Below the pieces are notes generated by a model, which saw nothing but the letters and a program-made list of their open reading frames with translations, was not told the DNA's origin and did not search any database. Shown piece after piece: positions 1 to 64,000 of a stretch of 64,000 bases of DNA; position 1 is the stretch's first letter, and every line of letters starts with the position of its first letter. Origin of the DNA: Streptomyces sp. Ncost-T10-10d (lineage in GTDB: Bacteria; Actinomycetota; Actinomycetes; Streptomycetales; Streptomycetaceae); assembly GCF_900091955.1 (NCBI RefSeq), contig NZ_FMDF01000152.1:1-64000 (forward strand). Direction: 5' to 3'. The translations under genes were made by a program, and so were the position numbers.

Positions 1-771
1 TGGGACCTGAACACGGAGAACATGAACGCGCTGTTCGGCGAGGCGATCAACACCCACCGGGCATCGATCGGCCTGCCCCTGGTGGCGAACGTCCGCGACC
101 ATATCCTCGCCGACCGCCCGTGGCTGGCGGCGGACCCGACTCTGGGCCCGTGGCTGCAGCCGGCGGACCTCGATGTGGTGCAGACCGGCGCGTGGATCCG
201 GCTGGACGAACGCCCGCTCCCGGCCGATCTGGAGGCGTTCCTGGACGCTGGCACACCACCGGTCTACGTGGGCTTCGGCAGCATGCCCATACGCGACTCG
301 CAAGACATCGCCCGGGCAGCCATCGAGGCAATCCGCGCGCAGGGCCGCCGCGTACTTGTCTCCCGCGGCTGGGCAGACATGGCGCTGCCCGATGAAGGAG
401 ACGACTGCTTCGTCGTCGGCGAGGTCAACCAGCAGGCTCTGTTCGGCCGGGTGGCCGTCGTCGTGCACCACGGCGGCGCGGGCACGACGACGACGGCCGC
501 CCGGGCCGGCGCGCCTCAGGTGGTGGTACCGCAGATGGCGGACCAGCCCTACTGGGCCGGCCGGGTGGCCGAGCTGGGCATCGGTGCGGCGCACGACGGT
601 CCGATCCTGACCTTCGAGTCCTTGTCGGCCGCGCTCAAGACAGCCCTGACCCCAGAGAGCCGCGCACGAGCAAGGGGCGTGGCCGGCACGATCCGTACCG
701 ACGGGGCAACCGTGGCCGCGAAGCTGCTGCGCGACACGGCCGGCCGAGAGAGGCCGCCGGTGTCCGTGTGA
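1..771 (+). CDS. GT1/GT28-type glycosyltransferase, 3' part (gene starts before the window)
   Basis: The frame is open from base 1, so the 256 residues seen are the C-terminal part of a roughly 400-residue enzyme; the internal ATG at 22 is not a credible start. It has the C-terminal nucleotide-sugar domain of the vancomycin GtfB/YjiC type: the strand VYVGFGSMP near residue 89 and the sugar-nucleotide motif HHGGAGTTTTAARAG from about residue 156, followed by PQMADQPYWAGR. These families move a sugar from an NDP donor to a small hydrophobic acceptor such as a macrolide, glycopeptide aglycone or sterol. A macrolide-inactivating role is tempting because an ABC-F resistance gene lies 1 kb away, but the acceptor-binding N-terminal domain is outside the window, so the acceptor is unknown. 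Confidence 0.85.
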   Translation, partial: WDLNTENMNALFGEAINTHRASIGLPLVANVRDHILADRPWLAADPTLGPWLQPADLDVVQTGAWIRLDERPLPADLEAFLDAGTPPVYVGFGSMPIRDSQDIARAAIEAIRAQGRRVLVSRGWADMALPDEGDDCFVVGEVNQQALFGRVAVVVHHGGAGTTTTAARAGAPQVVVPQMADQPYWAGRVAELGIGAAHDGPILTFESLSAALKTALTPESRARARGVAGTIRTDGATVAAKLLRDTAGRERPPVSV

Positions 772-775
772 ACCA

Positions 776-910
776 CACGGGATCGTCGAGCCAGGGGAAG
801 TCCCCCGCGTCGGGCTGCACCGCCAAATCAGTCATGCTCGAAGCGGCCGGCAAACTCGGCGGCTTCCGCGGCGGCCGACCGACGTCGTACTCACCGGCGA
901 GCAACGGCAC
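776..910 (-). pseudogene. relic of an alpha/beta hydrolase C-terminus
   Basis: On the minus strand this stretch reads PLLAGEYDVG and, after frame changes, FPWLDDPVWFTRT. The intact hydrolase at 47299-48831 has LVLAGEYDGG and FPWLDDPGAFVRT at the matching places, with similar spacing. Between the two blocks one frame gives AEAAEFAGRFEHD and then a stop, resembling the AAELVALFPNAEF stretch of the intact gene. No start or upstream domain remains. I read it as a frameshifted remnant of a separate alpha/beta hydrolase whose 5' part is gone. Confidence 0.5.
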
Positions 911-955
911 CGGCTTTCAAGACGATTCCGTCTCGGAACACTGGTGAAGTCTCAC

Positions 956-1603
956 TCAGGTGTCGCCTGCTGACGGGGGCTCGGCGAAGGCGCCGGCGGC
1001 TGCGGCGAGGACGGCGGTTCTGGCTGCATGGACGGGCAGTCGCGGGTCGGGTGGCGTGCGGAGGAGCACCAGCTGGTGGTACAGGGGCGCGGTGGCGGCG
1101 AGGAGCAGTCGCCGAGCGTCGGTCTGCGGTGGGAGCTCGCCGCGCCGGACAGCCCGGCTGACGGTGATCTCGCAGCGGGCGTACCGGTCCTCCCAGAGCC
1201 GCTGTTGGGCGTGGGCCGCTTTCTCGGAGCGGAACGAGGCGGCGATCAGTGCAGTCACGATCGGTGGCTGTGCCGTCAGGGCTGCTTGGATCTCCTGGTT
1301 CAGTGCGGCCAGGTCACCTTCCAGCGAGCCGGTGTCCGGTGGTTGCCAGTCGTCGTCGCTCGCCGCGTCGAGGACGTCGGCGAGCAAGCCGCCGACGTCC
1401 CCCCAGCGCCGATACACCGTTGTGCGGTGCACGCCGGCACGGGCGGCGACGGTGTCCGTGGTGAGCCCGTCATAACCGTGTTCGCCGAGCTCCGCGAGGA
1501 CTGCGTCGAGTACCTGCTTACGGATACGGGCGGTGCGGCCCCCGGGGCGGCGTCGGGTCGGCGGCCGGGTGCCTTCTGGCTCCGGGTCTGTGGGAGTCGT
1601 CAT
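956..1603 (-). CDS. TetR/AcrR family transcriptional regulator
   Basis: The 215-residue protein has a charged, proline-rich N-terminus. A TetR-type helix-turn-helix follows at about residues 27-75, with LTTDTVAARAGVHRTTVYRRW covering the recognition helix, then an all-helical ligand-binding domain. The ATG at 1603 sits 7 nt after AAAGGGA. It is divergent from the ABC-F gene, with 153 bp between the two starts, so the simplest inference is that it represses itself and that gene in response to a small molecule such as an antibiotic. The ligand cannot be read from sequence. Confidence 0.85.
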   Translation of the reverse strand: MTTPTDPEPEGTRPPTRRRPGGRTARIRKQVLDAVLAELGEHGYDGLTTDTVAARAGVHRTTVYRRWGDVGGLLADVLDAASDDDWQPPDTGSLEGDLAALNQEIQAALTAQPPIVTALIAASFRSEKAAHAQQRLWEDRYARCEITVSRAVRRGELPPQTDARRLLLAATAPLYHQLVLLRTPPDPRLPVHAARTAVLAAAAGAFAEPPSAGDT

Positions 1604-1756
1604 TGGTAGTCCCTTTGCTCAGGGGGTCGGTGTTATGGCAATATCTTAAAGCAGCAGTTGTCGCACTAGTGGAGTGATCGATGCTCTTCCGAAGCGTTCG
1701 CCCGGCCGCGCGGCCCTTGACGGCCGCCTCGTTCTCGAATGCTTTGGAGTCCCCGC
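1604..1756. promoter_or_regulatory. divergent promoter region, TetR regulator / ABC-F gene
   Basis: This 153-bp gap between divergent starts holds the only AT-rich patch nearby (about 1633-1651) and an 8-bp palindrome, CACTAGTG, at 1664-1671. It should carry both promoters and the TetR operator. I could not assign -35/-10 boxes with confidence. Confidence 0.35.
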
Positions 1757-3376
1757 ATGCCTACGCAGATCAGTGCGCTCGCTGTCAGTAAGTCCTTCAG
1801 TGGCAGGCTCGTCCTCGACTCGGTGACCTGCTCGCTCGCCGCGGGCGAGCGCACCGGGATCACCGGTGAGAACGGATCGGGCAAGACCACGTTGCTGCGC
1901 CTGCTCGCTGGGCGTGAACGGCCCGATCAGGGCGAGGTCGTCGTCCAGGCCGCCGGCGGCGTCGGCTATCTCGCCCAGGACGAGCGGATGGAGCCGCAGG
2001 CGACCGTCCAGCAGATCATCGACCGGGCCCTGAGTGATCTACGCGCCGTCGAGCAGCGAATGCGCCGTCTGGAGGCCGCGATGGCCGACGGCGACGAGTC
2101 GGGCATGGCCGAGTACGGGGAACTGATGACGGTCTTCGAGCTGCGCGGCGGCTACGACGCCGACGCCCGGGTGGAACGTGCTTTTCACGGTCTCGGCTTA
2201 GGGCTGGTGGGCCGTGACCGTACCGTGGGCAGCCTGTCCGGCGGCGAGCGGGTCAGGTTGCGGCTGGCGGCCGTCCTGGCGGCCGCGCCGGAGGTGCTGC
2301 TGCTGGACGAGCCGACCAACCATCTCGACGACCTCGCCCTGAGCTGGCTGGAAGAGCACCTGCGCTCCCGGCGCGGTACCACGGTGGCGGTCTCCCACGA
2401 CCGGGTCTTCCTCGAACGGGTTGCCACCAGCCTGCTGGAGGTGGACGCCGATCGGCGCCGCGTCGTCCGCTACGGCAACGGCTACACCGGCTACCTCGCC
2501 GAGAAGGCGGCGGCCCGGCAGCGCTGGGCCCAGGCGCACGACCAGTGGCGGGCCGACGCCGACCGGCTTCGCGAGGCTGCCGCGACCACCGCCCGCCAGG
2601 TGGCCCCCGGCCGTCCGATGAAGGACGGCAACAAGATGGCTTACGACCGGGCGGGCAGCAGGGTGCAGCAGTCGCTGGCCAGCCGGGTGCGCAACGCCGA
2701 GGAACGGCTGCGCCGCCTCCTCGCCAACCCGGTCCCGCCTCCGCCGGAGCCGCTGCGCTTCGCCCCCGTACTGCGGGGCCGCCGCCTGGAGGGCGTCGTA
2801 CTCGACGCCGCCGACATCGCCGTCACGGACCGACTCGACCGCACGAGCCTCGCCGTCACGGCGGGCGAGCGACTGCTGATCACGGGGCCGAACGGAGCAG
2901 GTAAGAGCACGCTGCTCCGCGTTCTGGCCGGGGAGGTCGCCCCCGAGAGGGGGAGCGTGAGCTGCCGCGGCAGGATCGGCTACCTCCCGCAAGAGCCGCG
3001 GCCCGGGGAACCTGAGGAGACCGTGCTGGCTGCCTTCGCCCGTGGACGGGCAGGGGAGGCCGCCGGATACACCGAACGGCTGCTGTCCCTCGGCCTGTTC
3101 GACCGCGACCAGCTCACGGTGCCGGTCGGCCGGCTGTCCACCGGGCAGTTGCAGCGTCTTGCCCTGGCGCGATTGCTCAGCGAGCCGTCGGACGTCCTGT
3201 TGCTCGACGAACCCACCAACCATCTGTCGCCCGCTCTTGTCGAGGAGTTGGAAGCCGCTCTGACCGGGTACGAGGGCGCCCTCGTCATCGTCAGCCATGA
3301 TCGCCGGCTGCGTCGGCGCTGGCGGGGCACCCACCTGGCCATGCACGCGACTTCGACCTCCCCCACCAAAGCCTGA
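1757..3376 (+). CDS. ABC-F ribosomal protection protein (antibiotic resistance type)
   Basis: The 539-residue protein has two ABC ATPase domains on one chain and no membrane segment. Domain 1 has Walker A GENGSGKTT (about residues 37-45), signature LSGGE and Walker B LLLDEPTNHLDD. Domain 2 has GPNGAGKST, a variant signature LSTGQ and LLLDEPTNHLSP. They are joined by a long, charged, helical linker rich in Arg and Gln, the part that reaches into the ribosome in ARE ABC-F proteins. It resembles Streptomyces macrolide/lincosamide self-resistance proteins such as TlrC, SrmB and LmrC. ABC-F proteins displace bound antibiotic from the 50S subunit rather than export it. The ATG at 1757 is chosen over one at 1739 because GGAG lies 7 nt before it. 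Remnants of two more resistance genes follow. The drug protected against is inferred. Confidence 0.85.
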   Translation: MPTQISALAVSKSFSGRLVLDSVTCSLAAGERTGITGENGSGKTTLLRLLAGRERPDQGEVVVQAAGGVGYLAQDERMEPQATVQQIIDRALSDLRAVEQRMRRLEAAMADGDESGMAEYGELMTVFELRGGYDADARVERAFHGLGLGLVGRDRTVGSLSGGERVRLRLAAVLAAAPEVLLLDEPTNHLDDLALSWLEEHLRSRRGTTVAVSHDRVFLERVATSLLEVDADRRRVVRYGNGYTGYLAEKAAARQRWAQAHDQWRADADRLREAAATTARQVAPGRPMKDGNKMAYDRAGSRVQQSLASRVRNAEERLRRLLANPVPPPPEPLRFAPVLRGRRLEGVVLDAADIAVTDRLDRTSLAVTAGERLLITGPNGAGKSTLLRVLAGEVAPERGSVSCRGRIGYLPQEPRPGEPEETVLAAFARGRAGEAAGYTERLLSLGLFDRDQLTVPVGRLSTGQLQRLALARLLSEPSDVLLLDEPTNHLSPALVEELEAALTGYEGALVIVSHDRRLRRRWRGTHLAMHATSTSPTKA

Positions 3377-3420
3377 CGTCATCGAAGCCCGCAGACATCC
3401 CTTCAGAAAGGAAGCAATTC

Positions 3421-3942
3421 GTGAGTAGCCTGTTCCTGCCGACCCGACCGTGCTGCATCCGATGCCCGAGCAGCCACGGGTGGTGCTGCTGAAACCTCTG
3501 ATCACCTCGCCGCTGATCGAGGTCGGAGACTTCTCCTACTACGGCGATCCCGCTGACCCGACCGCCTTCGAGACCCGCAACGTGCTGTACCACTACGGGC
3601 CGGAAAAGCTGGTCATCGGGAAGTTCTGCGCGCTGGGCGAGGGCGTGCGGTTCATCATGAACGGCGCCAACCACCGCATGGACGGACCCTCGACGTTCCC
3701 GTTCCCCATCATGGGCGGTTCCTGGGCCGAGCACTTCGACCTCATCACCGGCCCGGCCGGACGGGGGGACACCGTGGTGGGCCATGACGTCCGGCTCGGT
3801 TGCCGGGCCATGGTGATGCCCGGCGTCCGCATCGGTCACGGGGCGATCATCGCTTCCGGCTCCGTCGTCGTCGACGACGTCCCCGACCACGGCACCACAA
3901 TCCAGCACCGAGAATCGAGTTGTCAGCATGCCTGCTTCGTCC
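3421..3942 (+). pseudogene. Vat/CatB-like streptogramin A acetyltransferase, frameshifted and 3'-truncated
   Basis: The left-handed beta-helix acetyltransferase of the xenobiotic (Vat/CatB) family is recognisable: NRNVLYHYGPEKLVIGKFC-like N-terminal text, the catalytic-His segment NGANHRMDGPSTFPF, MGGSWAEHF and hexapeptide repeats ending VMPGVRIGHGAIIASGS. Two lesions are visible. First, a good site (AAAGGAAG) precedes a GTG at 3421, but that frame ends after 23 codons, whereas the family-like text ADPTVLHPMPEQP continues in another frame; one missing base near 3436 explains this. Second, after VVDDVPDH the family's C-terminus is missing and the sequence runs into the esterase remnant. Start at the internal GTG 3450 would give an unnatural 225-residue chain. 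Probably inactive. Confidence 0.7.
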
Positions 3943-4461
3943 CACCCCTCGGACCGGGACGTCTACATGGCCGGGTCGGTCCTGTGGCACCTGGAGCGCC
4001 TCGAGCCCGGGACCCGTGTGGTGCTGGCGGCTCACAACGCCCACATCCAGAAATCACCGATCTCCTTCAACGGTCACCTCACGGGGCTCCCGATGGGACA
4101 GCACCTGCACCGCGTGCTCGGCGATGAGTACTTCGCCCTCGGCCTGACGAGCATCACCGGACACACCGCGGACATGCGCCGCGACGAGAACACACGCTTC
4201 GGTTTCACCATCGACAACACACCGCTGGAGCCGCCCGAGCCGGGAAGCATCGAAGCCGCCTTCGCCGATGCCGAGTCCGGGCTCAGCATCGCCGATCTCC
4301 GCCAGGCACGCCAGGATGCCCGGGGCAACGCGGGCCTTGCCTCCGGGCCGGACCGCATCCGGATACAAGGCGCCTACATGCACACCCCCGTCATCGAGGC
4401 GTTCGACGCCCTGCTCAACTCCCCGACCTCCACCGTGGCCGACGACCTCGAAATCGCATGA
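3928..4461 (+). pseudogene. erythromycin esterase-like protein, C-terminal half only
   Basis: The 177 residues match the C-terminal half of the Ere family, in which RDVYMAGSV and VVLAAHNAHIQ include the H-N-x-H motif with two active-site histidines (H285/H288 in EreB numbering, from memory). The N-terminal half, which should carry the catalytic Glu-x-x-His and a second Glu, is missing: homology begins near 3943, straight after the broken acetyltransferase. The ATG at 3928 is therefore a chance start in a deletion junction. Ere enzymes open the macrolide lactone; this remnant should not. Confidence 0.65.
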
Positions 4462-4623
4462 GACAGGCCGATGACCAGGGCGGTGAGACCGAGTCGCTGC
4501 GTTGGGCGGTCTACGCTGTCACCGTTGCCCATTACGTTCAACGGCCCAGCGTCCTGGGAGGAAGTCTTGAAGCGTTCCCAGGTTCCCGGACAGCTTCCGG
4601 CCGCCTGTAGAAGGGACAATGCG

Positions 4624-5028
4624 ATGGATCCTGATATCCGAACCAGGGGCGCACTCGAGGAACACTGGCGGGCATCGGAACGTGGGGATACCGAAGCCGA
4701 GCACGCCATCTACGCTGCGGACGCGATCCTCGACTACCCCCAGTCAGGTGAACGATTCCGGGGCCGCGCGACGATTTCGGCGCAACGTGGCGGGCACCCT
4801 GCCAGTCGGCACTTCACTGTCCACCGGATCGTCGGCAGCGGGGATCTGTGGGTGAGCGAGTGTGTCATCACGTACGACGGGGTGCCCACCTACTCAGTGA
4901 GCATTATGGAATTTGCCCACGGGCATGTGGTGCACGAGACGCAGTACTTCGCGGACGCCTTCGGTGCGCCTGAATGGCGGACAGCACTCGCGGAGCCCAT
5001 GCCGGGCAGGAATATCGCCAGGGCCTGA
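4624..5028 (+). CDS. SnoaL-like / NTF2-fold protein
   Basis: The small soluble protein (134 residues) has the alpha+beta cone pattern of the SnoaL/NTF2 superfamily: the N-terminal helix LEEHWRASERGDTEAEHAIY, then an Asp-Tyr-Pro strand, FRGRATISAQR, and a C-terminal HVVHETQYFADAFGAPEWR strand-helix. AAGGG lies 8 nt before the ATG at 4624, which supports this start over upstream ones. Many such proteins are annotated as nuclear transport factor 2 family proteins of unknown substrate. It stands alone, so no function is proposed. Confidence 0.75.
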   Translation: MDPDIRTRGALEEHWRASERGDTEAEHAIYAADAILDYPQSGERFRGRATISAQRGGHPASRHFTVHRIVGSGDLWVSECVITYDGVPTYSVSIMEFAHGHVVHETQYFADAFGAPEWRTALAEPMPGRNIARA

Positions 5029-5054
5029 CGCAGGGTCGGCCTCGATCGTTCATG

Positions 5055-5089
5055 AGCCCATGTCAGCTTGCTGACGGGTGCTCTGGGCT
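5055..5089 (+). terminator. probable terminator after the SnoaL-like gene
   Basis: Nested inverted repeats follow the stop at 5028: outer arms AGCCCA (5055-5060) and TGGGCT (5084-5089), inner arms GTCAGC (5062-5067) and GCTGAC (5070-5075). A short T run (5089-5092) comes directly after. Right position and shape, but the structure is interrupted. Confidence 0.4.
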
Positions 5090-5412
5090 TTTGCAGAGCT
5101 TCGTTGCGTGCGTCGCGCGCCCACCGGACATCGTCACACCGCGGTGACCTGCGCACCTACAAGATCGCCCCGACTTTGAAATCGCCCTGGGGTCGGCATG
5201 CGGCACCAGGAGATTTGCGGTACTCCTCGAACGAGAAGAAGCCGATGTCGGCGCGTCGGCGCGGATGCTCACACCATCGCTTGCCTCTCACCCTCGTCCG
5301 GCTGGTTGCAGACAAGGGCACAGGGACGCGGCGGGCCGGGCATGCGGACACGCTTGCGGTCATTCCAACCATCACGAGGCTGTACGAGACTTACGAGACG
5401 GAGGCAGTCGCC
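5090..5412. other. intergenic stretch before the stress protein
   Basis: I see no gene here. Open frames crossing it have no family resemblance and no ribosome binding site. It should contain the promoter of the universal stress protein gene, but I recognise no clear sigma-factor boxes or operator. Confidence 0.5.
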
Positions 5413-6288
5413 ATGGAGCCAGTCGTCACCGTGGGCCTCGACGGCTCACCCGAGAGCCTTGCTGCTGCCCGGTGGGCCGCCGACGAAGCCGAGCGGCGCA
5501 AGCTCACGCTGCGTCTGCTGCACGCGTGGCCTCTGCTGGTGCCGGAACCGACCCGCGTTCCTGCGGAGATGGATCAGAACTACTGGGCGAGGCGGATCGT
5601 GCACAAGGCACGGGCGGAGCTCCAGGCGCGCCACCCGGGCCTTCCCATTGTCGGCAACCTGGTTGCCGACGACGCTCAGCACGCGCTGCTGCGAGCGGCA
5701 TCGGAGTCCGAGATGATCGTGCTCGGTTCGCGCGGACTGGTGCCCGTCGAGAGCTATTTTCTCGGAGACATCAGCATGCCCCTCGTGGCACGGGCCGACG
5801 GGCCGGTGGTCCTGGTACGCGCCGAAACGAGCGGACCGGGGTCACAACCCGCTCCAGCTGTGGAAGGCGGCGTCGTGGTGGCACTGAAACTGCACGGCTC
5901 CTGCGACGACCTGCTCGAATTCGGCTTCGGCACCGCCGCAGCGCGAGGCGTGCCTCTTCGAGCCGTCCATGGCCAAAGCCTGCCGCTGGCCGCATATGCG
6001 CCCTGGGGCGTGGATCACGACGTGACGGAAGAAATCACTCGGGACGCGCAGAAGCACCTCAACCAGATCCTCCGCCCCTGGCGTGACAAGTTCCCGCTCG
6101 TGGAGGTGAGTGACAGCATCGTTCTCGAAAGCCCCGCCAAGGCTGTCGTACGGGCCGTCCATGACGCCGCCCTGCTGGTTGTCGGCCGACGCAAGCACCG
6201 TCCCGCCCCTGCATCACACCTGGGCCCAGTCGCCCAAGCCGCTATTCATCACGCGCGCTGCCCTGTCGCCGTCGTCCCCCATGCCTGA
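5413..6288 (+). CDS. universal stress protein, two tandem UspA domains
   Basis: The 291-residue cytosolic protein is built from two UspA domains (about residues 1-140 and 150-290). Domain 1 starts VVTVGLDGSPESLAAARWAADEA and ends with the ATP-binding pattern VLGSRGLVPVESYFLGDIS and PVVLVR. Domain 2 ends VVGRRKHRPAPASHLGPVAQ and CPVAVVPHA, where the Gly-2x-Gly part is weaker (Gly-Arg-Arg-Lys). Tandem Usp proteins of actinobacteria bind ATP and are typically induced by hypoxia or stationary phase. GGAGG at 5400-5404 is 8 nt before the ATG at 5413, so the longer open frame upstream is not coding. Confidence 0.88.
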   Translation: MEPVVTVGLDGSPESLAAARWAADEAERRKLTLRLLHAWPLLVPEPTRVPAEMDQNYWARRIVHKARAELQARHPGLPIVGNLVADDAQHALLRAASESEMIVLGSRGLVPVESYFLGDISMPLVARADGPVVLVRAETSGPGSQPAPAVEGGVVVALKLHGSCDDLLEFGFGTAAARGVPLRAVHGQSLPLAAYAPWGVDHDVTEEITRDAQKHLNQILRPWRDKFPLVEVSDSIVLESPAKAVVRAVHDAALLVVGRRKHRPAPASHLGPVAQAAIHHARCPVAVVPHA

Positions 6289-6710
6289 TCCGAGCAGTCG
6301 TACGGAGCCGATCACGTCGGTACAGCAGGCCGACGTGTCCGTGTTCCCCGGTGGCGTCGGCGTGTCGCCTCTCCCGCGCGCAGAGGCATGCCGGGGCGCG
6401 CGCACTGATGTGGCGGCGTGTCGCGGCACTCGCCCATCAGTCACTGCCCCCCGTATGCCCACGAGCCCTACGGCAGACCTGTGGGCCCCGTGCGCACCGT
6501 CGACCGCCGCCTGCGCACCGCCGGAACCGCCCTGCGCCGCATTCCCTCCCGGCTCCGCCGCAACTCCCGCCCGGTCACATTCTGAACGCGATGGCCCGAC
6601 TCGGTCCCGTCAGCCGTCCCACCCCGTACAAACTGCGCAGCCGGGCCGCCATACTGGACGGGCCGGGGAGGGCACAGAGGTAGCCGAAGCGACGGGGGCG
6701 ACAGCAGGCG
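6289..6710. other. intergenic stretch before the kinase gene
   Basis: I see no convincing gene in these 422 bp. Open frames here are compositionally biased (Arg, Pro, Ala) without motifs. The kinase promoter presumably lies in the last 150 bp. Confidence 0.5.
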
Positions 6711-8954
<2,244 letters not shown>

Positions 8955-9006
8955 CCGGACGCCACAGCCTCTGTTCAGGGGTGATCGTCCCGTGCTACGA
9001 AGGTTC

Positions 9007-10551
9007 ATGCCCGCACCCGACAGCTATGACGCAGTGATCGTGGGCGGCGGCCACAACGGTCTGGTCGCCGCCGCATACCTCGCCCGCGCCGGACAGTCCG
9101 TCCTGGTCCTGGAACGCCTCGCCACCACCGGCGGAGCGGCCGTTTCGACCCGCCCTTTCGACGGGGTCGACGCCCGACTGTCGCGCTACTCGTACCTCGT
9201 GTCCCTGCTGCCGCAGAAGATCGTCCGCGATCTCGGCCTGGACTTCGCCGTACGCAAGCGGACCGTTTCGTCGTACACCCCGACCGTGCGCGGCGGCCGC
9301 GCCACCGGGCTGCTCGTCGGCGGGGACCGCACCCGGGAATCCTTCGCCGCGCTCACCGGCTCGGACCGGGAGTACGAGGCGTGGCAGCGCTTCTACGGCA
9401 TGACGCGACGCGTCGCCGGGCGGGCCTTTCCGACACTCACCGAACCGCTGCCGACGCGGGACGCGCTGCGCGAGCGGATCGGTGACAAGGAGGCCTGGCG
9501 GGCACTCTTCGAGGAGCCCATCGGTGTCGCCGTCGAGAAGAACTTCGGCGACGACCTCGTACGCGGAGTCGTGCTCACCGACGCCCTGATCGGCACCTTC
9601 GCCGATGCGCACGATCCGTCCCTGCTCCAGAACCGCTGCTTCCTCTACCACGTCATCGGCGGTGGTACCGGCGACTGGAACGTCCCGGTCGGCGGCATGG
9701 GCGCGCTCACCGACGCCCTCGCCCGTGCAGCCCGCGAGGCCGGGGCCCAGATCCGCGTACGGCACGAGGCGACCCGTATCGAGACCGACGGCACACGGGC
9801 CGAGATCACCGTCCGCTCACCCGGGGCGGAGCACGTCGTCGCGGCCCGCACGGTCCTCGTCAACGCCTCGCCGCAGGCGCTCGCCGCCCTCCTCGGGGAC
9901 GAGCCGCCGACCCCGGCCGAGGGCGCGCAGCTGAAGGTGAACATGCTGCTCACCCGGCTGCCCCGGTTGCGTGACCGCTCAGTCGATCCGCGCGAGGCCT
10001 TCGCGGGCACGTTCCACATCGCCGAGGGGTACGGGCAGCTCGCCGACGCCTACCGGGACGCGGCGGCGGGCCGGCTGCCCGCCGCCCCGCCGTCCGAGAT
10101 CTACTGCCACTCGCTGACCGACCCGTCGATCCTTGCCCCCGACCTCGCCGCCCGCGGCTACCAGACCCTCACCCTCTTCGGCCTGCACACCCCCGCCCGG
10201 CTCTTCGCCGCCGACAACGCGGCGACGCGCACCGAGCTGCTGACGGCCACGCTCGCCGAACTCGACGCACACCTGGACGAGCCGATCACCGACTGCCTGG
10301 CACGCGACGAGAACGGCGAGCCGTGCATCGAGGCCAAGACACCGCTCGACCTCGAACAGGATCTTCGGCTGCCCGGCGGCCACATCTTCCACCGGGATCT
10401 CGCCTTCCCGTACGCCACCGGATCCGCCGGCCGGTGGGGTGTGGAGACGGCGCACGCCAATGTGCTGCTGTGCGGGGCGGGCGCCGTACGCGGTGGTGGG
10501 GTCAGCGGGGTGCCCGGCCACAACGCCGCGATGGCGGCGCTGGGCCGGTGA
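9007..10551 (+). CDS. FAD-dependent oxidoreductase, phytoene desaturase/PYROXD2-like
   Basis: The 514-residue flavoprotein starts with a dinucleotide-binding fold, DAVIVGGGHNGLVAAAYLARAG (residues 7-28), then the acidic end of beta-2 in LVLERL and the GGAAVS motif of carotenoid desaturase-like enzymes. A C-terminal FAD segment (WGVETAHANVLLCGAGAVRGGG) ends it. This branch, which includes human PYROXD2, is annotated as NAD(P)/FAD-dependent oxidoreductase of unknown substrate. No carotenoid genes are nearby, so carotenoid synthesis is unlikely. The ATG at 9007 has GAAGG only 3 nt before it; an in-frame GTG at 8992 sits better behind AGGGG (8977-8981) and would add five residues. Confidence 0.82.
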   Translation: MPAPDSYDAVIVGGGHNGLVAAAYLARAGQSVLVLERLATTGGAAVSTRPFDGVDARLSRYSYLVSLLPQKIVRDLGLDFAVRKRTVSSYTPTVRGGRATGLLVGGDRTRESFAALTGSDREYEAWQRFYGMTRRVAGRAFPTLTEPLPTRDALRERIGDKEAWRALFEEPIGVAVEKNFGDDLVRGVVLTDALIGTFADAHDPSLLQNRCFLYHVIGGGTGDWNVPVGGMGALTDALARAAREAGAQIRVRHEATRIETDGTRAEITVRSPGAEHVVAARTVLVNASPQALAALLGDEPPTPAEGAQLKVNMLLTRLPRLRDRSVDPREAFAGTFHIAEGYGQLADAYRDAAAGRLPAAPPSEIYCHSLTDPSILAPDLAARGYQTLTLFGLHTPARLFAADNAATRTELLTATLAELDAHLDEPITDCLARDENGEPCIEAKTPLDLEQDLRLPGGHIFHRDLAFPYATGSAGRWGVETAHANVLLCGAGAVRGGGVSGVPGHNAAMAALGR

Positions 10552-10561
10552 CCTTCTTGCG

Positions 10562-11536
10562 CTAGCGTCCGAACACGCCGCGCAGGGCGTCGCGTTTGCG
10601 TGGCAGGTCGTACTCCGCGCCGCCCTCGTGCCCGTTGTACGTGAACACCTCGATCTCGGCCGGACCCGCATAGCGGTGATACGCGGCGAACACCGTGGAC
10701 GACGGGCAGATCCTGTCCATCAGGCCGACCGAGAACCACGCCGGGGCGGTCGCCCGCGCCGCGAAGTTGACCCCGTCGAAGTAGGACAGGGTCTCCATCG
10801 CCTCGTCGATCCGGAAGCGGTGCCCGGACAGCCAGCGGGCGATCTCCGCGTACGGTCCGGCGTCCGTGATCTGCGAGGCACGCCGGTAGTGGCAGAGGAA
10901 CGGCACATCGGCGACCGTCGCCGCGATGTCGTCCCGCAGCCCGGCGACGGCCAGGGCGAGCCCGCCGCCCTGGCTGCCCCCGAGCACCGCGACCCGGGAC
11001 GCGTCCACCGCCTCATGGGCCTTCGCCGCGTCCACCGCCCGCACCGCGTCCGCGATGAGCCGCCGGTAGTAGTGGCGGTACGGGTCCTCGATGCCGCGGG
11101 TCAGGAAGCCGGGCGAGGACGAGCCGTGCCCGTCGGGGCCGATGTCGGGGGTGTCCGCGGTGTTCTTGCCGCCGCCGCCCTGGCCCCGGTTGTCCATGAC
11201 CAGATGCGCGTAGCCGAGTGCGCTCCAGGTCAGCCAGGAGTACGGAATGCCCCGGCCGCCGTTGTAGCCGATGTACTGCACCACGGCGGGCAGCGGACCC
11301 GAGCGTGCCTTCGGCAGCATCAGCCATGCCTTCACGGGCTGCCCGCCCCAGCCGCGGAACGTCACATCCAGCACATCGACGGTCGCGAACCCGGCGTCGT
11401 ACGGGACGAACTCGGCGTCCAGGGGGTGGCGGGCCGTCTCGGTGAGCGTCTTCTCCCAGAAGGCGTCGAAGTCGGCCGGCTCCTCCGGTTCCGGCCGGTA
11501 GTCGCGCAGCCGGTCCAGATCCATGTCGAACAGCAA
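10562..11536 (-). CDS. CE7-type acetyl esterase (acetyl xylan esterase / cephalosporin-C deacetylase)
   Basis: The 324-residue alpha/beta hydrolase of carbohydrate esterase family 7 has nucleophile elbow LGGSQGGGLAL, the RGQGG segment of the family and a late active-site His in YNGHEGG. No signal peptide is visible, so it should work in the cytoplasm, removing acetyl groups from imported short saccharides. Start is TTG at 11536: GAGGAG lies about 8 nt before it, while the next ATG (11524) is too far. Only 4 bp separate it from the lyase stop, so translation is coupled. It is the last gene of the polysaccharide operon. Confidence 0.85.
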   Translation of the reverse strand: MLFDMDLDRLRDYRPEPEEPADFDAFWEKTLTETARHPLDAEFVPYDAGFATVDVLDVTFRGWGGQPVKAWLMLPKARSGPLPAVVQYIGYNGGRGIPYSWLTWSALGYAHLVMDNRGQGGGGKNTADTPDIGPDGHGSSSPGFLTRGIEDPYRHYYRRLIADAVRAVDAAKAHEAVDASRVAVLGGSQGGGLALAVAGLRDDIAATVADVPFLCHYRRASQITDAGPYAEIARWLSGHRFRIDEAMETLSYFDGVNFAARATAPAWFSVGLMDRICPSSTVFAAYHRYAGPAEIEVFTYNGHEGGAEYDLPRKRDALRGVFGR

Positions 11537-11540
11537 GGGT

Positions 11541-13964
11541 CTAGCTCCTCTTCAGGGTGAGGTTGAGGGTTGCACCGTGGCGTTCAGCGGTCTCGGCGGT
11601 GATCCGGATGCCGTTGCCGGTGGGTGCGGCGCTGACACCCGGATCGGCGGAGACGACGGTCAGACCGCGCTGCGCCAGGTCCAGGACCACCGAGGACCGC
11701 AGCTGCGTCGGATCGGACAGTGACACCTTCACCGTCTTTCCGTCCGGCCGTACGAGCACCGAGGCGGGACCGTCCGATGCCAGGTTCTGCGCGGTGCCCG
11801 CGGTCCAGAAGTTCGCGGCGACCAGTCCGTCCGCGCAGCGGCGTACCGCATGCACGGCGGTGGAGCGGGCGATCAGCTTCACCGGAGGCGCGGACGACCA
11901 CTGCTTCGTACGCTCGGCGGAGGCCGCCGGGGCTTGCAGCCAGAAGTAGCCCGCCCCGCTCGGGGCGGTGCCGTGGTCCTGCCACAGCGTCAGATACGGG
12001 CGGGTGACCGGGGTGTCCGTGCCGTACTTGAGATTGATCTCGCGCCAGGTCGCGGTGCGGTCCTCACGCAGGCCGTGGAGCGTGGCGGGCTCGGGGAAGA
12101 CGTAGCCGCCGGTCCCGGCGACATGCAGCCACCGCACCTGGTCGAGCTCTGCCGACCAGCCGGCGTCCGTGGGCGCGGCCGTGCCGTTGACGAGCAGGGC
12201 CGCCTTCGGGTCGCGGAGTTTCCGGTTCTCCACGACCGTCTCGGCCGTGCCCGCGTCGGAGGTGATGCCCGAGCCGACACAGGCGATCACATCGTCCAGG
12301 CAGAACCAACTCTTCAGCCCGTGCAGCGAACTTCCGTACGCGCGCAGCTCCATGCCGTAGGCACCGAGCGTCGTCCCGGGCAGTGCGGTGCCGCCCGCCC
12401 AGTCGGCCGTGCTGGTGGTGCGCTGCCCCGCCGCGTCCGCGGGCCGGCCGGCGATGACGGTGGTGCCGGGCAGCCGGGTCGGGTCGACGGTCGGCCAGTA
12501 GTCCTCGCTGTAGTGCCCGAGGTCGTCGGTGTGGAGCAGGACCATGCCGTCGGAGAGGTGCCAGGCGTGCAGATTCTCGTTCTGGATCGACTCGTAGTTG
12601 TAGATCCGGGACGAGTAGGCGGAGATGCCCAGCACGAAGGAAGGCCGGTGGTGGGCCGCCTTGTCCATCCGCGGGTGCTGCTTGTGCGCGACCAGCGGAC
12701 CACGCGCGGGGACCGGGGAAGCGATGACCTGCCGGGCGGCGACGAGCGAGGCGAGGTCGGTGACGGCCAGGAAGTCCCGGTAGGTGTCCTCGGCGATCCA
12801 TTGCTTGACCAGGGCGGTGAACCGGTCGGCAGTCTCCCCGGGGAAGCTCGGGATCAGCCGCACCACCGCTTCGATGACCGTCTGCGCCGAGACATGGCCC
12901 TGCTTGCTGGGGCGGGCGATCTCGCGCCCGCACACCGATGCCATCACATCTCCGCGGGCCAGCAGCGGGTCGAAGCCGTCGTCGACCCAGCTGCGGACGT
13001 TGTCGAGATCGGGGTCGGTGACCGTCCACGCCGTACCCGCGAGCAGGTTCAGCAGCCGGGAGAGGTTGTTCAGGAGCTCCTTGCCGTACCCGCCGTTGTA
13101 CGGGTGCTTGTAGTGCTGGAGGAACGAACCGTCGGAGTAGAAGCCCTCGCCGGTACCCTCCGTCGTCGCGCCGGCGTCATTGAAGGCGAGGACACTGTTG
13201 GCACCCGAACCCTCGACGTCCGAGAGAGCGTCACGGACCCGGGCCAGATCGTCCCCGTTGTCGCTGAGCACGGCGTTGACGGCGACGACGGTGGAGATCC
13301 ACACCCGGTTGGCGCCGGTCGCGATCTGCCGGTCGGCCCGCCAGAGGTTCGGGTCGGGCGTGTAGTGCCGGACAGCGGTGTTGATCCGGCCCAGCCGCTC
13401 CGTCCCGAGCGCGTCGTACAGCAGCACGGACGCGTCGTTGAGGGCGAGCGCGGAGCCGATCTCCCAGTCCCAGTCGTTGTCGAACCGGGTGCGGCCGGGG
13501 CCGTACCGGTTCGTCAGCATCCAGTCGATGCCGGCCAGCAGCAGATCGCGCAGCGCGGTGTCACCGTACTGAGGGGTGCCGGGCACGGCCCACGCGGTCG
13601 CGACCGTGGCGAGTCGCTTGAACGATGTCGTGACGTGGTTGGAGAGCGTGGTGCTGGTCAGATCGGGGAACAGCCCGTCGGTACGGGTCGGGTCGAGGCC
13701 CTTCGCCGAGGTGGTGGCGGCCTTGCCGATCCTGGCCACGGCCGCGGCGATCTGCGGGTCCCTCAGGTCGAGACCCGGGCCGCCGGTGAGCAGGGTGTGC
13801 CAGCGGGTGCGCAGGGAGGCGGCGTCATCGACGACGGCGTCCCCGGCCGCGGCGTGCGCGGGAGCCGCGGTGAGCGTGATCGGCAGGGCGGCGGCTGCGC
13901 CGAGCACCGCTGCCCCGGCGAGAACGGTGCGTCGGGTGGTGCCCGGAGTGTTGCCTGGGTTCAT
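11541..13964 (-). CDS. polysaccharide lyase family 8 protein (hyaluronate/chondroitin/xanthan lyase family), Tat-exported
   Basis: The 807-residue protein is of normal PL8 length. A twin-arginine signal (RRTVLAGAAVLGAAAALPI...AHA, about residues 11-38) is followed by the helical alpha/alpha-toroid and a beta-sandwich. The family's active-site landmarks are visible: IQNENLHAWHLSDGM with Asn and His, and GHYSEDYWPTVDPTRLPGTT with the catalytic Tyr. PL8 enzymes split uronic-acid polymers (hyaluronan, chondroitin, xanthan) by beta-elimination. It would act outside the cell as the main depolymerase of this locus. ATG at 13964 follows a GAGGG site. Substrate choice within PL8 cannot be decided by eye. 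Confidence 0.88.
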   Translation of the reverse strand: MNPGNTPGTTRRTVLAGAAVLGAAAALPITLTAAPAHAAAGDAVVDDAASLRTRWHTLLTGGPGLDLRDPQIAAAVARIGKAATTSAKGLDPTRTDGLFPDLTSTTLSNHVTTSFKRLATVATAWAVPGTPQYGDTALRDLLLAGIDWMLTNRYGPGRTRFDNDWDWEIGSALALNDASVLLYDALGTERLGRINTAVRHYTPDPNLWRADRQIATGANRVWISTVVAVNAVLSDNGDDLARVRDALSDVEGSGANSVLAFNDAGATTEGTGEGFYSDGSFLQHYKHPYNGGYGKELLNNLSRLLNLLAGTAWTVTDPDLDNVRSWVDDGFDPLLARGDVMASVCGREIARPSKQGHVSAQTVIEAVVRLIPSFPGETADRFTALVKQWIAEDTYRDFLAVTDLASLVAARQVIASPVPARGPLVAHKQHPRMDKAAHHRPSFVLGISAYSSRIYNYESIQNENLHAWHLSDGMVLLHTDDLGHYSEDYWPTVDPTRLPGTTVIAGRPADAAGQRTTSTADWAGGTALPGTTLGAYGMELRAYGSSLHGLKSWFCLDDVIACVGSGITSDAGTAETVVENRKLRDPKAALLVNGTAAPTDAGWSAELDQVRWLHVAGTGGYVFPEPATLHGLREDRTATWREINLKYGTDTPVTRPYLTLWQDHGTAPSGAGYFWLQAPAASAERTKQWSSAPPVKLIARSTAVHAVRRCADGLVAANFWTAGTAQNLASDGPASVLVRPDGKTVKVSLSDPTQLRSSVVLDLAQRGLTVVSADPGVSAAPTGNGIRITAETAERHGATLNLTLKRS

Positions 13965-13974
13965 GATGCGGCCC

Positions 13975-15126
13975 TCACAGAAGGTGTCGGCGGTCGACGG
14001 CCGCGGCCAGCGCGGCATGACCGGCGGGGTTGGGGTGCAGTCCGTCGCCGCTGTCGTACGCGGGCAGCATCTGCGACGGTTGTTCCGGGTCGCGCAGTGC
14101 CGTGTCGAAGTCGGCGACGGCGTCGAAGACCCGTCCGGTCCGTACCGCCGCGTTGACCTGCTGCCGTACCGCTTCCAGCTCCGGCGTCCAGCGGGTCCAG
14201 CCTCCGAACGGGGTGATGGTCGCGCCGACGACCCGCAGCCCGGCGTTACGGGCGCGAAGCACCAGCTGCCGGTACCCGGCGAGGACCCGCGCCGGATCGG
14301 TCTGGCTCGGCGGCTGCTGGAGGTCGTTGACGCCGAGATGGACGAGTACGGTCCGCAGCCCCGGAAGCGACAGCACATCCCGGTCGAAGCGTGCCTGTCC
14401 GCTCGGCCCGAACCGGGCGTCGTCCAGCAGCACCCGGTTTCCGCTGATGCCGAGATTGGCGACAGCCGCACCGGGAAGGCGCCTGGCCAGTTGGTCGGGC
14501 CAGCGCAGATCGGCGTCGTCGGGTGTGCCGACGCCCTCCGCTATGGAGTCGCCGAGCACCGCGATCACCGGCCCGTGCGCACCTGTCACCTCGACACCCG
14601 TCAGCAGGAACACCGATGTGGTGCGCACGCCGTCGACGGTGTGCGAGGCATGGGTGTTGCGGTGGAAGGACAGCGGCCCGGTGGGGCCGGGGAGTCGGGT
14701 CTCCACCGTCAGAGCCGCCCCTTCGGCGGTACGCAGACCGGCGACCGGGTCACTGGTCAGCGAGGCACCCGCGGCGATCCACGCCTGCGCTCGCCCGCCG
14801 AACGTCACCGGCCGACCGCCCGCCGTCACAGGGCCGATCAGGACCGGAACCGTGCCGAAGGCGTGCCCGTAGCGCAGCCGGACCGTTCCACCCGCCGACA
14901 GCCGTACGTCGGCGGTGAACGTGCCGTCGGTCAGCCCGGCGCTCGCCACCGCGTCGGTGGCGGTCGGCGCGGTCTGCGCGGTCGCCCAGGACGTCGTCCA
15001 GCGCGACCGGCCCATGCCACTGTTCGACGCCACGGCGGCCTGCGCCCCCGGCGCCGTCGCGGCGACCGCCGCCAGCCCGGCCGCCGCCGTCAGTACCCCG
15101 CGTCTCGCGGGTCCCCGCCCGCTCAC
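13975..15126 (-). CDS. SGNH/GDSL hydrolase, exported
   Basis: The 383-residue esterase has all SGNH blocks: I GDSIAEG (nucleophile Ser), II LGISGNRV, III HLGVNDL and V GDGLHPNPAGH (catalytic Asp and His). Residues 1-27 form an export signal with paired arginines (PARRGVLTAAAGLAAVAA), possibly Tat. A beta-rich domain of about 150 residues precedes the catalytic part, as in Streptomyces proteins resembling rhamnogalacturonan acetylesterase. The GTG at 15126 overlaps the upstream stop by 4 bp (GTGA), which fixes the start. Likely removes acetyl or other acyl groups from the extracellular polymer. Confidence 0.87.
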   Translation of the reverse strand: MSGRGPARRGVLTAAAGLAAVAATAPGAQAAVASNSGMGRSRWTTSWATAQTAPTATDAVASAGLTDGTFTADVRLSAGGTVRLRYGHAFGTVPVLIGPVTAGGRPVTFGGRAQAWIAAGASLTSDPVAGLRTAEGAALTVETRLPGPTGPLSFHRNTHASHTVDGVRTTSVFLLTGVEVTGAHGPVIAVLGDSIAEGVGTPDDADLRWPDQLARRLPGAAVANLGISGNRVLLDDARFGPSGQARFDRDVLSLPGLRTVLVHLGVNDLQQPPSQTDPARVLAGYRQLVLRARNAGLRVVGATITPFGGWTRWTPELEAVRQQVNAAVRTGRVFDAVADFDTALRDPEQPSQMLPAYDSGDGLHPNPAGHAALAAAVDRRHLL

Positions 15127-16199
15127 CGGGGGCACGCACCGGTCGGCTTGTAGTCGCTGCCGTAGGTGCCGACCGCGTCGCCACCGGTGTTGCCGCTCAT
15201 CGTGTTGGTGCACACCGGACCCTGCGGGGTGCGCATGAACTTGATGCCGCCGCCCGCGTTACCGGTGATGGTGTTGCCGTAGACACTGGTGTCGATGCCG
15301 TCGGTCGCAGTGTCGCCGCCGAGCCGGATGCCCGCGCCGACGTTGTCGTGAATGGTGTTGTAGCGGAAGATGTTGCCGCTGCCGCGCGCGTCCAGCCCAC
15401 CGGAGCCGGCGTCCTTCTGACCGCTGCAGTCGTTGTACTCGACGTAGTTGTTGGTCGAGTTCTCCTTCACATCGACGCACTCATTGCCCTGGGTGGCGAT
15501 GGTGTTGTGGTGGATGCGGTTGTTCCTGCTGATGTCGGGGACCGCGTCCGGGGCGCCGTTCGCCCCCTGCTGCTCGGGGGCCGTACCGAGGTAGATGCCC
15601 TCGCCGTTCTTGCCGCCGCCGCCGAACCTGAAGTCGTTGACCCCGCAGTTGGTGATCGTGTTGTCGGAGATGTCGGCGCCGGTCACCAGATAGCGCACCC
15701 GCAGGCATTCGTCGGCGGCGTTCTTCAGTGTCATTCCAGTGATCCGCAGACCGCCCACACCATTGCCGGGAGTCGTGCTCATGACATAGATGAGTTTGAG
15801 GCGGTATCCCGACACATCGGTGGACGACCCGTGCAGTCCGTCCACGGTGAAACCGCTGAGCGTCGTCGAGTCGTGCTGCACCTGAATGATCCGGGCGTCG
15901 CCGGCCCCCTTCACCACGGCGTTCGACGGGCCGGTGATGGTGACTCCGGCGCGCTTGGTCACGACGTCCTGCTTGTACGTGCCGGCGGCGAGGTTCACGA
16001 CCGAGCCCGTCGGTGCCAGGTCGACCGCTTTCTGGATCGAGGCGAGCGGGGCGCTCGCCGACGTGCCGGCGTTGGAGTCGCTGCCGGACGGCGACACGTA
16101 GTACGCAGTGGCTTCGGCGGCCACGGACGTCGGGGGGAAGACCAGCGGGGCGCCTGCGGCGAGCGCGGCGACGAGAGTGGTGTGTAGTACACGGCTCAT
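15123..16199 (-). CDS. secreted right-handed parallel beta-helix protein (pectate-lyase-like fold)
   Basis: The 358-residue protein has a Sec-type signal peptide (to about residue 28, ending SVAAEA). An N-terminal YYVSPSGSDSNAGT segment typical of PbH1 polysaccharide lyases follows, then many short Asn-rich turns such as ISDNTITNCG, NRIHHNTIATQG and NYVEYNDCSG that make a parallel beta-helix. This fold is used by PL1, PL6, PL9 and PL31 lyases and some epimerases. NECVDVKENSTNNYVEYNDC resembles the conserved core of PL6/PL9-like proteins. It overlaps the next upstream gene by 4 bp (ATGA) and has a strong AGGAGG. Lyase activity is likely but unproven; the exact family is uncertain. Confidence 0.8.
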   Translation of the reverse strand: MSRVLHTTLVAALAAGAPLVFPPTSVAAEATAYYVSPSGSDSNAGTSASAPLASIQKAVDLAPTGSVVNLAAGTYKQDVVTKRAGVTITGPSNAVVKGAGDARIIQVQHDSTTLSGFTVDGLHGSSTDVSGYRLKLIYVMSTTPGNGVGGLRITGMTLKNAADECLRVRYLVTGADISDNTITNCGVNDFRFGGGGKNGEGIYLGTAPEQQGANGAPDAVPDISRNNRIHHNTIATQGNECVDVKENSTNNYVEYNDCSGQKDAGSGGLDARGSGNIFRYNTIHDNVGAGIRLGGDTATDGIDTSVYGNTITGNAGGGIKFMRTPQGPVCTNTMSGNTGGDAVGTYGSDYKPTGACPR

Positions 16200-16798
16200 G
16201 GGGTGTGCCTCCTGGGGTCTGCGAAGGACAGAGCGAGCAGTACGGGGATGCTGGGGCCGAGGAGCAGGGGCCCCAGCGGTACGACGAGGGAGAGCAGCGC
16301 GGCGGAGATCACCGCGCCGAGCAGTGCGGTGCCACGGGCCGCGGACCCGAAGCCGAGGGCCAGCGCACCGCGCGACCAGGTGCGGACCGTCCCGTGCGGC
16401 GACCGGCCCGCCTCGGCCGCGAGCGCCACATGATGGATGACCAGAGCGGCCGCGATGCCCACCTGCGCGGCGAGCAGTACGAACGTCCACGGCTCCGGAC
16501 GGCCCAGCAGATAGAGGATGTCGGCGGTCAGGACGATCCCCGCCGCGGTGGACGCCAGGGAATGGCGCCACAGGGCTCGCCAATACTGCGGGAAGGCGCT
16601 GAACGCGTTGGTGAAGCAATGGCTGTCGCCCTCCGCCCGCCACCGCTGCAGGGCATGCCCCATCGCGGCGAGCGCGGGCAGCCAGGTCACGACACCGAGC
16701 GACAGCACGGTGAACGCGGCCCCGGCGGCGGCCGGGTAGGCCACGAACTCCAGCCGCCGCAGCAGCGTCGGCCAGCCGGACGAGAGGGTTGCCTGCAT
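16196..16798 (-). CDS. DUF624 (YesL-like) membrane protein
   Basis: The 200-residue integral membrane protein has about five hydrophobic segments (around residues 20-45, 75-95, 105-128, 148-170 and 172-190). It has the short charged N-terminus and the LEFVAYPAAAGAAFTVLSL start common to DUF624/YesL. In Bacillus, YesL is encoded with a pectin-oligosaccharide ABC importer, and related proteins often sit in carbohydrate operons; the molecular role is unknown. It begins 2 bp after the stop of the upstream gene and ends in a 4-bp overlap with the beta-helix gene. Confidence 0.8.
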   Translation of the reverse strand: MQATLSSGWPTLLRRLEFVAYPAAAGAAFTVLSLGVVTWLPALAAMGHALQRWRAEGDSHCFTNAFSAFPQYWRALWRHSLASTAAGIVLTADILYLLGRPEPWTFVLLAAQVGIAAALVIHHVALAAEAGRSPHGTVRTWSRGALALGFGSAARGTALLGAVISAALLSLVVPLGPLLLGPSIPVLLALSFADPRRHTP

Positions 16799-16800
16799 GA

Positions 16801-18786
16801 TCAGCCAACCTTTCCTGTGTACGGCTCCGGGACATCGAGCAGCACGCGGCCGTCCAGCTCCAGCCGGGTGGCCGCCACCACATAAGGGGCGTAGTTGTCG
16901 CCGCCGAGCAGCACCGCCGCCGCATCGGCCGCGACGGCGGCGGTACGGATGCGACGGGTGACGGGGGAGAGGAGCACGGTCTCCTTGCCGAAGGTGATGC
17001 CCTCGCCCTCCGCACACACGACCCGCTCGGCGGCGACCGGCCCGCCGCCCGGGGTGATCGCGGTGAGGAAGACAGCGTTCGACGTCCGCGCGGTCGTCGA
17101 ACGCAGCGTGTGCAGCGTGCGGGTGAGGCGTAGCTCCGGCGTACTCGACGTCGGATTGGCCTCGACCTCCGTGGCCTCGGAGACCACGGAGCCGTCGCGC
17201 GGCGCGAACTGCCGCACCAGCGCCGAGGCCGCCCCGGACCGGATCAGCCGACTGCCGTCCGGCTGCGGCTCGGTCGGCCGGTCGGTCTGCAGCAGGAACG
17301 TCCATTCCCGCTCCGCGTCCGCCTCGGCGAGGTCCAGCAGTACGAGCCGCCCCGACGGGGTGAACACCAGCGTCCGGTCCAGCCGCCGCACGCCGAGAGC
17401 GGGGTCGTACATCGCTGCGATCTCCGCCGTGGCATGCGCCCAGCCGCAGTCGGGGGCGGCGAGCACATCTCGCTGCCGGGCCTGCCGCTCGTACGGGATG
17501 TCCTTGTAGACGTGATAGCGGTCCTCGTCCGCGTACCCCTGTCCGTCCACCAGCAGCAGATTGTGGTGCGCGGCCCGCTTGCGGTTGCTGTAACCCTCGT
17601 CGACCGCGAGGAACGCGCCCTGCGAGACCAGCACGAACGAGCCCGAATCGGGGTGGTGGTGCCCCTGATTGAGGGTTTCCCAGCCCCGGTCGGCCCGATG
17701 CTTCGCCGACGTCTCCCACGCCTTGTGGCCACCTCCGGGGCTTGCCTTGAACGAGACGAGCGTGGCGTCGTCGTCCCAGCCGGTACGGGCCGCGAGCAGA
17801 CCGAGATCCGGGAAGAAGGCCCTGGTCTCGGTGGGGCGGGCGCCGGCCAAGGACGGGTCGTACCAGAGATATTCGAGGTAGGCCTCCGGCAGAATCCCGG
17901 GCCGCACCCCGCTCTCCGCTGCTTCCTGCCACAGCAGTTCACCCGAGGCGAGATCGCCCATCCACTGTGCCTCCGGGATGCCGTACTGGGCCGCCAGACG
18001 GTAGTACAGACCGGCGCTGTGCCCGCTGCGCCGGTCGTGGCAGTCGCCGTGGTCCACATTGAACGCGAAGCCCGGGGCGGTCTGGTGCAGCCGGTAGCGG
18101 AAGGTGCGGGAGAGGAAACCGCCCCGCCCCCACCAGTTGATGCCCTCCGCCTCCTGGAGGAGATCCAGATGGATGGCGAGGAAGGGCACGCCGTAGCGCC
18201 AGTACACAACACCTTCGGCGTGCGAGCCGTCCTCGGGCATCAGATCGAGGACCATGCCGAGGTTGTCCTTGGCACGCTCGGTCCACTCCTCCTTGCCCAG
18301 CACATATCCGGCCGTCGCCAGACCCGCGTAACAGATCCAGTTGTGGTTCTGCCAGTACGACGACGACCACCAGCCGCCCTCGCTCGCCACCGCGAATTCG
18401 TACATCCGCCGCCCCTGGAGCAGCAGCTTGTACCGCAGCAGTGCCCGCACCCCGTCCGGCAGATCGTCGCCGATCCACCGGTACGCGAGCGACAGATGGT
18501 GCAGCAGCCAGCCGGCGTCCAGATCGTGGTCCGGCATATGGGCCTTGCCCCAGTGCGGCAGCCGCACCGCGGCCTCGATCCAGCGGCGGCTCTCCGCCAG
18601 ATGGGCCGGGTCGCCGCCGACCCGGTAGGCCAGCGCCGGGTTGGAGGCGGCCGGGCCCAGCCAGGTGATGCTGGCCAGAGGATGCGTACGGGGCGGGGTC
18701 AGCCCGCGGTGGCGGGCGGCCTCCTCGTACAGTCGCACCTCCTGCGCGGGGCGCGGACCGGGCGGCGGGGTCGCCGAGAGCAACAA
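16801..18786 (-). CDS. heparinase II/III-family protein (first copy, cytoplasmic)
   Basis: The 661-residue protein has a helical toroid N-terminal half (SLAYRWIGDD, WSSSYWQNHNWICYAGLA) and the heparinase II/III-like beta-sheet domain, marked by HHHPDSGSFVLVSQGAFLAVD followed by HHNLLLVDGQG. Members of this fold (PL12, PL15, PL17, PL21) are often exolytic lyases acting on oligosaccharides. No signal peptide is seen, so it should act on imported oligomers. Start is TTG at 18786, 8 nt after GGAGG, three bases past the upstream stop; a TTG follows directly at 18783. Asn, His and Tyr candidates are present, but I cannot assign a PL family. Confidence 0.85.
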   Translation of the reverse strand: MLLSATPPPGPRPAQEVRLYEEAARHRGLTPPRTHPLASITWLGPAASNPALAYRVGGDPAHLAESRRWIEAAVRLPHWGKAHMPDHDLDAGWLLHHLSLAYRWIGDDLPDGVRALLRYKLLLQGRRMYEFAVASEGGWWSSSYWQNHNWICYAGLATAGYVLGKEEWTERAKDNLGMVLDLMPEDGSHAEGVVYWRYGVPFLAIHLDLLQEAEGINWWGRGGFLSRTFRYRLHQTAPGFAFNVDHGDCHDRRSGHSAGLYYRLAAQYGIPEAQWMGDLASGELLWQEAAESGVRPGILPEAYLEYLWYDPSLAGARPTETRAFFPDLGLLAARTGWDDDATLVSFKASPGGGHKAWETSAKHRADRGWETLNQGHHHPDSGSFVLVSQGAFLAVDEGYSNRKRAAHHNLLLVDGQGYADEDRYHVYKDIPYERQARQRDVLAAPDCGWAHATAEIAAMYDPALGVRRLDRTLVFTPSGRLVLLDLAEADAEREWTFLLQTDRPTEPQPDGSRLIRSGAASALVRQFAPRDGSVVSEATEVEANPTSSTPELRLTRTLHTLRSTTARTSNAVFLTAITPGGGPVAAERVVCAEGEGITFGKETVLLSPVTRRIRTAAVAADAAAVLLGGDNYAPYVVAATRLELDGRVLLDVPEPYTGKVG

Positions 18787-18789
18787 GGG

Positions 18790-20580
18790 TCAGTCCTCCG
18801 TCCGGAACCGTGCGAAGCTGCCGTCGGCCAGCGCGACCGTCAGCAGTCCGTCACCGTCCAGCTGTACGCCGGTGACGGCGGGGCCCGCCGACGCCGCCTG
18901 ATACACCGAGGCGAATGTGATCCGGTCCGACTTCACGGTGAAGTCGACCCGGGTACGCATGCACTGCGGATCGTCGGCCGGACCGGGGCCCGGCCGGGTG
19001 ACCGGACGCACGGCCGCGCCGGGCGTGTGGGTGTGCCAGCCGTGCAGGGCCTCGTCGCCGTACCAGGTGGTGCGGACCTCGCCCGAGGCCTGGAGCTGGA
19101 CGTCCAGCGCGACACCGGGACGCAACTGCGCGGTGACCTGCCGTACGTCCTCGGCTGTCACGGTCAGCAGGTCGACCAGATAGTTGTCGCCGAGCGCGAC
19201 CTGCCGCACCGCACGCACACCTTCGTACGCCGTCGTCACCTCGGCCGTGACGCAGGAGCCGTCCGAGCCGAGCAACCTCCCGGTGCACTCGATCTGTTCC
19301 GCGCCGCCCACCCGGAAGGCGGGGTGCGCCTCGGTCGATGCGTACAGATCGCGGAATTCGGCGTGTGCGTAAGGAACTTGACCGGGGTCGGGCTGCCACG
19401 GGGTGGTGTCCCCGTACAGATACAGGGACAGTTTGTCGCGGTGCCCGTGCGAGCCGCCGTGCGGACCGAAGTCCAGCAGTGCGTGGACGCCCGCGTGGTG
19501 CAGCACCGCGTATCCGGCGGTGGGGAACACCGTGACCGGCGTCGGCACCGGACGCTCCGGCAGCGGGGGGCCCGCGAACCATCCGCCCAGCTCGCGGTCG
19601 AGCCCGTCGTCATGTGCGCCGAGTTCGTCGCGAGCTCGCTCTGCCACCGCATCGAGAGCGGCGGAGGGAACCAACTGCTGTGCAAGTGCGGCAAGTTCGA
19701 GCCACTCCAGCGCGAGCGGACCGCGCAGGTACGGGCCGTCGTGCAGCGCGGGCAGAATACCGCCCGGAGTGGCGATCGCCGCCAGTACGTCCGTCATCGC
19801 AGCCAGTACGTGCACCACATCGGACGGAACGGCCGCAGGGTCGGTGCCGCGCAGCGCCAGCAGCGCGGCCCGCAGCACGAACCCGTGGTAGTAGGTGCTG
19901 CCCTCCCATTCCCAGCCGTCGTCGGCGACCGCGACCCGCAGATGCGCATACAGTCCGTGCTCGCCCTCCAGCCACTGTTCGGCGCCGTCCCACTCCTGGC
20001 CACGGGCCGCAGCGGCGCCCCGACTCGCCGCCACACCGGCCGCGTTGAGCCACGCGGTGTAGTTGGAGGCGAGGTGGCCCTGACCGGTGAGCACGTCCCG
20101 GGCGTCGAGAGCGGCCCGCTCCAGCGCGTCCAGCAGCGGCAGCACCGGTGCCAGGTCCTCGGTCGACTGCTCGGCGAGCGTGATCACGGCGTGCCCGACG
20201 TTTACCGCCCAGATGGCGTCGGTCAGCGCCTGGTGGAAGAGCCGTCCGCGCAGCATCCAGGACTGGGCCTCGCCGTGCCGCTCGGTGGCCAGCGAGGCGT
20301 ACAGCCCCGCGTACTCCACCAGCCGCGACACCGACTCCGCGCGCTCCTTGCGATGGGCGAGCACCCGCAGGTGCCGCGCCCACGCCTGGTGCGACAGCAC
20401 CAGCCACGCGCCGCGCACCGCCTCGTCGTCCACCCGGCAGCCGTACGCACACCGCGCACCGCCCACCGGGAAGACGCCGGCGAGCAGGTCACCGTGGTCG
20501 AGTTCCACACCGTGCGCCGGGCAGACGTATGCGTGCCACCAGCCGCCGCGTTCCCGGGCGATGCGCCTCAACGCGGCCAC
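18790..20580 (-). CDS. heparinase II/III-family protein (second copy, cytoplasmic)
   Basis: The 596-residue protein shares the architecture of its downstream neighbour but little sequence: helical N-terminal region (GHLASNYTAWLNAAGVAAS, DGWEWEGSTYYHGFVLRAAL) and beta-domain marker GPHGGSHGHRDKLSLYLYG. WVHAYVCPAHG-like text with several Cys near residues 20-50 is unusual and could bind a metal. No signal peptide. It may be an exo-lyase that yields unsaturated monomers for the following SDR. The GTG at 20580 overlaps the SDR end by 13 bp; an in-frame TTG at 20571 would give the 4-bp overlap seen elsewhere in this operon and is equally possible. Confidence 0.82.
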   Translation of the reverse strand: MAALRRIARERGGWWHAYVCPAHGVELDHGDLLAGVFPVGGARCAYGCRVDDEAVRGAWLVLSHQAWARHLRVLAHRKERAESVSRLVEYAGLYASLATERHGEAQSWMLRGRLFHQALTDAIWAVNVGHAVITLAEQSTEDLAPVLPLLDALERAALDARDVLTGQGHLASNYTAWLNAAGVAASRGAAAARGQEWDGAEQWLEGEHGLYAHLRVAVADDGWEWEGSTYYHGFVLRAALLALRGTDPAAVPSDVVHVLAAMTDVLAAIATPGGILPALHDGPYLRGPLALEWLELAALAQQLVPSAALDAVAERARDELGAHDDGLDRELGGWFAGPPLPERPVPTPVTVFPTAGYAVLHHAGVHALLDFGPHGGSHGHRDKLSLYLYGDTTPWQPDPGQVPYAHAEFRDLYASTEAHPAFRVGGAEQIECTGRLLGSDGSCVTAEVTTAYEGVRAVRQVALGDNYLVDLLTVTAEDVRQVTAQLRPGVALDVQLQASGEVRTTWYGDEALHGWHTHTPGAAVRPVTRPGPGPADDPQCMRTRVDFTVKSDRITFASVYQAASAGPAVTGVQLDGDGLLTVALADGSFARFRTED

Positions 20581-21332
20581 ACGCCACCGTCGATGTCCAC
20601 CGTGGTGGCGGTGAGGAAGCCGGACGACGGCGACGCCAGATGCACGACCGCCGCGGCGACATCCTCCGGGGTGCCGGCCCGGCCGACCGGGATGCCCGCC
20701 TCCATCGCCTGCTGCGCCTCGGGCGCGGTGAACGTGTCGTGGAAGGCGGTGCCCTTGATGAAGCCGGGCGCCACGGTGTTGACCGTGATGCCTGTGCCGC
20801 CGAGTTCCTTGGCCAAGCCCTTGGTGAAGCCGCGGACACCGGCCTTGGCCGCCGCGTAGGCCACCGAGCCGGGGCCGCCTCCGTTGTGCGCGGCCAGCGA
20901 GGACATCGTGATGATGCGGCCGGCCGACGACTGCTTCAGGTGGGGGATCGCGGCGCGCACGGTACGGAACGTGGAGGTCAGATTGGTGGAGAGAACCTGG
21001 TCGAAGTGGTCGTCGGACATCTCGGCGATGGTCGCCCGGCCGATCAGATGACCCGCGTTGCAGACCAGCACGTCCAGCCCGCCGAGGAAGCCGGTCGCCT
21101 CGTCGACGAGCCGGTCCACATCGCCGGTCACCGTGACGTCGGCCTTGAACGCCTTCGCCCGGCGGCCCAGCGCCTCGATCGCGGCGACCGTCTTCGCGGC
21201 CTCGTCGGCGGAGGAATTGTAGTGGACGGCGACGTCCGCACCGGCCTCGGCGAGCACGACGGCGATGGCGCGGCCGATGCCGTGGCCCGCCCCTGTCACC
21301 AGTGCGCGGGAGCCGTTGAGATCAGCAGACAT
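20568..21332 (-). CDS. SDR family oxidoreductase
   Basis: The 254-residue classical short-chain dehydrogenase has the cofactor motif TGAGHGIG (residues 13-20), the NAG motif in LVCNAGH, catalytic Ser in TMSSLAAHN and the Tyr-x-x-x-Lys pair in AYAAAKAG. Proteins of this kind include KduD and the DEH reductases that reduce the keto-uronate released by exolytic lyases to 2-keto-3-deoxygluconate; position right before two heparinase-type genes suggests such a role. The kinase and aldolase expected after that step are not in the window. The start at ATG 21332 is about 11 nt from AAAGG. Confidence 0.87.
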   Translation of the reverse strand: MSADLNGSRALVTGAGHGIGRAIAVVLAEAGADVAVHYNSSADEAAKTVAAIEALGRRAKAFKADVTVTGDVDRLVDEATGFLGGLDVLVCNAGHLIGRATIAEMSDDHFDQVLSTNLTSTFRTVRAAIPHLKQSSAGRIITMSSLAAHNGGGPGSVAYAAAKAGVRGFTKGLAKELGGTGITVNTVAPGFIKGTAFHDTFTAPEAQQAMEAGIPVGRAGTPEDVAAAVVHLASPSSGFLTATTVDIDGGVWPR

Positions 21333-21415
21333 GGAGTAAGTACCTTTCGAAGAACGGTCGTTCGGGCGAAAGCCGGTGACGTGGGGCCTGTTCCGTTCGC
21401 GGGGACCGGAACCGG

Positions 21416-22339
21416 TCACTTGAGACCGGCGGTCGCGAAGCCCTGCACGAAGTACCGCTGGCCGATGAGGAAGAGAATGACCATGGGCAGGGTGGCCAGC
21501 GTGGTGCCGGCCATCAGGAAGTGCCACTGGGGGCCGTTCTCCGTCTTGAAGACGGAGAGTCCCACCTGGATCACCCGCAGGCTGTCCGTGCGGGTCACCA
21601 GCAGTGGCCAGAGGAAGTTGTTCCACGACGACTCGAAGGTCAGCAGCGCCACGGTGGTGAGCGCGGGCTTGACCTGCGGCGTCATGATCCGGGCGTAGAT
21701 CCGGAACTCGCCCAGACCGTCGAGCCTGGCCGCCTCCTCCAGCTCCACCGGAAGGTCCAGATAGAACTGGCGGAAGAGGAAGACCGCGAACGGGGTGACG
21801 GCGCCGGGAATGATCAGCGCCCACCAGGAGTCCAGCCAGCCGCTGCCGCCCTGGCCGAAGATGTCGTTCCCGCCGGCCAGCGGCATGAAGCGGACGATCA
21901 GGAACTCCGGCAGCACCTTGGTGTACGTGGGGATCACCAGCGCGGCGATGAAGAGGTAGAAGATGACCTCGCTGCCCCGGAACTTGATCCGGGCCAGCGA
22001 GTACCCGGCCATCGAGGCCACGACCACGTTGATGAGGGTGTGACTGAAGGCGATGATGAAGCTGTTGCGCGCGTACGTCGCGAACGGCGCCGCCTTCAGT
22101 GCGTCGACGTAGTTCCCGAACTCCCAGTGTTCCGGAAGCAGTCCGGCGTCCTGGGAGGCGATCTCCACCGGGGTCTTGAGCGAGGTGAGCACCATCCAGA
22201 CGAACGGCACCACCATAAGCAGCGAGACGACGGTGAGGGTCACGTAGAGCGCGATCCGGCCGGCGGTGAGCGGCTTGCCGTTCCTCACCGGCCGGGACTT
22301 GCGCGTGGCCCCCGGTGCGTGGAGCTCAGTTGTGGCCAC
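21416..22339 (-). CDS. sugar ABC transporter permease, MalG/CUT1 type
   Basis: The 307-residue inner-membrane subunit has six predicted helices and the EAA loop EEAARLDGLGEFRIYARIMTP, which docks the ATPase. The N-terminus is basic and faces the cytoplasm. It starts with GTG at 22339, overlapping the partner permease by 14 bp. No ATPase gene is present; Streptomyces CUT1 systems commonly share the ATPase MsiK, encoded elsewhere. Confidence 0.92.
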   Translation of the reverse strand: MATTELHAPGATRKSRPVRNGKPLTAGRIALYVTLTVVSLLMVVPFVWMVLTSLKTPVEIASQDAGLLPEHWEFGNYVDALKAAPFATYARNSFIIAFSHTLINVVVASMAGYSLARIKFRGSEVIFYLFIAALVIPTYTKVLPEFLIVRFMPLAGGNDIFGQGGSGWLDSWWALIIPGAVTPFAVFLFRQFYLDLPVELEEAARLDGLGEFRIYARIMTPQVKPALTTVALLTFESSWNNFLWPLLVTRTDSLRVIQVGLSVFKTENGPQWHFLMAGTTLATLPMVILFLIGQRYFVQGFATAGLK

Positions 22340-23294
22340 GGGTGCCTCCCATGATCCGCCGGTTGACCAGGGTGAAGCCCATCAGCAGCACGAACAGCAC
22401 CAGTGACTGGGCACAGGCGTAGCCGACGCGGAACTCCCGGAAGGCGGACTTGTAGATCTCGTACGTCATCATCGTGGTGCTGTTGGCGGGACCGCCGTCG
22501 GTCAGGATGTAGATCTGGTCGAAGGACTGGAACGCGCTGATCATCGACGTGATGAGGACGAAGAACGTAGCGGGCTTCAGCAGCGGCAGTGTGATCGAGA
22601 AGAACTGCCGCACCTTCGAGGCACCGTCCACCGAGGCCGCCTCGTACAGCTCCTTCGGCAGGGACTGCAGCGCGGCCAGATAGATGAGCATCTTCATGCC
22701 GATGCCCTGCCAGATGCCGACCAGGATCACCGAGGGCATCGCCCACGAGGTCGACGAGAGCCAGGCCGGGCCGTCGATCCCGAGGAACGACAGGAGTGTG
22801 TTCAGCAGCCCGTTGCCCGGGTTGTAGATCCACAGCCAGACCAGCGCGATCGCGACGGTCGCCGTCACCTGCGGCAGGAAGACCGCGGTACGGAAGATGC
22901 CCCTGGCCTTCAGACCGGTGTGCAGCGCCAGGGCGACGAGCAGCCCCAGCGCCATGCCGAACGGCACGGTGAAGAAGGTGTAGACGACCGTGTTGACGAT
23001 GGACTTGCGGAAGACCGCGTCGCCCATCATCTCGCTGAAGTTGTCCAGACCCACGAACTGCGGCGCCGTCAGCACGTCGTACTTCGTGAAGGCCAGGACC
23101 ACCGATGCGACGACCGGCAGGCCGATCCAGAGCGAGGCATGCAGCAGCGCGGGCGCCACCATCAGCATGCCGGCGCGCTGCCTGCGGCGCCCCGGCCCCG
23201 TCGGGGCCCGGCCGGAGCGCTTCTTCGGGACCGTGTGTCCGGCCGGGGCGGAGGGCGGCGCGGGGCGCGCCTTCAATACGGATGTAGCTCCCAC
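22326..23294 (-). CDS. sugar ABC transporter permease, MalF/CUT1 type
   Basis: The 322-residue membrane protein has a basic cytoplasmic tail (about 40 residues rich in Arg, Lys and Pro), six helices and the EAA motif YEAASVDGASKVRQFFSITLP. It pairs with the downstream MalG-type subunit to form the channel of the oligosaccharide importer. GTG start at 23294 lies 12 bp after the binding-protein stop, with AAGGAC upstream. Confidence 0.92.
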   Translation of the reverse strand: MGATSVLKARPAPPSAPAGHTVPKKRSGRAPTGPGRRRQRAGMLMVAPALLHASLWIGLPVVASVVLAFTKYDVLTAPQFVGLDNFSEMMGDAVFRKSIVNTVVYTFFTVPFGMALGLLVALALHTGLKARGIFRTAVFLPQVTATVAIALVWLWIYNPGNGLLNTLLSFLGIDGPAWLSSTSWAMPSVILVGIWQGIGMKMLIYLAALQSLPKELYEAASVDGASKVRQFFSITLPLLKPATFFVLITSMISAFQSFDQIYILTDGGPANSTTMMTYEIYKSAFREFRVGYACAQSLVLFVLLMGFTLVNRRIMGGTRGHN

Positions 23295-23306
23295 AGCGAC
23301 GGGTCC

Positions 23307-24575
23307 TTACATCCGGCCGATCGCGGCCTCGGCGAGCCGGCCGAGTTCAGCGATGGCGTCCTTCGCCGACTGGTTGCCCACGATCGCGGGCTCCAGCGTG
23401 GGCTTGATCTTCTCGCGGATCTCCATCCACGCGGGGGTGCCGCCCTCGGAGCACGCGTAGCCCATGCTCTGCAGGGAGAGATCGACGAACTTGTTCTCCT
23501 TCACGTACGAGGTGTCGCTGAGGTCCTTCAGGCCGGGCACCGAACCCCGCTGCTTGGCAGCGCCGAGGATCGACTCGGGCGAGGCGAGGTACTCGACGAG
23601 CGCGCGGGCCGCCGCGGGGTGCTTCGAACTGGCGGACTGGGTGACGAGGGTGCCGCCCTGGAGCATCGCGGGCTTGCGGTTGGCGAGGACGAACGCCCCG
23701 AGCTTGTCGTCCTTGAGTAGTTCCGGCGCCTGGTCCCCGACCTGCTTCCACAGCGCGCTGCTCGTCATCATCATCGACGCCTTGCCGGTCTGTACGTTGC
23801 TCGGGGCACCGAGCTCCGTCTTCTTGGCGTAGTCGGCGGAGCCGTCCTTGACGAGGTCCTTGAAGAACTGCAGCGCCTCGACCCCGCGGGCGTCGGTGAA
23901 CAGCACCTTCTTGCCGTCCGCGCTGAACAGCTGGCCGCCGTTGGCGAAGAGGAAGGTCTCCCAGCACTGGCGCAGTTCGATGGAGAACGGGTCGAATCCG
24001 ACCCGTCCGTTCTTGGTGAGCTGCTTGGCCACGGCGCGCAGCTCGGCCCAGTTCGCCGGGGTCTTCTTGATGCCGGCCTCGGCGAAGTGGTCCTTGCGGT
24101 ACACGACGATGCGGGTGTCGAGGACGACCGGCAGCGCGTACAGCTTGCCGTCGTACCGGGACGGCTCAAGCACCCGCTTCTCGTAGTCGTGCGCGGAGGC
24201 GAACTTCTCCGGCAGTTCGGCGATCGCCTTCTTGGCCGCGAACGGCGGGATCCAGCCGACGCCCATCATCAGCACGTCGGGCAGCAGACCGCCCGCGAGA
24301 CCGGTGGTGATCTTCTCGTTGAGCTGGGCGTACGTGGTGTAGTCCACGTTCACCTTGACGTCCGGGTACTTCTTCCGGAAGCCGCCGAGTATCTCCTTCT
24401 CCAACAGCGTCTTGCCGTCGGCACCTTCGTAGATCGGGGTGAGCAGAGTGATCTCACCTTCGGCGGGACCGTCGGCGGAGCCGGCCGTCGAAGTGCCGGT
24501 GCCGCACCCGCTGAGGGCGGCGGCAGCGGTGCCGGCACCGATGGCAGCAAGCAGCGACCGTCTTTTGAGTTCCAT
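23307..24575 (-). CDS. extracellular sugar-binding lipoprotein (CUT1 family 1 SBP)
   Basis: The 422-residue substrate-binding protein has a lipoprotein signal: basic MELKRRS, hydrophobic stretch and lipobox LSGC with the lipidated Cys24. The mature part has the family-1 SBP pattern, including LPDVLMMGVGWIPPFAAK and YDGKLYALPVVLDTRIVVYRKD. It is anchored outside the membrane and would hand oligosaccharides to the two permeases. It is the first gene of the operon, behind three candidate LacI operators. AAAAGGGG precedes the ATG at 24575. Confidence 0.92.
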   Translation of the reverse strand: MELKRRSLLAAIGAGTAAAALSGCGTGTSTAGSADGPAEGEITLLTPIYEGADGKTLLEKEILGGFRKKYPDVKVNVDYTTYAQLNEKITTGLAGGLLPDVLMMGVGWIPPFAAKKAIAELPEKFASAHDYEKRVLEPSRYDGKLYALPVVLDTRIVVYRKDHFAEAGIKKTPANWAELRAVAKQLTKNGRVGFDPFSIELRQCWETFLFANGGQLFSADGKKVLFTDARGVEALQFFKDLVKDGSADYAKKTELGAPSNVQTGKASMMMTSSALWKQVGDQAPELLKDDKLGAFVLANRKPAMLQGGTLVTQSASSKHPAAARALVEYLASPESILGAAKQRGSVPGLKDLSDTSYVKENKFVDLSLQSMGYACSEGGTPAWMEIREKIKPTLEPAIVGNQSAKDAIAELGRLAEAAIGRM

Positions 24576-24600
24576 GGGACACCCCTTTTGAGGTGGAGAC

Positions 24601-24614
24601 GTGGATCGATCCAG
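24601..24614. promoter_or_regulatory. candidate LacI-type operator 1
   Basis: GTGGATCGATCCAG matches 13 of 14 positions of the palindromic pattern GTnnATCGATnnAC shared with two other sites here. It lies 26 bp upstream of the binding-protein ATG, where a bound repressor could block transcription. Confidence 0.5.
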
Positions 24615-24647
24615 CGATGACAACTCGGCCATGGCTGAGAAGCGCTG

Positions 24648-24661
24648 GTAAATCGATGCAC
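24648..24661. promoter_or_regulatory. candidate LacI-type operator 2
   Basis: GTAAATCGATGCAC fits GTnnATCGATnnAC fully, with the central CpG typical of LacI-family sites. It lies in the middle of the divergent region and is followed by CTGATG, similar to the flank of site 3. Confidence 0.6.
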
Positions 24662-24751
24662 TGATGCTAGGAACGCCCCGAGAGGGACGTCAACAGCTGA
24701 TGCACATGAATTTTCAGGGATGTTAACGGGTGTACCGGTGAACCGGGTCCA

Positions 24752-24765
24752 GTAAATCGATACAC
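24752..24765. promoter_or_regulatory. candidate LacI-type operator 3
   Basis: GTAAATCGATACAC fits the same pattern fully and is identical to site 2 except for one central-flank base. It lies 36 bp before the lacI-like start codon, suggesting autoregulation. Confidence 0.6.
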
Positions 24766-24800
24766 TGCTAAGGTCAGATGCGTTCCGAACCGGAGGTGGC

Positions 24801-25904
24801 ATGAGCGGGGTAACGATCCATCAGGTCGCGGAGGCCGCAGGGGTCTCCGCGAGCACGGTCTCCAACGTCCTCAACGGGCGTACGGACCGTATGCAGGCGG
24901 CCACGCTGGCCCGCGTGGAGCAGGTGATCGAGCAGCTCAGCTACCGGCCCAATCGCGCGGCCCGGATGCTGCGAACGGGCCGCATCAAGGTCATCGGTCT
25001 CATCGTGCCGTCCGTCGCCAACCCGTTCTGGGGGGCGCTCGCCCGTGAGCTGGAGGCCATCGCGCTCGCCGAGGGCTATCACGTACTGCTCTGCAACAGC
25101 GAGCGCGATCCGGCCCGCGAGCTCAAGTACGGCGAGGAGTTGCTCGCGGACGGGGTCAGCGGAGTGGTGCTCTGCTCCTCGCTCCCCTCGCTCGACCATG
25201 TGACACCGCTGCTCAGCCGCGGACTGAAGATGGTCGCCTTCGACCGCACCGCACAGGCGGGCGATCCGCCGTCGCTGGCCTCCATCAGTGTCGACAACGC
25301 GATGGGTGCCGAGCTCGCCACCCGTCATCTGATCGAACTCGGCCACCGCCGACTGGCGTTCGTCTCCGGATCGGTCAACAGCGTCAACCGCCGTGAGCGG
25401 CTGCGCGGCTTCCGGGCCGCCCTGGAGTCTGCCGGTCTCGACCCGGCCGACGCGATCGTCTGGCCCGGCGCCGACACCGCCGAGTTCGGTGACAAGGACG
25501 CCGCCGAACTGGGGCGGAACGCCGCCAGGGAACTCCTCGGCGGGCCGCGCCCGCCGACCGCGTTCGTCGCCATCAACGACATGTGCGCGATCGGGATCTG
25601 CCGGGGTGCCAAGGACGCCGGACGCAGTGCGGGGCAGGACGTCTCCGTGGTCGGCTTCGACGACATCCTCCTCGCCGACCTCTTCGAGCCCCCGCTCACG
25701 ACGGTCCGCCAGCCGTTGCCGGAGATGGCCGCGGAGACGTTCCAGCAGCTGCGCGCGCGGATCGACTCGGCGCCTGCGGCGGGACGGTCGCTGCTCATCC
25801 GGCCGAGACTGGTCGTACGGGAGTCGACGGCCCCGGTCGGCGTGGCCGCCACGGTCCCCGGGCCGAGCGGAGCCGGGCAGCGGGTGGCGGGCCGGACGGC
25901 ATAG
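24801..25904 (+). CDS. LacI family transcriptional regulator of the polysaccharide operon
   Basis: The 367-residue protein has an N-terminal LacI helix-turn-helix (VTIHQVAEAAGVSASTVSNV, residues 4-23) and hinge helix RPNRAARMLRTGR, then a periplasmic-binding-protein-like sensor domain (IGLIVPSVANPFWG to the TTVRQPLPEM end). ATG 24801 is preceded by GGAGGTGG. It is divergent from the 11-gene operon and three matching palindromes lie between, so it most likely represses the operon until an oligosaccharide or uronate product binds. Confidence 0.92.
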   Translation: MSGVTIHQVAEAAGVSASTVSNVLNGRTDRMQAATLARVEQVIEQLSYRPNRAARMLRTGRIKVIGLIVPSVANPFWGALARELEAIALAEGYHVLLCNSERDPARELKYGEELLADGVSGVVLCSSLPSLDHVTPLLSRGLKMVAFDRTAQAGDPPSLASISVDNAMGAELATRHLIELGHRRLAFVSGSVNSVNRRERLRGFRAALESAGLDPADAIVWPGADTAEFGDKDAAELGRNAARELLGGPRPPTAFVAINDMCAIGICRGAKDAGRSAGQDVSVVGFDDILLADLFEPPLTTVRQPLPEMAAETFQQLRARIDSAPAAGRSLLIRPRLVVRESTAPVGVAATVPGPSGAGQRVAGRTA

Positions 25905-25938
25905 GGCGCCGACGCTCAGGTCCCGACCGACGTCTGCG

Positions 25939-25971
25939 CTCGCCGCGCCGGGGTGCCACGGCGCCGGCGAG
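25939..25971 (+). terminator. possible terminator after the lacI-like gene
   Basis: An imperfect GC-rich hairpin lies 35 bp after the stop at 25904: CTCGCCGCGCC against GGCGCCGGCGAG with one bulged base and a 10-nt loop. No T run follows, as is common in this genome type. Confidence 0.35.
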
Positions 25972-26061
25972 GCGCGACTGGGCCGTATTCCGTATCGGGA
26001 GTTGCCACTTGGTGGCGGTGCGCGCGGTGTCCTGGGAAATGCGTCGCACGAGGCGTCGCGT

Positions 26062-26727
26062 TCAGGGGCTGGCGAGTTCGAGCACGGTGATGCCGGCGAG
26101 CACGACCGTGCCGGCGATGAGGCGCAGACGGCCGAAGCGCTCGCGGAAGAGGAGCGTGGCGATCAGCGCCGCGATGAGGATGCTGGTCTCACGCAGGGCG
26201 GCGACGGTTGCGAGGTCGCCGTGGGCTTGCGCCCAGATGACGAGGCCATAGGCGAGCAAGGAGATGGCGCCGCCTGCCAGGCCGATCCCGCAGACCGGCT
26301 TGAGCTGCGCGAACAGGGGTCGGCCGCGTCGGGCGAGTGCCAGTAGCGGCAGGACGGGGCCCTGGCACAGGAAGAGCCACGCGATGTAGCCGATGACGGT
26401 CTGGGACCGGTGGACACCTGTGCCGTCGACGACTGTGTAACCGGCGATGACGGCTCCGGTGGTCGTCGCCGCCGCGAGCGCGGGCAGTTGGGCGCGACGG
26501 GGCCACCCGTCCGCGAAGGCCAGGCCGGCCAAGCCGGCGGAGATCACTGCAACCCCCGCCATTTCGGTGGCGGCGAGCGGTTGGCCCAGCACGGTCACGG
26601 AGGCAACGGCCACGAGCAGCGGAGCGGTGCCGCGGGCGACCGCCGACCGGCTGCTCGCCGCAGCCACCGCGCTGAACGCCGCGCCCCGCATCGTGGTCGC
26701 GGCGGCTGGCCTCTCCGCCGACGTCAC
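26062..26727 (-). pseudogene. EamA/DMT-family transporter, 5'-truncated
   Basis: The reading frame holds about seven hydrophobic segments rather than the ten of a complete EamA transporter. The second EamA repeat is complete, from LPALAAATTTGAVIAGYTVV through the conserved LRETSILIAALIATLLFRERFG to LAGITVLELAS. Of the first repeat only the end remains (RGTAPLLVAVASVTVLGQPL). The N-terminal 30 residues look unlike a membrane segment, and an in-frame stop lies only five codons above the GTG at 26727, so no extension is possible. No good ribosome binding site. Most likely a remnant. Confidence 0.6.
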
Positions 26728-26742
26728 CGCCGACCACTCCTA

Positions 26743-27217
26743 CTGACCCGGCCGTCGATGCGACACGCAAGAGCGCGGCGATCAGGGATCGCCGCGCCCT
26801 CGTGTCCAGGACGGCAGCAGCGGGGCACGGCGTAGCTCGCCATGGTGTAGACCGCGTTGCTCTTCGCGTTCTGACCGTCGGTGTTGTAGTCGTCGGGTTG
26901 ATGTGGGGTCCAGGCACGAATGGGCCCTCTGGTGTCACCCGTCGCGGCGAAGTGCGAGGTGGTCCAGACGTGGATTTGGTGCGTTACATATCTCCGTGCA
27001 GGTCGATGTTCTGAAACGACGTTGGGGCGACAGCTGCGACGTGAGGCATGAGTCGGCGATGGGGGTATCCGCAGCTGGTTGCTTGCTTCGCCACAGGGTT
27101 CGACCGTTATCGATATGTTATGGGCGTTACAGTATGGCGAAAATGCACCTGACGTGTAACGTGCGGGCATCCGGTCGGCGGTGAACCAACCGCACGGCAG
27201 TTCCGCGAGAGGGGTCC
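26743..27217. other. intergenic, lower-GC stretch before the amino-acid ABC operon
   Basis: I see no gene here. Its GC content is visibly lower than the surroundings, especially 26990-27140. Three GTTAT/GTTAC pentamers occur at 27106, 27117 and 27126, in a likely promoter zone for the operon starting at 27218. Their spacing (11 and 9 bp) is uneven, so an operator is only a guess. Confidence 0.4.
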
Positions 27218-28177
27218 GTGTTGCACACCCGCCCAGTCCGCCGCACAGTAGCGGCCACTGCACTGTTGATCGCATCGTCCACGGCGCTGTCCGCGTGTGG
27301 AAAGGATGGCGCCGCCGGTGGCGCTGCCGCTCCCGCAGGCGATGTCACCGTCGCAGGTGTGCATGTCACCCGCGACGCGAAACTCCACGCCTCCCTGCCT
27401 GCGGCCGTCAGGTCCAGCGGTACGGTCCGGGTGGCCACCGACGTACCGTATGCGCCGTTCATCATGTTCAAGACCGAGGGGCAGCCCGAGCTCACCGGGC
27501 TCGACTACGACCTCGGCCAGGCGCTCGGCGCCAAGCTGGGGGTTCGATTCGCCTTCACCGCCCAGAAGTTCGACGGAATCGTGCCCGCCATCCAGGCCGG
27601 CAAGTTCGACGCGGTCATCTCGGCCATGACCGACACCAAGGAACGCCAGCGGGTCCTGGACTTCGTGGACTACTCCGTATCGGGCTCGGGAATCCTCGTG
27701 GTCAAGGGGAACCCGGACCGGATCACGCGGCTCGACGATCTCTGCGGCAAGAAGGTCGGTACCGAGGCGGCCACCCACCAGCTGGAAGTGCTGAAGGCCC
27801 ATCGGGCCAAGTGCGCCGAAGCGGGCAAGGATGCCATCTCCATTCAGACGTTCCCGAAGGATTCCGACGCCCAACTCGCCCTGCGCTCAAGGAAGGTGGT
27901 CGCTGATCTGCTGACGAAGCCCGGCGCCGGCTGGACGGCGAAGACCGCCGACGGCGGCCGAGCCTTCGAGGTCGTCGAGGACCCTGCCGCAGGCGGCGGC
28001 TACGAGGCAACCCCCAACGGCATCGGTGTCAGCAAAGAGCTTCCCGGGCTGACCGACGCGATCCAGAAGGCTGTACAGGCGCTCATCGACGACGGCACGC
28101 TCGGCAAGATCTGCGACAAGTACGGCGCCGCCTCCATCGCGGTGAAGCAGGCCACCAAGAACGCGGCGGTGTCCTGA
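27218..28177 (+). CDS. polar amino-acid ABC transporter, substrate-binding lipoprotein
   Basis: The 319-residue family-3 binding protein has a lipoprotein signal with lipobox LSAC (Cys27). The mature domain shows the pattern VRVATDVPYAPFIMF, GLDYDLGQALGAKLG, FDGIVPAIQAGKFDAVISAMTDTKER and, near the end, NGIGVSKELPGL. Such proteins bind amino acids or small derivatives on the outer face of the membrane. GAGAGGGG precedes the GTG at 27218; the next codon, TTG, could also serve as start. It opens a five-gene operon. Confidence 0.92.
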   Translation: MLHTRPVRRTVAATALLIASSTALSACGKDGAAGGAAAPAGDVTVAGVHVTRDAKLHASLPAAVRSSGTVRVATDVPYAPFIMFKTEGQPELTGLDYDLGQALGAKLGVRFAFTAQKFDGIVPAIQAGKFDAVISAMTDTKERQRVLDFVDYSVSGSGILVVKGNPDRITRLDDLCGKKVGTEAATHQLEVLKAHRAKCAEAGKDAISIQTFPKDSDAQLALRSRKVVADLLTKPGAGWTAKTADGGRAFEVVEDPAAGGGYEATPNGIGVSKELPGLTDAIQKAVQALIDDGTLGKICDKYGAASIAVKQATKNAAVS

Positions 28178-28178
28178 C

Positions 28179-29165
28179 ATGGCAGCCCTCACACCCGCCG
28201 GGGCCGTACGCGGCGCCCAGGCCACCGCACCGCAAGCCGGGGAGAGCCGCACCGTCGTACCGATCCGGCACTGGGGCCGATGGCTGGCCGCCGCGGCTGC
28301 CCTCACCTCCCTCGCCGGCCTGATCGGCTCCCTCGCCGGGAACAAGAACCTGCACTGGGACATCGTCGGGCACTACGTCTTCGCCGACCTCGTCTTCAAC
28401 GGCCTGGCCACCACCCTGTGGCTCACCGCCGCAGCCATGGCCGTCGGCCTCGGGCTGGGCGTTCTCGTAGCCGTGATGCGCCTGTCGTCCAACCCCGTAC
28501 TCCGCACCCTGGCCAACGCGTTCGTCTGGATCTTCCGCGGCACCCCGCTACTGGTCCAGATCATCTTCTGGGGATACGCAGGCGCCCTCTACAAACACAT
28601 CCTGATCGGCATCCCGTTCACCCACATCACCTTCCTGGACATGGACACCAACACGGTGCTCACCCCCGCGGTCGCCGCACTCCTGGCACTGGGACTGAAC
28701 GAGGCGGCGTACGCGAGCGAGATCGTTCGCGCGGGTATCCAGTCCGTCGACGCGGGACAGGCGGAGGCCGCCCACTCGCTCGGCATGCGACCGGCCCTGA
28801 CCACTCGGCGCATCGTGCTGCCCCAGGCCATGCGGGTCATCATCCCGCCGCTGGGGAACGAGACGATCAACATGCTCAAGATGACCGCTCTGGTCTCGGT
28901 GATCTCCGCCCACGACCTGATGTCCAACATCCAGGACGTGTACGCCCAGAACTACCAGGTCATCCCCATGCTCGTGGTCGCCAGCATCTGGTACCTGATC
29001 CTCGTCACGGCACTGGGCCTGCCGCAGTCCTGGCTGGAGCGCCGCTACGGCCGTGGCACGGCACCCGCCACTCCTGCCACCGGGCCGCTGCAACGCCTCG
29101 TCACGGGCGCGGCACTCCGGATCTCCCGCACCGGCCCCGCCGCATCGACCGACTCGAAGGGATGA
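28179..29165 (+). CDS. polar amino-acid ABC transporter permease (HisM/GlnP type)
   Basis: The 328-residue membrane protein has a long, basic N-terminal tail (about 35 residues) and a His/Glu/Gln-type permease core: IFRGTPLLVQIIFW and the EAA motif GQAEAAHSLGMRPALTTRRIVLPQ. It starts two bases after the binding-protein stop and is followed 3 bp later by the ATPase gene. A single permease gene implies a homodimer. Confidence 0.92.
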   Translation: MAALTPAGAVRGAQATAPQAGESRTVVPIRHWGRWLAAAAALTSLAGLIGSLAGNKNLHWDIVGHYVFADLVFNGLATTLWLTAAAMAVGLGLGVLVAVMRLSSNPVLRTLANAFVWIFRGTPLLVQIIFWGYAGALYKHILIGIPFTHITFLDMDTNTVLTPAVAALLALGLNEAAYASEIVRAGIQSVDAGQAEAAHSLGMRPALTTRRIVLPQAMRVIIPPLGNETINMLKMTALVSVISAHDLMSNIQDVYAQNYQVIPMLVVASIWYLILVTALGLPQSWLERRYGRGTAPATPATGPLQRLVTGAALRISRTGPAASTDSKG

Positions 29166-29168
29166 GAG

Positions 29169-29939
29169 ATGAGAGTGGAAATGCCGATGGTGCACGCCGA
29201 GGGCGTGCGTAAACACTTCGGGAAGGTCTCCGTGCTCCGGGGTATCGACCTGACCGTCGAACGCGGCCGCGTCTGCTGCCTGCTGGGTCCCTCCGGCTCG
29301 GGGAAGTCCACGTTCCTGCGCTGCATCAACCATCTGGAGCAGATCGACGGAGGCAGCCTTTCCGTCGACGGTGCCCCGGTCGGTTACCGGCAGCAGGGCA
29401 ACCGGCTGTACGAGCTGAAGGAACGCGAGATCGCCCGCGCCCGCCGCGACATCGGGATGGTGTTCCAGCGATTCAATCTCTTTCCGCACATGACGGCGCT
29501 GGAGAACGTCATGGAGGCGCCCGTGAAGGTCGCGGGCGTCACCAGGGCCGAGGCATGTGCCGACGCCCTGCGGCTGCTGGACCGGGTAGGCCTCGCCGAC
29601 CGTGCCGAGCGCTATCCGGCCCAGCTGTCCGGTGGCCAACAGCAACGCGTCGCGATCGCAAGAGCGCTCGCGATGAAGCCCAAACTGATGCTCTTCGACG
29701 AACCGACGTCGGCTCTGGACCCGGAACTGGTCGGGGAAGTGCTCGACGTGATGCGGCAGTTGGCCGCGGAAGGGATGACGATGGTCGTCGTCACACACGA
29801 GATCGGATTCGCCCGGGAGGTCGCGGACACGGCCGTCTTCATGGACGGCGGTGTCGTGGTCGAGGCCGGTGACCCCCGGCAGGTACTCGGCGATCCCCAG
29901 CACGAACGCACCCGTACCTTCCTGTCGAAGGTCCTGTGA
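29169..29939 (+). CDS. polar amino-acid ABC transporter ATP-binding protein (GlnQ type)
   Basis: The 256-residue ATPase has Walker [11 protein letters not shown]-loop [13 protein letters not shown], signature [15 protein letters not shown], Walker [14 protein letters not shown] and H-loop [12 protein letters not shown], as in PAAT importers. It drives uptake by the permease encoded just upstream. Its TGA overlaps the next start by one base (TGATG). Confidence 0.95.
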
Positions 29940-31189
29940 TGCCCGAGATACGACAGCGGGGCACGGCAGCCCTGCTGCTCCCCGACGCCCTCGCCCTCCA
30001 GCCCCGCTACCTGGCGGACCTGGAACATCTGGTGTCCATCGACTCCGGCTCGTACAGCCCTGAAGGAGTCAATCGCATCGCGGCATGGACCGTGCGACGC
30101 CTGACCGGCCTGGGGTTCGAGGTGGACCGGTCGCCCGTCACGGCCCTGGGCCGGGACACGCACTTCGGTGACCTGGTGGTGGGTCGGCTGCGCGGCCGGC
30201 TCCCCGCCGAACAGGGCGGACGGCGCATCCTTCTCGCCGGACACCTGGACACCGTCTTCGACGACGGAACGGCGGCGCAGCGTCCCTTCACCCGTAACGG
30301 CCCGCTCGCCCACGGCCCCGGAGTCAGCGACGACAAGGGCGGCCTGCTGGCCGGCCTCACCGCCGTGGAACTCCTGCTGCGCCGCGGGATGACGGACTTC
30401 GCGGAGATCGTCTTCCTCGCCACCCCCGACGAGGAGATCGGCTCCCCGGCCAGCCGCCGGGTGACCGCGGAGCTCGCCGCGGCCGTCGACTACGGGCTGG
30501 GCCTGGAGTGCGCCCGGGAGAACGGCGACCTCGTCATCGCCCGCAAGGGGGTGGCGGACTTCCTGATCACCGTCACGGGACGGGCCGCCCACGCCGGCAT
30601 CGAACCGGAACGCGGAGCGAACGCCGCGCTCGCCGCCGCACAGCTGCTCGTCGTCTGCCAGCAGATGAACGGACGGTGGGGCGACGTCACGGTCAATGTG
30701 GGGATGATCCGGGCCGGCAGTCGTATCAACATCGTCTGTCCCGAGGCCGAATTGCATGTGGAGGTACGCTCCTCGACCGGATCGGGTATCCAGCGCGCCC
30801 GGCAGGCCATCGAGGCCGCCGCCGCCCACCTGACCGTACCGGGCACCACGGCCACTGTGCGGCAGACGGAATCATGTCCGGCCATGGAGGACACCCCGGC
30901 GGCCCGCGCTGTGTTCGCCCACGCGCGGGAAGCCGGGGCGGAGCTCGGCCTCGACCTGGGAGCCGCTGCCACCGGCGGCGTCGGCGACGCCAACACCATT
31001 GCCGGAGCCGGGGTGCCGACGCTCGACGGCCTCGGCCCGGTCGGTGGCGGTGACCACAGCCCGCAGGAGTGGCTGGACGTGACGACGGTCCCGCCCAGGG
31101 TCGCCCTGCTTGCGGCACTGATCACGGCTCTCGGCTCCACGGCGACAGCCGACCCGGATACCCGGAGCACGCCGATCCGCGTAATCTGA
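29939..31189 (+). CDS. M20 family metallopeptidase (glutamate carboxypeptidase G2-like)
   Basis: The 416-residue cytosolic zinc peptidase has metal and catalytic motifs of M20: LLAGHLDTVFDD, HGPGVSDDKGG, TPDEEIGS and a C-terminal GGGDHSPQEW. A dimerisation lid lies between (FLITVTGRAAHAGIEPERGANAA). In this family carboxypeptidase G2 releases C-terminal glutamate from folates, and others act on N-acyl amino acids or dipeptides. Encoded with an amino-acid importer, it probably hydrolyses an imported conjugate. The start is ATG 29939, or GTG 29936, which overlaps the ATPase stop. Confidence 0.88.
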   Translation: MPEIRQRGTAALLLPDALALQPRYLADLEHLVSIDSGSYSPEGVNRIAAWTVRRLTGLGFEVDRSPVTALGRDTHFGDLVVGRLRGRLPAEQGGRRILLAGHLDTVFDDGTAAQRPFTRNGPLAHGPGVSDDKGGLLAGLTAVELLLRRGMTDFAEIVFLATPDEEIGSPASRRVTAELAAAVDYGLGLECARENGDLVIARKGVADFLITVTGRAAHAGIEPERGANAALAAAQLLVVCQQMNGRWGDVTVNVGMIRAGSRINIVCPEAELHVEVRSSTGSGIQRARQAIEAAAAHLTVPGTTATVRQTESCPAMEDTPAARAVFAHAREAGAELGLDLGAAATGGVGDANTIAGAGVPTLDGLGPVGGGDHSPQEWLDVTTVPPRVALLAALITALGSTATADPDTRSTPIRVI

Positions 31190-31215
31190 ACCCCTTTGGA
31201 AAGGTGGCCCGGCCC

Positions 31216-32115
31216 ATGTCCTCACTCGCCGAAGAGATCCGGCAACGGTTCGGTGACCTCAGCCCCGCCGAACGCAAGGTGGCCCGGGTGCTTCTCGCCG
31301 GTTACCCGTCGGCCGGTTTCGAGACGGTGGCCACGCTCGCCGAACGTGCCGCGGTGAGCGCGCCCACGGTGATCCGTTTCGTCAACCGGCTCGGTTACAA
31401 GGGATTCCCCGACTTCCAGGCGGCGCTGCGGGAGGAACTGGAGGAACGCAGCGCCTCACCTCTGCAGCTTTACAGCACAAGGGGATACGGCACCACGTCA
31501 CCCGGGGCACCGGACGAGGAAGGGCGGGACACCGCGCACCCCGAGGGCGGCCAGGACGTCTTCAGCTCCGAGGTCGCCCGTACGCTGCGGGAGCTCCCGC
31601 CCCACGACGTGCAGGCGGCGATCTCCCTGCTCTGCCATCCCAAGCGCCGCATCATCCTGGGCGGCGGCCGGTTCACGCATCTGCTGGCGCAGTACCTTGG
31701 GCTGCACCTCATGCAACTGCGCGACGACGTGGTCATCCTGCCGGACCGCGACGTGGAGCGGACCGCGGTCCTGGCGGGTCTCGGCCGAAGGGACGTCCTC
31801 GTGGTCTTCGACTACCGGCGCTACGAACCGGACAAGATCGTCATCGCCGAGATGGCCGCGCAGTGCGGAAGCAAGGTCGTCCTGTTCACCGACGCCTGGC
31901 TCTCGCCGGTGACCAGCCTCGCCGACGTCGTCCTGCCCAGTCATGTCGCCGCGCCTTCGCCGTACGACAGCATGGTCCCGACGCTGGCCACCGTCGAGAC
32001 GGTGCTCGCCGGGGTGCTCAGGCAGCTCGGCGAGGAGGGGCGCAGCCACTTGGAGCACAGCGAGGACGTGTCCCGCCGGGCAGGCATCCAGCCGGACGAC
32101 TCCCAGCCTGTCTGA
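31216..32115 (+). CDS. MurR/RpiR family transcriptional regulator
   Basis: The 299-residue protein has an N-terminal RpiR helix-turn-helix domain (residues 1-75: LSPAERKVARVLLAG, AAVSAPTVIRFVNRLGYKGFPDFQ) and a C-terminal SIS domain (about 120-260: RRIILGGGRFTHLLAQYLG, VLVVFDYRRYEPDKIVIAEMA). SIS domains bind sugar phosphates in most members, but here the gene ends an amino-acid importer/peptidase operon, so the effector may not be a sugar. AAAGGTGG is about 9 nt before ATG 31216. It likely controls its own operon. Confidence 0.9.
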   Translation: MSSLAEEIRQRFGDLSPAERKVARVLLAGYPSAGFETVATLAERAAVSAPTVIRFVNRLGYKGFPDFQAALREELEERSASPLQLYSTRGYGTTSPGAPDEEGRDTAHPEGGQDVFSSEVARTLRELPPHDVQAAISLLCHPKRRIILGGGRFTHLLAQYLGLHLMQLRDDVVILPDRDVERTAVLAGLGRRDVLVVFDYRRYEPDKIVIAEMAAQCGSKVVLFTDAWLSPVTSLADVVLPSHVAAPSPYDSMVPTLATVETVLAGVLRQLGEEGRSHLEHSEDVSRRAGIQPDDSQPV

Positions 32116-32479
32116 GACGGTGGCCCACCGGGTGCGCTGTCGAGCACACGCCTGCGCGCTCAGACGCGATTGACGCGGTACACGTCCCGTACACAGAGCC
32201 TTCTGTGGTCGCCCGGCGGGACCCTGTCCTGCTCTCGGAAGCAGTCGAAGCGGTGAGTGTACGACCGCCCGCATCCGGGTCGGTCCGCGCTCCGCGGCTC
32301 CTGGGACCGTCCCCGCCGGCGGGCCGGCTCGGTGCCTGGGCGGTGGTGAGGTGGTCGCAGCCGGTCGCGCCGGATCGCATCTGGTGCCACCCCGCTGACT
32401 GTGGAGTGTCATCCCCCTGCCGGCATCTGCAACGCTTTGCTCAGCGCAGCTGCGCCGCAGCACACGTACCGTCCGCTCG
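32116..32479. other. intergenic stretch after the RpiR gene
   Basis: I see no gene in these 364 bp between convergent genes. A short CGGTG/CACCG hairpin with a 3-nt loop lies right after the RpiR stop (about 32119-32131) and might help termination. Confidence 0.4.
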
Positions 32480-33355
32480 TCACAGGCGTTGCTCGGCCAG
32501 GTCGAGCCAATGCTCGACGTCGCCCGGCGCGAAGTGCCTGATGGCCCAGTCGACCATGCGCAGACTCATGTGCGCCCAGGAGGGACGCAGGACATCGTCG
32601 GGCAGCCCGTCCAGAAGGTCGTCGAGCCGGCTCGTGACGCCCGGGGCCTGCTCGTTCGCGTGCAGCCCGAAGCGCAGGGTGACCAGGTCGAAACGGCGGT
32701 CGCCCCGGCCGGCGCCGTCCCAGTCGATGACGCCGGTGACCGAACCGTCGAGGGCGAGCAGGTTGCCGTGGTGAAAGTCGTGGTGCACGACGTCGTGCCC
32801 GGGCAGCTGGTGTGGGTGATCGGCCCCGACCGAAGTGACCCGGTGCTCCAGGGCACCGCTGCGCCGGCTGTGCCGACGCAATGGCCCGTGAAGACAGTAG
32901 CCGGGGCCGTCGTCGAGCAGATACAGGTTCATCGACGGGACATCCGTACGTCCGGGCAACAGCCCGGCCTGCGACTCGTTCAGGGCCAGTGCCCGATCCA
33001 GACCATGATGGTCCAGGCACTTCACCGGCGTGCCGGGCAGACACTCCTGGACCAGAACGACCGCGTGATCCACCTGGACCGCCAACTCCGTCGACGGGCA
33101 GGGATACCCTTGCGCGTGCAGCACTTGGCACACCGCCAACGGTCCCGCTCGCAGATCCTCGAGCCGCGTATCGGGCCGCCACTTCAGCACGGACCGATGG
33201 CCGTCGGGCCACCGCACGTACGCGGCACCGACCTCCCCTCCCGGACAGCGCCCCTCCACCACCAGCCGGACACCTGCCTCGGCGTACAGGGCTTCAGTCA
33301 CCCGGTCGGCATCAAGTCGCTCGGCGCGCGTCCACTTCTGCGGAGATGTAGTCAT
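32480..33355 (-). CDS. aminoglycoside phosphotransferase-family kinase
   Basis: The 291-residue protein of the APH/choline kinase fold shows the catalytic loop VVHHDFHHGNLLAL (Asp and Asn) and the metal-binding VIDWDGAGRGDRRFDLV. The N-lobe is recognisable from the RSVLKWRPD lysine. These enzymes phosphorylate hydroxyls on small molecules; most genomic copies are not antibiotic resistance enzymes. It stands alone, so the substrate is unknown. ATG 33355 has GGAG about 10 nt upstream. Confidence 0.82.
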   Translation of the reverse strand: MTTSPQKWTRAERLDADRVTEALYAEAGVRLVVEGRCPGGEVGAAYVRWPDGHRSVLKWRPDTRLEDLRAGPLAVCQVLHAQGYPCPSTELAVQVDHAVVLVQECLPGTPVKCLDHHGLDRALALNESQAGLLPGRTDVPSMNLYLLDDGPGYCLHGPLRRHSRRSGALEHRVTSVGADHPHQLPGHDVVHHDFHHGNLLALDGSVTGVIDWDGAGRGDRRFDLVTLRFGLHANEQAPGVTSRLDDLLDGLPDDVLRPSWAHMSLRMVDWAIRHFAPGDVEHWLDLAEQRL

Positions 33356-33588
33356 CGGAGCATTCTCCGTCGCAGGCACCCGCCCCGCGGAAGGAGGGGG
33401 GTGCCGAAGCCGTGCTGCCGGCCCCGGACGGTCCGGCGTCACGAAAATGCCTTGCCCACGGTGCCGCGCCGGCCCGACCATCTGCCCATGGAATCGATCA
33501 CCGCCCCGCTGCCGCCGATCTCCGCCGCCCGCTCGGTGCTCGGTCAGCAGCAGCCCGGCGGACTGCGGAGACCGACTTCCGAACGCGC

Positions 33589-34209
33589 ATGATCGCCGTC
33601 CTGGTCGCGGGACTTCTGGCCGGGTACGGCATCGCCATCCCGGTGGGGGCGGTCGGGACCTACCTGGTGGGCCTCACCGCGCGGACGTCTCTGAGCACGG
33701 GGGCCTGTGCGGCCCTGGGTGTCGCAACCGCCGACGGTCTCTACGCGGTCGTCGCGGTGGTGGGGGGTTCCTCGCTCACGCGTGTGCTCGCACCGGTCAT
33801 GCCGACTCTGCGATGGGCGTCGGCACTGGTGCTGATCGCGCTGGCGGTCCGCGGCGGAACGGCGGCGATCGAGCGGTACCGGGGGCGGCGGACTGTGGAC
33901 CGGATCGGGACGGACCCCGTCAGTCCGGCACGGTCCTACCTGATGCTGCTCGGGATGACCATGATGAACCCCGCCACTGTCATCTACTTCGCGGCGCTCG
34001 TGCTCGGCAGCCGTATCACCGCCGACGCGGACCACCTGGAGCGGGCGGTGTTCGTACTGGCCGCCTTTGTGGCGTCGGCCAGTTGGCAGCTGCTGCTCGC
34101 CGGTGGGGGAGCACTGCTCGGGCGGGTGGTGACGAGCGGCCGCGGGCAGCTCGTCACCGCTCTGGTCTCCAGCGTCCTCATCACGGCACTCGCCGTCCAG
34201 CTGCTGTGA
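33589..34209 (+). CDS. LysE/RhtB family exporter
   Basis: The 206-residue membrane protein has six hydrophobic segments and the LysE landmark near the N-terminus, AIPVGAVGTYLVGLTARTSLSTG, matching the family's PGP/G region before helix 2. A second half holds LLGMTMMNPATVIYFAALVLG with the conserved Asn-Pro. These proteins export amino acids or small metabolites. The ribosome binding site is weak (GGAG 14 nt upstream), so the start is less certain, but the first helix begins immediately. Confidence 0.85.
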   Translation: MIAVLVAGLLAGYGIAIPVGAVGTYLVGLTARTSLSTGACAALGVATADGLYAVVAVVGGSSLTRVLAPVMPTLRWASALVLIALAVRGGTAAIERYRGRRTVDRIGTDPVSPARSYLMLLGMTMMNPATVIYFAALVLGSRITADADHLERAVFVLAAFVASASWQLLLAGGGALLGRVVTSGRGQLVTALVSSVLITALAVQLL

Positions 34210-34247
34210 CCGTGCCGGGGAAGGGGGACGGCCCTTCCCCGGCACGG
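34210..34247. terminator. bidirectional terminator between convergent genes
   Basis: A perfect 16-bp stem (34210-34225 with 34232-34247, beginning CCGTGCCGGGG) and a 6-nt loop start at the base after the LysE stop and lie 39 bp from the stop of the convergent serine hydrolase gene. Confidence 0.8.
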
Positions 34248-34286
34248 CCGGCCCATGGCTCGACGGCCGCCTCAGTCCGCCCCGCC

Positions 34287-36137
34287 TCAGTCCGCTGAAG
34301 CCGCCCATCCCTGCGCCTCGATGCCCGCGGCATCCCCGGACCGGCTCTCGTCGAAGACCGTCCGGTTGCCGTCGTCGACCCGGACGGCGTCCACGTACAC
34401 CCCGCGCCCGACGTACCGCTGATCCGTGGCGTACCGCCACCGCAGCCGCACCTCCTTGCCGCGCCATGCGGCGAGGTCGGCGTCGAGGCGGTGCCAGACC
34501 CGGCCGGACCAGCCGGAGACCGAACCCGTCGGATGCGGTTCGGGCTCCGGGTGGTGTCGACCGGTCATCGGTACGGTGGTGAACGGCACCGCCTGCCAGG
34601 TCGACCCTGCGTCCGCCGACGCCTCCAGGAAGAGGAAATCGGACCCGGGCTCGGTGTCCCACCAAAGGGCCGAACTCAGCCGGGCCCGCGACGATGCGAG
34701 ACGCAGCGCGGGCAGCGTGAGCGTGGCGCCGGTGCCACTCGCCAGTCCCGAGAACCACGCCGTACGCCCCCGGGTGGGACGGACCGCGACGGCGCGCGCC
34801 ATCTGGTTGGCGGTGGCGACGCGTGGCGCGCTGCCGGAGCGCCAACTGCGCACCGGGTGCACCGAGTTACCGAGGACGATCAGGAACGAGTCGGTCGTGG
34901 GGTCCAGGACCAGACTGGTGCCGGTGAAACCGGTGTGGCCTGCGGTGCGAGGGGTTGCCATAGCCCCCATGTACCAGTGCTGGTAGAGCTCGAAGCCGAG
35001 TCCGTGCGCATCGCCGGGGAACGCGGTGTTGAAGTCCGTGAACAGCAGGTCCACCGATTCCGCGGAGAGAATCCTCGCGCGGCCGTAGATCCCGCCGTTG
35101 AGCAGCGTACGGGCGAGGATCGCGAGGTCCCAGGCACAGGAGAAGACTCCGGCGTGGCCCGCCACGCCGTCCAGACTGTACGCGTTCTCGTCGTGCACCT
35201 CGCCCCAGACCAGTCCGCGGTCGAGGCCGGACCATGGGAGCCGGGCATCCTCGGTTGCGGCGATCTTCGGCCTCCAGGAGGCCGGTGGGTTGTACCGAGT
35301 GCGGTGCATACCGAGCGGAGCGGTGATCTGCTCACGGAGCAGGACATCCTCCGTGCGGCCGGTGATCTTCTCCAGGACCAGTTGCAGCGAGATCAGATTG
35401 AGGTCGGAGTAGAGGTAGACCGTGCCGGGCGGGTTGGCAGGTACCTCGTTCCAGAGCAGCTCCAGCTTCCCCTCCCGCGTGGGTGCCTTGTACAGCGGAA
35501 TCCAGGCACGGAAGCCGGATGTATGCGTGAGCAGCTGACGGATCGTGATGTCCTGCTTGCCGCCACGGGCGAAATCGGGCAGATACGAGGCAACCTTCGC
35601 CTCCAGCTCCAGTGCTCCGCGCTCGATCTGCTGCACGGCCAGGATCGAGGTGAACAGCTTCGACACCGAAGCCAGGTCGAAGACCGTGTCCTCGGCCATG
35701 GCGATCTGCTGGTCGGGCGGGAACTCCACCCCCGTGTCGGTCTTCTCGTCGTACGCCGCGTAGCGCACGGCCTTGCCGATCGGGTGGTGCAGTGCCACCG
35801 TGCCACCTCGCCCGGCGAGCAGCACCGCACCCGCGTACCAAGGGTGTTTGGGGGAGTTGGAGAGGAACTTCTCCGCGTCGACCACCAATTGGTCCAAAGG
35901 CCCCTGCAACAACCCGGCACGGGCGGCGGATCCGCGCCGCAGCGTCGGCCGGGCCTGCCCGGATTCCGCGCTCGTCCCGGTCCCTGCGTTCATATCCGAC
36001 GACCCCGCCCCCGACTCCATGGCCGACGCCCGTTCCGCGAACGGAATCGGCGCCAGGGCGAGTGCTCCGCCCAGGGCCAGCATCCCACCGCCCAGCCTGC
36101 GTCGGCTGATCCCTCTGCCGGCCGTGTCCTCGGTCAT
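34287..36137 (-). CDS. Tat-exported serine hydrolase (beta-lactamase/AmpC-like) with C-terminal beta-domain
   Basis: The 616-residue protein has a twin-arginine signal (ISRRRLGGGMLALGGALALAP, residues 9-29). The class C beta-lactamase/DD-peptidase domain spans about 75-430, with nucleophile motif SVSK, YSD in place of Tyr-x-Asn, and the third motif HTGFTGTS. About 180 further residues (from ANQMARAV) look like a beta-sandwich module with exposed aromatics, perhaps for cell-wall or carbohydrate binding. It is likely an extracellular peptidase or esterase acting on wall-derived compounds rather than a drug-resistance enzyme. GGAAGGGG precedes ATG 36137. Confidence 0.85.
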   Translation of the reverse strand: MTEDTAGRGISRRRLGGGMLALGGALALAPIPFAERASAMESGAGSSDMNAGTGTSAESGQARPTLRRGSAARAGLLQGPLDQLVVDAEKFLSNSPKHPWYAGAVLLAGRGGTVALHHPIGKAVRYAAYDEKTDTGVEFPPDQQIAMAEDTVFDLASVSKLFTSILAVQQIERGALELEAKVASYLPDFARGGKQDITIRQLLTHTSGFRAWIPLYKAPTREGKLELLWNEVPANPPGTVYLYSDLNLISLQLVLEKITGRTEDVLLREQITAPLGMHRTRYNPPASWRPKIAATEDARLPWSGLDRGLVWGEVHDENAYSLDGVAGHAGVFSCAWDLAILARTLLNGGIYGRARILSAESVDLLFTDFNTAFPGDAHGLGFELYQHWYMGAMATPRTAGHTGFTGTSLVLDPTTDSFLIVLGNSVHPVRSWRSGSAPRVATANQMARAVAVRPTRGRTAWFSGLASGTGATLTLPALRLASSRARLSSALWWDTEPGSDFLFLEASADAGSTWQAVPFTTVPMTGRHHPEPEPHPTGSVSGWSGRVWHRLDADLAAWRGKEVRLRWRYATDQRYVGRGVYVDAVRVDDGNRTVFDESRSGDAAGIEAQGWAASAD

Positions 36138-36159
36138 CCGGAACCCCTTCCTGCTGCGC

Positions 36160-36172
36160 GAAAGTAACTTTC
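36160..36172. promoter_or_regulatory. candidate operator upstream of the serine hydrolase gene
   Basis: GAAAGTAACTTTC has arms GAAAG and CTTTC around TAA, 23 bp upstream of the serine hydrolase ATG, and is followed by TAAATTTC, a near-repeat of the right arm. GAAA/TTTC-type dyads are plausible RpiR- or GntR-type sites; the RpiR gene is 4 kb away. Binding protein unknown. Confidence 0.4.
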
Positions 36173-36319
36173 TAAATTTCGTCCGATGATGAAACTTCCT
36201 GCCGCCGCAGAGATTACTGTCACCACTGCTGTCGCGGAGGCCCCCGGCGCCACAAAGAATCTGACACTGCATCAGATAATCTCTTCCCTCGGATGTCCGA
36301 CTGCGGCATCCTGCGCCCC

Positions 36320-37429
36320 ATGGAGACGGAGCTGAGCAAGAAACTGGGAGTCGAGCACGCCATCTTCGGCTTCACGCCGTTCCCCGCGGTGGCCGCGGCC
36401 ATCACCCGGGCCGGCGGATTCGGCGTACTCGGCGCAGTCCGCTACACCGCCCCCGACGACCTCGCACGTGACCTGGACTGGATGCAGGAGCACACCGACG
36501 GCAAGCCGTACGGTCTCGACGTCGTCATGCCCGCGAAGAAGGTGGAGGGGGTGACCGAGGCCGACGTCGAGGCGATGATCCCGGCCGGACACCGCCAGTT
36601 CGTCCAGGACACTCTGGCCAAGCACGGCGTACCGGAACTCGCCGAGGGCGAGGAGTCCGGCTGGCGCATCACCGGATGGATGGAGGAAGTCGCCCGCAAC
36701 CAGCTCGACGTCGCCTTCGACCACCCCATCAAACTCCTCGCCAACGCCCTCGGGTCGCCGCCCGCCGACGTCGTCCGACGCGCCCACGATCAGGACGTTC
36801 TCGTTGCCGCGCTCGCCGGAAGTGCCAGACACGCCCGCCACCACGCGGACGCGGGCATCGACATCGTCGTCGCCCAGGGGTACGAGGCGGGCGGCCACAC
36901 CGGTGAGATCGCCTCCATGGTCCTGGTCCCGGACGTGGTCGACGCCGTGGGGCCGCTCCCCGTCCTCGCCGCCGGCGGCATCGGCAGCGGAGAGCAGATC
37001 GCCGCCGGACTCGCCCTGGGCGCCCAGGGCGTGTGGCTCGGCTCCCTCTGGCTGACCACGGAAGAGGCGGACCTCCACTCCCGCGCGCTGACCCGCAAAC
37101 TCCTTGCCGCGGGCTCCGGCGACACCGTCCGCTCCCGCGCGCTCACCGGTAAACCCGCACGCCAGCTCCGTACTGAATGGACCGACGCCTGGGACGACCC
37201 GTCGGGCCCCGGCACGCTGCCCATGCCGCTCCAGGGGCTGCTGGTCGCCGAAGCCGTCTCCCGTATTCAGAAGTACGAGACCGGTGCGCTGCTCGGCACT
37301 CCCGTCGGTCAGATCGTCGGCCGGATGAACAGTGAACGCAGCGTTCAGGCCGTCTTCGACGATCTGACCCGCGGCTTCGAGCGCGCCGTGGACCGGATCA
37401 ACCGCATCGCCGGACGGAGCGCCTCATGA
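36320..37429 (+). CDS. nitronate monooxygenase-like flavoprotein (IpdC-like)
   Basis: The 369-residue FMN TIM-barrel protein has the NMO/2-nitropropane dioxygenase motifs: AGGFGVLGAVRY near the N-terminus, VAQGYEAGGHTGE with the family's active-site His, and phosphate-binding AAGGIGSGEQIAAGLALGAQG. From memory it resembles mycobacterial IpdC of steroid-ring (HIP) catabolism more than true nitronate oxidases. An ATG at 36293 is in frame but family proteins begin close to METELSKKLGVEH, so 36320 is preferred; neither has a clear ribosome binding site. The stop overlaps the next gene by 4 bp (ATGA), so the two act together. Confidence 0.82.
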   Translation: METELSKKLGVEHAIFGFTPFPAVAAAITRAGGFGVLGAVRYTAPDDLARDLDWMQEHTDGKPYGLDVVMPAKKVEGVTEADVEAMIPAGHRQFVQDTLAKHGVPELAEGEESGWRITGWMEEVARNQLDVAFDHPIKLLANALGSPPADVVRRAHDQDVLVAALAGSARHARHHADAGIDIVVAQGYEAGGHTGEIASMVLVPDVVDAVGPLPVLAAGGIGSGEQIAAGLALGAQGVWLGSLWLTTEEADLHSRALTRKLLAAGSGDTVRSRALTGKPARQLRTEWTDAWDDPSGPGTLPMPLQGLLVAEAVSRIQKYETGALLGTPVGQIVGRMNSERSVQAVFDDLTRGFERAVDRINRIAGRSAS

Positions 37430-38976
37430 ACCGGCCGCCCAACGGTTTCTGGGCCCAGGCCACTGCCGATCCCGGCCGTACGGTTCTGATCGCACCCGAC
37501 GGCGAGAGCTGGACGGCGGGCCGGCTGCACGCCGCAGCCAACCGCCTGGTCCACGGACTGCGCGCGGCCGGGCTCCGACGGGGCGACGCCTTCGCGGTCG
37601 TCCTGCCCAACGGTGTCGAGTTCTTCACCGCCTACCTCGCCGCTTCCCAGGCCGGCTTCTATCTCGTACCCGTCAACCACCACTTCGTCGGCCCCGAGAT
37701 CGCCTGGATCGTCGCCGACTCCGGAGCCAAGGTGCTCATCGCCCACGAGCGGTTCGCCCAGGCGGCGACCGCAGCCGCGGACGAGGCCGAGCTTCCGGCC
37801 GGCCACCGCTATGCCGTAGGCACGGTCGACGGCTTCCGCCCGTACGCCGAACTACTCGAAGGACAGTCCGATGCACCCCCCGAGGCCCGGACTCTCGGCT
37901 GGGTCATGAACTACACCTCGGGTACCACCGGCCGCCCGCGCGGCATCCGCCGTCCGCTCCCCGGAAAGCTCCCCGAAGAGAGCCACCTCGGCGGATTCCT
38001 CGGCATCTTCGGCATCAAACCCTTCGACGGCAACGTCCATCTCGTCTGCTCGCCGCTCTACCACACGGCCGTCCTCCAGTTCGCGGGAGCGTCCCTGCAC
38101 ATCGGGCACCCGCTGGTCGTGATGGACAAGTGGACGCCGGAAGAGATGCTGCGCCTCATCGACACCCACCACTGCACCCACACACACATGGTCCCGACCC
38201 AGTTCCACCGCCTCCTCGCCCTCCCCGACGAGGTGAAGCGGGGATACGACGTCACGGCCATGCGCCACGCCATCCACGGCGCAGCACCCTGCCCCGACCA
38301 CGTCAAACGGGCCATGATCGACTGGTGGGGGCGATGCGTCGAGGAGTACTACGCCGCCAGCGAGGGCGGCGGCGCATTCGCCACCGCCGAGGACTGGCTG
38401 AAGAAACCGGGCACGGTCGGCAGGGCCTGGCCGATCAGCGAACTCGCCGTCTTCGACGACGACGGCAAGCGCCTGCCGCCCGGCGAGCTCGGCACCGTCT
38501 ACATGAAGATGAACACCGGCGGCTTCAGCTACCACAAGGACGAGACCAAGACGAGGAAGAACCGCATCGGCGACTTCTTCACCGTCGGCGACCTCGGCAT
38601 TCTCGACGAGGACGGCTACCTCTTCCTCCGCGACCGCAAGATCGACATGATCATCTCCGGTGGTGTCAACATCTATCCCGCCGAGATCGAGAGCGCCCTC
38701 CTCAGCCACCCCGCGGTCGCCGACGTGGCCGTCTTCGGCATTCCGCATCCCGACTGGGGCGAGGAGGTCAAGGCGGTCGTCGAACCGGCCGGGACACACG
38801 GGGCGGGGGAAGCGCTGGCCACCGAGATCCTGAGCCACTGCGAACACCATCTGGCCGGGTACAAGCGCCCCAGGAGTATCGACTTCATCGAGGAGATGCC
38901 CCGCGATCCCAACGGCAAGCTGTACAAGAGGCGGCTGCGCGATCCGTACTGGGAGGGCCACGAGCGGGCGTTGTGA
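37426..38976 (+). CDS. acyl-CoA synthetase (FadD-like, AMP-binding)
   Basis: The 516-residue ANL-superfamily ligase has P-loop motif NYTSGTTGRPRG, A5-type AASEGGG, A8 hinge region DRKIDMIISGGVNIYPAEIE and the catalytic Lys near PRDPNGKLYKRRLR. Such enzymes adenylate a carboxylic acid and transfer it to CoA. The 4-bp overlap with the NMO-like gene implies a shared pathway, perhaps breakdown of a branched or ring-derived acid. Chain-length preference cannot be read. Confidence 0.9.
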   Translation: MNRPPNGFWAQATADPGRTVLIAPDGESWTAGRLHAAANRLVHGLRAAGLRRGDAFAVVLPNGVEFFTAYLAASQAGFYLVPVNHHFVGPEIAWIVADSGAKVLIAHERFAQAATAAADEAELPAGHRYAVGTVDGFRPYAELLEGQSDAPPEARTLGWVMNYTSGTTGRPRGIRRPLPGKLPEESHLGGFLGIFGIKPFDGNVHLVCSPLYHTAVLQFAGASLHIGHPLVVMDKWTPEEMLRLIDTHHCTHTHMVPTQFHRLLALPDEVKRGYDVTAMRHAIHGAAPCPDHVKRAMIDWWGRCVEEYYAASEGGGAFATAEDWLKKPGTVGRAWPISELAVFDDDGKRLPPGELGTVYMKMNTGGFSYHKDETKTRKNRIGDFFTVGDLGILDEDGYLFLRDRKIDMIISGGVNIYPAEIESALLSHPAVADVAVFGIPHPDWGEEVKAVVEPAGTHGAGEALATEILSHCEHHLAGYKRPRSIDFIEEMPRDPNGKLYKRRLRDPYWEGHERAL

Positions 38977-38988
38977 AGTGCTCTCTCC

Positions 38989-39339
38989 ATGTTGTGTTCT
39001 GACGGACTGTCACCGGCGGAACCCCTCGACGGGAACGGGGACGAATCGACGGCGCCGGACAGGGGCGAGGCGGCGCGCCCAACGGCTCAGAACCGAGGAC
39101 TGCAATTCCACGGCGCCGCACCCGAGTTCCTGCTCGTCGTGGACCCCATCGACGGCACCGGACCCGCCGTCGCGGGACTCGAATCTTCCACCGTTTCCGT
39201 GGCCGTGGCCCGGATGTCCGACCGCCCCCGCATCGCGGATGTGGAATCCCTGCGGTCCGCTCCGAACCGCGGGGCAACGCTGTACGCGCCGGCTCGGCGA
39301 AGCAGGGGGCGGGCCTGTCGGCCGGATGCCGCCTCATGA
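38989..39339 (+). pseudogene. inositol monophosphatase-family fragment
   Basis: The frame contains EFLLVVDPIDGTGPAVAGLE and STVSVAVARM: the metal-binding Asp-Pro-x-Asp-Gly-Thr motif and following strand of the IMPase family. Only this middle part is recognisable. The N-terminal helix with the Glu-Glu motif and the C-terminal Trp-Asp motif are missing, and the ends are Arg-rich nonsense. I read it as a remnant lying between the synthetase and the MFS gene. Confidence 0.5.
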
Positions 39340-39406
39340 GGTTGAGGGCCCTGATGCTCGTCGGTCCGTGCCCGGGGCGGCGGCAGCCAGAAAACGAGTG
39401 GCATGT

Positions 39407-39436
39407 CCTTGTGCGCTCCACATACCTTGTGCGCTC
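39407..39436 (+). repeat. 12-bp direct repeat upstream of the MFS gene
   Basis: CCTTGTGCGCTC occurs at 39407-39418 and again at 39425-39436, 18 bp apart, ending right before the candidate GTG start. It may be a regulator site or a slippage duplication. Confidence 0.55.
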
Positions 39437-40864
39437 GTGACCGATTCCCACCAGCGTTCATCGAGTGGCTCGCCTGCGGCGATGGCCGATCGTCCGTCGG
39501 CGCATTCCGAGACCGCCGAGGGACTGTTCTCCCGAACGTACGCGGCCGCCACCGCCGGTTTCACCGCGGTGATGTTCCTGACCGGGCTCGCCGCGCTGGC
39601 AGTGGTCCCCACACTGCCGACGGCCGCACGGGACCTGGACGGGGTGTCGCTCTTCCCGCTGGTGGCGGGATGCTTCGTGGCGGCGAGTCTGCTGGGCGGG
39701 GTACTGGGCGGTCATTGGGCGGACCGTGCCGGGGCACAACGTCCGCTGGCGGCGGGCATGGTGCTGGCCGTGGTCACCCTGCTCGTCTCGGCCGCCAGCA
39801 CCTCGATCTGGCAACTGGCGGCCGGGCGCTTCCTGGACGGATTGGCGGGCGGGATGGTCGCTGTGTCGATCAATGCCGCCATCGGGCAGGCCTACCCCGA
39901 CCGGCTTCGGTCGCGTGCTCTGGCGTTGATGAGTGCCTGCTGGATCATTCCGTCGCTGGTCGGCCCCCCGCTGGCCGGGCTGGTTGCCGAATGGTGGTCC
40001 TGGCGCGCGGTGTTCTACGGCCTGGCCGCCCTGACCGTGCTGCCGGCGCTGGCCGTGGTGGCAGTGCTGCGCGGCCGCTCCCGGCCGGCCGCGCCCGCAG
40101 AGTCGGGAGACAGACCGCCGCGCCCTGCGCTGATGGTCGCGACAGCGGTGAGCGTGGGCGCGGCGCTGGGGCAGTACGGCGCCTCTGGCTGGGACCTGCG
40201 CCACCTGCTCTTCGCGGTGGGAGGGCTCGCCCTGCTGGTGGTGTTCGCGCCGCGGCTGCTGCCGCCGGGTACGTGGTGTGCCGTGCGCGGCCTGCCGGCC
40301 ACGGTGCTGCTGCGCGGGCTGAGTTCAGGAGTGTTCTTCACACTGGAGGCGCTCGTGCCGCTGATGCTGGTCACGGGCCGGGACGTGGCCCCCGTGGTCA
40401 CGGGCCTGGCCTTCACGGGGGCTGCCGTGGCCTGGGCCGCCTCCTCCTGGATACAGAGCCGCCTGCTGGAGCGCGTCCCCCGGCACCGCCTGGTCGTGGC
40501 CGGTGAGCTGGTGCTGGCGGCGGCGGTCGTGGTTGCCGCCGTGGGGACGCTTCCCGCGATGCCCGCGTCCCTTGCCGCATCGGCGATGGTCGTCGCGGCC
40601 GTCGGCATGGGTCTGCTCGCTCCTTCGCTCACCGTGCTGTCGCTCTCCCACGCCCCGTCCGGCCGACAGGGCTATGCCAGCAGCGCGATGCAGACCAGTC
40701 AGAACCTGGGCCAGATAACGGTTCTGGGCGTCTCTTCCGCCTTGTTCAACGCCTGTGTGGGCGCCGGCTCGACCGAATTCGTCGGCTACCGCGCCGCCTT
40801 CGGGCTGCTGCTCGCGCCGTGCGTCCTGGCGACCCTGCTCGCCACTCGCTCCCGCAGCGCGTGA
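39437..40864 (+). CDS. MFS transporter
   Basis: The 475-residue membrane protein has about 12-14 hydrophobic segments and a motif A variant after helix 2 (GGHWADRAGAQRP). The first helix is FTAVMFLTGLAALAVVPTLPTAA, and IGQAYPDRLRSRALALMSACWIIP resembles the DHA2-like drug/metabolite exporters. Start is uncertain: GTG 39437 or ATG 39482, neither with a good ribosome binding site. The gene is flanked by remnants on both sides and may be a recent arrival or the survivor of a decayed segment. Confidence 0.85.
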   Translation: MTDSHQRSSSGSPAAMADRPSAHSETAEGLFSRTYAAATAGFTAVMFLTGLAALAVVPTLPTAARDLDGVSLFPLVAGCFVAASLLGGVLGGHWADRAGAQRPLAAGMVLAVVTLLVSAASTSIWQLAAGRFLDGLAGGMVAVSINAAIGQAYPDRLRSRALALMSACWIIPSLVGPPLAGLVAEWWSWRAVFYGLAALTVLPALAVVAVLRGRSRPAAPAESGDRPPRPALMVATAVSVGAALGQYGASGWDLRHLLFAVGGLALLVVFAPRLLPPGTWCAVRGLPATVLLRGLSSGVFFTLEALVPLMLVTGRDVAPVVTGLAFTGAAVAWAASSWIQSRLLERVPRHRLVVAGELVLAAAVVVAAVGTLPAMPASLAASAMVVAAVGMGLLAPSLTVLSLSHAPSGRQGYASSAMQTSQNLGQITVLGVSSALFNACVGAGSTEFVGYRAAFGLLLAPCVLATLLATRSRSA

Positions 40865-40869
40865 GTGAA

Positions 40870-41449
40870 CCGCACCTCCTGCGAACAGCGCCGATTCGGC
40901 CCCGGCACCGCCCATATGGTGTTCCAGATGCCGAGGGACTCCGTACCGCCGCCGAGCGGGATGCGCTTCCCGTTGCGCAGGACCGTTGTACCCGGCCGCC
41001 CAGCCGCGCTCAGGCTCCTTGACGTCGCGACTCCGACCCGCCGGTGCCGGTACCTTCAGCAGCTTCTCCACGGTGTGACTCTCGCGGACTCCGCGGAAGG
41101 AAAGACTGCTGGAGAGGTTCTTCGTCGCGGACGAGAGCGATTCGTCCGCAGCCGCGTCCGGACCGAAGTACCCGGACCGCCGGCCACGCCGGGTCGCGTT
41201 GCCGTCGGCGGGCGTGCACACCTGGTCGGCGGCCTGTGCCCGGCCATTGCCGAACCCCAGGTCCGCGTAGTCCTTCGCCACGATGTGCGGGATGCCGTAT
41301 TCGGTGTACCGGATCACGGCGGACAGTCCACCGCCCGACCGACGCTGTGTGCGCGAGCCGTCGGCCGCGGCGGGCGGCAGCGATGCCGGCATGGTGAACG
41401 GCGCGAGACCGGATATCGCAAGAAGTCCGAGACGGTTACGGAGAGGCAA
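40870..41449 (-). pseudogene. penicillin/acyl-homoserine-lactone acylase family, deleted and frameshifted
   Basis: On the minus strand the first about 130 codons read like the start of an Ntn-hydrolase acylase after its signal peptide: VIRYTEYGIPHIVAKDYADLGFG and a GRAQAADQVC stretch, then ERGWAAGYN. At about 40985-40990 the reading frame changes and the text becomes TTVLRNGKRIPLGGGTESLG, IWN, which is from late in the beta subunit of this family. The catalytic Ser and several hundred residues between are missing, and the 3' end is lost at the MFS gene. Acylases of this family deacylate lipopeptides, penicillins or acyl-homoserine lactones; this one cannot. Confidence 0.65.
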
Positions 41450-41600
41450 CGGTCCTTCCGACTGTGCGTGCGCGAAAGGCGGTTACCCGAGGGTTCGAGT
41501 CGCCATGCGCCAACTCAGCCGGCACCCTCGCACCCCCGTCGACATCCCGACCGGTATCCGACCCCTTGACCACCGGGTTCCGGCCGCACAGGATCACGCC

Positions 41601-43109
41601 ATGACAGGTGTACGAAGCAGCACAGTCGACGGTGTCCTCGCCCGCAGCGCCCGGCGTACCCCCGCGAGCACCGCCCTGCGGTACGCGGACAGGTCCTGGA
41701 CCTACGCGGAACTCGACACGGCGGTCAGTACCGCGGCGGCGGTCCTCACCGGCGAGCACGGGCTGCATCCCGGCGACCGGGTCGCTTCCTACGCGCACAA
41801 CTCCGACGCGTATCTGATCGGCTACCTCGCCTGTGCCCGCGCGGGCCTGGTCCATGTGCCGGTCAACCAGAACCTCACCGGTGACGACCTCGCGTACCTC
41901 CTCGACCAGTCCGGCAGCGCGCTCGTCCTCACCGACGCGGACCTCGCCGACCGGATTCCGGCCACGTTCTCCGTACGCGCGCTGCGCGACGCGCCGGACT
42001 CCCTCCTCGATGCCACCACCACCCCGCGTCCCTTCACCCCGGAGCGCGAACCGGCCGCGGAAGCCCTCGTCCAGCTGCTCTACACCTCGGGCACCACCGC
42101 ACTCCCCAAGGGCGCGATGATGACCCACGGCGCGCTCGTCCACGAGTACGTCAGCGCGATCACCGCGCTCGATCTGCGCGCCACCGACCGACCGGTCCAC
42201 TCACTGCCGCTCTACCACTCCGCGCAGATGCATGTGTTCCTGATGCCCTACCTTGCGGTCGGTGCAGAGAACATCATCCTCGACGCACCCGATGTGAACC
42301 GGATCTTCGACCTCGTCGAGACGGGGCAGGCCGACAGCGTCTTCGCCCCGCCGACCGTGTGGATCGGCATCTCCCAGCACCCCGGCTTCACCACGCGCGA
42401 ACTCGGCGGGCTGCGCAAGGCGTACTACGGCGCGTCGATCATGCCCGTACCCGTACTGGAACGGCTCCGCGACCGGCTGCCCGCGCTCGCCTTCTACAAC
42501 TGCTTCGGTCAGAGCGAGATCGGCCCGCTCGCCACCGTCCTCGGACCGGACGAGCACGAGGGCCGGATGGACTCCTGCGGCAGGCCCGTTCTCTTCGTCG
42601 AGGCCCGGGTCGTGGACGAGGAGGGCATGGAAGTCCCCGACGGCACGGCCGGTGAAGTGGTCTACCGCTCGCCCCAGTTGTGCGAGGGCTACTGGGACAA
42701 GCCCGAGGAGACCGCGGAAGCCTTCCGCGACGGCTGGTTCCACTCCGGCGACCTTGCCGTCCGCGACACGGAGGGCTTCTTCACGGTCGTCGACCGGCTG
42801 AAGGACGTCATCAATTCCGGCGGTGTCCTCGTCGCCTCCCGTCAGGTCGAGGACGCCCTCTACACCCATTCCGCCGTTGCCGAGGTCGCTGTCGTCGGGT
42901 TGCCCGACGACCGTTGGATCGAGGCCGTCACCGCCGTGGTCGTCCTGCGCGACGAAGCGACACAGTCTCAACTCATCGACCACGCCCGTGAGCGGCTCGC
43001 TCATTTCAAGGCCCCGAAGAAGGTCCTCTTCGTGGAGGAGCTGCCGCGCAATGCGAGCGGCAAGATCCTCAAGCGGGAGCTGCGCGACCGGTTCGCGCAG
43101 GGCCACTGA
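41601..43109 (+). CDS. acyl-CoA synthetase (AMP-binding, fatty-acid ligase type)
   Basis: The 502-residue ANL-superfamily ligase has LLYTSGTTALPKGAMMTH, the A5 motif CFGQSEIGP, A7 HSGDLAVRDTEGFF, A8 DRLKDVINSGG and the catalytic Lys in RNASGKILKRELR. It is the common actinobacterial FadD type for medium or long acids. AGGA lies 8 nt before ATG 41601; the longer frame upstream crosses the acylase remnant. It is not obviously in an operon. Confidence 0.9.
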   Translation: MTGVRSSTVDGVLARSARRTPASTALRYADRSWTYAELDTAVSTAAAVLTGEHGLHPGDRVASYAHNSDAYLIGYLACARAGLVHVPVNQNLTGDDLAYLLDQSGSALVLTDADLADRIPATFSVRALRDAPDSLLDATTTPRPFTPEREPAAEALVQLLYTSGTTALPKGAMMTHGALVHEYVSAITALDLRATDRPVHSLPLYHSAQMHVFLMPYLAVGAENIILDAPDVNRIFDLVETGQADSVFAPPTVWIGISQHPGFTTRELGGLRKAYYGASIMPVPVLERLRDRLPALAFYNCFGQSEIGPLATVLGPDEHEGRMDSCGRPVLFVEARVVDEEGMEVPDGTAGEVVYRSPQLCEGYWDKPEETAEAFRDGWFHSGDLAVRDTEGFFTVVDRLKDVINSGGVLVASRQVEDALYTHSAVAEVAVVGLPDDRWIEAVTAVVVLRDEATQSQLIDHARERLAHFKAPKKVLFVEELPRNASGKILKRELRDRFAQGH

Positions 43110-43242
43110 GCCTGCCTGGTTTCCTCCGGTCGCATGATGGCCCGTCGTGGCGAAGACTGGGTGTGTTCGGGCAAACGACGACAGCAGGGGGCGCGCGGTC
43201 GTGCGGAGCCCGCGGCAGCCCGCGCCGGATCGGGTGATCACT

Positions 43243-45699
<2,457 letters not shown>

Positions 45700-45800
45700 G
45701 GAGCCCGCAGCCGCAGGCTCCACGTGGAAGCACAGGACTGGAGTGAACGGCCGCACGAGCCCGGAAAGGTCCGAACACGATCCCGGGAAGGCCCGAATGA

Positions 45801-45817
45801 GGGGGCCTAACGCCCCC
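45801..45817. terminator. probable terminator between Clp ATPase and paaK
   Basis: GGGGGC (45801-45806) and GCCCCC (45812-45817) form a hairpin with a 5-nt loop that includes the stop codon of the convergent paaK gene. A second weaker hairpin, GGAGCC/GGCTCC (45700-45721), lies just after the Clp stop. Confidence 0.45.
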
Positions 45818-47096
45818 CGCGCTCGTCCACGACTCGCCTGAACTTGCCGACCGACCTCTCCAGCGTCTCGGGATCGACGATCTCGACCCCGACAGACACC
45901 CCGATCCCGTCCTTGACGGCCGCCGTGATCGACTCCGCGGCGGCCGTCCGCTGTTCCGGTGTGGCCTCTGCCCGTGCCTCCGCCCGCACGGTCAGTGCGT
46001 CGAGGCGGCCCTCGCGGGTCAGCCGCAGCTGGAAGTGCGGCGCCACCCCCGGCGTGCGCAGCACAATCTCCTCGATCTGGGTCGGGAAGAGATTCACCCC
46101 GCGCAGGATCACCAGATCGTCGCTGCGCCCGGTCACCTTCTCCATCCGCCGGAACACCCGCGCCGTGCCCGGCAGCAGCCGGGTCAGGTCCCTCGTCCGG
46201 TAGCGGATCACCGGCATGGCCTCCTTGGTGAGCGAGGTGAAGACCAGCTCGCCCTTCTCACCGGGGGGCAGCACCTCACCGGTGAACGGATCGACGACCT
46301 CCGGATAGAAGTGGTCCTCCCAGATGTGCAGCCCGTCCTTGGTCTCCACGCACTCCTGGGCGACGCCGGGCCCCATCACCTCCGAAAGACCGTAGATGTC
46401 GACCGCGTCGATCGCGAACCGCTCCTCGATCTCGCGCCGCATCTCCTCCGTCCACGGCTCGGCACCGAAGATCCCGACCTTCAGGGAGGTCGTCCGCGGA
46501 TCGACGCCCTGCCGCTCGAACTCGTCCAGGAGCGTCAGCATGTACGACGGTGTCACCATGATGATCTCGGGCCGGAAGTCCTGGATCAGCTGGACCTGGC
46601 GGGCCGTCATGCCACCGGACGCCGGGATGACCGTACAGCCGAGCCGTTCCGCCCCGTAGTGCGCCCCCAGCCCGCCGGTGAACAGGCCGTATCCGTAAGC
46701 CACATGGACCTTGTCCCCGGGACGGCCGCCGGCGGCCCGGATCGAGCGGGCGACCACGTCCGCCCAGGTGTCCAGGTCCCGCTGGGTGTAACCGACGACG
46801 GTGGGACGGCCCGTCGTCCCGCTGGACGCATGGATCCTCCGTACGTGGTCCTCGGGGACGGCGAACATGCCGAAGGGGTAGTTGTCCCGCAGATCCGCCT
46901 TGGTCGTGAAGGGGAAGCGGGCGAGATCGGCGAGCGTACGGCAGTCGTCCGGGTGCAGCCCGGCCTTGTCGAACGCGGCCCGGTAGTGGCCGACGTTCTC
47001 GTACACGTGGTGCAGCGTGGCCCGCAACCGCTCCAGCTGGAGTGCCTCCAGCTCGTCGCGGCCCAGTCGTTCCGCCGCGTCCAGCAGAGCCGTCAT
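45807..47096 (-). CDS. paaK: phenylacetate-CoA ligase
   Basis: The 429-residue enzyme of the PaaK branch of the ANL superfamily activates phenylacetate to phenylacetyl-CoA. It shows the PaaK N-terminal helix (LLDAAERLGRDELEALQLERL), P-loop HASSGTTGRPTVVGYT, YGLSEVMGPGVA and IRYRTRDLTRLLPG, and the C-terminal mini-domain with GRSDDLVILRGVNLFPTQIEE. GAGGGAGA precedes ATG 47096. No paaABCDE epoxidase or ring-opening genes are in the window, so phenylacetyl-CoA may be used here for another purpose, or the rest of the pathway is elsewhere. Confidence 0.9.
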   Translation of the reverse strand: MTALLDAAERLGRDELEALQLERLRATLHHVYENVGHYRAAFDKAGLHPDDCRTLADLARFPFTTKADLRDNYPFGMFAVPEDHVRRIHASSGTTGRPTVVGYTQRDLDTWADVVARSIRAAGGRPGDKVHVAYGYGLFTGGLGAHYGAERLGCTVIPASGGMTARQVQLIQDFRPEIIMVTPSYMLTLLDEFERQGVDPRTTSLKVGIFGAEPWTEEMRREIEERFAIDAVDIYGLSEVMGPGVAQECVETKDGLHIWEDHFYPEVVDPFTGEVLPPGEKGELVFTSLTKEAMPVIRYRTRDLTRLLPGTARVFRRMEKVTGRSDDLVILRGVNLFPTQIEEIVLRTPGVAPHFQLRLTREGRLDALTVRAEARAEATPEQRTAAAESITAAVKDGIGVSVGVEIVDPETLERSVGKFRRVVDERGGR

Positions 47097-47298
47097 CCGG
47101 ATCTCCCTCTTCCGTGCAGGCGACCGATCATTCGGTCGATCTTTCGGTAGCAGTAATTCAGGATGTTCCGCCACATGGCAAGAGGGGCGACACAGCTCAT
47201 CCGCGTCCCGCTCCTGCACCGCTGCCGCCACGCTGCGCCGCCTCTCGCGGATTCGCTCACACCGAACACGGCTGCTCCGGCCGGCCGGCCCTGTTTGG

Positions 47299-48831
47299 AT
47301 GGCGTACATGCCGAACTTCCACGCATACGACGGGACCGAACTCGCCTACCGCCTCGTCGGATCGGGCGTTCCGCTCATCTGTCTGCCCGGTGGACCGATG
47401 CGGGCCGGGGCGTACCTGGGTGACCTCGGCGGACTCTCGGCCCACCGGCAGCTCGTGGTACTCGATCTGCGTGGTACCGGGGACTCCGCGGTGCCGGACG
47501 ACCCGTCGACGTACCGCTGCGACCGGCTGGTCGACGATGTCGAGGCGCTGCGCGAGCACCTCGGCCAGGAACGCATCGACCTGCTCGCCCACTCCGCCTC
47601 CGCCGATCTGGCCGCGCTCTACGCTGCCCGGCACCCGCAGCGGCTGCGCACGATCACGCTCATCACACCCGGCACCCGGGCCGTGGGCATCGAGGTCACC
47701 GACCGGGACTGGCGCGAAGCCGGTGAACTGCGCCGCGACGAACCGTGGTACGCGGCCGGGCGGGCCGCCCTGGAGGACATCTGGTCGGGGCGCGATGCCG
47801 GTGAGGTGTGGTCCGCCGTCGAGCCGTTCACCTACGGGCGATGGGACGCCCTCGCCCGGGCCCATGCCGCCACCGCACCCGGGCAGACCGACTCCGAGGC
47901 CGCGCACGTCTATTACCAGGACGGCGTCTTCGATCCTGCCGCCACCGCCGCCGCGCTGGGGAACGTGACCGCGCCGGTCCTCGTCCTCGCGGGGGAGTAC
48001 GACGGAGGGCCGACGCCCGACCGCGCCGCCGAACTGGTAGCGCTCTTCCCGAACGCCGAGTTCGTCGTGCAGCGCGGCGCCGCGCACTTCCCCTGGCTGG
48101 ACGACCCGGGTGCCTTCGTCCGTACGGTCAACGCCTTCCTCGATCCGGAAGTGCTCAGCGTGCAGGCCGGTGGCACACGGCTCGCCTACCGGGTATGGGG
48201 GGATCCGTCGGCGCCGCCCGTCGTGCTCGTCCATGGCCGCGGCGGCGACAGCAGGACCTGGACCGAGATCGCCGAACGCCTGGCCGATGAACACCGGGTG
48301 TACGCATTCGACTTCCGCGGGCACGGCCTCAGCGACTGGCCCGGCCGCTACTCCTTCGAGCTGTTCCGGGACGATCTGCACGCCTTTCTGGAGGCTCGCA
48401 ACCTGGCGGGCGCCACGGTGGTCGGACACTCCATGGGCGCCGCTGCCGCCTATCTGCTCGCCGAGCAGGAACCCGGACTGATCGGTCGGCTGGTGCTGGA
48501 GGAGGTCCCGCCGCCGTTCCCGCTCGACCCGCCACGAGGCCCCGTCGAACGGCCCGACGAGGGGCTGGACTTCGACTGGCAAGTGGTGCCGTCGACCAAC
48601 GCCCAGCTGAACGAACCGGACCCGGAGGGTCGGGAACGCCTCGGCGAGATCACCGCCCCGACCCTCGTCATCGGCGGCGGCCCCACCAGCCAGATCGCCC
48701 AGGACCGGCTGGTCTGGATGGCGGGACGGATACCCCGTGGCCGCTTCGTCACCATCGAGGCCGGACACCTCGTCCACACCGCGAAGCCGGAAGAATTCCT
48801 CGCGGAGCTACGGTCGTTCGGTCTGGTCTGA
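47299..48831 (+). CDS. duplicated alpha/beta hydrolase (two catalytic domains in one chain)
   Basis: The 510-residue cytosolic protein consists of two alpha/beta-hydrolase domains in tandem. Domain 1 (about 1-280) opens FHAYDGTELAYRLVGSG, with elbow LLAHSASADLA and late His in GAAHFPW. Domain 2 (about 284-510) opens VQAGGTRLAYRVWGDP, with elbow VVGHSMGAAAAYL and late His in EAGHLVH. Both keep a Ser nucleophile and His, so both may be active. The elbow of domain 1 (HSAS) departs from the Gly-x-Ser-x-Gly rule. ATG 47299 and 47308 are both possible. No substrate can be assigned. Confidence 0.85.
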   Translation: MAYMPNFHAYDGTELAYRLVGSGVPLICLPGGPMRAGAYLGDLGGLSAHRQLVVLDLRGTGDSAVPDDPSTYRCDRLVDDVEALREHLGQERIDLLAHSASADLAALYAARHPQRLRTITLITPGTRAVGIEVTDRDWREAGELRRDEPWYAAGRAALEDIWSGRDAGEVWSAVEPFTYGRWDALARAHAATAPGQTDSEAAHVYYQDGVFDPAATAAALGNVTAPVLVLAGEYDGGPTPDRAAELVALFPNAEFVVQRGAAHFPWLDDPGAFVRTVNAFLDPEVLSVQAGGTRLAYRVWGDPSAPPVVLVHGRGGDSRTWTEIAERLADEHRVYAFDFRGHGLSDWPGRYSFELFRDDLHAFLEARNLAGATVVGHSMGAAAAYLLAEQEPGLIGRLVLEEVPPPFPLDPPRGPVERPDEGLDFDWQVVPSTNAQLNEPDPEGRERLGEITAPTLVIGGGPTSQIAQDRLVWMAGRIPRGRFVTIEAGHLVHTAKPEEFLAELRSFGLV

Positions 48832-48859
48832 CGCATTCCCCGGGTGCTCAGCGACAGGG

Positions 48860-50488
48860 TCAGGTCCGGTGCAGCAGGGAGGTCAGGACCTCGTGGAGGG
48901 TGGCCTCGGCGTCGGCCACGGAACCCGTCGACCGCCAGGCCACGAAGCCGTCGGGACGCACCAGCACGGCGCCTTCGGGCGTCGTGCCGTGGATCTCGGC
49001 CCAGTCGGCCCCGTTCTCCGGCTCCAGATCGGCGCCCGGGCCGATGCCGTACGCCTGGAGCCGGACCGAAAGGCGGTCGGCGACCCGCGCCGCCGCCCGC
49101 CGCCACGTCACGTCCTCACCGTCGGTGAGCAGCACGAGGGTGCGCTCGTACAGATCCAGTGTGGACTTGCGATCACCGGTCTGACGTACCCACAGATGCG
49201 GTGCACGGCTGCCGGGTTGACCGTTCAACTGCATTCCCTGCGGCACCACCGGCTGCTGCGGATCGGCACCCAGCACGGCGCCGCGGGCATAGCGGTAGCC
49301 CAGTGCCACGGTGAGCATGCCGCCCTGTTTCCCGCCGCCCACGCCCGGCGCCGCCGCGTATCCCGGGTGGCTGTGCTCGCTGGAGCGCGCCGAGGCCCGT
49401 GCGCTCGTCGCCTGCGCCACCGGAAGCCGCTCCGCCTCGTATGTGTCCAGCAGACCCGGGCCGGCCTCGCCCCTGAGTACCATGGCGAGCTTCCAGGCCA
49501 GGTTGTGTGCGTCCTGGATGCCGGTGTTGGAGCCGAACGCCCCGGTCGGGGACATCTCATGGGCCGAGTCCCCGGCGAGGAAGACCCTGCCGGACGCGTA
49601 CCGCTCCGCGACCCGCTCCGCGGCGTGCCACGGGGCCTTGCCGGTGATCTCGATGTCGATGTCCGCAGCGCCGACCGCCGTACGGATGTGCTCGGCACAC
49701 CGCTCGTCGGTGAAGTCCTCCAGAGTTTCGCCCAGTTGGGGCTGCCACGGCGCGTGGAACACCCACTCCTTCTCGTTGTCCACCGGCAACAGGGCGCCGT
49801 CCGCAGCGGGGTTGGTCAGATAGCAGACGATGAAGCGCCGGTCACCCACTACATCGGCGAGCTGCCGGGAGCGGAACGTGATGCTCACGTTGTGGAAGAG
49901 ATCACCGGGCCCGGTCCGGTCGATGCGCAGCTGCTCACGGATGGGGCTGCGCGGCCCGTCGGCCGCGATGAGGTAGTCCGCACGCACACTGATGTGCTCT
50001 CCGGTCTCCCGGTTCTTGAGTGTTGCGTCCACTCCCGACCCGTCCTGGTCGAAGCTCTGCATCTCGGTGGAGAACCGCAGGTCCCCGCCCTGTTCACGGG
50101 CCAGCTTCACCAGCACGGGTTCCAGATCGTTCTGGCTGCACAGACACCAGCCGGCCGGGCTGAAACGGGCGAGTCCGCCACCCGGGTCGATCTCCTTGAA
50201 CAGCCACTCCTGGTCGTCCCCGGTGAGCGAGCCGGCTTGCAGGATGCCGTGGTTGTCGGCGAGGACCGAGGCCGCCTCCCGGATGCCCGGCTCCGCACCC
50301 GCCGTGCGGAACACCTCCATCGTGCGCACGTTGTTGCCGCGTCCGCGAGGATGTGTCGAGGTGGATCGGTGCTTCTCGACCAGTAGATGCTCGATGCCGA
50401 GCCGACCGAGGAAAAGTGAGGTGGACAGGCCCACCAAGGAGCCGCCCACGATGAGGACCGGTACGCGAATGTCGACGTTCTCGTTCAT
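48860..50488 (-). CDS. FAD-dependent aromatic polyketide hydroxylase (WhiE ORFVIII-like)
   Basis: The 542-residue group A flavoprotein monooxygenase has the FAD fold VPVLIVGGSLVGLSTSLFLG (residues 9-28), the DG motif in YLIAADGPRSPIREQL and the GD motif FLAGDSAHEMSPTGAFG, plus the C-terminal thioredoxin-like domain of PgaE/RdmE-type enzymes. In whiE spore-pigment clusters an equivalent hydroxylase gene is divergent from the polyketide synthase operon, exactly as here. It would hydroxylate the cyclised aromatic intermediate with NAD(P)H and oxygen. ATG 50488 follows GGAG by 8 nt, excluding the 25 codons upstream. Confidence 0.9.
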   Translation of the reverse strand: MNENVDIRVPVLIVGGSLVGLSTSLFLGRLGIEHLLVEKHRSTSTHPRGRGNNVRTMEVFRTAGAEPGIREAASVLADNHGILQAGSLTGDDQEWLFKEIDPGGGLARFSPAGWCLCSQNDLEPVLVKLAREQGGDLRFSTEMQSFDQDGSGVDATLKNRETGEHISVRADYLIAADGPRSPIREQLRIDRTGPGDLFHNVSITFRSRQLADVVGDRRFIVCYLTNPAADGALLPVDNEKEWVFHAPWQPQLGETLEDFTDERCAEHIRTAVGAADIDIEITGKAPWHAAERVAERYASGRVFLAGDSAHEMSPTGAFGSNTGIQDAHNLAWKLAMVLRGEAGPGLLDTYEAERLPVAQATSARASARSSEHSHPGYAAAPGVGGGKQGGMLTVALGYRYARGAVLGADPQQPVVPQGMQLNGQPGSRAPHLWVRQTGDRKSTLDLYERTLVLLTDGEDVTWRRAAARVADRLSVRLQAYGIGPGADLEPENGADWAEIHGTTPEGAVLVRPDGFVAWRSTGSVADAEATLHEVLTSLLHRT

Positions 50489-50518
50489 CAGTTGCTCCAG
50501 CTCGGAAGCCGTTCGGAT

Positions 50519-50532
50519 GCATTGTTCAATGC
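50519..50532. promoter_or_regulatory. palindrome 1 in the pigment divergent promoter
   Basis: GCATTGTTCAATGC has perfect 6-bp arms around TT and lies 31 bp upstream of the hydroxylase start, a position suited to repression. It may be a TetR/MarR-type operator; no such regulator gene is adjacent. Confidence 0.4.
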
Positions 50533-50564
50533 CCTTGTCGGAGCGGTTCGGACGGCCGCTCACC

Positions 50565-50575
50565 TGAACGGTTCA
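50565..50575. promoter_or_regulatory. palindrome 2 in the pigment divergent promoter
   Basis: TGAACGGTTCA is a perfect 5-bp-arm palindrome around G in the middle of the 267-bp divergent region. It shares the core TGAAC with the complement of palindrome 1. Confidence 0.4.
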
Positions 50576-50755
50576 TAAATCTCGCGCCACCCGGACCAGC
50601 GTTTCACGATCGGTCACGGAGACGATGCCCGCGGTCACGGGGGCGGACCGACCATGTCCGCCGGGAGAGTCCCCGCTCCGAATCCACTCGCCAACCGACG
50701 GTTGACGGCATGCCACCCGGCCTGACCCCGAAACTGTCTCGAAGGAGATCGAAAG

Positions 50756-51877
50756 ATGACCACCACCCTCTCGGAACGGATCTCCCAGTCCGCCTTCGAC
50801 GGTTCCAGGCTGCGTGTGGTTCTGCTGCTGGACCTGTACGACGGGGCCCAGAAGCAGTTCCTGGAGGCGTATGAGCACCTGCGCAATCAGGTGGCATCCG
50901 TCCCCGGGCACATCAGCGACCAGCTGTGCCAGTCCATCGAGAACCCCTCCCAGTGGCTGATCACCAGCGAGTGGGAGAGCGCACCGCCGTTCCTCGCCTG
51001 GGTGAACAGTGAGGAGCACGTCGCGACGGTCCAGCCGCTGCACAGCTGCGTACGCAACACCCGTTCGCTGCGCTTCAGCGTGCTGCGGGAGACCGGCAAG
51101 GCGTTCGAGCTGGCGCCCGAGGCGGCCAAGGGCCGCCTGCAGGCGTCACCCCGGCTGGGTGACGGGGTGGTGCGGCACGCGCTCACCTTCACCGTCAAGC
51201 CGGGAACAGAGGACATCGTGGCGAAGATCCTGGCCGATTACGAGTCCCCGAAAGCTCGTGTCGACCAAGACACCCGACTGCGCCGCACTTCGCTCTTCAT
51301 GCACGGAAACCGCGTCGTACGGGCGGTCGAGGTCGAGGGCGACCTCCTCGCGGCCCTGCGGCACGTCGCCCGGCAGCCCGAGGTCAGGGCCGTCGAAGAG
51401 GCCATCAACCCGTACCTGGAACAGGACCGGGACCTCAACGACCCGGACTCCGCCCGGATGTTCTTCACCCGAGCGGCGCTCCCGACGGTCCACCACGTGA
51501 CCGCGGGCCGGCACAAGGCCGAGAACATCCGTCGGCACGCACTCTTCTACCAGGCCAAGGAGGGCTGCGGCATGGCACTCGCCCGGCTGCTCGCCGGCCA
51601 TGACGAGGAGGCGGCCGAGGACCCGGCGAGCATCATCGACAGCAGCACCATCTTCCAACGCGACGACGTCGTCGTCCGCCTCCTCGAAGCGGTCGAACCG
51701 ATCGACGCGCAGCCGGCCCAGGCGGTCGGCATCGACGGCCCCGGCAAGGTGGCCAGACTCGGACGCCTCCTCGACGGCGGCGCGAATGCCGTGCCCACGA
51801 CCGAGCAGGGGATCCCGCACTTCCTTACGGAGTCCGAGATGACCCTGATCACGGATCGGCAGACCACGGAGTCCTGA
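50756..51877 (+). CDS. SchA/CurD-like spore-pigment protein (WhiE ORFI-like)
   Basis: The 373-residue soluble protein contains two or three antibiotic-biosynthesis-monooxygenase-like (ferredoxin-like) units: residues about 20-105 ([24 protein letters not shown] to LRFSVLR), about 125-215 ([22 protein letters not shown]) and about 255-330 ([19 protein letters not shown]). This is the arrangement of the SchA/CurD/WhiE ORFI group found only in spore-pigment clusters, whose exact reaction is unknown. AAGGAGAT precedes ATG 50756. It is the first gene of the pigment operon. Confidence 0.85.
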
Positions 51878-51953
51878 ATCGCGCATCCGCACCCTGGGGG
51901 GTTCTCGCTCAACCCGTCATCACAACGCGCAATGCGCCAGGAGGAAAGCAGTC

Positions 51954-52388
51954 ATGACCATGCACCGGCCACGCATCGTGGACCTCAGCGAGACGCAGCC
52001 CAACCGCAGGCGCGGAGGCGACCTTCGCGCCATGCTCACGCCTACGGCCGTGGGAGCCACCAGCGGATTCATGGGGCTGGCCATCGTTCAGCCCGGCGAC
52101 CGCATCGGCGAGCATTACCACCCGTACTCCGAGGAGTTCGTGTACGTCGTGAACGGTCTCCTGGAGGTGGATCTGGACGGTGAACCGCACCGGATGCGGC
52201 CCGACCAGGGCCTGCTGATCCCTCCCCATGTACGCCACCGATTCCGAAACGTGGGCGACGTCGAGGCACGCATGGTCTTCCACCTCGGCCCCCTCGCCCC
52301 GCGCCCGGAACTCGGCCACGTCGACACAGAGCACACGGAGTCCGGCGAGGGCATCGCGCCGCCGGAACGAACGGAGACCGTCTCATGA
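51954..52388 (+). CDS. cupin protein (WhiE ORFII-like)
   Basis: The single cupin barrel of 144 residues has motif 1 [20 protein letters not shown], with two His and a Glu for metal, and motif 2 [13 protein letters not shown]. In spore-pigment clusters this small cupin follows the ORFI gene; it may be an oxygenase or cyclisation factor. Its last codons overlap the ketosynthase start by 4 bp (ATGA), so expression is coupled. Confidence 0.88.
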
Positions 52389-53653
52389 CCCGCCGCGTGG
52401 GGGTCACCGGTGTCGGCGTCGTGGCCCCCGGCGGCATCGGCGCACCGGCCTTCTGGGACCTCCTCGCGAACGGACGCACCGCCACCCGGGGCATCACGCT
52501 CTTCGACCCGGCCGGCTTCCGCTCCCGCATCGCCGCCGAGTGCGACTTCGACCCGGCGGCGCACGGACTGGACGCGGACCAGGTCGCCAGGTCGGACCGG
52601 TACGTCCAGTTCGCGATGGTTGCCGCCAGGGAGGCACTCGGTGACGCGGGCCTCGACCCGGAGAAGGTGGACCCCTGGCGGATGGGTGTGTCGCTGGGCA
52701 CCGCGGTCGGCGGAACCACCCGACTGGAGCACGACTATGTCGCCGTCAGCGGCAGCGGCGCCCGCTGGGATGTCGACCACCGGCCGGCCGGTCCGCATCT
52801 GGAGCGAGCCTTTTCACCCAGCTCCCTCGCCTCGGCGGTGGCCGAACAGGTCGGCGCGCACGGCCCTGTGCAGACCGTCTCCACGGGCTGCACCTCCGGT
52901 CTAGACGCGATCGGGTACGCCTTCCACTCCATCGAGGAAGGCCGCGTCGACGTCTGCATCGCAGGGGCTTCCGACTCACCGATCACCCCGATCACGGTGG
53001 CGTGCTTCGACGCGATCAAGGCCACCTCCGCGAACAACGACGACCCGGAACATGCCTCCAGGCCGTTCGACTCCCGCCGCGACGGCTTCGTCATGGGCGA
53101 GGGCGGAGCGGTGCTCGTGCTGGAGGAGCTGGAGCACGCCCGAGCCCGGGGCGCGACCGTGTACTGCGAGATCGCGGGCTACGCCACCTTCGGCAACGCC
53201 TACCACATGACCGGGCTGACCCCCGAAGGGCTGGAGATGGCCGAGGCGATCAACCGGGCCCTCGACCACGCCCGCATGGACGGCTCGCAGATCGATTACG
53301 TCAACGCGCACGGCTCGGGCACCAAGCAGAACGACCGGCACGAGACGGCCGCCGTGAAGCGGGCACTGGGCGCGCACGCCTACGACGTACCGATGAGTTC
53401 GATCAAGTCCATGGTCGGCCACTCGCTGGGGGCGATCGGGGCCATAGAGATCGCCGCCTGCGTACTCGCCCTGGTCCACCAGACGGTGCCGCCGACGGCG
53501 AACTACGAGAGCCCGGACCCGGAGTGTGACCTCGACTACGTGCCACGCACCGCACGTCCCCTGAAGCTGCGCAGCGTCCTCTCGGTCGGCAGCGGGTTCG
53601 GCGGCTTCCAATCCGCGGTGGCCTTGACGAGAACAGGTGGGAGGACACCATGA
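52385..53653 (+). CDS. type II polyketide ketosynthase, alpha subunit
   Basis: The 422-residue KS-alpha condenses malonyl units on the ACP to extend the poly-beta-keto chain. The catalytic triad is intact: Cys169 in TGCTSG, His309 in [11 protein letters not shown] and His346 in [11 protein letters not shown]. Starts at ATG 52385 inside the cupin stop and ends in a 4-bp overlap with the chain-length factor, the usual coupling for the heterodimer. Sequence and context place it with spore-pigment rather than antibiotic ketosynthases. Confidence 0.95.
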
Positions 53654-54900
53654 AAACCCGTAGAGCGCGGCGCACCGTAGTCACCGGTATCGGTGTCGTC
53701 GCCCCCAACGGCACCAACACCGAAGCCTTCTGGAAGAGGACGCACGAAGGGATCAGCGTCCTCGACCGGGTCACCCGCGAGGGGTGCGAGCAGCTTCCGC
53801 TGCGGGTCGCGGGCGAGGTGCGGGGCTTCGAGGCGGCGGAGCTGATCGAAGAGCGCTTCATCGTCCAGACCGACCGGTTCACGCATTTCGCGATGGCCGC
53901 CGCGGACATCGCGCTGGACGACGCCCGGCTGGGCCGCGCCGACTACGAGGATTCGCCCTTCGACGTCGGCGTGGTGACCGCTGCCGGGTCCGGTGGCGGC
54001 GAATTCGGCCAGCGGGAACTCCAACGGCTGTGGGGACAGGGATCCACCTACGTGGGTCCGTACCAGTCCATCGCCTGGTTCTATGCCGCCAGCACCGGAC
54101 AGATCTCGATCCGTGGCGGCTTCAAGGGGCCGTGCGCGGTCGTGGCCAGCGACGAAGCGGGCGGTCTGGATGCGCTGGCGCATGCCGCCCGTTCGATCCG
54201 CCGCGGTACCGAAGCGGTGGTGGTCGGCGCGGCCGAGGCGCCGCTGGCGCCCTACTCGGTCGTCTGCCAGCTCGGGTACGAGGACCTGAGCACCCGAGAC
54301 GACCCCACCCGCGCCTACCGGCCGTTCACCTCGGACGCCTGCGGCTTCGTGCCGGCCGAAGGCGGCGCCATGCTGGTGGTCGAGGAGGAGCAGTCGGCCC
54401 GTCGGCGCGGGGCCCGTGTCCGGGCCGAAGTCGCCGGGCATGCCGCCACGTTCACCGGAGCGGCCCGGTGGGAGGAGTCCCGGGAGGGCCTCGCCCAGGC
54501 GATCATCGGTGCCCTGCGGGAGGCCGACTGCGCGCCGGACGAGATCGACGTCGTCTTCGCGGACGCCCTCGGCGTACCGGCGGCCGACCGCGCCGAGGCG
54601 CTCGCGATTGCGGACGCACTCGGTGCGCACGGCCGACAGGTACCGGTGACAGCGCCCAAGAGCGGCATCGGGCGTGCCTACTGCGGTGCGCCGGTGCTGG
54701 ATGTGGCCGCTGCCGTGCTCTCCATGGAGAACGCGCTGATACCGCCCACCCCCAACGTCTTCGACGTGTGCCACGACCTCGATGTGGTCACCGGCCAGGC
54801 GCGCCCCGCGGAACTGCGGACGGCGCTCGTGCTCAGCCGCGGGCTCATGGGCTCGAACGCGGCGATGGTGCTGCGGCGCCCCACCGACATCCAAGTGTGA
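53650..54900 (+). CDS. type II polyketide chain-length factor (KS-beta)
   Basis: The 416-residue partner of the ketosynthase sets chain length. It has the thiolase fold but no catalytic Cys: the aligned residue, Glu169 in [11 protein letters not shown], stands where most chain-length factors have Gln. The His motifs of KS-alpha are also lost, as expected ([17 protein letters not shown]). Whether Glu is usual in the spore-pigment branch I cannot check. The ACP gene starts 16 bp after the stop. Confidence 0.93.
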
Positions 54901-54916
54901 GTAAGGAGAAGTCCTC

Positions 54917-55655
<739 letters not shown>

Positions 55656-55731
55656 CCAGCCGTCCGCCCACGACCCGCCGCCCGGCCGCAGGGCCGGGCG
55701 GCCGGGCCGGGAACCAGAAAGGCATCCCACG

Positions 55732-56064
55732 ATGCACCACGCTCTGATCGTCGCCCGGATGGCGCCGGGTTCGGCGCCGGACATCGCCGAGCTGTTCGCC
55801 GCCTCCGACAGCACTGAACTGCCGCACCTCGTCGGCGTCACCAGGCGCAAGCTCTTCCAGTTCGGCGACGTCTATCTGCACCTGATCGAATCGGACCGTC
55901 CGCCGGGTCCCGAGATCGCCAAGGTGACGCGGCACCCGGCGTTCAAGGACATCAGCGACAAGCTCACCGCATATGTGAGCGCGTACGACCCGAAGACCTG
56001 GCGCAGCCCCAAGGACGCCATGGCCCACGAGTTCTACCGGTGGGAGCGCGGCACCACCGCTTGA
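55732..56064 (+). CDS. TcmI-type polyketide cyclase (WhiE ORFVII-like)
   Basis: The 110-residue ferredoxin-like-fold protein has HHALIVARMAPGSAPDIAELFAASD and LFQFGDVYLHLIES, typical of the TcmI family, which closes later rings of aromatic polyketides. It ends with WRSPKDAMAHEFYRW. It is the last gene of the pigment operon, seven bases before a perfect hairpin. Confidence 0.92.
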   Translation: MHHALIVARMAPGSAPDIAELFAASDSTELPHLVGVTRRKLFQFGDVYLHLIESDRPPGPEIAKVTRHPAFKDISDKLTAYVSAYDPKTWRSPKDAMAHEFYRWERGTTA

Positions 56065-56070
56065 GACGGA

Positions 56071-56114
56071 AAATCGCCCCGGGTCCGGCCGAATGGCCGG
56101 ACCCGGGGCGATTT
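56071..56114. terminator. perfect 20-bp bidirectional terminator
   Basis: Arms 56071-56090 and 56095-56114 are exact complements, starting AAATCGCCCC and ending GGGGCGATTT, with loop GAAT. A and T tracts at the two ends suit termination from both directions, for the pigment operon and the convergent methyltransferase gene. Confidence 0.92.
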
Positions 56115-56150
56115 CCCTTGTTCCCGGGGAAAGTTCGCCCGGCAGGAAGA

Positions 56151-57227
56151 TCAGTCGGGGACCACGCATTCGAACGCGTGGAGGTAGGGGTTGACCGGGA
56201 CGACCCTGTCGATCAGCAGCCCGGCATCCGAGATCCGGGTCACCAGGCTCTCCCTTGTGTGCTTCGCACCACCGACGTTGAGGAGCAGCAGCAGGTCCAT
56301 CGCGGTCGTGAACCGCATCGACGGGGTGTCGTCGACGAGGTTCTCGATGACGACGACCCTGGCTCCGGGGCGGGCTGCCGCGACGACATTGCGCAACGTC
56401 CTGCGCGTGCTGTCGTCGTCCCACTCCAGGATGTTCTTGATGATGTAGAGATCGGCTTTGACGGGGATGGCCTCGCGGCAGTCCCCGGCCACGATACGGG
56501 TCCGGTCGACGAGCGGACCCTCGTCCCGCAGCCGGGCGTCGGCACGTGCCACCACGCCCGGCAGGTCCATCAGGGTACCGCGCAGCGACGGGTGCTTCTC
56601 CAGCAGGCTGGCCAGCACGTGTCCCTGGCCGCCGCCGATGTCGGCGACCGCGGACACCCCGGTGAGGTCGAGGAGTTCGGCGACATCCAACGCGGACTGC
56701 ATGCTGGAGGTGGTCATGGCCCGGTTGAAGATCTGGGCCGACTCGTGGGCGTCCTGGTGGAGGTAGTCGAAGAACCCCTTGCCGTGCACGTCCGCGAAGA
56801 CGCTCTTGCCGGTGCGCACCGCCTCGTCGAGGCGCGGCCAGACGTCCCAGGTCCAGGGCTCGGTGCACCACAGGGAGATATTGCGCAGGCTGTTCGGGTC
56901 GTCCTCGCGCAGCAGGCGGGACATCTCGGTGTGCGTGAAGTACCCGTCCGGCGTCTCGGCGAAGATCCCGTAGCAGGACAGCGCGCGCAGCAGCCGGCGC
57001 AGGGGCACCGGCTCGGTCTTCACCAGCGTCGCGAGTTCCTGCGCGGTCGCGGGCGTCTCGCCCAGCGCGTCGGCGACACCCAGCCGGGCGGCGGCGCGCA
57101 CGGCGGCCGCGCGGGCCGCGCCGAAGACGATCTCTCGCAGCTGCATGGCCGGCTGAGGGGGCGTGACGGGGTGCGGGAGGGCGGCGTGTACGGGGGTAGG
57201 TGCGGGGGTGGGACTCACAGTGGTCAT
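56151..57227 (-). CDS. O-methyltransferase (class I SAM-dependent, polyketide type)
   Basis: The 358-residue protein has an N-terminal winged-helix dimerisation domain (MQLREIVFGAARAAAVRAAARLG, ATAQELATLV) and a Rossmann domain with SAM motif VADIGGGQGHVLASLLEKHP. Later motifs are RIVAGDCREAIP and LYIIKNILEWDD, where the Lys replaces the catalytic His often found in plant and TcmN-type enzymes. It belongs to the group of carminomycin/tetracenomycin methyltransferases. Its place opposite the pigment operon suggests it methylates the pigment. AGGAGAAG precedes ATG 57227. Confidence 0.87.
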   Translation of the reverse strand: MTTVSPTPAPTPVHAALPHPVTPPQPAMQLREIVFGAARAAAVRAAARLGVADALGETPATAQELATLVKTEPVPLRRLLRALSCYGIFAETPDGYFTHTEMSRLLREDDPNSLRNISLWCTEPWTWDVWPRLDEAVRTGKSVFADVHGKGFFDYLHQDAHESAQIFNRAMTTSSMQSALDVAELLDLTGVSAVADIGGGQGHVLASLLEKHPSLRGTLMDLPGVVARADARLRDEGPLVDRTRIVAGDCREAIPVKADLYIIKNILEWDDDSTRRTLRNVVAAARPGARVVVIENLVDDTPSMRFTTAMDLLLLLNVGGAKHTRESLVTRISDAGLLIDRVVPVNPYLHAFECVVPD

Positions 57228-57262
57228 GCTGTTTCGCTTCTCCTAGTGCGAGGGTGCACCGG

Positions 57263-58351
57263 TCAGCACATCCCGGCCGGTGTGGACTTCTTGCAGACGT
57301 TGGCGACGAAGGTGTTGTTCTTGCCGGTGTCGCCATTGACCAGGTCGGCCGGCTTGTTGCCGAGCGCGACATTGGCACTGATGGTGTGGCCGGTGTTCTT
57401 CGTGCCCACGAAGCTCTTGAACAGCACGACGCCGCCGGAGAGCGGCGTGGCGCCCACGTTGTTGCTGATCGTGTTCGAGCGGACCTGGGTGTCCGCGGCG
57501 CCGGTGAGCACGATGCCGGAACCCTGGATGGCGGGCAGGCGTTTGGTCTTGGCGCAGTACTTGTTGTTGTCGGTGATCTGGTTGGACTGGATCGTCATGG
57601 CTCCGGCCTGCGGCTTGCCCTCGTCGCCCACGATGAAGGCACCGCTGCAGTTGCCGGTGAAGGTGTTGTCATGGACCGACAGGTTTCTCACGCGCCTGGC
57701 GGTGAAACCGATCCGGTTGTCCGCCAGCGTGTTGTCCTGGATCTCGGTGCCGCGGGTGTCGGTGGCGCCGCCCTCCTCGTCCACAGTGTTCGCGACGAAG
57801 AGACCCGCGTCGCCGTTGGCGTGGGCGGTGTTGCCCGTGAACCGGCCGCGGGTGGAGCGCTCCTGGGCGATGCCCCAGACGCCGTTGTGCTCGGAGGTCA
57901 CGCGCCGGACGGTCAGCTGGTCCGTCCAGGAGGCCCAGACGCCGTTCTTCTTGAATCCGGAGACAGTGAGCGAATCGATGCTCACGCCGTCGACGGTACG
58001 CCCCTTCTTGCCCAGGACGCAGATGCCGCTGCCGGCCTTCGCGCAGGCGTCGGTGGACTGCGTCTTTCCCGTGGGGGGCTTGATGACGGTTCGGCCGCCG
58101 AGGCCGCGCAGGGTCAGGCCCTTCTTGTCGATCAGGACGGTCTCGTGGTACGTGCCGGGCATGACGACGACCGTGTCGCCCGGTTTGGCGGCGTTCACGG
58201 CCTTCTGGATCGACCCGCCGGGGTGCACCACACGCGGGCTCGCGACGGTGCTGGACGGAACCGCCGCCCCGAATACCGCGGCCGAGACGACGAGTCCCGC
58301 GGCCGAGACGACCGAGACAGAGACAAGGCTCATGATGTGTCGTTTCCTCAT
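57263..58351 (-). CDS. secreted right-handed beta-helix protein (NosD/PbH1-like)
   Basis: The 362-residue protein has a Sec signal (MRKRHIMSLVSVSVVSAAGL, mature from about residue 37). It then has the SIQKAVNAAKPGDTVVVMPGTYHETV opening of PbH1 proteins, here split as SIQKAVNAAKPGD and VVVMPGTYHE, and Asn-rich turns such as HDNTFTGNCSG and SNTISNNVGA. Four late Cys (NKYCAKTK, VCKK, GMC) may form disulfides. No lyase active site is evident. ATG 58351 gives the better signal peptide; ATG 58333 has the better ribosome binding site (GAGGAAAC). It is 35 bp upstream of the methyltransferase gene, so probably co-transcribed. Confidence 0.82.
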   Translation of the reverse strand: MRKRHIMSLVSVSVVSAAGLVVSAAVFGAAVPSSTVASPRVVHPGGSIQKAVNAAKPGDTVVVMPGTYHETVLIDKKGLTLRGLGGRTVIKPPTGKTQSTDACAKAGSGICVLGKKGRTVDGVSIDSLTVSGFKKNGVWASWTDQLTVRRVTSEHNGVWGIAQERSTRGRFTGNTAHANGDAGLFVANTVDEEGGATDTRGTEIQDNTLADNRIGFTARRVRNLSVHDNTFTGNCSGAFIVGDEGKPQAGAMTIQSNQITDNNKYCAKTKRLPAIQGSGIVLTGAADTQVRSNTISNNVGATPLSGGVVLFKSFVGTKNTGHTISANVALGNKPADLVNGDTGKNNTFVANVCKKSTPAGMC

Positions 58352-58568
58352 GAGCCGACGCTATGGGCGATTTCCCCCCATTGCCACATAGGGTGAGCGG
58401 TCGGGTACACAGCGTCCCCGAATGGCTCAGTCCGTGGCCGCCGCCCGGTGTGCGGAGCCGACGCGCGACGGCGCACTCGGGTGATCCTGGCCGGAGCCCG
58501 TCCGGGTGGTCCTCGGGTGCACCGGGCCGGGCGCCATCCGGGTGACTTTCGACCCCCGCTTCCCGGTC

Positions 58569-60197
58569 TCAGTCCTCGGGTCCGCGCCGGGGGGCCACGA
58601 CCGAGCGGGCCCACCGGTAGTCGGCCTTGCCGCTCGGTGAGCGCTGGATCCGCGGGGTGATCACCAGTCGGCGGGGGATCTTGTAGCCGGCCAGGCGGGT
58701 CCTGCAGTGCGCCTGGACGTCGTCGAGCGAGGGCTCGACCGCCCCTTCGCGCAGTTGCACCACCGCCGCGACATGATTTCCCCACCGTTCGTCGGGCACC
58801 CCGGCGACCAGCGCGTCGTACACATCCGGATGGGCCTTCAGTGCCTGCTCGACCTCTTCGGGATACACCTTCTCGCCCCCGGTGTTGATGCACTGCGAAC
58901 CCCGGCCGAGGACCGTGACGATGCCGTCCGCGTCGACGGTCGCCATGTCACCGAGCAGGACCCAGCGCTCGTCACCCCTGCGGAAGAACGTCTCCGCGGT
59001 CTTCTGCGGGTCGTTGTAGTACCCGAGCGGCACATGGCCGCGCTGGGCGATCCGCCCCGGCTCGCCCGGAACAACCGGCTCGTACGTCGCCGGATCGACC
59101 ACCGCCGTACGGGAGTTGACCTGGAGCCGGAACCCCTTCTCCGGGCCGGAGTCGGCCGTCGCCGTACCGTTGAACCCGGACTCCGACGAGCCGAAGTTGT
59201 TCAGCAGCATCACCGTCGGCACCAGTGCCTGGAACTCCGCACGCACCGAGTCCGACATGATCGCGCCCGAGCTGGAGATGGAGAACATCGACGAACAGTC
59301 GGTGCCCTTCAGCGGGCCCTTCAGTGCGTCGATCAACGGCCGCAGCATCGCATCGCCCACCAGGGACACGCTGGTGACCTTCTCCTTCTCGATCGTACGG
59401 AGCACCTCCTGGGGCACGAACTTGCGGTGGATCACGACCCGCTGCCCGAAGTTGAAACCGATGAACGCGGTGAGCGTCGAGGTGCCGTGCATCAGCGGGG
59501 GGGTGGGGAAGAAGGTGATCCCGTCACCGCCCGCGGCCACCCGCTCGGCGAGCTCCTGCGGGGTCTTCACCGGCTCACCGGTCGGTGCACCGCCGCCGAG
59601 GCCGGAGAAGAAGAGGTCCTCCTGGCGCCACATCACACCCTTGGGCATTCCGGTCGTGCCCCCGGTGTAGATGATGAACTGGTCGTCGGCCGACCGCGGT
59701 GCGAAGCCGCGTTCCGGGTTCCCGGCCGCCTCGGCGTCCGTGAACGCCACGGCGTCCGGCCCGCGGACGCCTGAAACCGGTGCTCCCACCCGGATCAGGT
59801 GACGGAGGTCCGGGGCCTTCGGTGCCGCGGCCGAGACCCGTTCGTCGAACTCGGCGTCGAAGACCAGCGCCGCCAGATCCGCATCACGGTAGAGGTAGAC
59901 CAACTCCTCTTCTACATAACGGTAGTTGACATTGACGGGGACGATACGGGCCTTGAGGCAGGCCAGTACCGTCTGGAGGTATTCGACTCCGTTGTAGAGG
60001 TGCAGCCCCAGATGCTCGCCGGGAGTGATGCCCGCCTCGATCAGATGGTGGGCGATGCGGTTGGCGGCCGCGTCCAGTTCCGCGTACGTCAGGCGGCGCT
60101 CCGCACCCGTACCGGGGTGATCGAGGTAGACGAGCGCCTCGCGTTCCGGGACCGCGTCGACGACCGACTCGAACAGGTCGGCAAGGTTGTACTCCAC
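58569..60197 (-). CDS. acyl-CoA synthetase, FadD19-like
   Basis: The 542-residue ANL ligase has FIIYTGGTTGMPKGVMW (note Gly-Gly for Ser-Gly), A5 NFGSSESGFNG, LLGDMATVDADG, GRGSQCINTGGEKVYPEEVE and the catalytic Lys in RSPSGKADYRW. NVNYRYVEEELVYLYRDAD and the MWRQEDLF stretch resemble mycobacterial FadD19, which activates sterol side-chain acids, as I recall the family. Start is GTG 60197, 5 nt after AGGAGG. It is divergent from the hydratase gene with probable shared operators. Confidence 0.85.
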   Translation of the reverse strand: MEYNLADLFESVVDAVPEREALVYLDHPGTGAERRLTYAELDAAANRIAHHLIEAGITPGEHLGLHLYNGVEYLQTVLACLKARIVPVNVNYRYVEEELVYLYRDADLAALVFDAEFDERVSAAAPKAPDLRHLIRVGAPVSGVRGPDAVAFTDAEAAGNPERGFAPRSADDQFIIYTGGTTGMPKGVMWRQEDLFFSGLGGGAPTGEPVKTPQELAERVAAGGDGITFFPTPPLMHGTSTLTAFIGFNFGQRVVIHRKFVPQEVLRTIEKEKVTSVSLVGDAMLRPLIDALKGPLKGTDCSSMFSISSSGAIMSDSVRAEFQALVPTVMLLNNFGSSESGFNGTATADSGPEKGFRLQVNSRTAVVDPATYEPVVPGEPGRIAQRGHVPLGYYNDPQKTAETFFRRGDERWVLLGDMATVDADGIVTVLGRGSQCINTGGEKVYPEEVEQALKAHPDVYDALVAGVPDERWGNHVAAVVQLREGAVEPSLDDVQAHCRTRLAGYKIPRRLVITPRIQRSPSGKADYRWARSVVAPRRGPED

Positions 60198-60283
60198 CGT
60201 TCCTCCTGACCCCGGATGCTGAATGGCTCGGCGGTCATTAGAGCGCTGGGAGGCACAAGTGTGAAGGGGTGCCGTCGAAGAAA

Positions 60284-60300
60284 TCTGACTGACTGTCAGA
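60284..60300. promoter_or_regulatory. TetR-type palindrome between the ligase and hydratase genes
   Basis: TCTGAC and GTCAGA flank TGACT, and a nested CTGAC-T-GTCAG palindrome (60289-60299) lies inside. The position between divergent catabolic genes fits a TetR-family operator. No regulator gene is in view. Confidence 0.45.
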
Positions 60301-60327
60301 AAAGTATTGAACTGGATGCCCACCTAC

Positions 60328-60341
60328 TGCAACCTGTTCTA
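60328..60341. promoter_or_regulatory. KstR-like operator candidate
   Basis: TGCAACCTGTTCTA fits, at every fixed position, the pattern TnnAACnnGTTnnA that I recall for KstR, the TetR-type repressor of sterol catabolism in mycobacteria and rhodococci. It lies 23 bp before the hydratase start. Confidence 0.45.
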
Positions 60342-60364
60342 GGTCTTGAGACGGGAGGCAGGCA

Positions 60365-61165
60365 ATGGGTGGTACGGAACACCTCACCGTGCAACGCGAG
60401 GGCGCCACACTGGTGCTCACCTTGAACAGGCCGGAGGCGAAGAACGCACTCTCGCTGCCGATGCTGGTCGGGCTGTACGACGGCTGGCTGGCGGCGGACG
60501 AGGACGACACCGTTCGCTCGGTGGTCCTCACCGGCGCGGGCGGCTGCTTCTGCGCCGGCATGGACCTCAAAGCCCTGGCGGGCAAGGGGATGGACGGCGA
60601 GCAGTACCGCGACCGGATGACCGCCGACCCCGATCTGCACTGGAAGGCGATGCTGCGCCATCATCGCCCCCGCAAGCCGGTCATCGCCGCCGTCGAGGGC
60701 CACTGCGTGGCGGGCGGAACCGAGATCCTGCAGGGCACCGATATCCGTATCGCCGGTGCGAGCGCCACCTTCGGACTCTTCGAGGTCAAGCGCGGACTGT
60801 TCCCCATCGGCGGCTCGACGGTACGGCTGCCCCGCCAGATCGCCCGCACCCACGCTCTCGAAATGCTTCTCACCGGACGCCCGTACAGCGCCGACGAAGC
60901 GGCCCGCATCGGGTTGATCGGCCGAGTCGTCCCCGACGGCACCGCACTGGAACAGGCCCTCGACGTCGCCGAGCGGATCAACGCCTGCGGCCCGCTCGCC
61001 GTCGAGGCCGTCAAGGCCTCCGTGTACGAGACCGCCGAAATGACCGAGACCGATGGGCTCGCCGCCGAACTGAAGCGCGGCTGGCCGGTCTTCGCGACCG
61101 CCGACGCCAAGGAAGGCGCCCGCGCCTTCGCCGAGAAGCGCCCGCCCGTCTACCGGCGCGCCTGA
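60365..61165 (+). CDS. enoyl-CoA hydratase/isomerase (EchA19-like crotonase)
   Basis: The 266-residue crotonase-fold enzyme has oxyanion-hole segments GAGGCFCAGMDLKAL (near residues 59-73) and VEGHCVAGGTEIL (near 112-124). AEKRPPVYRRA at the end is the usual C-terminus of this subgroup. It hydrates 2-enoyl-CoA esters in beta-oxidation. A GGGAGG site precedes ATG 60365. It heads a tight operon with the DUF35 and thiolase-like genes, pointing to sterol-type side-chain degradation. Confidence 0.88.
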   Translation: MGGTEHLTVQREGATLVLTLNRPEAKNALSLPMLVGLYDGWLAADEDDTVRSVVLTGAGGCFCAGMDLKALAGKGMDGEQYRDRMTADPDLHWKAMLRHHRPRKPVIAAVEGHCVAGGTEILQGTDIRIAGASATFGLFEVKRGLFPIGGSTVRLPRQIARTHALEMLLTGRPYSADEAARIGLIGRVVPDGTALEQALDVAERINACGPLAVEAVKASVYETAEMTETDGLAAELKRGWPVFATADAKEGARAFAEKRPPVYRRA

Positions 61166-61180
61166 GCCAAGGAGACAACC

Positions 61181-62125
61181 GTGCCCGACGTCCTCAGCGC
61201 ACCACTGGTGGTCGAGTTCCCCTTCACCCGCTCTCTCGGCCCGGTCCAGAGCGCCTTCCTGACCGGGCTGCGCGAACGGACCGTGCTCGGCGTGCGGACC
61301 GGTGACGGAAAGGTCCTGGTCCCGCCCGTCGAGTACGACCCCGTCACCGCCGAGGAACTGCGCGAACTGACCGAGGTCGCCACCACCGGCACCGTCACCA
61401 CCTGGGCGTGGAACCCGGCCCCGCGCCGCGACCAGCCCCTGGCCGCCCCGTTCGCCTGGGTGCTGGTCAAGCTGGACGGGGCCGACACAGCCCTGCTGCA
61501 TGTCCTCGACGCGCCGGGACCCGAAGCCGTGAACACCGGTATGCGGGTCCGGATCCGCTGGGCTCCGCAGCGCACCGGTGCCATCACGGACATCGCCTGC
61601 TTCGAACCGTACGAGGGCGAGGCGACGGCCGAAAGCATGCCGCACAGCGGCGAGTTCGCCGACCCTGTCACCGGCATCGTCACCCCGGCCCGCCTCGACT
61701 ACACATACGCTCCCGGCCGCGCCCAGAGCGCGTACCTCAACGCCCTCTCCGAGCAGCGCACCGTCGGCGAGCGCTGCCCGTCCTGCCGCAAGGTGTACGT
61801 CCCGCCCCGCGGCGCCTGCCCCACCTGCGGGGTCGCCACCGCCGAACAGGTCGAGGTCGGCCCGCGCGGCACCGTCACCACGTACTGCATCGTCAACATC
61901 AAGGCGAAGAACCTCGACATCGAGGTCCCGTACGTCTACGCCCACATCGCCCTCGACGGCGCCGACCTCGCCCTGCACGGACGGATCGGCGGCATCCCGT
62001 ACGACCAGGTGCGGATGGGCCTGCGGGTCGAGCCCGTCTGGACCGAGGACGGCCGCCACCCCGACCACTACCGGCCCACCGGAGAGCCGGACGCCGACTA
62101 CGACGCGTACAAGGAGCTGCTGTAG
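61181..62125 (+). CDS. tandem DUF35 OB-fold protein (acyl-CoA-binding partner of Ltp-type aldolases)
   Basis: The 314-residue protein is built from two DUF35 units. The first (about 15-150) has the OB-fold text GTVTTWAWNPAPRR and PFAWVLVKLDGAD, but its rubredoxin-like zinc ribbon has no Cys pairs. The second (about 175-300) keeps CPSCRKVYVPPRGACPTCG and a second OB fold, GTVTTYCIVNI, PYVYAHIALDGAD. DUF35 proteins bind CoA and form complexes with thiolase-fold enzymes, as ChsH2 does with Ltp2. GTG 61181 follows AAGGAG; the next gene starts at the base after its stop. Confidence 0.85.
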   Translation: MPDVLSAPLVVEFPFTRSLGPVQSAFLTGLRERTVLGVRTGDGKVLVPPVEYDPVTAEELRELTEVATTGTVTTWAWNPAPRRDQPLAAPFAWVLVKLDGADTALLHVLDAPGPEAVNTGMRVRIRWAPQRTGAITDIACFEPYEGEATAESMPHSGEFADPVTGIVTPARLDYTYAPGRAQSAYLNALSEQRTVGERCPSCRKVYVPPRGACPTCGVATAEQVEVGPRGTVTTYCIVNIKAKNLDIEVPYVYAHIALDGADLALHGRIGGIPYDQVRMGLRVEPVWTEDGRHPDHYRPTGEPDADYDAYKELL

Positions 62126-63178
62126 ATGCGAGACGTAGCGATCGTCGCCTTCGCGCAGACGGATCATCTGCGGCGAACCGACGAACTCTCCGAGGTCGAA
62201 ATGCTCATGCCGGTCCTGCACGAGGTCCTCGACGCGACCGGCCTCAGGGCGCGTGACATCGGCTTCACCTGCTCGGGATCCAGCGACTACCTCGCCGGCC
62301 GCGCCTTCTCCTTCACCATGGCCCTCGACGGTGTCGGCGCCCACCCGCCGATCTCCGAGTCCCATGTGGAGATGGACGGCGCCTGGGCACTGTACGAGGC
62401 ATGGGTGAAGATCCAGACGGGGGAGGCCGACACCGCGCTCGTCTACTCCTACGGGAAGTCCTCGCCCGGCGAGGTGCGCGACGTCCTCACCCGCCAGCTC
62501 GACCCGTACTACGTCGGCCCGCTCTGGCCCGACTCCGTCGCACTCGCCGCACTCCAGGCCCAGGCGCTGATCGACTCGGGCGAAACCGATGGGGCCGCCC
62601 TCGCCGCGATCGCCGCCCGTAACCGCACCGCCGCCGCGGACAACCCGCACGCCCGGATCGCCGGCCCGGTCCCGGCCGGCGAGTATGTCGTACAGCCGCT
62701 GCGGACCGGTGACTGCCCGCCGGTAGGAGACGGTGCGGCTGCTGTGATCCTCGCCGCCGACGACACGGCGCGGGCCCTGTGCCCCCGCCCCGCCTGGATC
62801 CGCGGTATCGACCACCGTATCGAGCCCCACAGTCTCGGGGTCCGGGAGCTGACCGAATCGCCGTCCACCCGGCTCGCAGCCGAACACGCCGGGGTCTTCG
62901 AACGGCCGGTGGACACCGCCGAGTTGCACGCCCCGTTCACCTCCCAGGAGGTGGTGCTGCGCAAGGCGCTCGGGCTCGACGGCAGCGTCACCGTCAACCC
63001 GTCCGGCGGTGCGCTCGCCGCCAACCCCGTCATGGCCGCCGGGCTGATCCGCCTCGGCGAGGCCGCGGCCCGCATCCATCGCGGCGAGTCCGACCGGGCA
63101 CTCGCCCATGCCACCTCCGGGCCGTGCCTGCAACAGAACCTGGTCGCCGTCCTCGAAGGGGAGAGTGCTCATGCCTAA
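62126..63178 (+). CDS. thiolase-fold protein, Ltp4-like (no canonical nucleophilic Cys)
   Basis: The 350-residue thiolase-superfamily protein has N-terminal VAIVAFAQTD and C-terminal NPSGGALAANPVMAAGLIRLGEA, the conserved thiolase Asn-x-x-Gly-Gly-x-x-Ala region. Where biosynthetic and degradative thiolases have the nucleophilic Cys, the text is SHVEMDGAWALYEAW, without Cys. Non-thiolytic members (Ltp2, Ltp3, Ltp4) act as aldolases in sterol side-chain removal. Length matches the mycobacterial Ltp4 that I recall. It overlaps the next gene by 8 bp. Confidence 0.82.
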   Translation: MRDVAIVAFAQTDHLRRTDELSEVEMLMPVLHEVLDATGLRARDIGFTCSGSSDYLAGRAFSFTMALDGVGAHPPISESHVEMDGAWALYEAWVKIQTGEADTALVYSYGKSSPGEVRDVLTRQLDPYYVGPLWPDSVALAALQAQALIDSGETDGAALAAIAARNRTAAADNPHARIAGPVPAGEYVVQPLRTGDCPPVGDGAAAVILAADDTARALCPRPAWIRGIDHRIEPHSLGVRELTESPSTRLAAEHAGVFERPVDTAELHAPFTSQEVVLRKALGLDGSVTVNPSGGALAANPVMAAGLIRLGEAAARIHRGESDRALAHATSGPCLQQNLVAVLEGESAHA

Positions 63179-64000
63179 GGAGCCCGTGGCCGTCGTCGGC
63201 ATCGGCCAGACCAAGCACGTCTCCGCCCGCCGGGACGTCTCCATCGCCGGACTCGTCCGCGAGGCCGCCGTCCGTGCGCTGGAGGACGCGGGGCTGACCT
63301 GGGCGGACATCGACGCCGTCGTCATCGGCAAGGCACCCGACTTCTTCGAGGGCCTGATGATGCCGGAGCTCTATCTCGCCGACGCCCTCGGCGCGGTCGG
63401 CAAGCCGATGCTCAGGGTGCACACCGCGGGCTCGGTCGGCGGCTCCACCGCACTCGTCGCCGCCAATCTGATCTCCGCGAGGGTGCACCGTACTGTCCTC
63501 ACGCTCGCCTTCGAGAAACAGTCGGAGTCCAACGCCATGTGGGGCCTCTCGCTGCCCATCCCGTTCCAGCAGCCGCTGCTGGCGGGCGCGGGCGGCTTCT
63601 TCGCCCCGCACGTCCGTGCCTACATGCGCCGCACCGGAGCGCCGGAAACGGTCGGCTCCCTCGTCGCGTACAAGGACCGTCGCAACGCGCTCAAGAATCC
63701 GTACGCGCACATCCATGACCCGGACATCACCCTGGAGAAGGTCCAGTCCGCACCGATGCTCTGGGACCCGATCCGCTACTCGGAGACCTGCCCGTCCTCC
63801 GATGGGGCCTGCGCGATGATCCTCACCGACCGTGCCGGTGCGGACCGTTCGCCGTCTCCGCCCGCCTGGGTGCACGGCGGCGCGATGCGCAGTGAACCGA
63901 CGCTCTTCGCCGGCAAGGACTTCGTCTCGCCGCAGGCGGGCAAGGACTGCGCTGCCGATGTGTACCGGCAGGCGGGGATCGGCGACCCCCGAAGGGAGAT
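63171..64000 (+). CDS. thiolase-fold protein, Ltp3-like (runs past the window end)
   Basis: The first 276 codons are present and the frame is still open at base 64000. It has N-terminal VAVVGIGQTKHVSARRD, VIGKAPDFFEG, then RVHTAGSVGGSTALVAANLI at the nucleophile position, where Gly/Ser replace Cys, and CPSSDGACAMILTD. It pairs with the upstream Ltp4-like protein, as ltp3 and ltp4 do in actinobacterial sterol loci. The C-terminal active-site segment is outside the window. Confidence 0.82.
   Translation, partial: MPKEPVAVVGIGQTKHVSARRDVSIAGLVREAAVRALEDAGLTWADIDAVVIGKAPDFFEGLMMPELYLADALGAVGKPMLRVHTAGSVGGSTALVAANLISARVHRTVLTLAFEKQSESNAMWGLSLPIPFQQPLLAGAGGFFAPHVRAYMRRTGAPETVGSLVAYKDRRNALKNPYAHIHDPDITLEKVQSAPMLWDPIRYSETCPSSDGACAMILTDRAGADRSPSPPAWVHGGAMRSEPTLFAGKDFVSPQAGKDCAADVYRQAGIGDPRRE

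Follow-up and report, generated by a model that had tools for sequence, protein, structure and literature searches.

Most of what is known about loci for alginate catabolism comes from marine and Gram-negative bacteria, and the marine operons combine a PL7 or PL6 endolyase with oligoalginate lyases, a DEH reductase, a KDG kinase and a KDPG aldolase. Two characterized enzymes are close to components of the locus considered here. Aly16-1, a PL8 enzyme of Streptomyces sp. CB16, prefers mannuronate (polyM) but has a broad specificity, also cleaving HA, chondroitin sulfates and xanthan besides alginate (PMC11596371). Its authors give a global identity of <30% to characterized PL8s; the article covers a single enzyme, does not contain the words "gene cluster", and has glucuronan only once, in a reference title (PMC11596371). 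PsAly (6kfn) is an alginate lyase of Paenibacillus sp. FPU-7 (PMC6796002).

Here we describe an eleven-gene operon within a 64,000-nucleotide stretch of Streptomyces DNA, referred to as the window. Four lyase-type proteins suggest, by partly independent evidence, that the operon would be used to degrade alginate, specifically polymannuronate-rich alginate, with lyases alone, and we assign this reading a probability of about 0.7. Titles and abstract openings on Streptomyces alginate clusters gave no description of this locus, and a literature search for acetylated-alginate PULs with an SGNH enzyme gave no match. Within the literature searched, the suggestion of the preliminary description that this is an undescribed PUL still stands; the PL8 alone appears to have been characterized (Aly16-1), not the locus.

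Organization and putative regulation of the locus

All eleven genes of the preliminary description are confirmed at its coordinates; they lie tightly spaced on the minus strand, running from 24575 to 10562, with a LacI gene oriented divergently. The intergenic spacings across the operon are 12, -14, 83, -13, 3, 2, -4, -4, 10 and 4 bases. Pfam confirms the PL8, CE7 (AXE1), SGNH, DUF624, SDR, SBP, LacI and both permease assignments. The features are:

24801..25904, plus strand: LacI-family regulator, divergent (PF00356, E 1.8e-15; PF13377, E 5.2e-35)
24749..24767, minus strand: second putative operator, CAGTGTATCGATTTACTGG, adjoining the LacI gene
24664..24693, minus strand: sigma-70-like promoter, TTGACG-18-TAGCAT (one found; mean of 0.2 in shuffles)
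24645..24663, minus strand: putative operator for LacI, CAGTGCATCGATTTACCAG, immediately following the -10-like element
23307..24575, minus strand: solute-binding lipoprotein-like protein, SBP (PF01547, E 1.7e-40)
22326..23294, minus strand: ABC importer permease 1 (BPD_transp_1, E 3e-21; conserved position)
21416..22339, minus strand: ABC importer permease 2 (BPD_transp_1, E 4.4e-18; conserved position)
20568..21332, minus strand: SDR reductase (adh_short families), proposed DEH reductase giving KDG
18790..20580, minus strand: PL17-like lyase, 596 aa, predicted cytoplasmic, here called hepA (profile and fold)
16801..18786, minus strand: DSE/PL15/PL35-like lyase, 661 aa, predicted cytoplasmic, here called hepB (profile)
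16196..16798, minus strand: DUF624 membrane protein, likely importer accessory (PF04854, E 4.1e-7)
15123..16199, minus strand: secreted beta-helix protein, candidate alginate lyase of the PsAly type (AlphaFold model, fold match)
13975..15126, minus strand: secreted SGNH esterase with N-terminal domain (PF13472, E 2e-30; GTG start at 15126 or 15135)
11541..13964, minus strand: secreted 807-aa PL8 lyase, proposed to be an endolytic alginate lyase that prefers M
10562..11536, minus strand: CE7-type (AXE1) esterase without an obvious signal peptide (PF05448, E 2.8e-105)

Judged by eye, signal-peptide-like N-termini are present in the PL8, beta-helix and SGNH proteins and in the lipoprotein-like SBP, and none is evident in CE7, the SDR or either heparinase-type protein; these N-termini support the division of labor between the outside and the inside of the cell that had been suggested. 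The DUF624 protein also has a weak match to the MusI family (E 0.035).

The LacI gene is linked in related loci, and an operator-like site of the CAGTGCATCGATTTACCAG type is found with at most three mismatches in 22/22 aligned intergenic regions. A genome scan gave only two exact matches, both of them the window sites; as to further regulon members, it gave two sites with three mismatches, the same number as the reversed-pattern control.

Predicted secreted lyases

The PL8 protein contains N-terminal, super-sandwich and C-terminal Lyase_8 domains (E 1e-63, 3e-66 and 6.1e-17), all above the Pfam cut-off. Its nearest solved structure in the PDB is xanthan lyase, with 41.6% identity over 584 aligned positions in the first six alignment blocks. 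It keeps the catalytic residues N219, H284, Y293 and R347, which correspond to N194, H246, Y255 and R309 of xanthan lyase, the catalytic Asn, His, Tyr and Arg of PL8. Among the xanthan lyase residues that we take to bind pyruvylated mannose, R313 is kept (R351), Y315 is replaced by S353 and R612 by K646. Xanthan as the main substrate was considered and rejected, given that two of these three residues are changed and that the operon encodes no hydrolase for the backbone or the side chains. The evidence best supports polymannuronate-rich alginate as the substrate class rather than the xanthan-like polymer named earlier as an example; the remainder of the locus and the related loci have an alginate-type appearance.

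The beta-helix protein matches DUF1565 and Beta_helix in Pfam, and its AlphaFold model has a mean pLDDT of 85.6. PsAly, a PL31 enzyme, ranks first in both structural searches, in Foldseek with E 5.8e-9 and TM 0.62/0.73, and in VIA with Z 32.6 and an rmsd of 2.2 over 274 residues; the VIA runners-up are a glycoside hydrolase (30.1) and then alginate epimerases (about 30). The spacing of E181-Y184 and E216-D219-K221 in PsAly recurs as E200-Y203 and E240-D243-K245, a correspondence matched by spacing alone, and these five residues are invariant in 14/14 sequences. In the profile search, 6kfn was absent among the 14 matches up to E 5.

Predicted cytoplasmic lyases, reductase and downstream catabolism

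The best profile matches of hepA are PL17 oligoalginate lyases (2e-11), and the first eight Foldseek matches of its model are all PL17 entries, at 14-18% identity; in VIA, heparinase III and PL17 tie (Z 25.6 vs 25.5). Because Hepar_II_III_C is the only Pfam domain for which it exceeds the cut-off, and the Alginate_lyase domain was not found by Pfam, we describe hepA as resembling PL17 by profile and fold but do not class it as a member.

The nearest solved relative of hepB by profile is DSE (1.4e-23), not PL15, whose representative Atu3025 follows at 1.4e-16. PL35 GAG lyases also match the hepB profile (6.8e-14). The protein lies below the Hepar_II_III_C cut-off (16.7 vs 24 bits). H148, Y195 and H376-378 are invariant in 14/14 sequences, and H148 and Y195 would be the catalytic His and Tyr, an equivalence taken from alignment with DSE and not with a PL15 enzyme.

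The SDR is similar to the carbonyl reductase 3afm (A1-R; E 6.1e-44), although this similarity is generic, as FabG-like models and other SDRs score higher. It exceeds the cut-off of a FabG-named subfamily and is below that of KduD (177.5 of 338.85 bits). A route to 2-keto-3-deoxy-gluconate is supported.

A PF07470 search found no GH88/GH105 match anywhere in the genome. The preliminary description was therefore right about the absence, but its view of the absence as unusual does not hold, since the last steps of alginate pathways fall to exolytic lyases and a DEH reductase. We rejected it as an anomaly because exolytic lyases and the DEH-reductase-like SDR would complete the pathway. A PF04962 match was considered as KduI and rejected, as it exceeds the IolB model (276.9 vs 205 bits); the only KduI-family gene in the genome is this inositol IolB.

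The genome has one KDPG aldolase, located outside the operon, and its best kinase match (39% identity) lies in another cluster. Within the DNA fetched, no KDG-kinase-like or KDPG aldolase gene is linked in any of the 28 PL8-type loci.

Esterases and related loci

The nearest solved structure to the CE7 protein is 1vlq, an acetyl xylan esterase/cephalosporin-C deacetylase (E 1.8e-113), and the protein carries the serine motif GGSQGG together with NGHEGG. We propose that it deacetylates imported oligosaccharides in the cytoplasm. Among solved structures, 7tog/7toj, two-domain acetylesterases of glucuronoxylan, are relatives of the SGNH protein; the latter has GDS and GLHP motifs, with GDSI where those esterases have their GNSI family signature. 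The two esterases fit the earlier picture of uptake and degradation of an acidic, probably acylated polysaccharide, which is supported.

Of 43 related loci, 22 have every gene in the same order from LacI through CE7, and 37 keep an eight-gene core, including the SDR, in order; five of the remaining six are short stretches, and the sixth (L060) has no SBP or permease match. Roughly 8% of the Streptomyces species sampled have the locus (16/199 genomes, counting this genome and one decayed copy).

The presence of PL8 or PL7 was compared over the 38 loci of sufficient length; L032, L035, L043, L050 and L057 were left out, being shorter than 15 kb or without a 661-aa lyase gene. PL7-type loci (10/38) were defined by a homologue, in or near the operon, of the Alginate_lyase2 protein of L048, with Pfam checked in three (L047, L048 and L059), and weak SGNH matches of <60% identity (41% in L058) were not taken for the operon esterase. 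All 28 PL8 loci have the CE7 esterase and all ten PL7 loci are without both esterases, a pattern that rests on only one or two evolutionary switches. Eight of the ten PL7-type loci, in divergent actinobacteria, also hold genes for a KDPG aldolase and a KDG-kinase-like PfkB kinase; the L048 kinase scores best to KDG-kinase models, yet neither it nor the other relatives' kinases reach the cut-offs. In the Micromonospora locus, a PL6-type protein (Chondroitinas_B, E 2.1e-51) is encoded close by.

Proposed function and alternative substrates

In the pathway that we envisage, the PL8 and the PsAly-like beta-helix lyase would cleave the polymer outside the cell by beta-elimination, while the SGNH esterase would strip acyl groups. 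Unsaturated oligosaccharides would then enter through the SBP and two permeases, helped by the DUF624 protein and presumably energized by the shared MsiK ATPase. Inside the cell, CE7 would strip the remaining acetyl groups, and the PL17-like and PL15/DSE-like lyases would release unsaturated monomers one at a time; these would open to DEH, which the SDR would reduce to KDG. The conversion to pyruvate and glyceraldehyde 3-phosphate would be completed by a kinase and a KDPG aldolase, whose genes lie elsewhere in this genome but beside the operon in relatives. The LacI protein would repress from the two operators at the divergent promoters. Such lyase-only degradation of alginate would account for the absence of the usual finishing sugar hydrolase.

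The same lyase-only logic would apply to O-acetylated beta-1,4-glucuronan of rhizobial or fungal origin, which is likewise a homopolyuronide, can be acetylated and requires no glycosidase; glucuronan lyases exist in PL8, PL7 and PL38. The glucuronate monomer, however, is an L-threo keto-uronate that needs KduI before KduD, yet IolB is the genome's only KduI-family gene and the SDR scores well below the KduD cut-off. Furthermore, PL7 and PL6-type lyases occur in relatives, the beta-helix protein is most similar in fold to an alginate lyase, and Aly16-1 prefers polyM, so that glucuronan seems unlikely. Slightly less probable still is a broad scavenger of uronate polymers (GAGs, xanthan and alginate) with a promiscuous PL8 at its center. 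The range reported for Aly16-1 (HA, CS, xanthan and alginate) would suit it, as would the proximity of the PL8 to xanthan lyase in the PDB, the resemblance of hepB to DSE and PL35, and the tie of the hepA model with heparinase III. Against this, two of the three presumed pyruvylated-mannose residues differ (S for Y315, K for R612). The operon also lacks any glycosidase and the genome any GH88/GH105, so that breakdown of GAG or xanthan oligomers would yield neutral or amino sugars that the operon does not handle.

A glucuronoxylan-like heteropolysaccharide from plants or fungi, acetylated and bearing uronic side chains, would explain why the SGNH protein is related to acetylesterases acting beside MeGlcA on xylan and why CE7 is related to acetyl xylan esterases, with the lyases acting on the side chains. 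We consider it the most improbable of these substrates: the operon has no backbone glycoside hydrolase, the lyases look alginate-type, the SGNH protein has GDSI and not the GNSI signature of the glucuronoxylan acetylesterase family, and neither esterase is found in the ten PL7-type loci that share the core.

Returning to alginate, we infer from the distribution of the esterases that the PL8/esterase version of the locus may serve O-acetylated, M-rich bacterial alginate in soil. A fuller proposal, which is tentative and to which we give somewhat less than even odds, is that the operon is a Streptomyces machine for the O-acetylated, M-rich alginate of others, such as Azotobacter or the Pseudomonas biofilm matrix; that SGNH and CE7 are catabolic alginate acetylesterases; and that the exchange of PL8 plus esterases for PL7 re-tools a common core between bacterial and algal alginate. 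If so, common soil actinobacteria would harvest the protective slime of other bacteria, and the locus would be a source of enzymes for acetylated alginate, of relevance to biofilm research. The alginate reading also gives a clear prediction on esterase specificity.

Comparison with known systems

The window PL8 is probably orthologous to Aly16-1. The 2418-bp gene of Aly16-1 corresponds to 805 aa, compared with 807-809 aa for the orthologues in S. anulatus and S. fimicarius (L034 and L056), and domain borders and signal length agree with these orthologues; the masses are 85.4-85.8 kDa, compared with 85.3 kDa for Aly16-1. With the best start chosen for each, six of seven published Aly16-1 landmark residues fit these two orthologues, and at most two of seven fit the paralogue frames examined. 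The window PL8 fits only one of seven because its numbering is shifted, and other orthologues fit 0-4; as an N-terminal shift of a few residues gives 0-4 of 7, the test supports orthology but cannot exclude it. The predicted pI is 6.5-6.7 for L034 and L056 and 6.1 for the window PL8, the published value for Aly16-1 being 6.1. We regard orthology as probable rather than proven because of the pI difference, the shifted landmark numbering and the contrast between the <30% identity to characterized PL8s quoted by the Aly16-1 authors and the 41.6% between the window PL8 and xanthan lyase.

With PsAly, the beta-helix protein shares the right-handed beta-helix and, at equal spacing, the catalytic Y and K together with the E/E/D residues that bind the cation; it differs in having only 22% identity over 274 aligned residues and no sequence-profile match. 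The PL17 oligoalginate lyases (Alg17c 4nei, 7bjt and 8bdd) are similar to hepA in profile, fold and the proposed monomer-releasing role, whereas hepA gives no Pfam match to the Alginate_lyase domain and has an N-terminal C20/H23/C44/C48 motif that is invariant in 14/14 sequences. By profile, hepB is similar both to Atu3025 (3a0o), the PL15 oligoalginate lyase, and to dermatan-sulfate epimerase (DSE, 6hzn), but it is closer to DSE; its conserved His and Tyr are the putative catalytic pair by alignment with DSE.

Finally, the locus would have the same functional parts as the marine alginate operons, and relatives such as L047, L048 and L059 hold nearly the full set. In contrast to those operons, the kinase and aldolase here lie outside the operon, an ABC importer with a DUF624 protein is present, and the secreted and deacetylating roles would be filled by a PL8, a PsAly-like lyase and two esterases.

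Organization and distribution of the locus

The eleven genes occupy 24575 to 10562 of the window (minus strand), which belongs to a Streptomyces genome of 9.36 Mb; the spacing between them is -14 to 83 bases (overlaps or gaps), and a divergent LacI gene faces them. Pfam bears out the gene assignments of the preliminary description, with the exception of the 661-aa lyase hepB, which had been named as one of two heparinase II/III-type proteins and falls under the Hepar_II_III_C cut-off. Of the named relatives of the locus, the nearest is that of S. atratus JCM 3386 (661-aa lyase 96% identical). PL8 genes are widespread in the genus (98 of 121 Streptomyces genomes), and the window's genome has three; the two outside the operon (G000:C215:83542 and G000:C73:8501) have higher Pfam Lyase_8 scores than the operon's own. 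The locus-type PL8 is uncommon, with 17 of 295 genomes matching the S. fimicarius orthologue at E <= 1e-150 (own genome counted). The 661-aa lyase is present in 16 of 199 Streptomyces genomes, counting the window's own and one decayed copy, and in 3 of 396 genomes sampled across the phylum, again including its own. Literature searches covering titles, the openings of abstracts and selected passages found no account of the locus.

Two copies of an operator-like sequence lie between the LacI and SBP genes, one of them directly after a -10-like element. All 22 intergenic regions compared (the window and 21 loci, PL7-type included) have one or more copies with no more than three mismatches. The two window sites are the only exact matches genome-wide; allowing three mismatches adds two further sites, the same number that a reversed-pattern control gives. 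Most likely, LacI controls solely this operon through these putative operators.

A conserved core with exchangeable secreted enzymes

A scan of a genome collection gave 43 related loci, five of them short stretches. The core consists of LacI, SBP, two permeases, SDR, the 596-aa lyase hepA, hepB and DUF624, and its order is kept in 37 of the 43; the complete order as far as CE7 is found in 22. Among the 38 loci of at least 15 kb with hepB present, 28 have PL8 and 10 have PL7, and none has both or neither. CE7 accompanies PL8 in 28/28 cases and the SGNH esterase does so in 23/28, whereas neither esterase was found in DNA fetched around the 10 PL7 loci. Linkage to genes for KDPG aldolase and a PfkB kinase was seen in 8/10 PL7 loci and 0/28 PL8 loci. 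These correlations are suggestive only, because the PL8/PL7 change happened just once or twice on the hepB tree, and the 38 loci are not independent.

In a Micromonospora locus, genes for KDPG aldolase and a PfkB kinase immediately follow this core, and PL7 and a PL6-type protein are encoded nearby. In two other loci (L128, 11388-13868; L129, 7078-9591), from genomes placed here only in the same phylum as the window's, the core is retained but its lyase slot holds another secreted beta-helix protein, with F5/8C and CBM96 domains (family f16), which may be a new alginate-active enzyme; one of the two genomes has a KDPG aldolase gene and a partial kinase gene directly upstream.

Several loci show individual peculiarities. 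The 661-aa lyase of L059 (Nocardiopsis sp. CNT312) nests within the PL7-type Streptomyces clade, which suggests horizontal transfer; its beta-helix gene is a partial match only (37%). L060 (Actinocatenispora rupis) has a block of PL8, CE7 and a partial SGNH gene upstream of LacI and a more distant second PL8 (28%) downstream; no match to the usual SBP or permeases was detected there. The decayed locus L066 (G057:C1:7278500-7298499) retains a partial 661-aa lyase, the beta-helix and SGNH genes, a DUF624 scrap and a PL8 fragment; the 596-aa lyase, SDR, importer and CE7 were not found in that stretch. In L031, around 14400-20100, the matches to the beta-helix, PL8 and CE7 genes are each split in two, through either decay or assembly frameshifts.

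Evidence for alginate as the probable substrate

Five lines of evidence point to alginate. One is the beta-helix protein, whose predicted model (mean pLDDT 85.6) has PsAly, a polymannuronate-preferring alginate lyase, as its top match in both Foldseek and VIA (Z 32.6); the VIA rows that follow, at Z about 30, include alginate C5-epimerases and also a glycoside hydrolase. PsAly has Tyr184 and Lys221 as catalytic residues and Glu181, Glu216 and Asp219 as ligands (PMC6796002). Their spacing is matched by E200/Y203 and E240/D243/K245 of the beta-helix protein, which are invariant in 14/14 orthologues. However, a sequence profile of the protein did not find PsAly, which counts against the likeness.

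The two cytoplasmic lyases would provide the second and third lines. PL17 alginate lyases head the hepA profile search (2e-11), and PL17 entries fill the top eight Foldseek places for its model; in VIA, PL17 and heparinase III tie. The hepB profile matches dermatan-sulfate epimerase (1.4e-23), the PL15 oligoalginate lyase Atu3025 (1.4e-16) and PL35 (6.8e-14), and its His/Tyr/His positions are invariant. The likeness of PL8 to Aly16-1 may be counted as the fourth line, and the PL7/PL6-bearing relatives as the fifth.

Separately, hepA (18790-20580) has N-terminal C20, H23, C44 and C48 in 14/14 orthologues, suggesting a putative metal site; we know of no comparable site among characterised PL17 enzymes.

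Last steps of the proposed pathway

In alginate catabolism the monomer is converted to DEH and then, by an SDR, to KDG. The preliminary description had called the lack of GH88/GH105 unusual. The absence holds genome-wide (no PF07470 match, with the same search positive in 3/14 control genomes), but it is to be expected, because oligoalginate lyases would make the final cuts and the SDR would take DEH to KDG. KduI is the normal route for uronates from glucuronan, pectin or GAGs, and the sole PF04962 gene in the window's genome is IolB. What oligoalginate lyases do is set out in PMC11921355.

The kinase and aldolase steps are the weakest part of the proposed pathway. A single KDPG aldolase gene is present in the genome, away from the operon; the closest counterpart there to the relatives' kinase shares 39% identity and belongs to a cluster apparently concerned with other compounds. 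The relatives' kinases score highest to KDG-kinase or aldolase/kinase-fusion models, all under cut-offs.

Possible natural substrate and relation to known PL8 enzymes

CE7 enzymes commonly act in the cell on short acetylated oligosaccharides. Mannuronate is O-acetylated in bacterial alginate, and algal alginate is without O-acetyl. Together with a predicted M-preferring PL8, this suggests that the PL8 version naturally feeds on bacterial alginate. Several hosts of the PL7 version have names or strain codes of a marine kind (Micromonospora marina, CNQ085, CNT312); one PL8 host (L039) takes its name from mangrove soil. Relatives of the SGNH protein include two-domain esterases that deacetylate xylan next to a uronic acid, although these have a GNSI motif where it has GDSI.

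For Aly16-1, the published description gives a 2418-bp gene (805 residues) and a 38-residue signal, and places the domain borders at W57, Q390, N429, S684, E698 and V762 (PMC11596371). We compared seven such landmarks, choosing the best start per frame. The orthologues from S. anulatus and S. fimicarius have the published residue at six of the seven positions, compared with 0-4 in other orthologues, at most two in the Streptomyces PL8 paralogue frames examined, and one in the window PL8, whose numbering is shifted. Orthologue masses agree (85.4-85.8 vs 85.3 kDa); for the two best, agreement in pI is less close (6.5-6.7 vs 6.1). Aly16-1 is described as an endolytic lyase with a preference for M (about 15,284 U/mg on polyM vs 438 on polyG) that is active on HA, CS and xanthan as well (PMC11596371); a marine-fungus PL8 is described as an exo-acting polyM lyase (PMC7911691).
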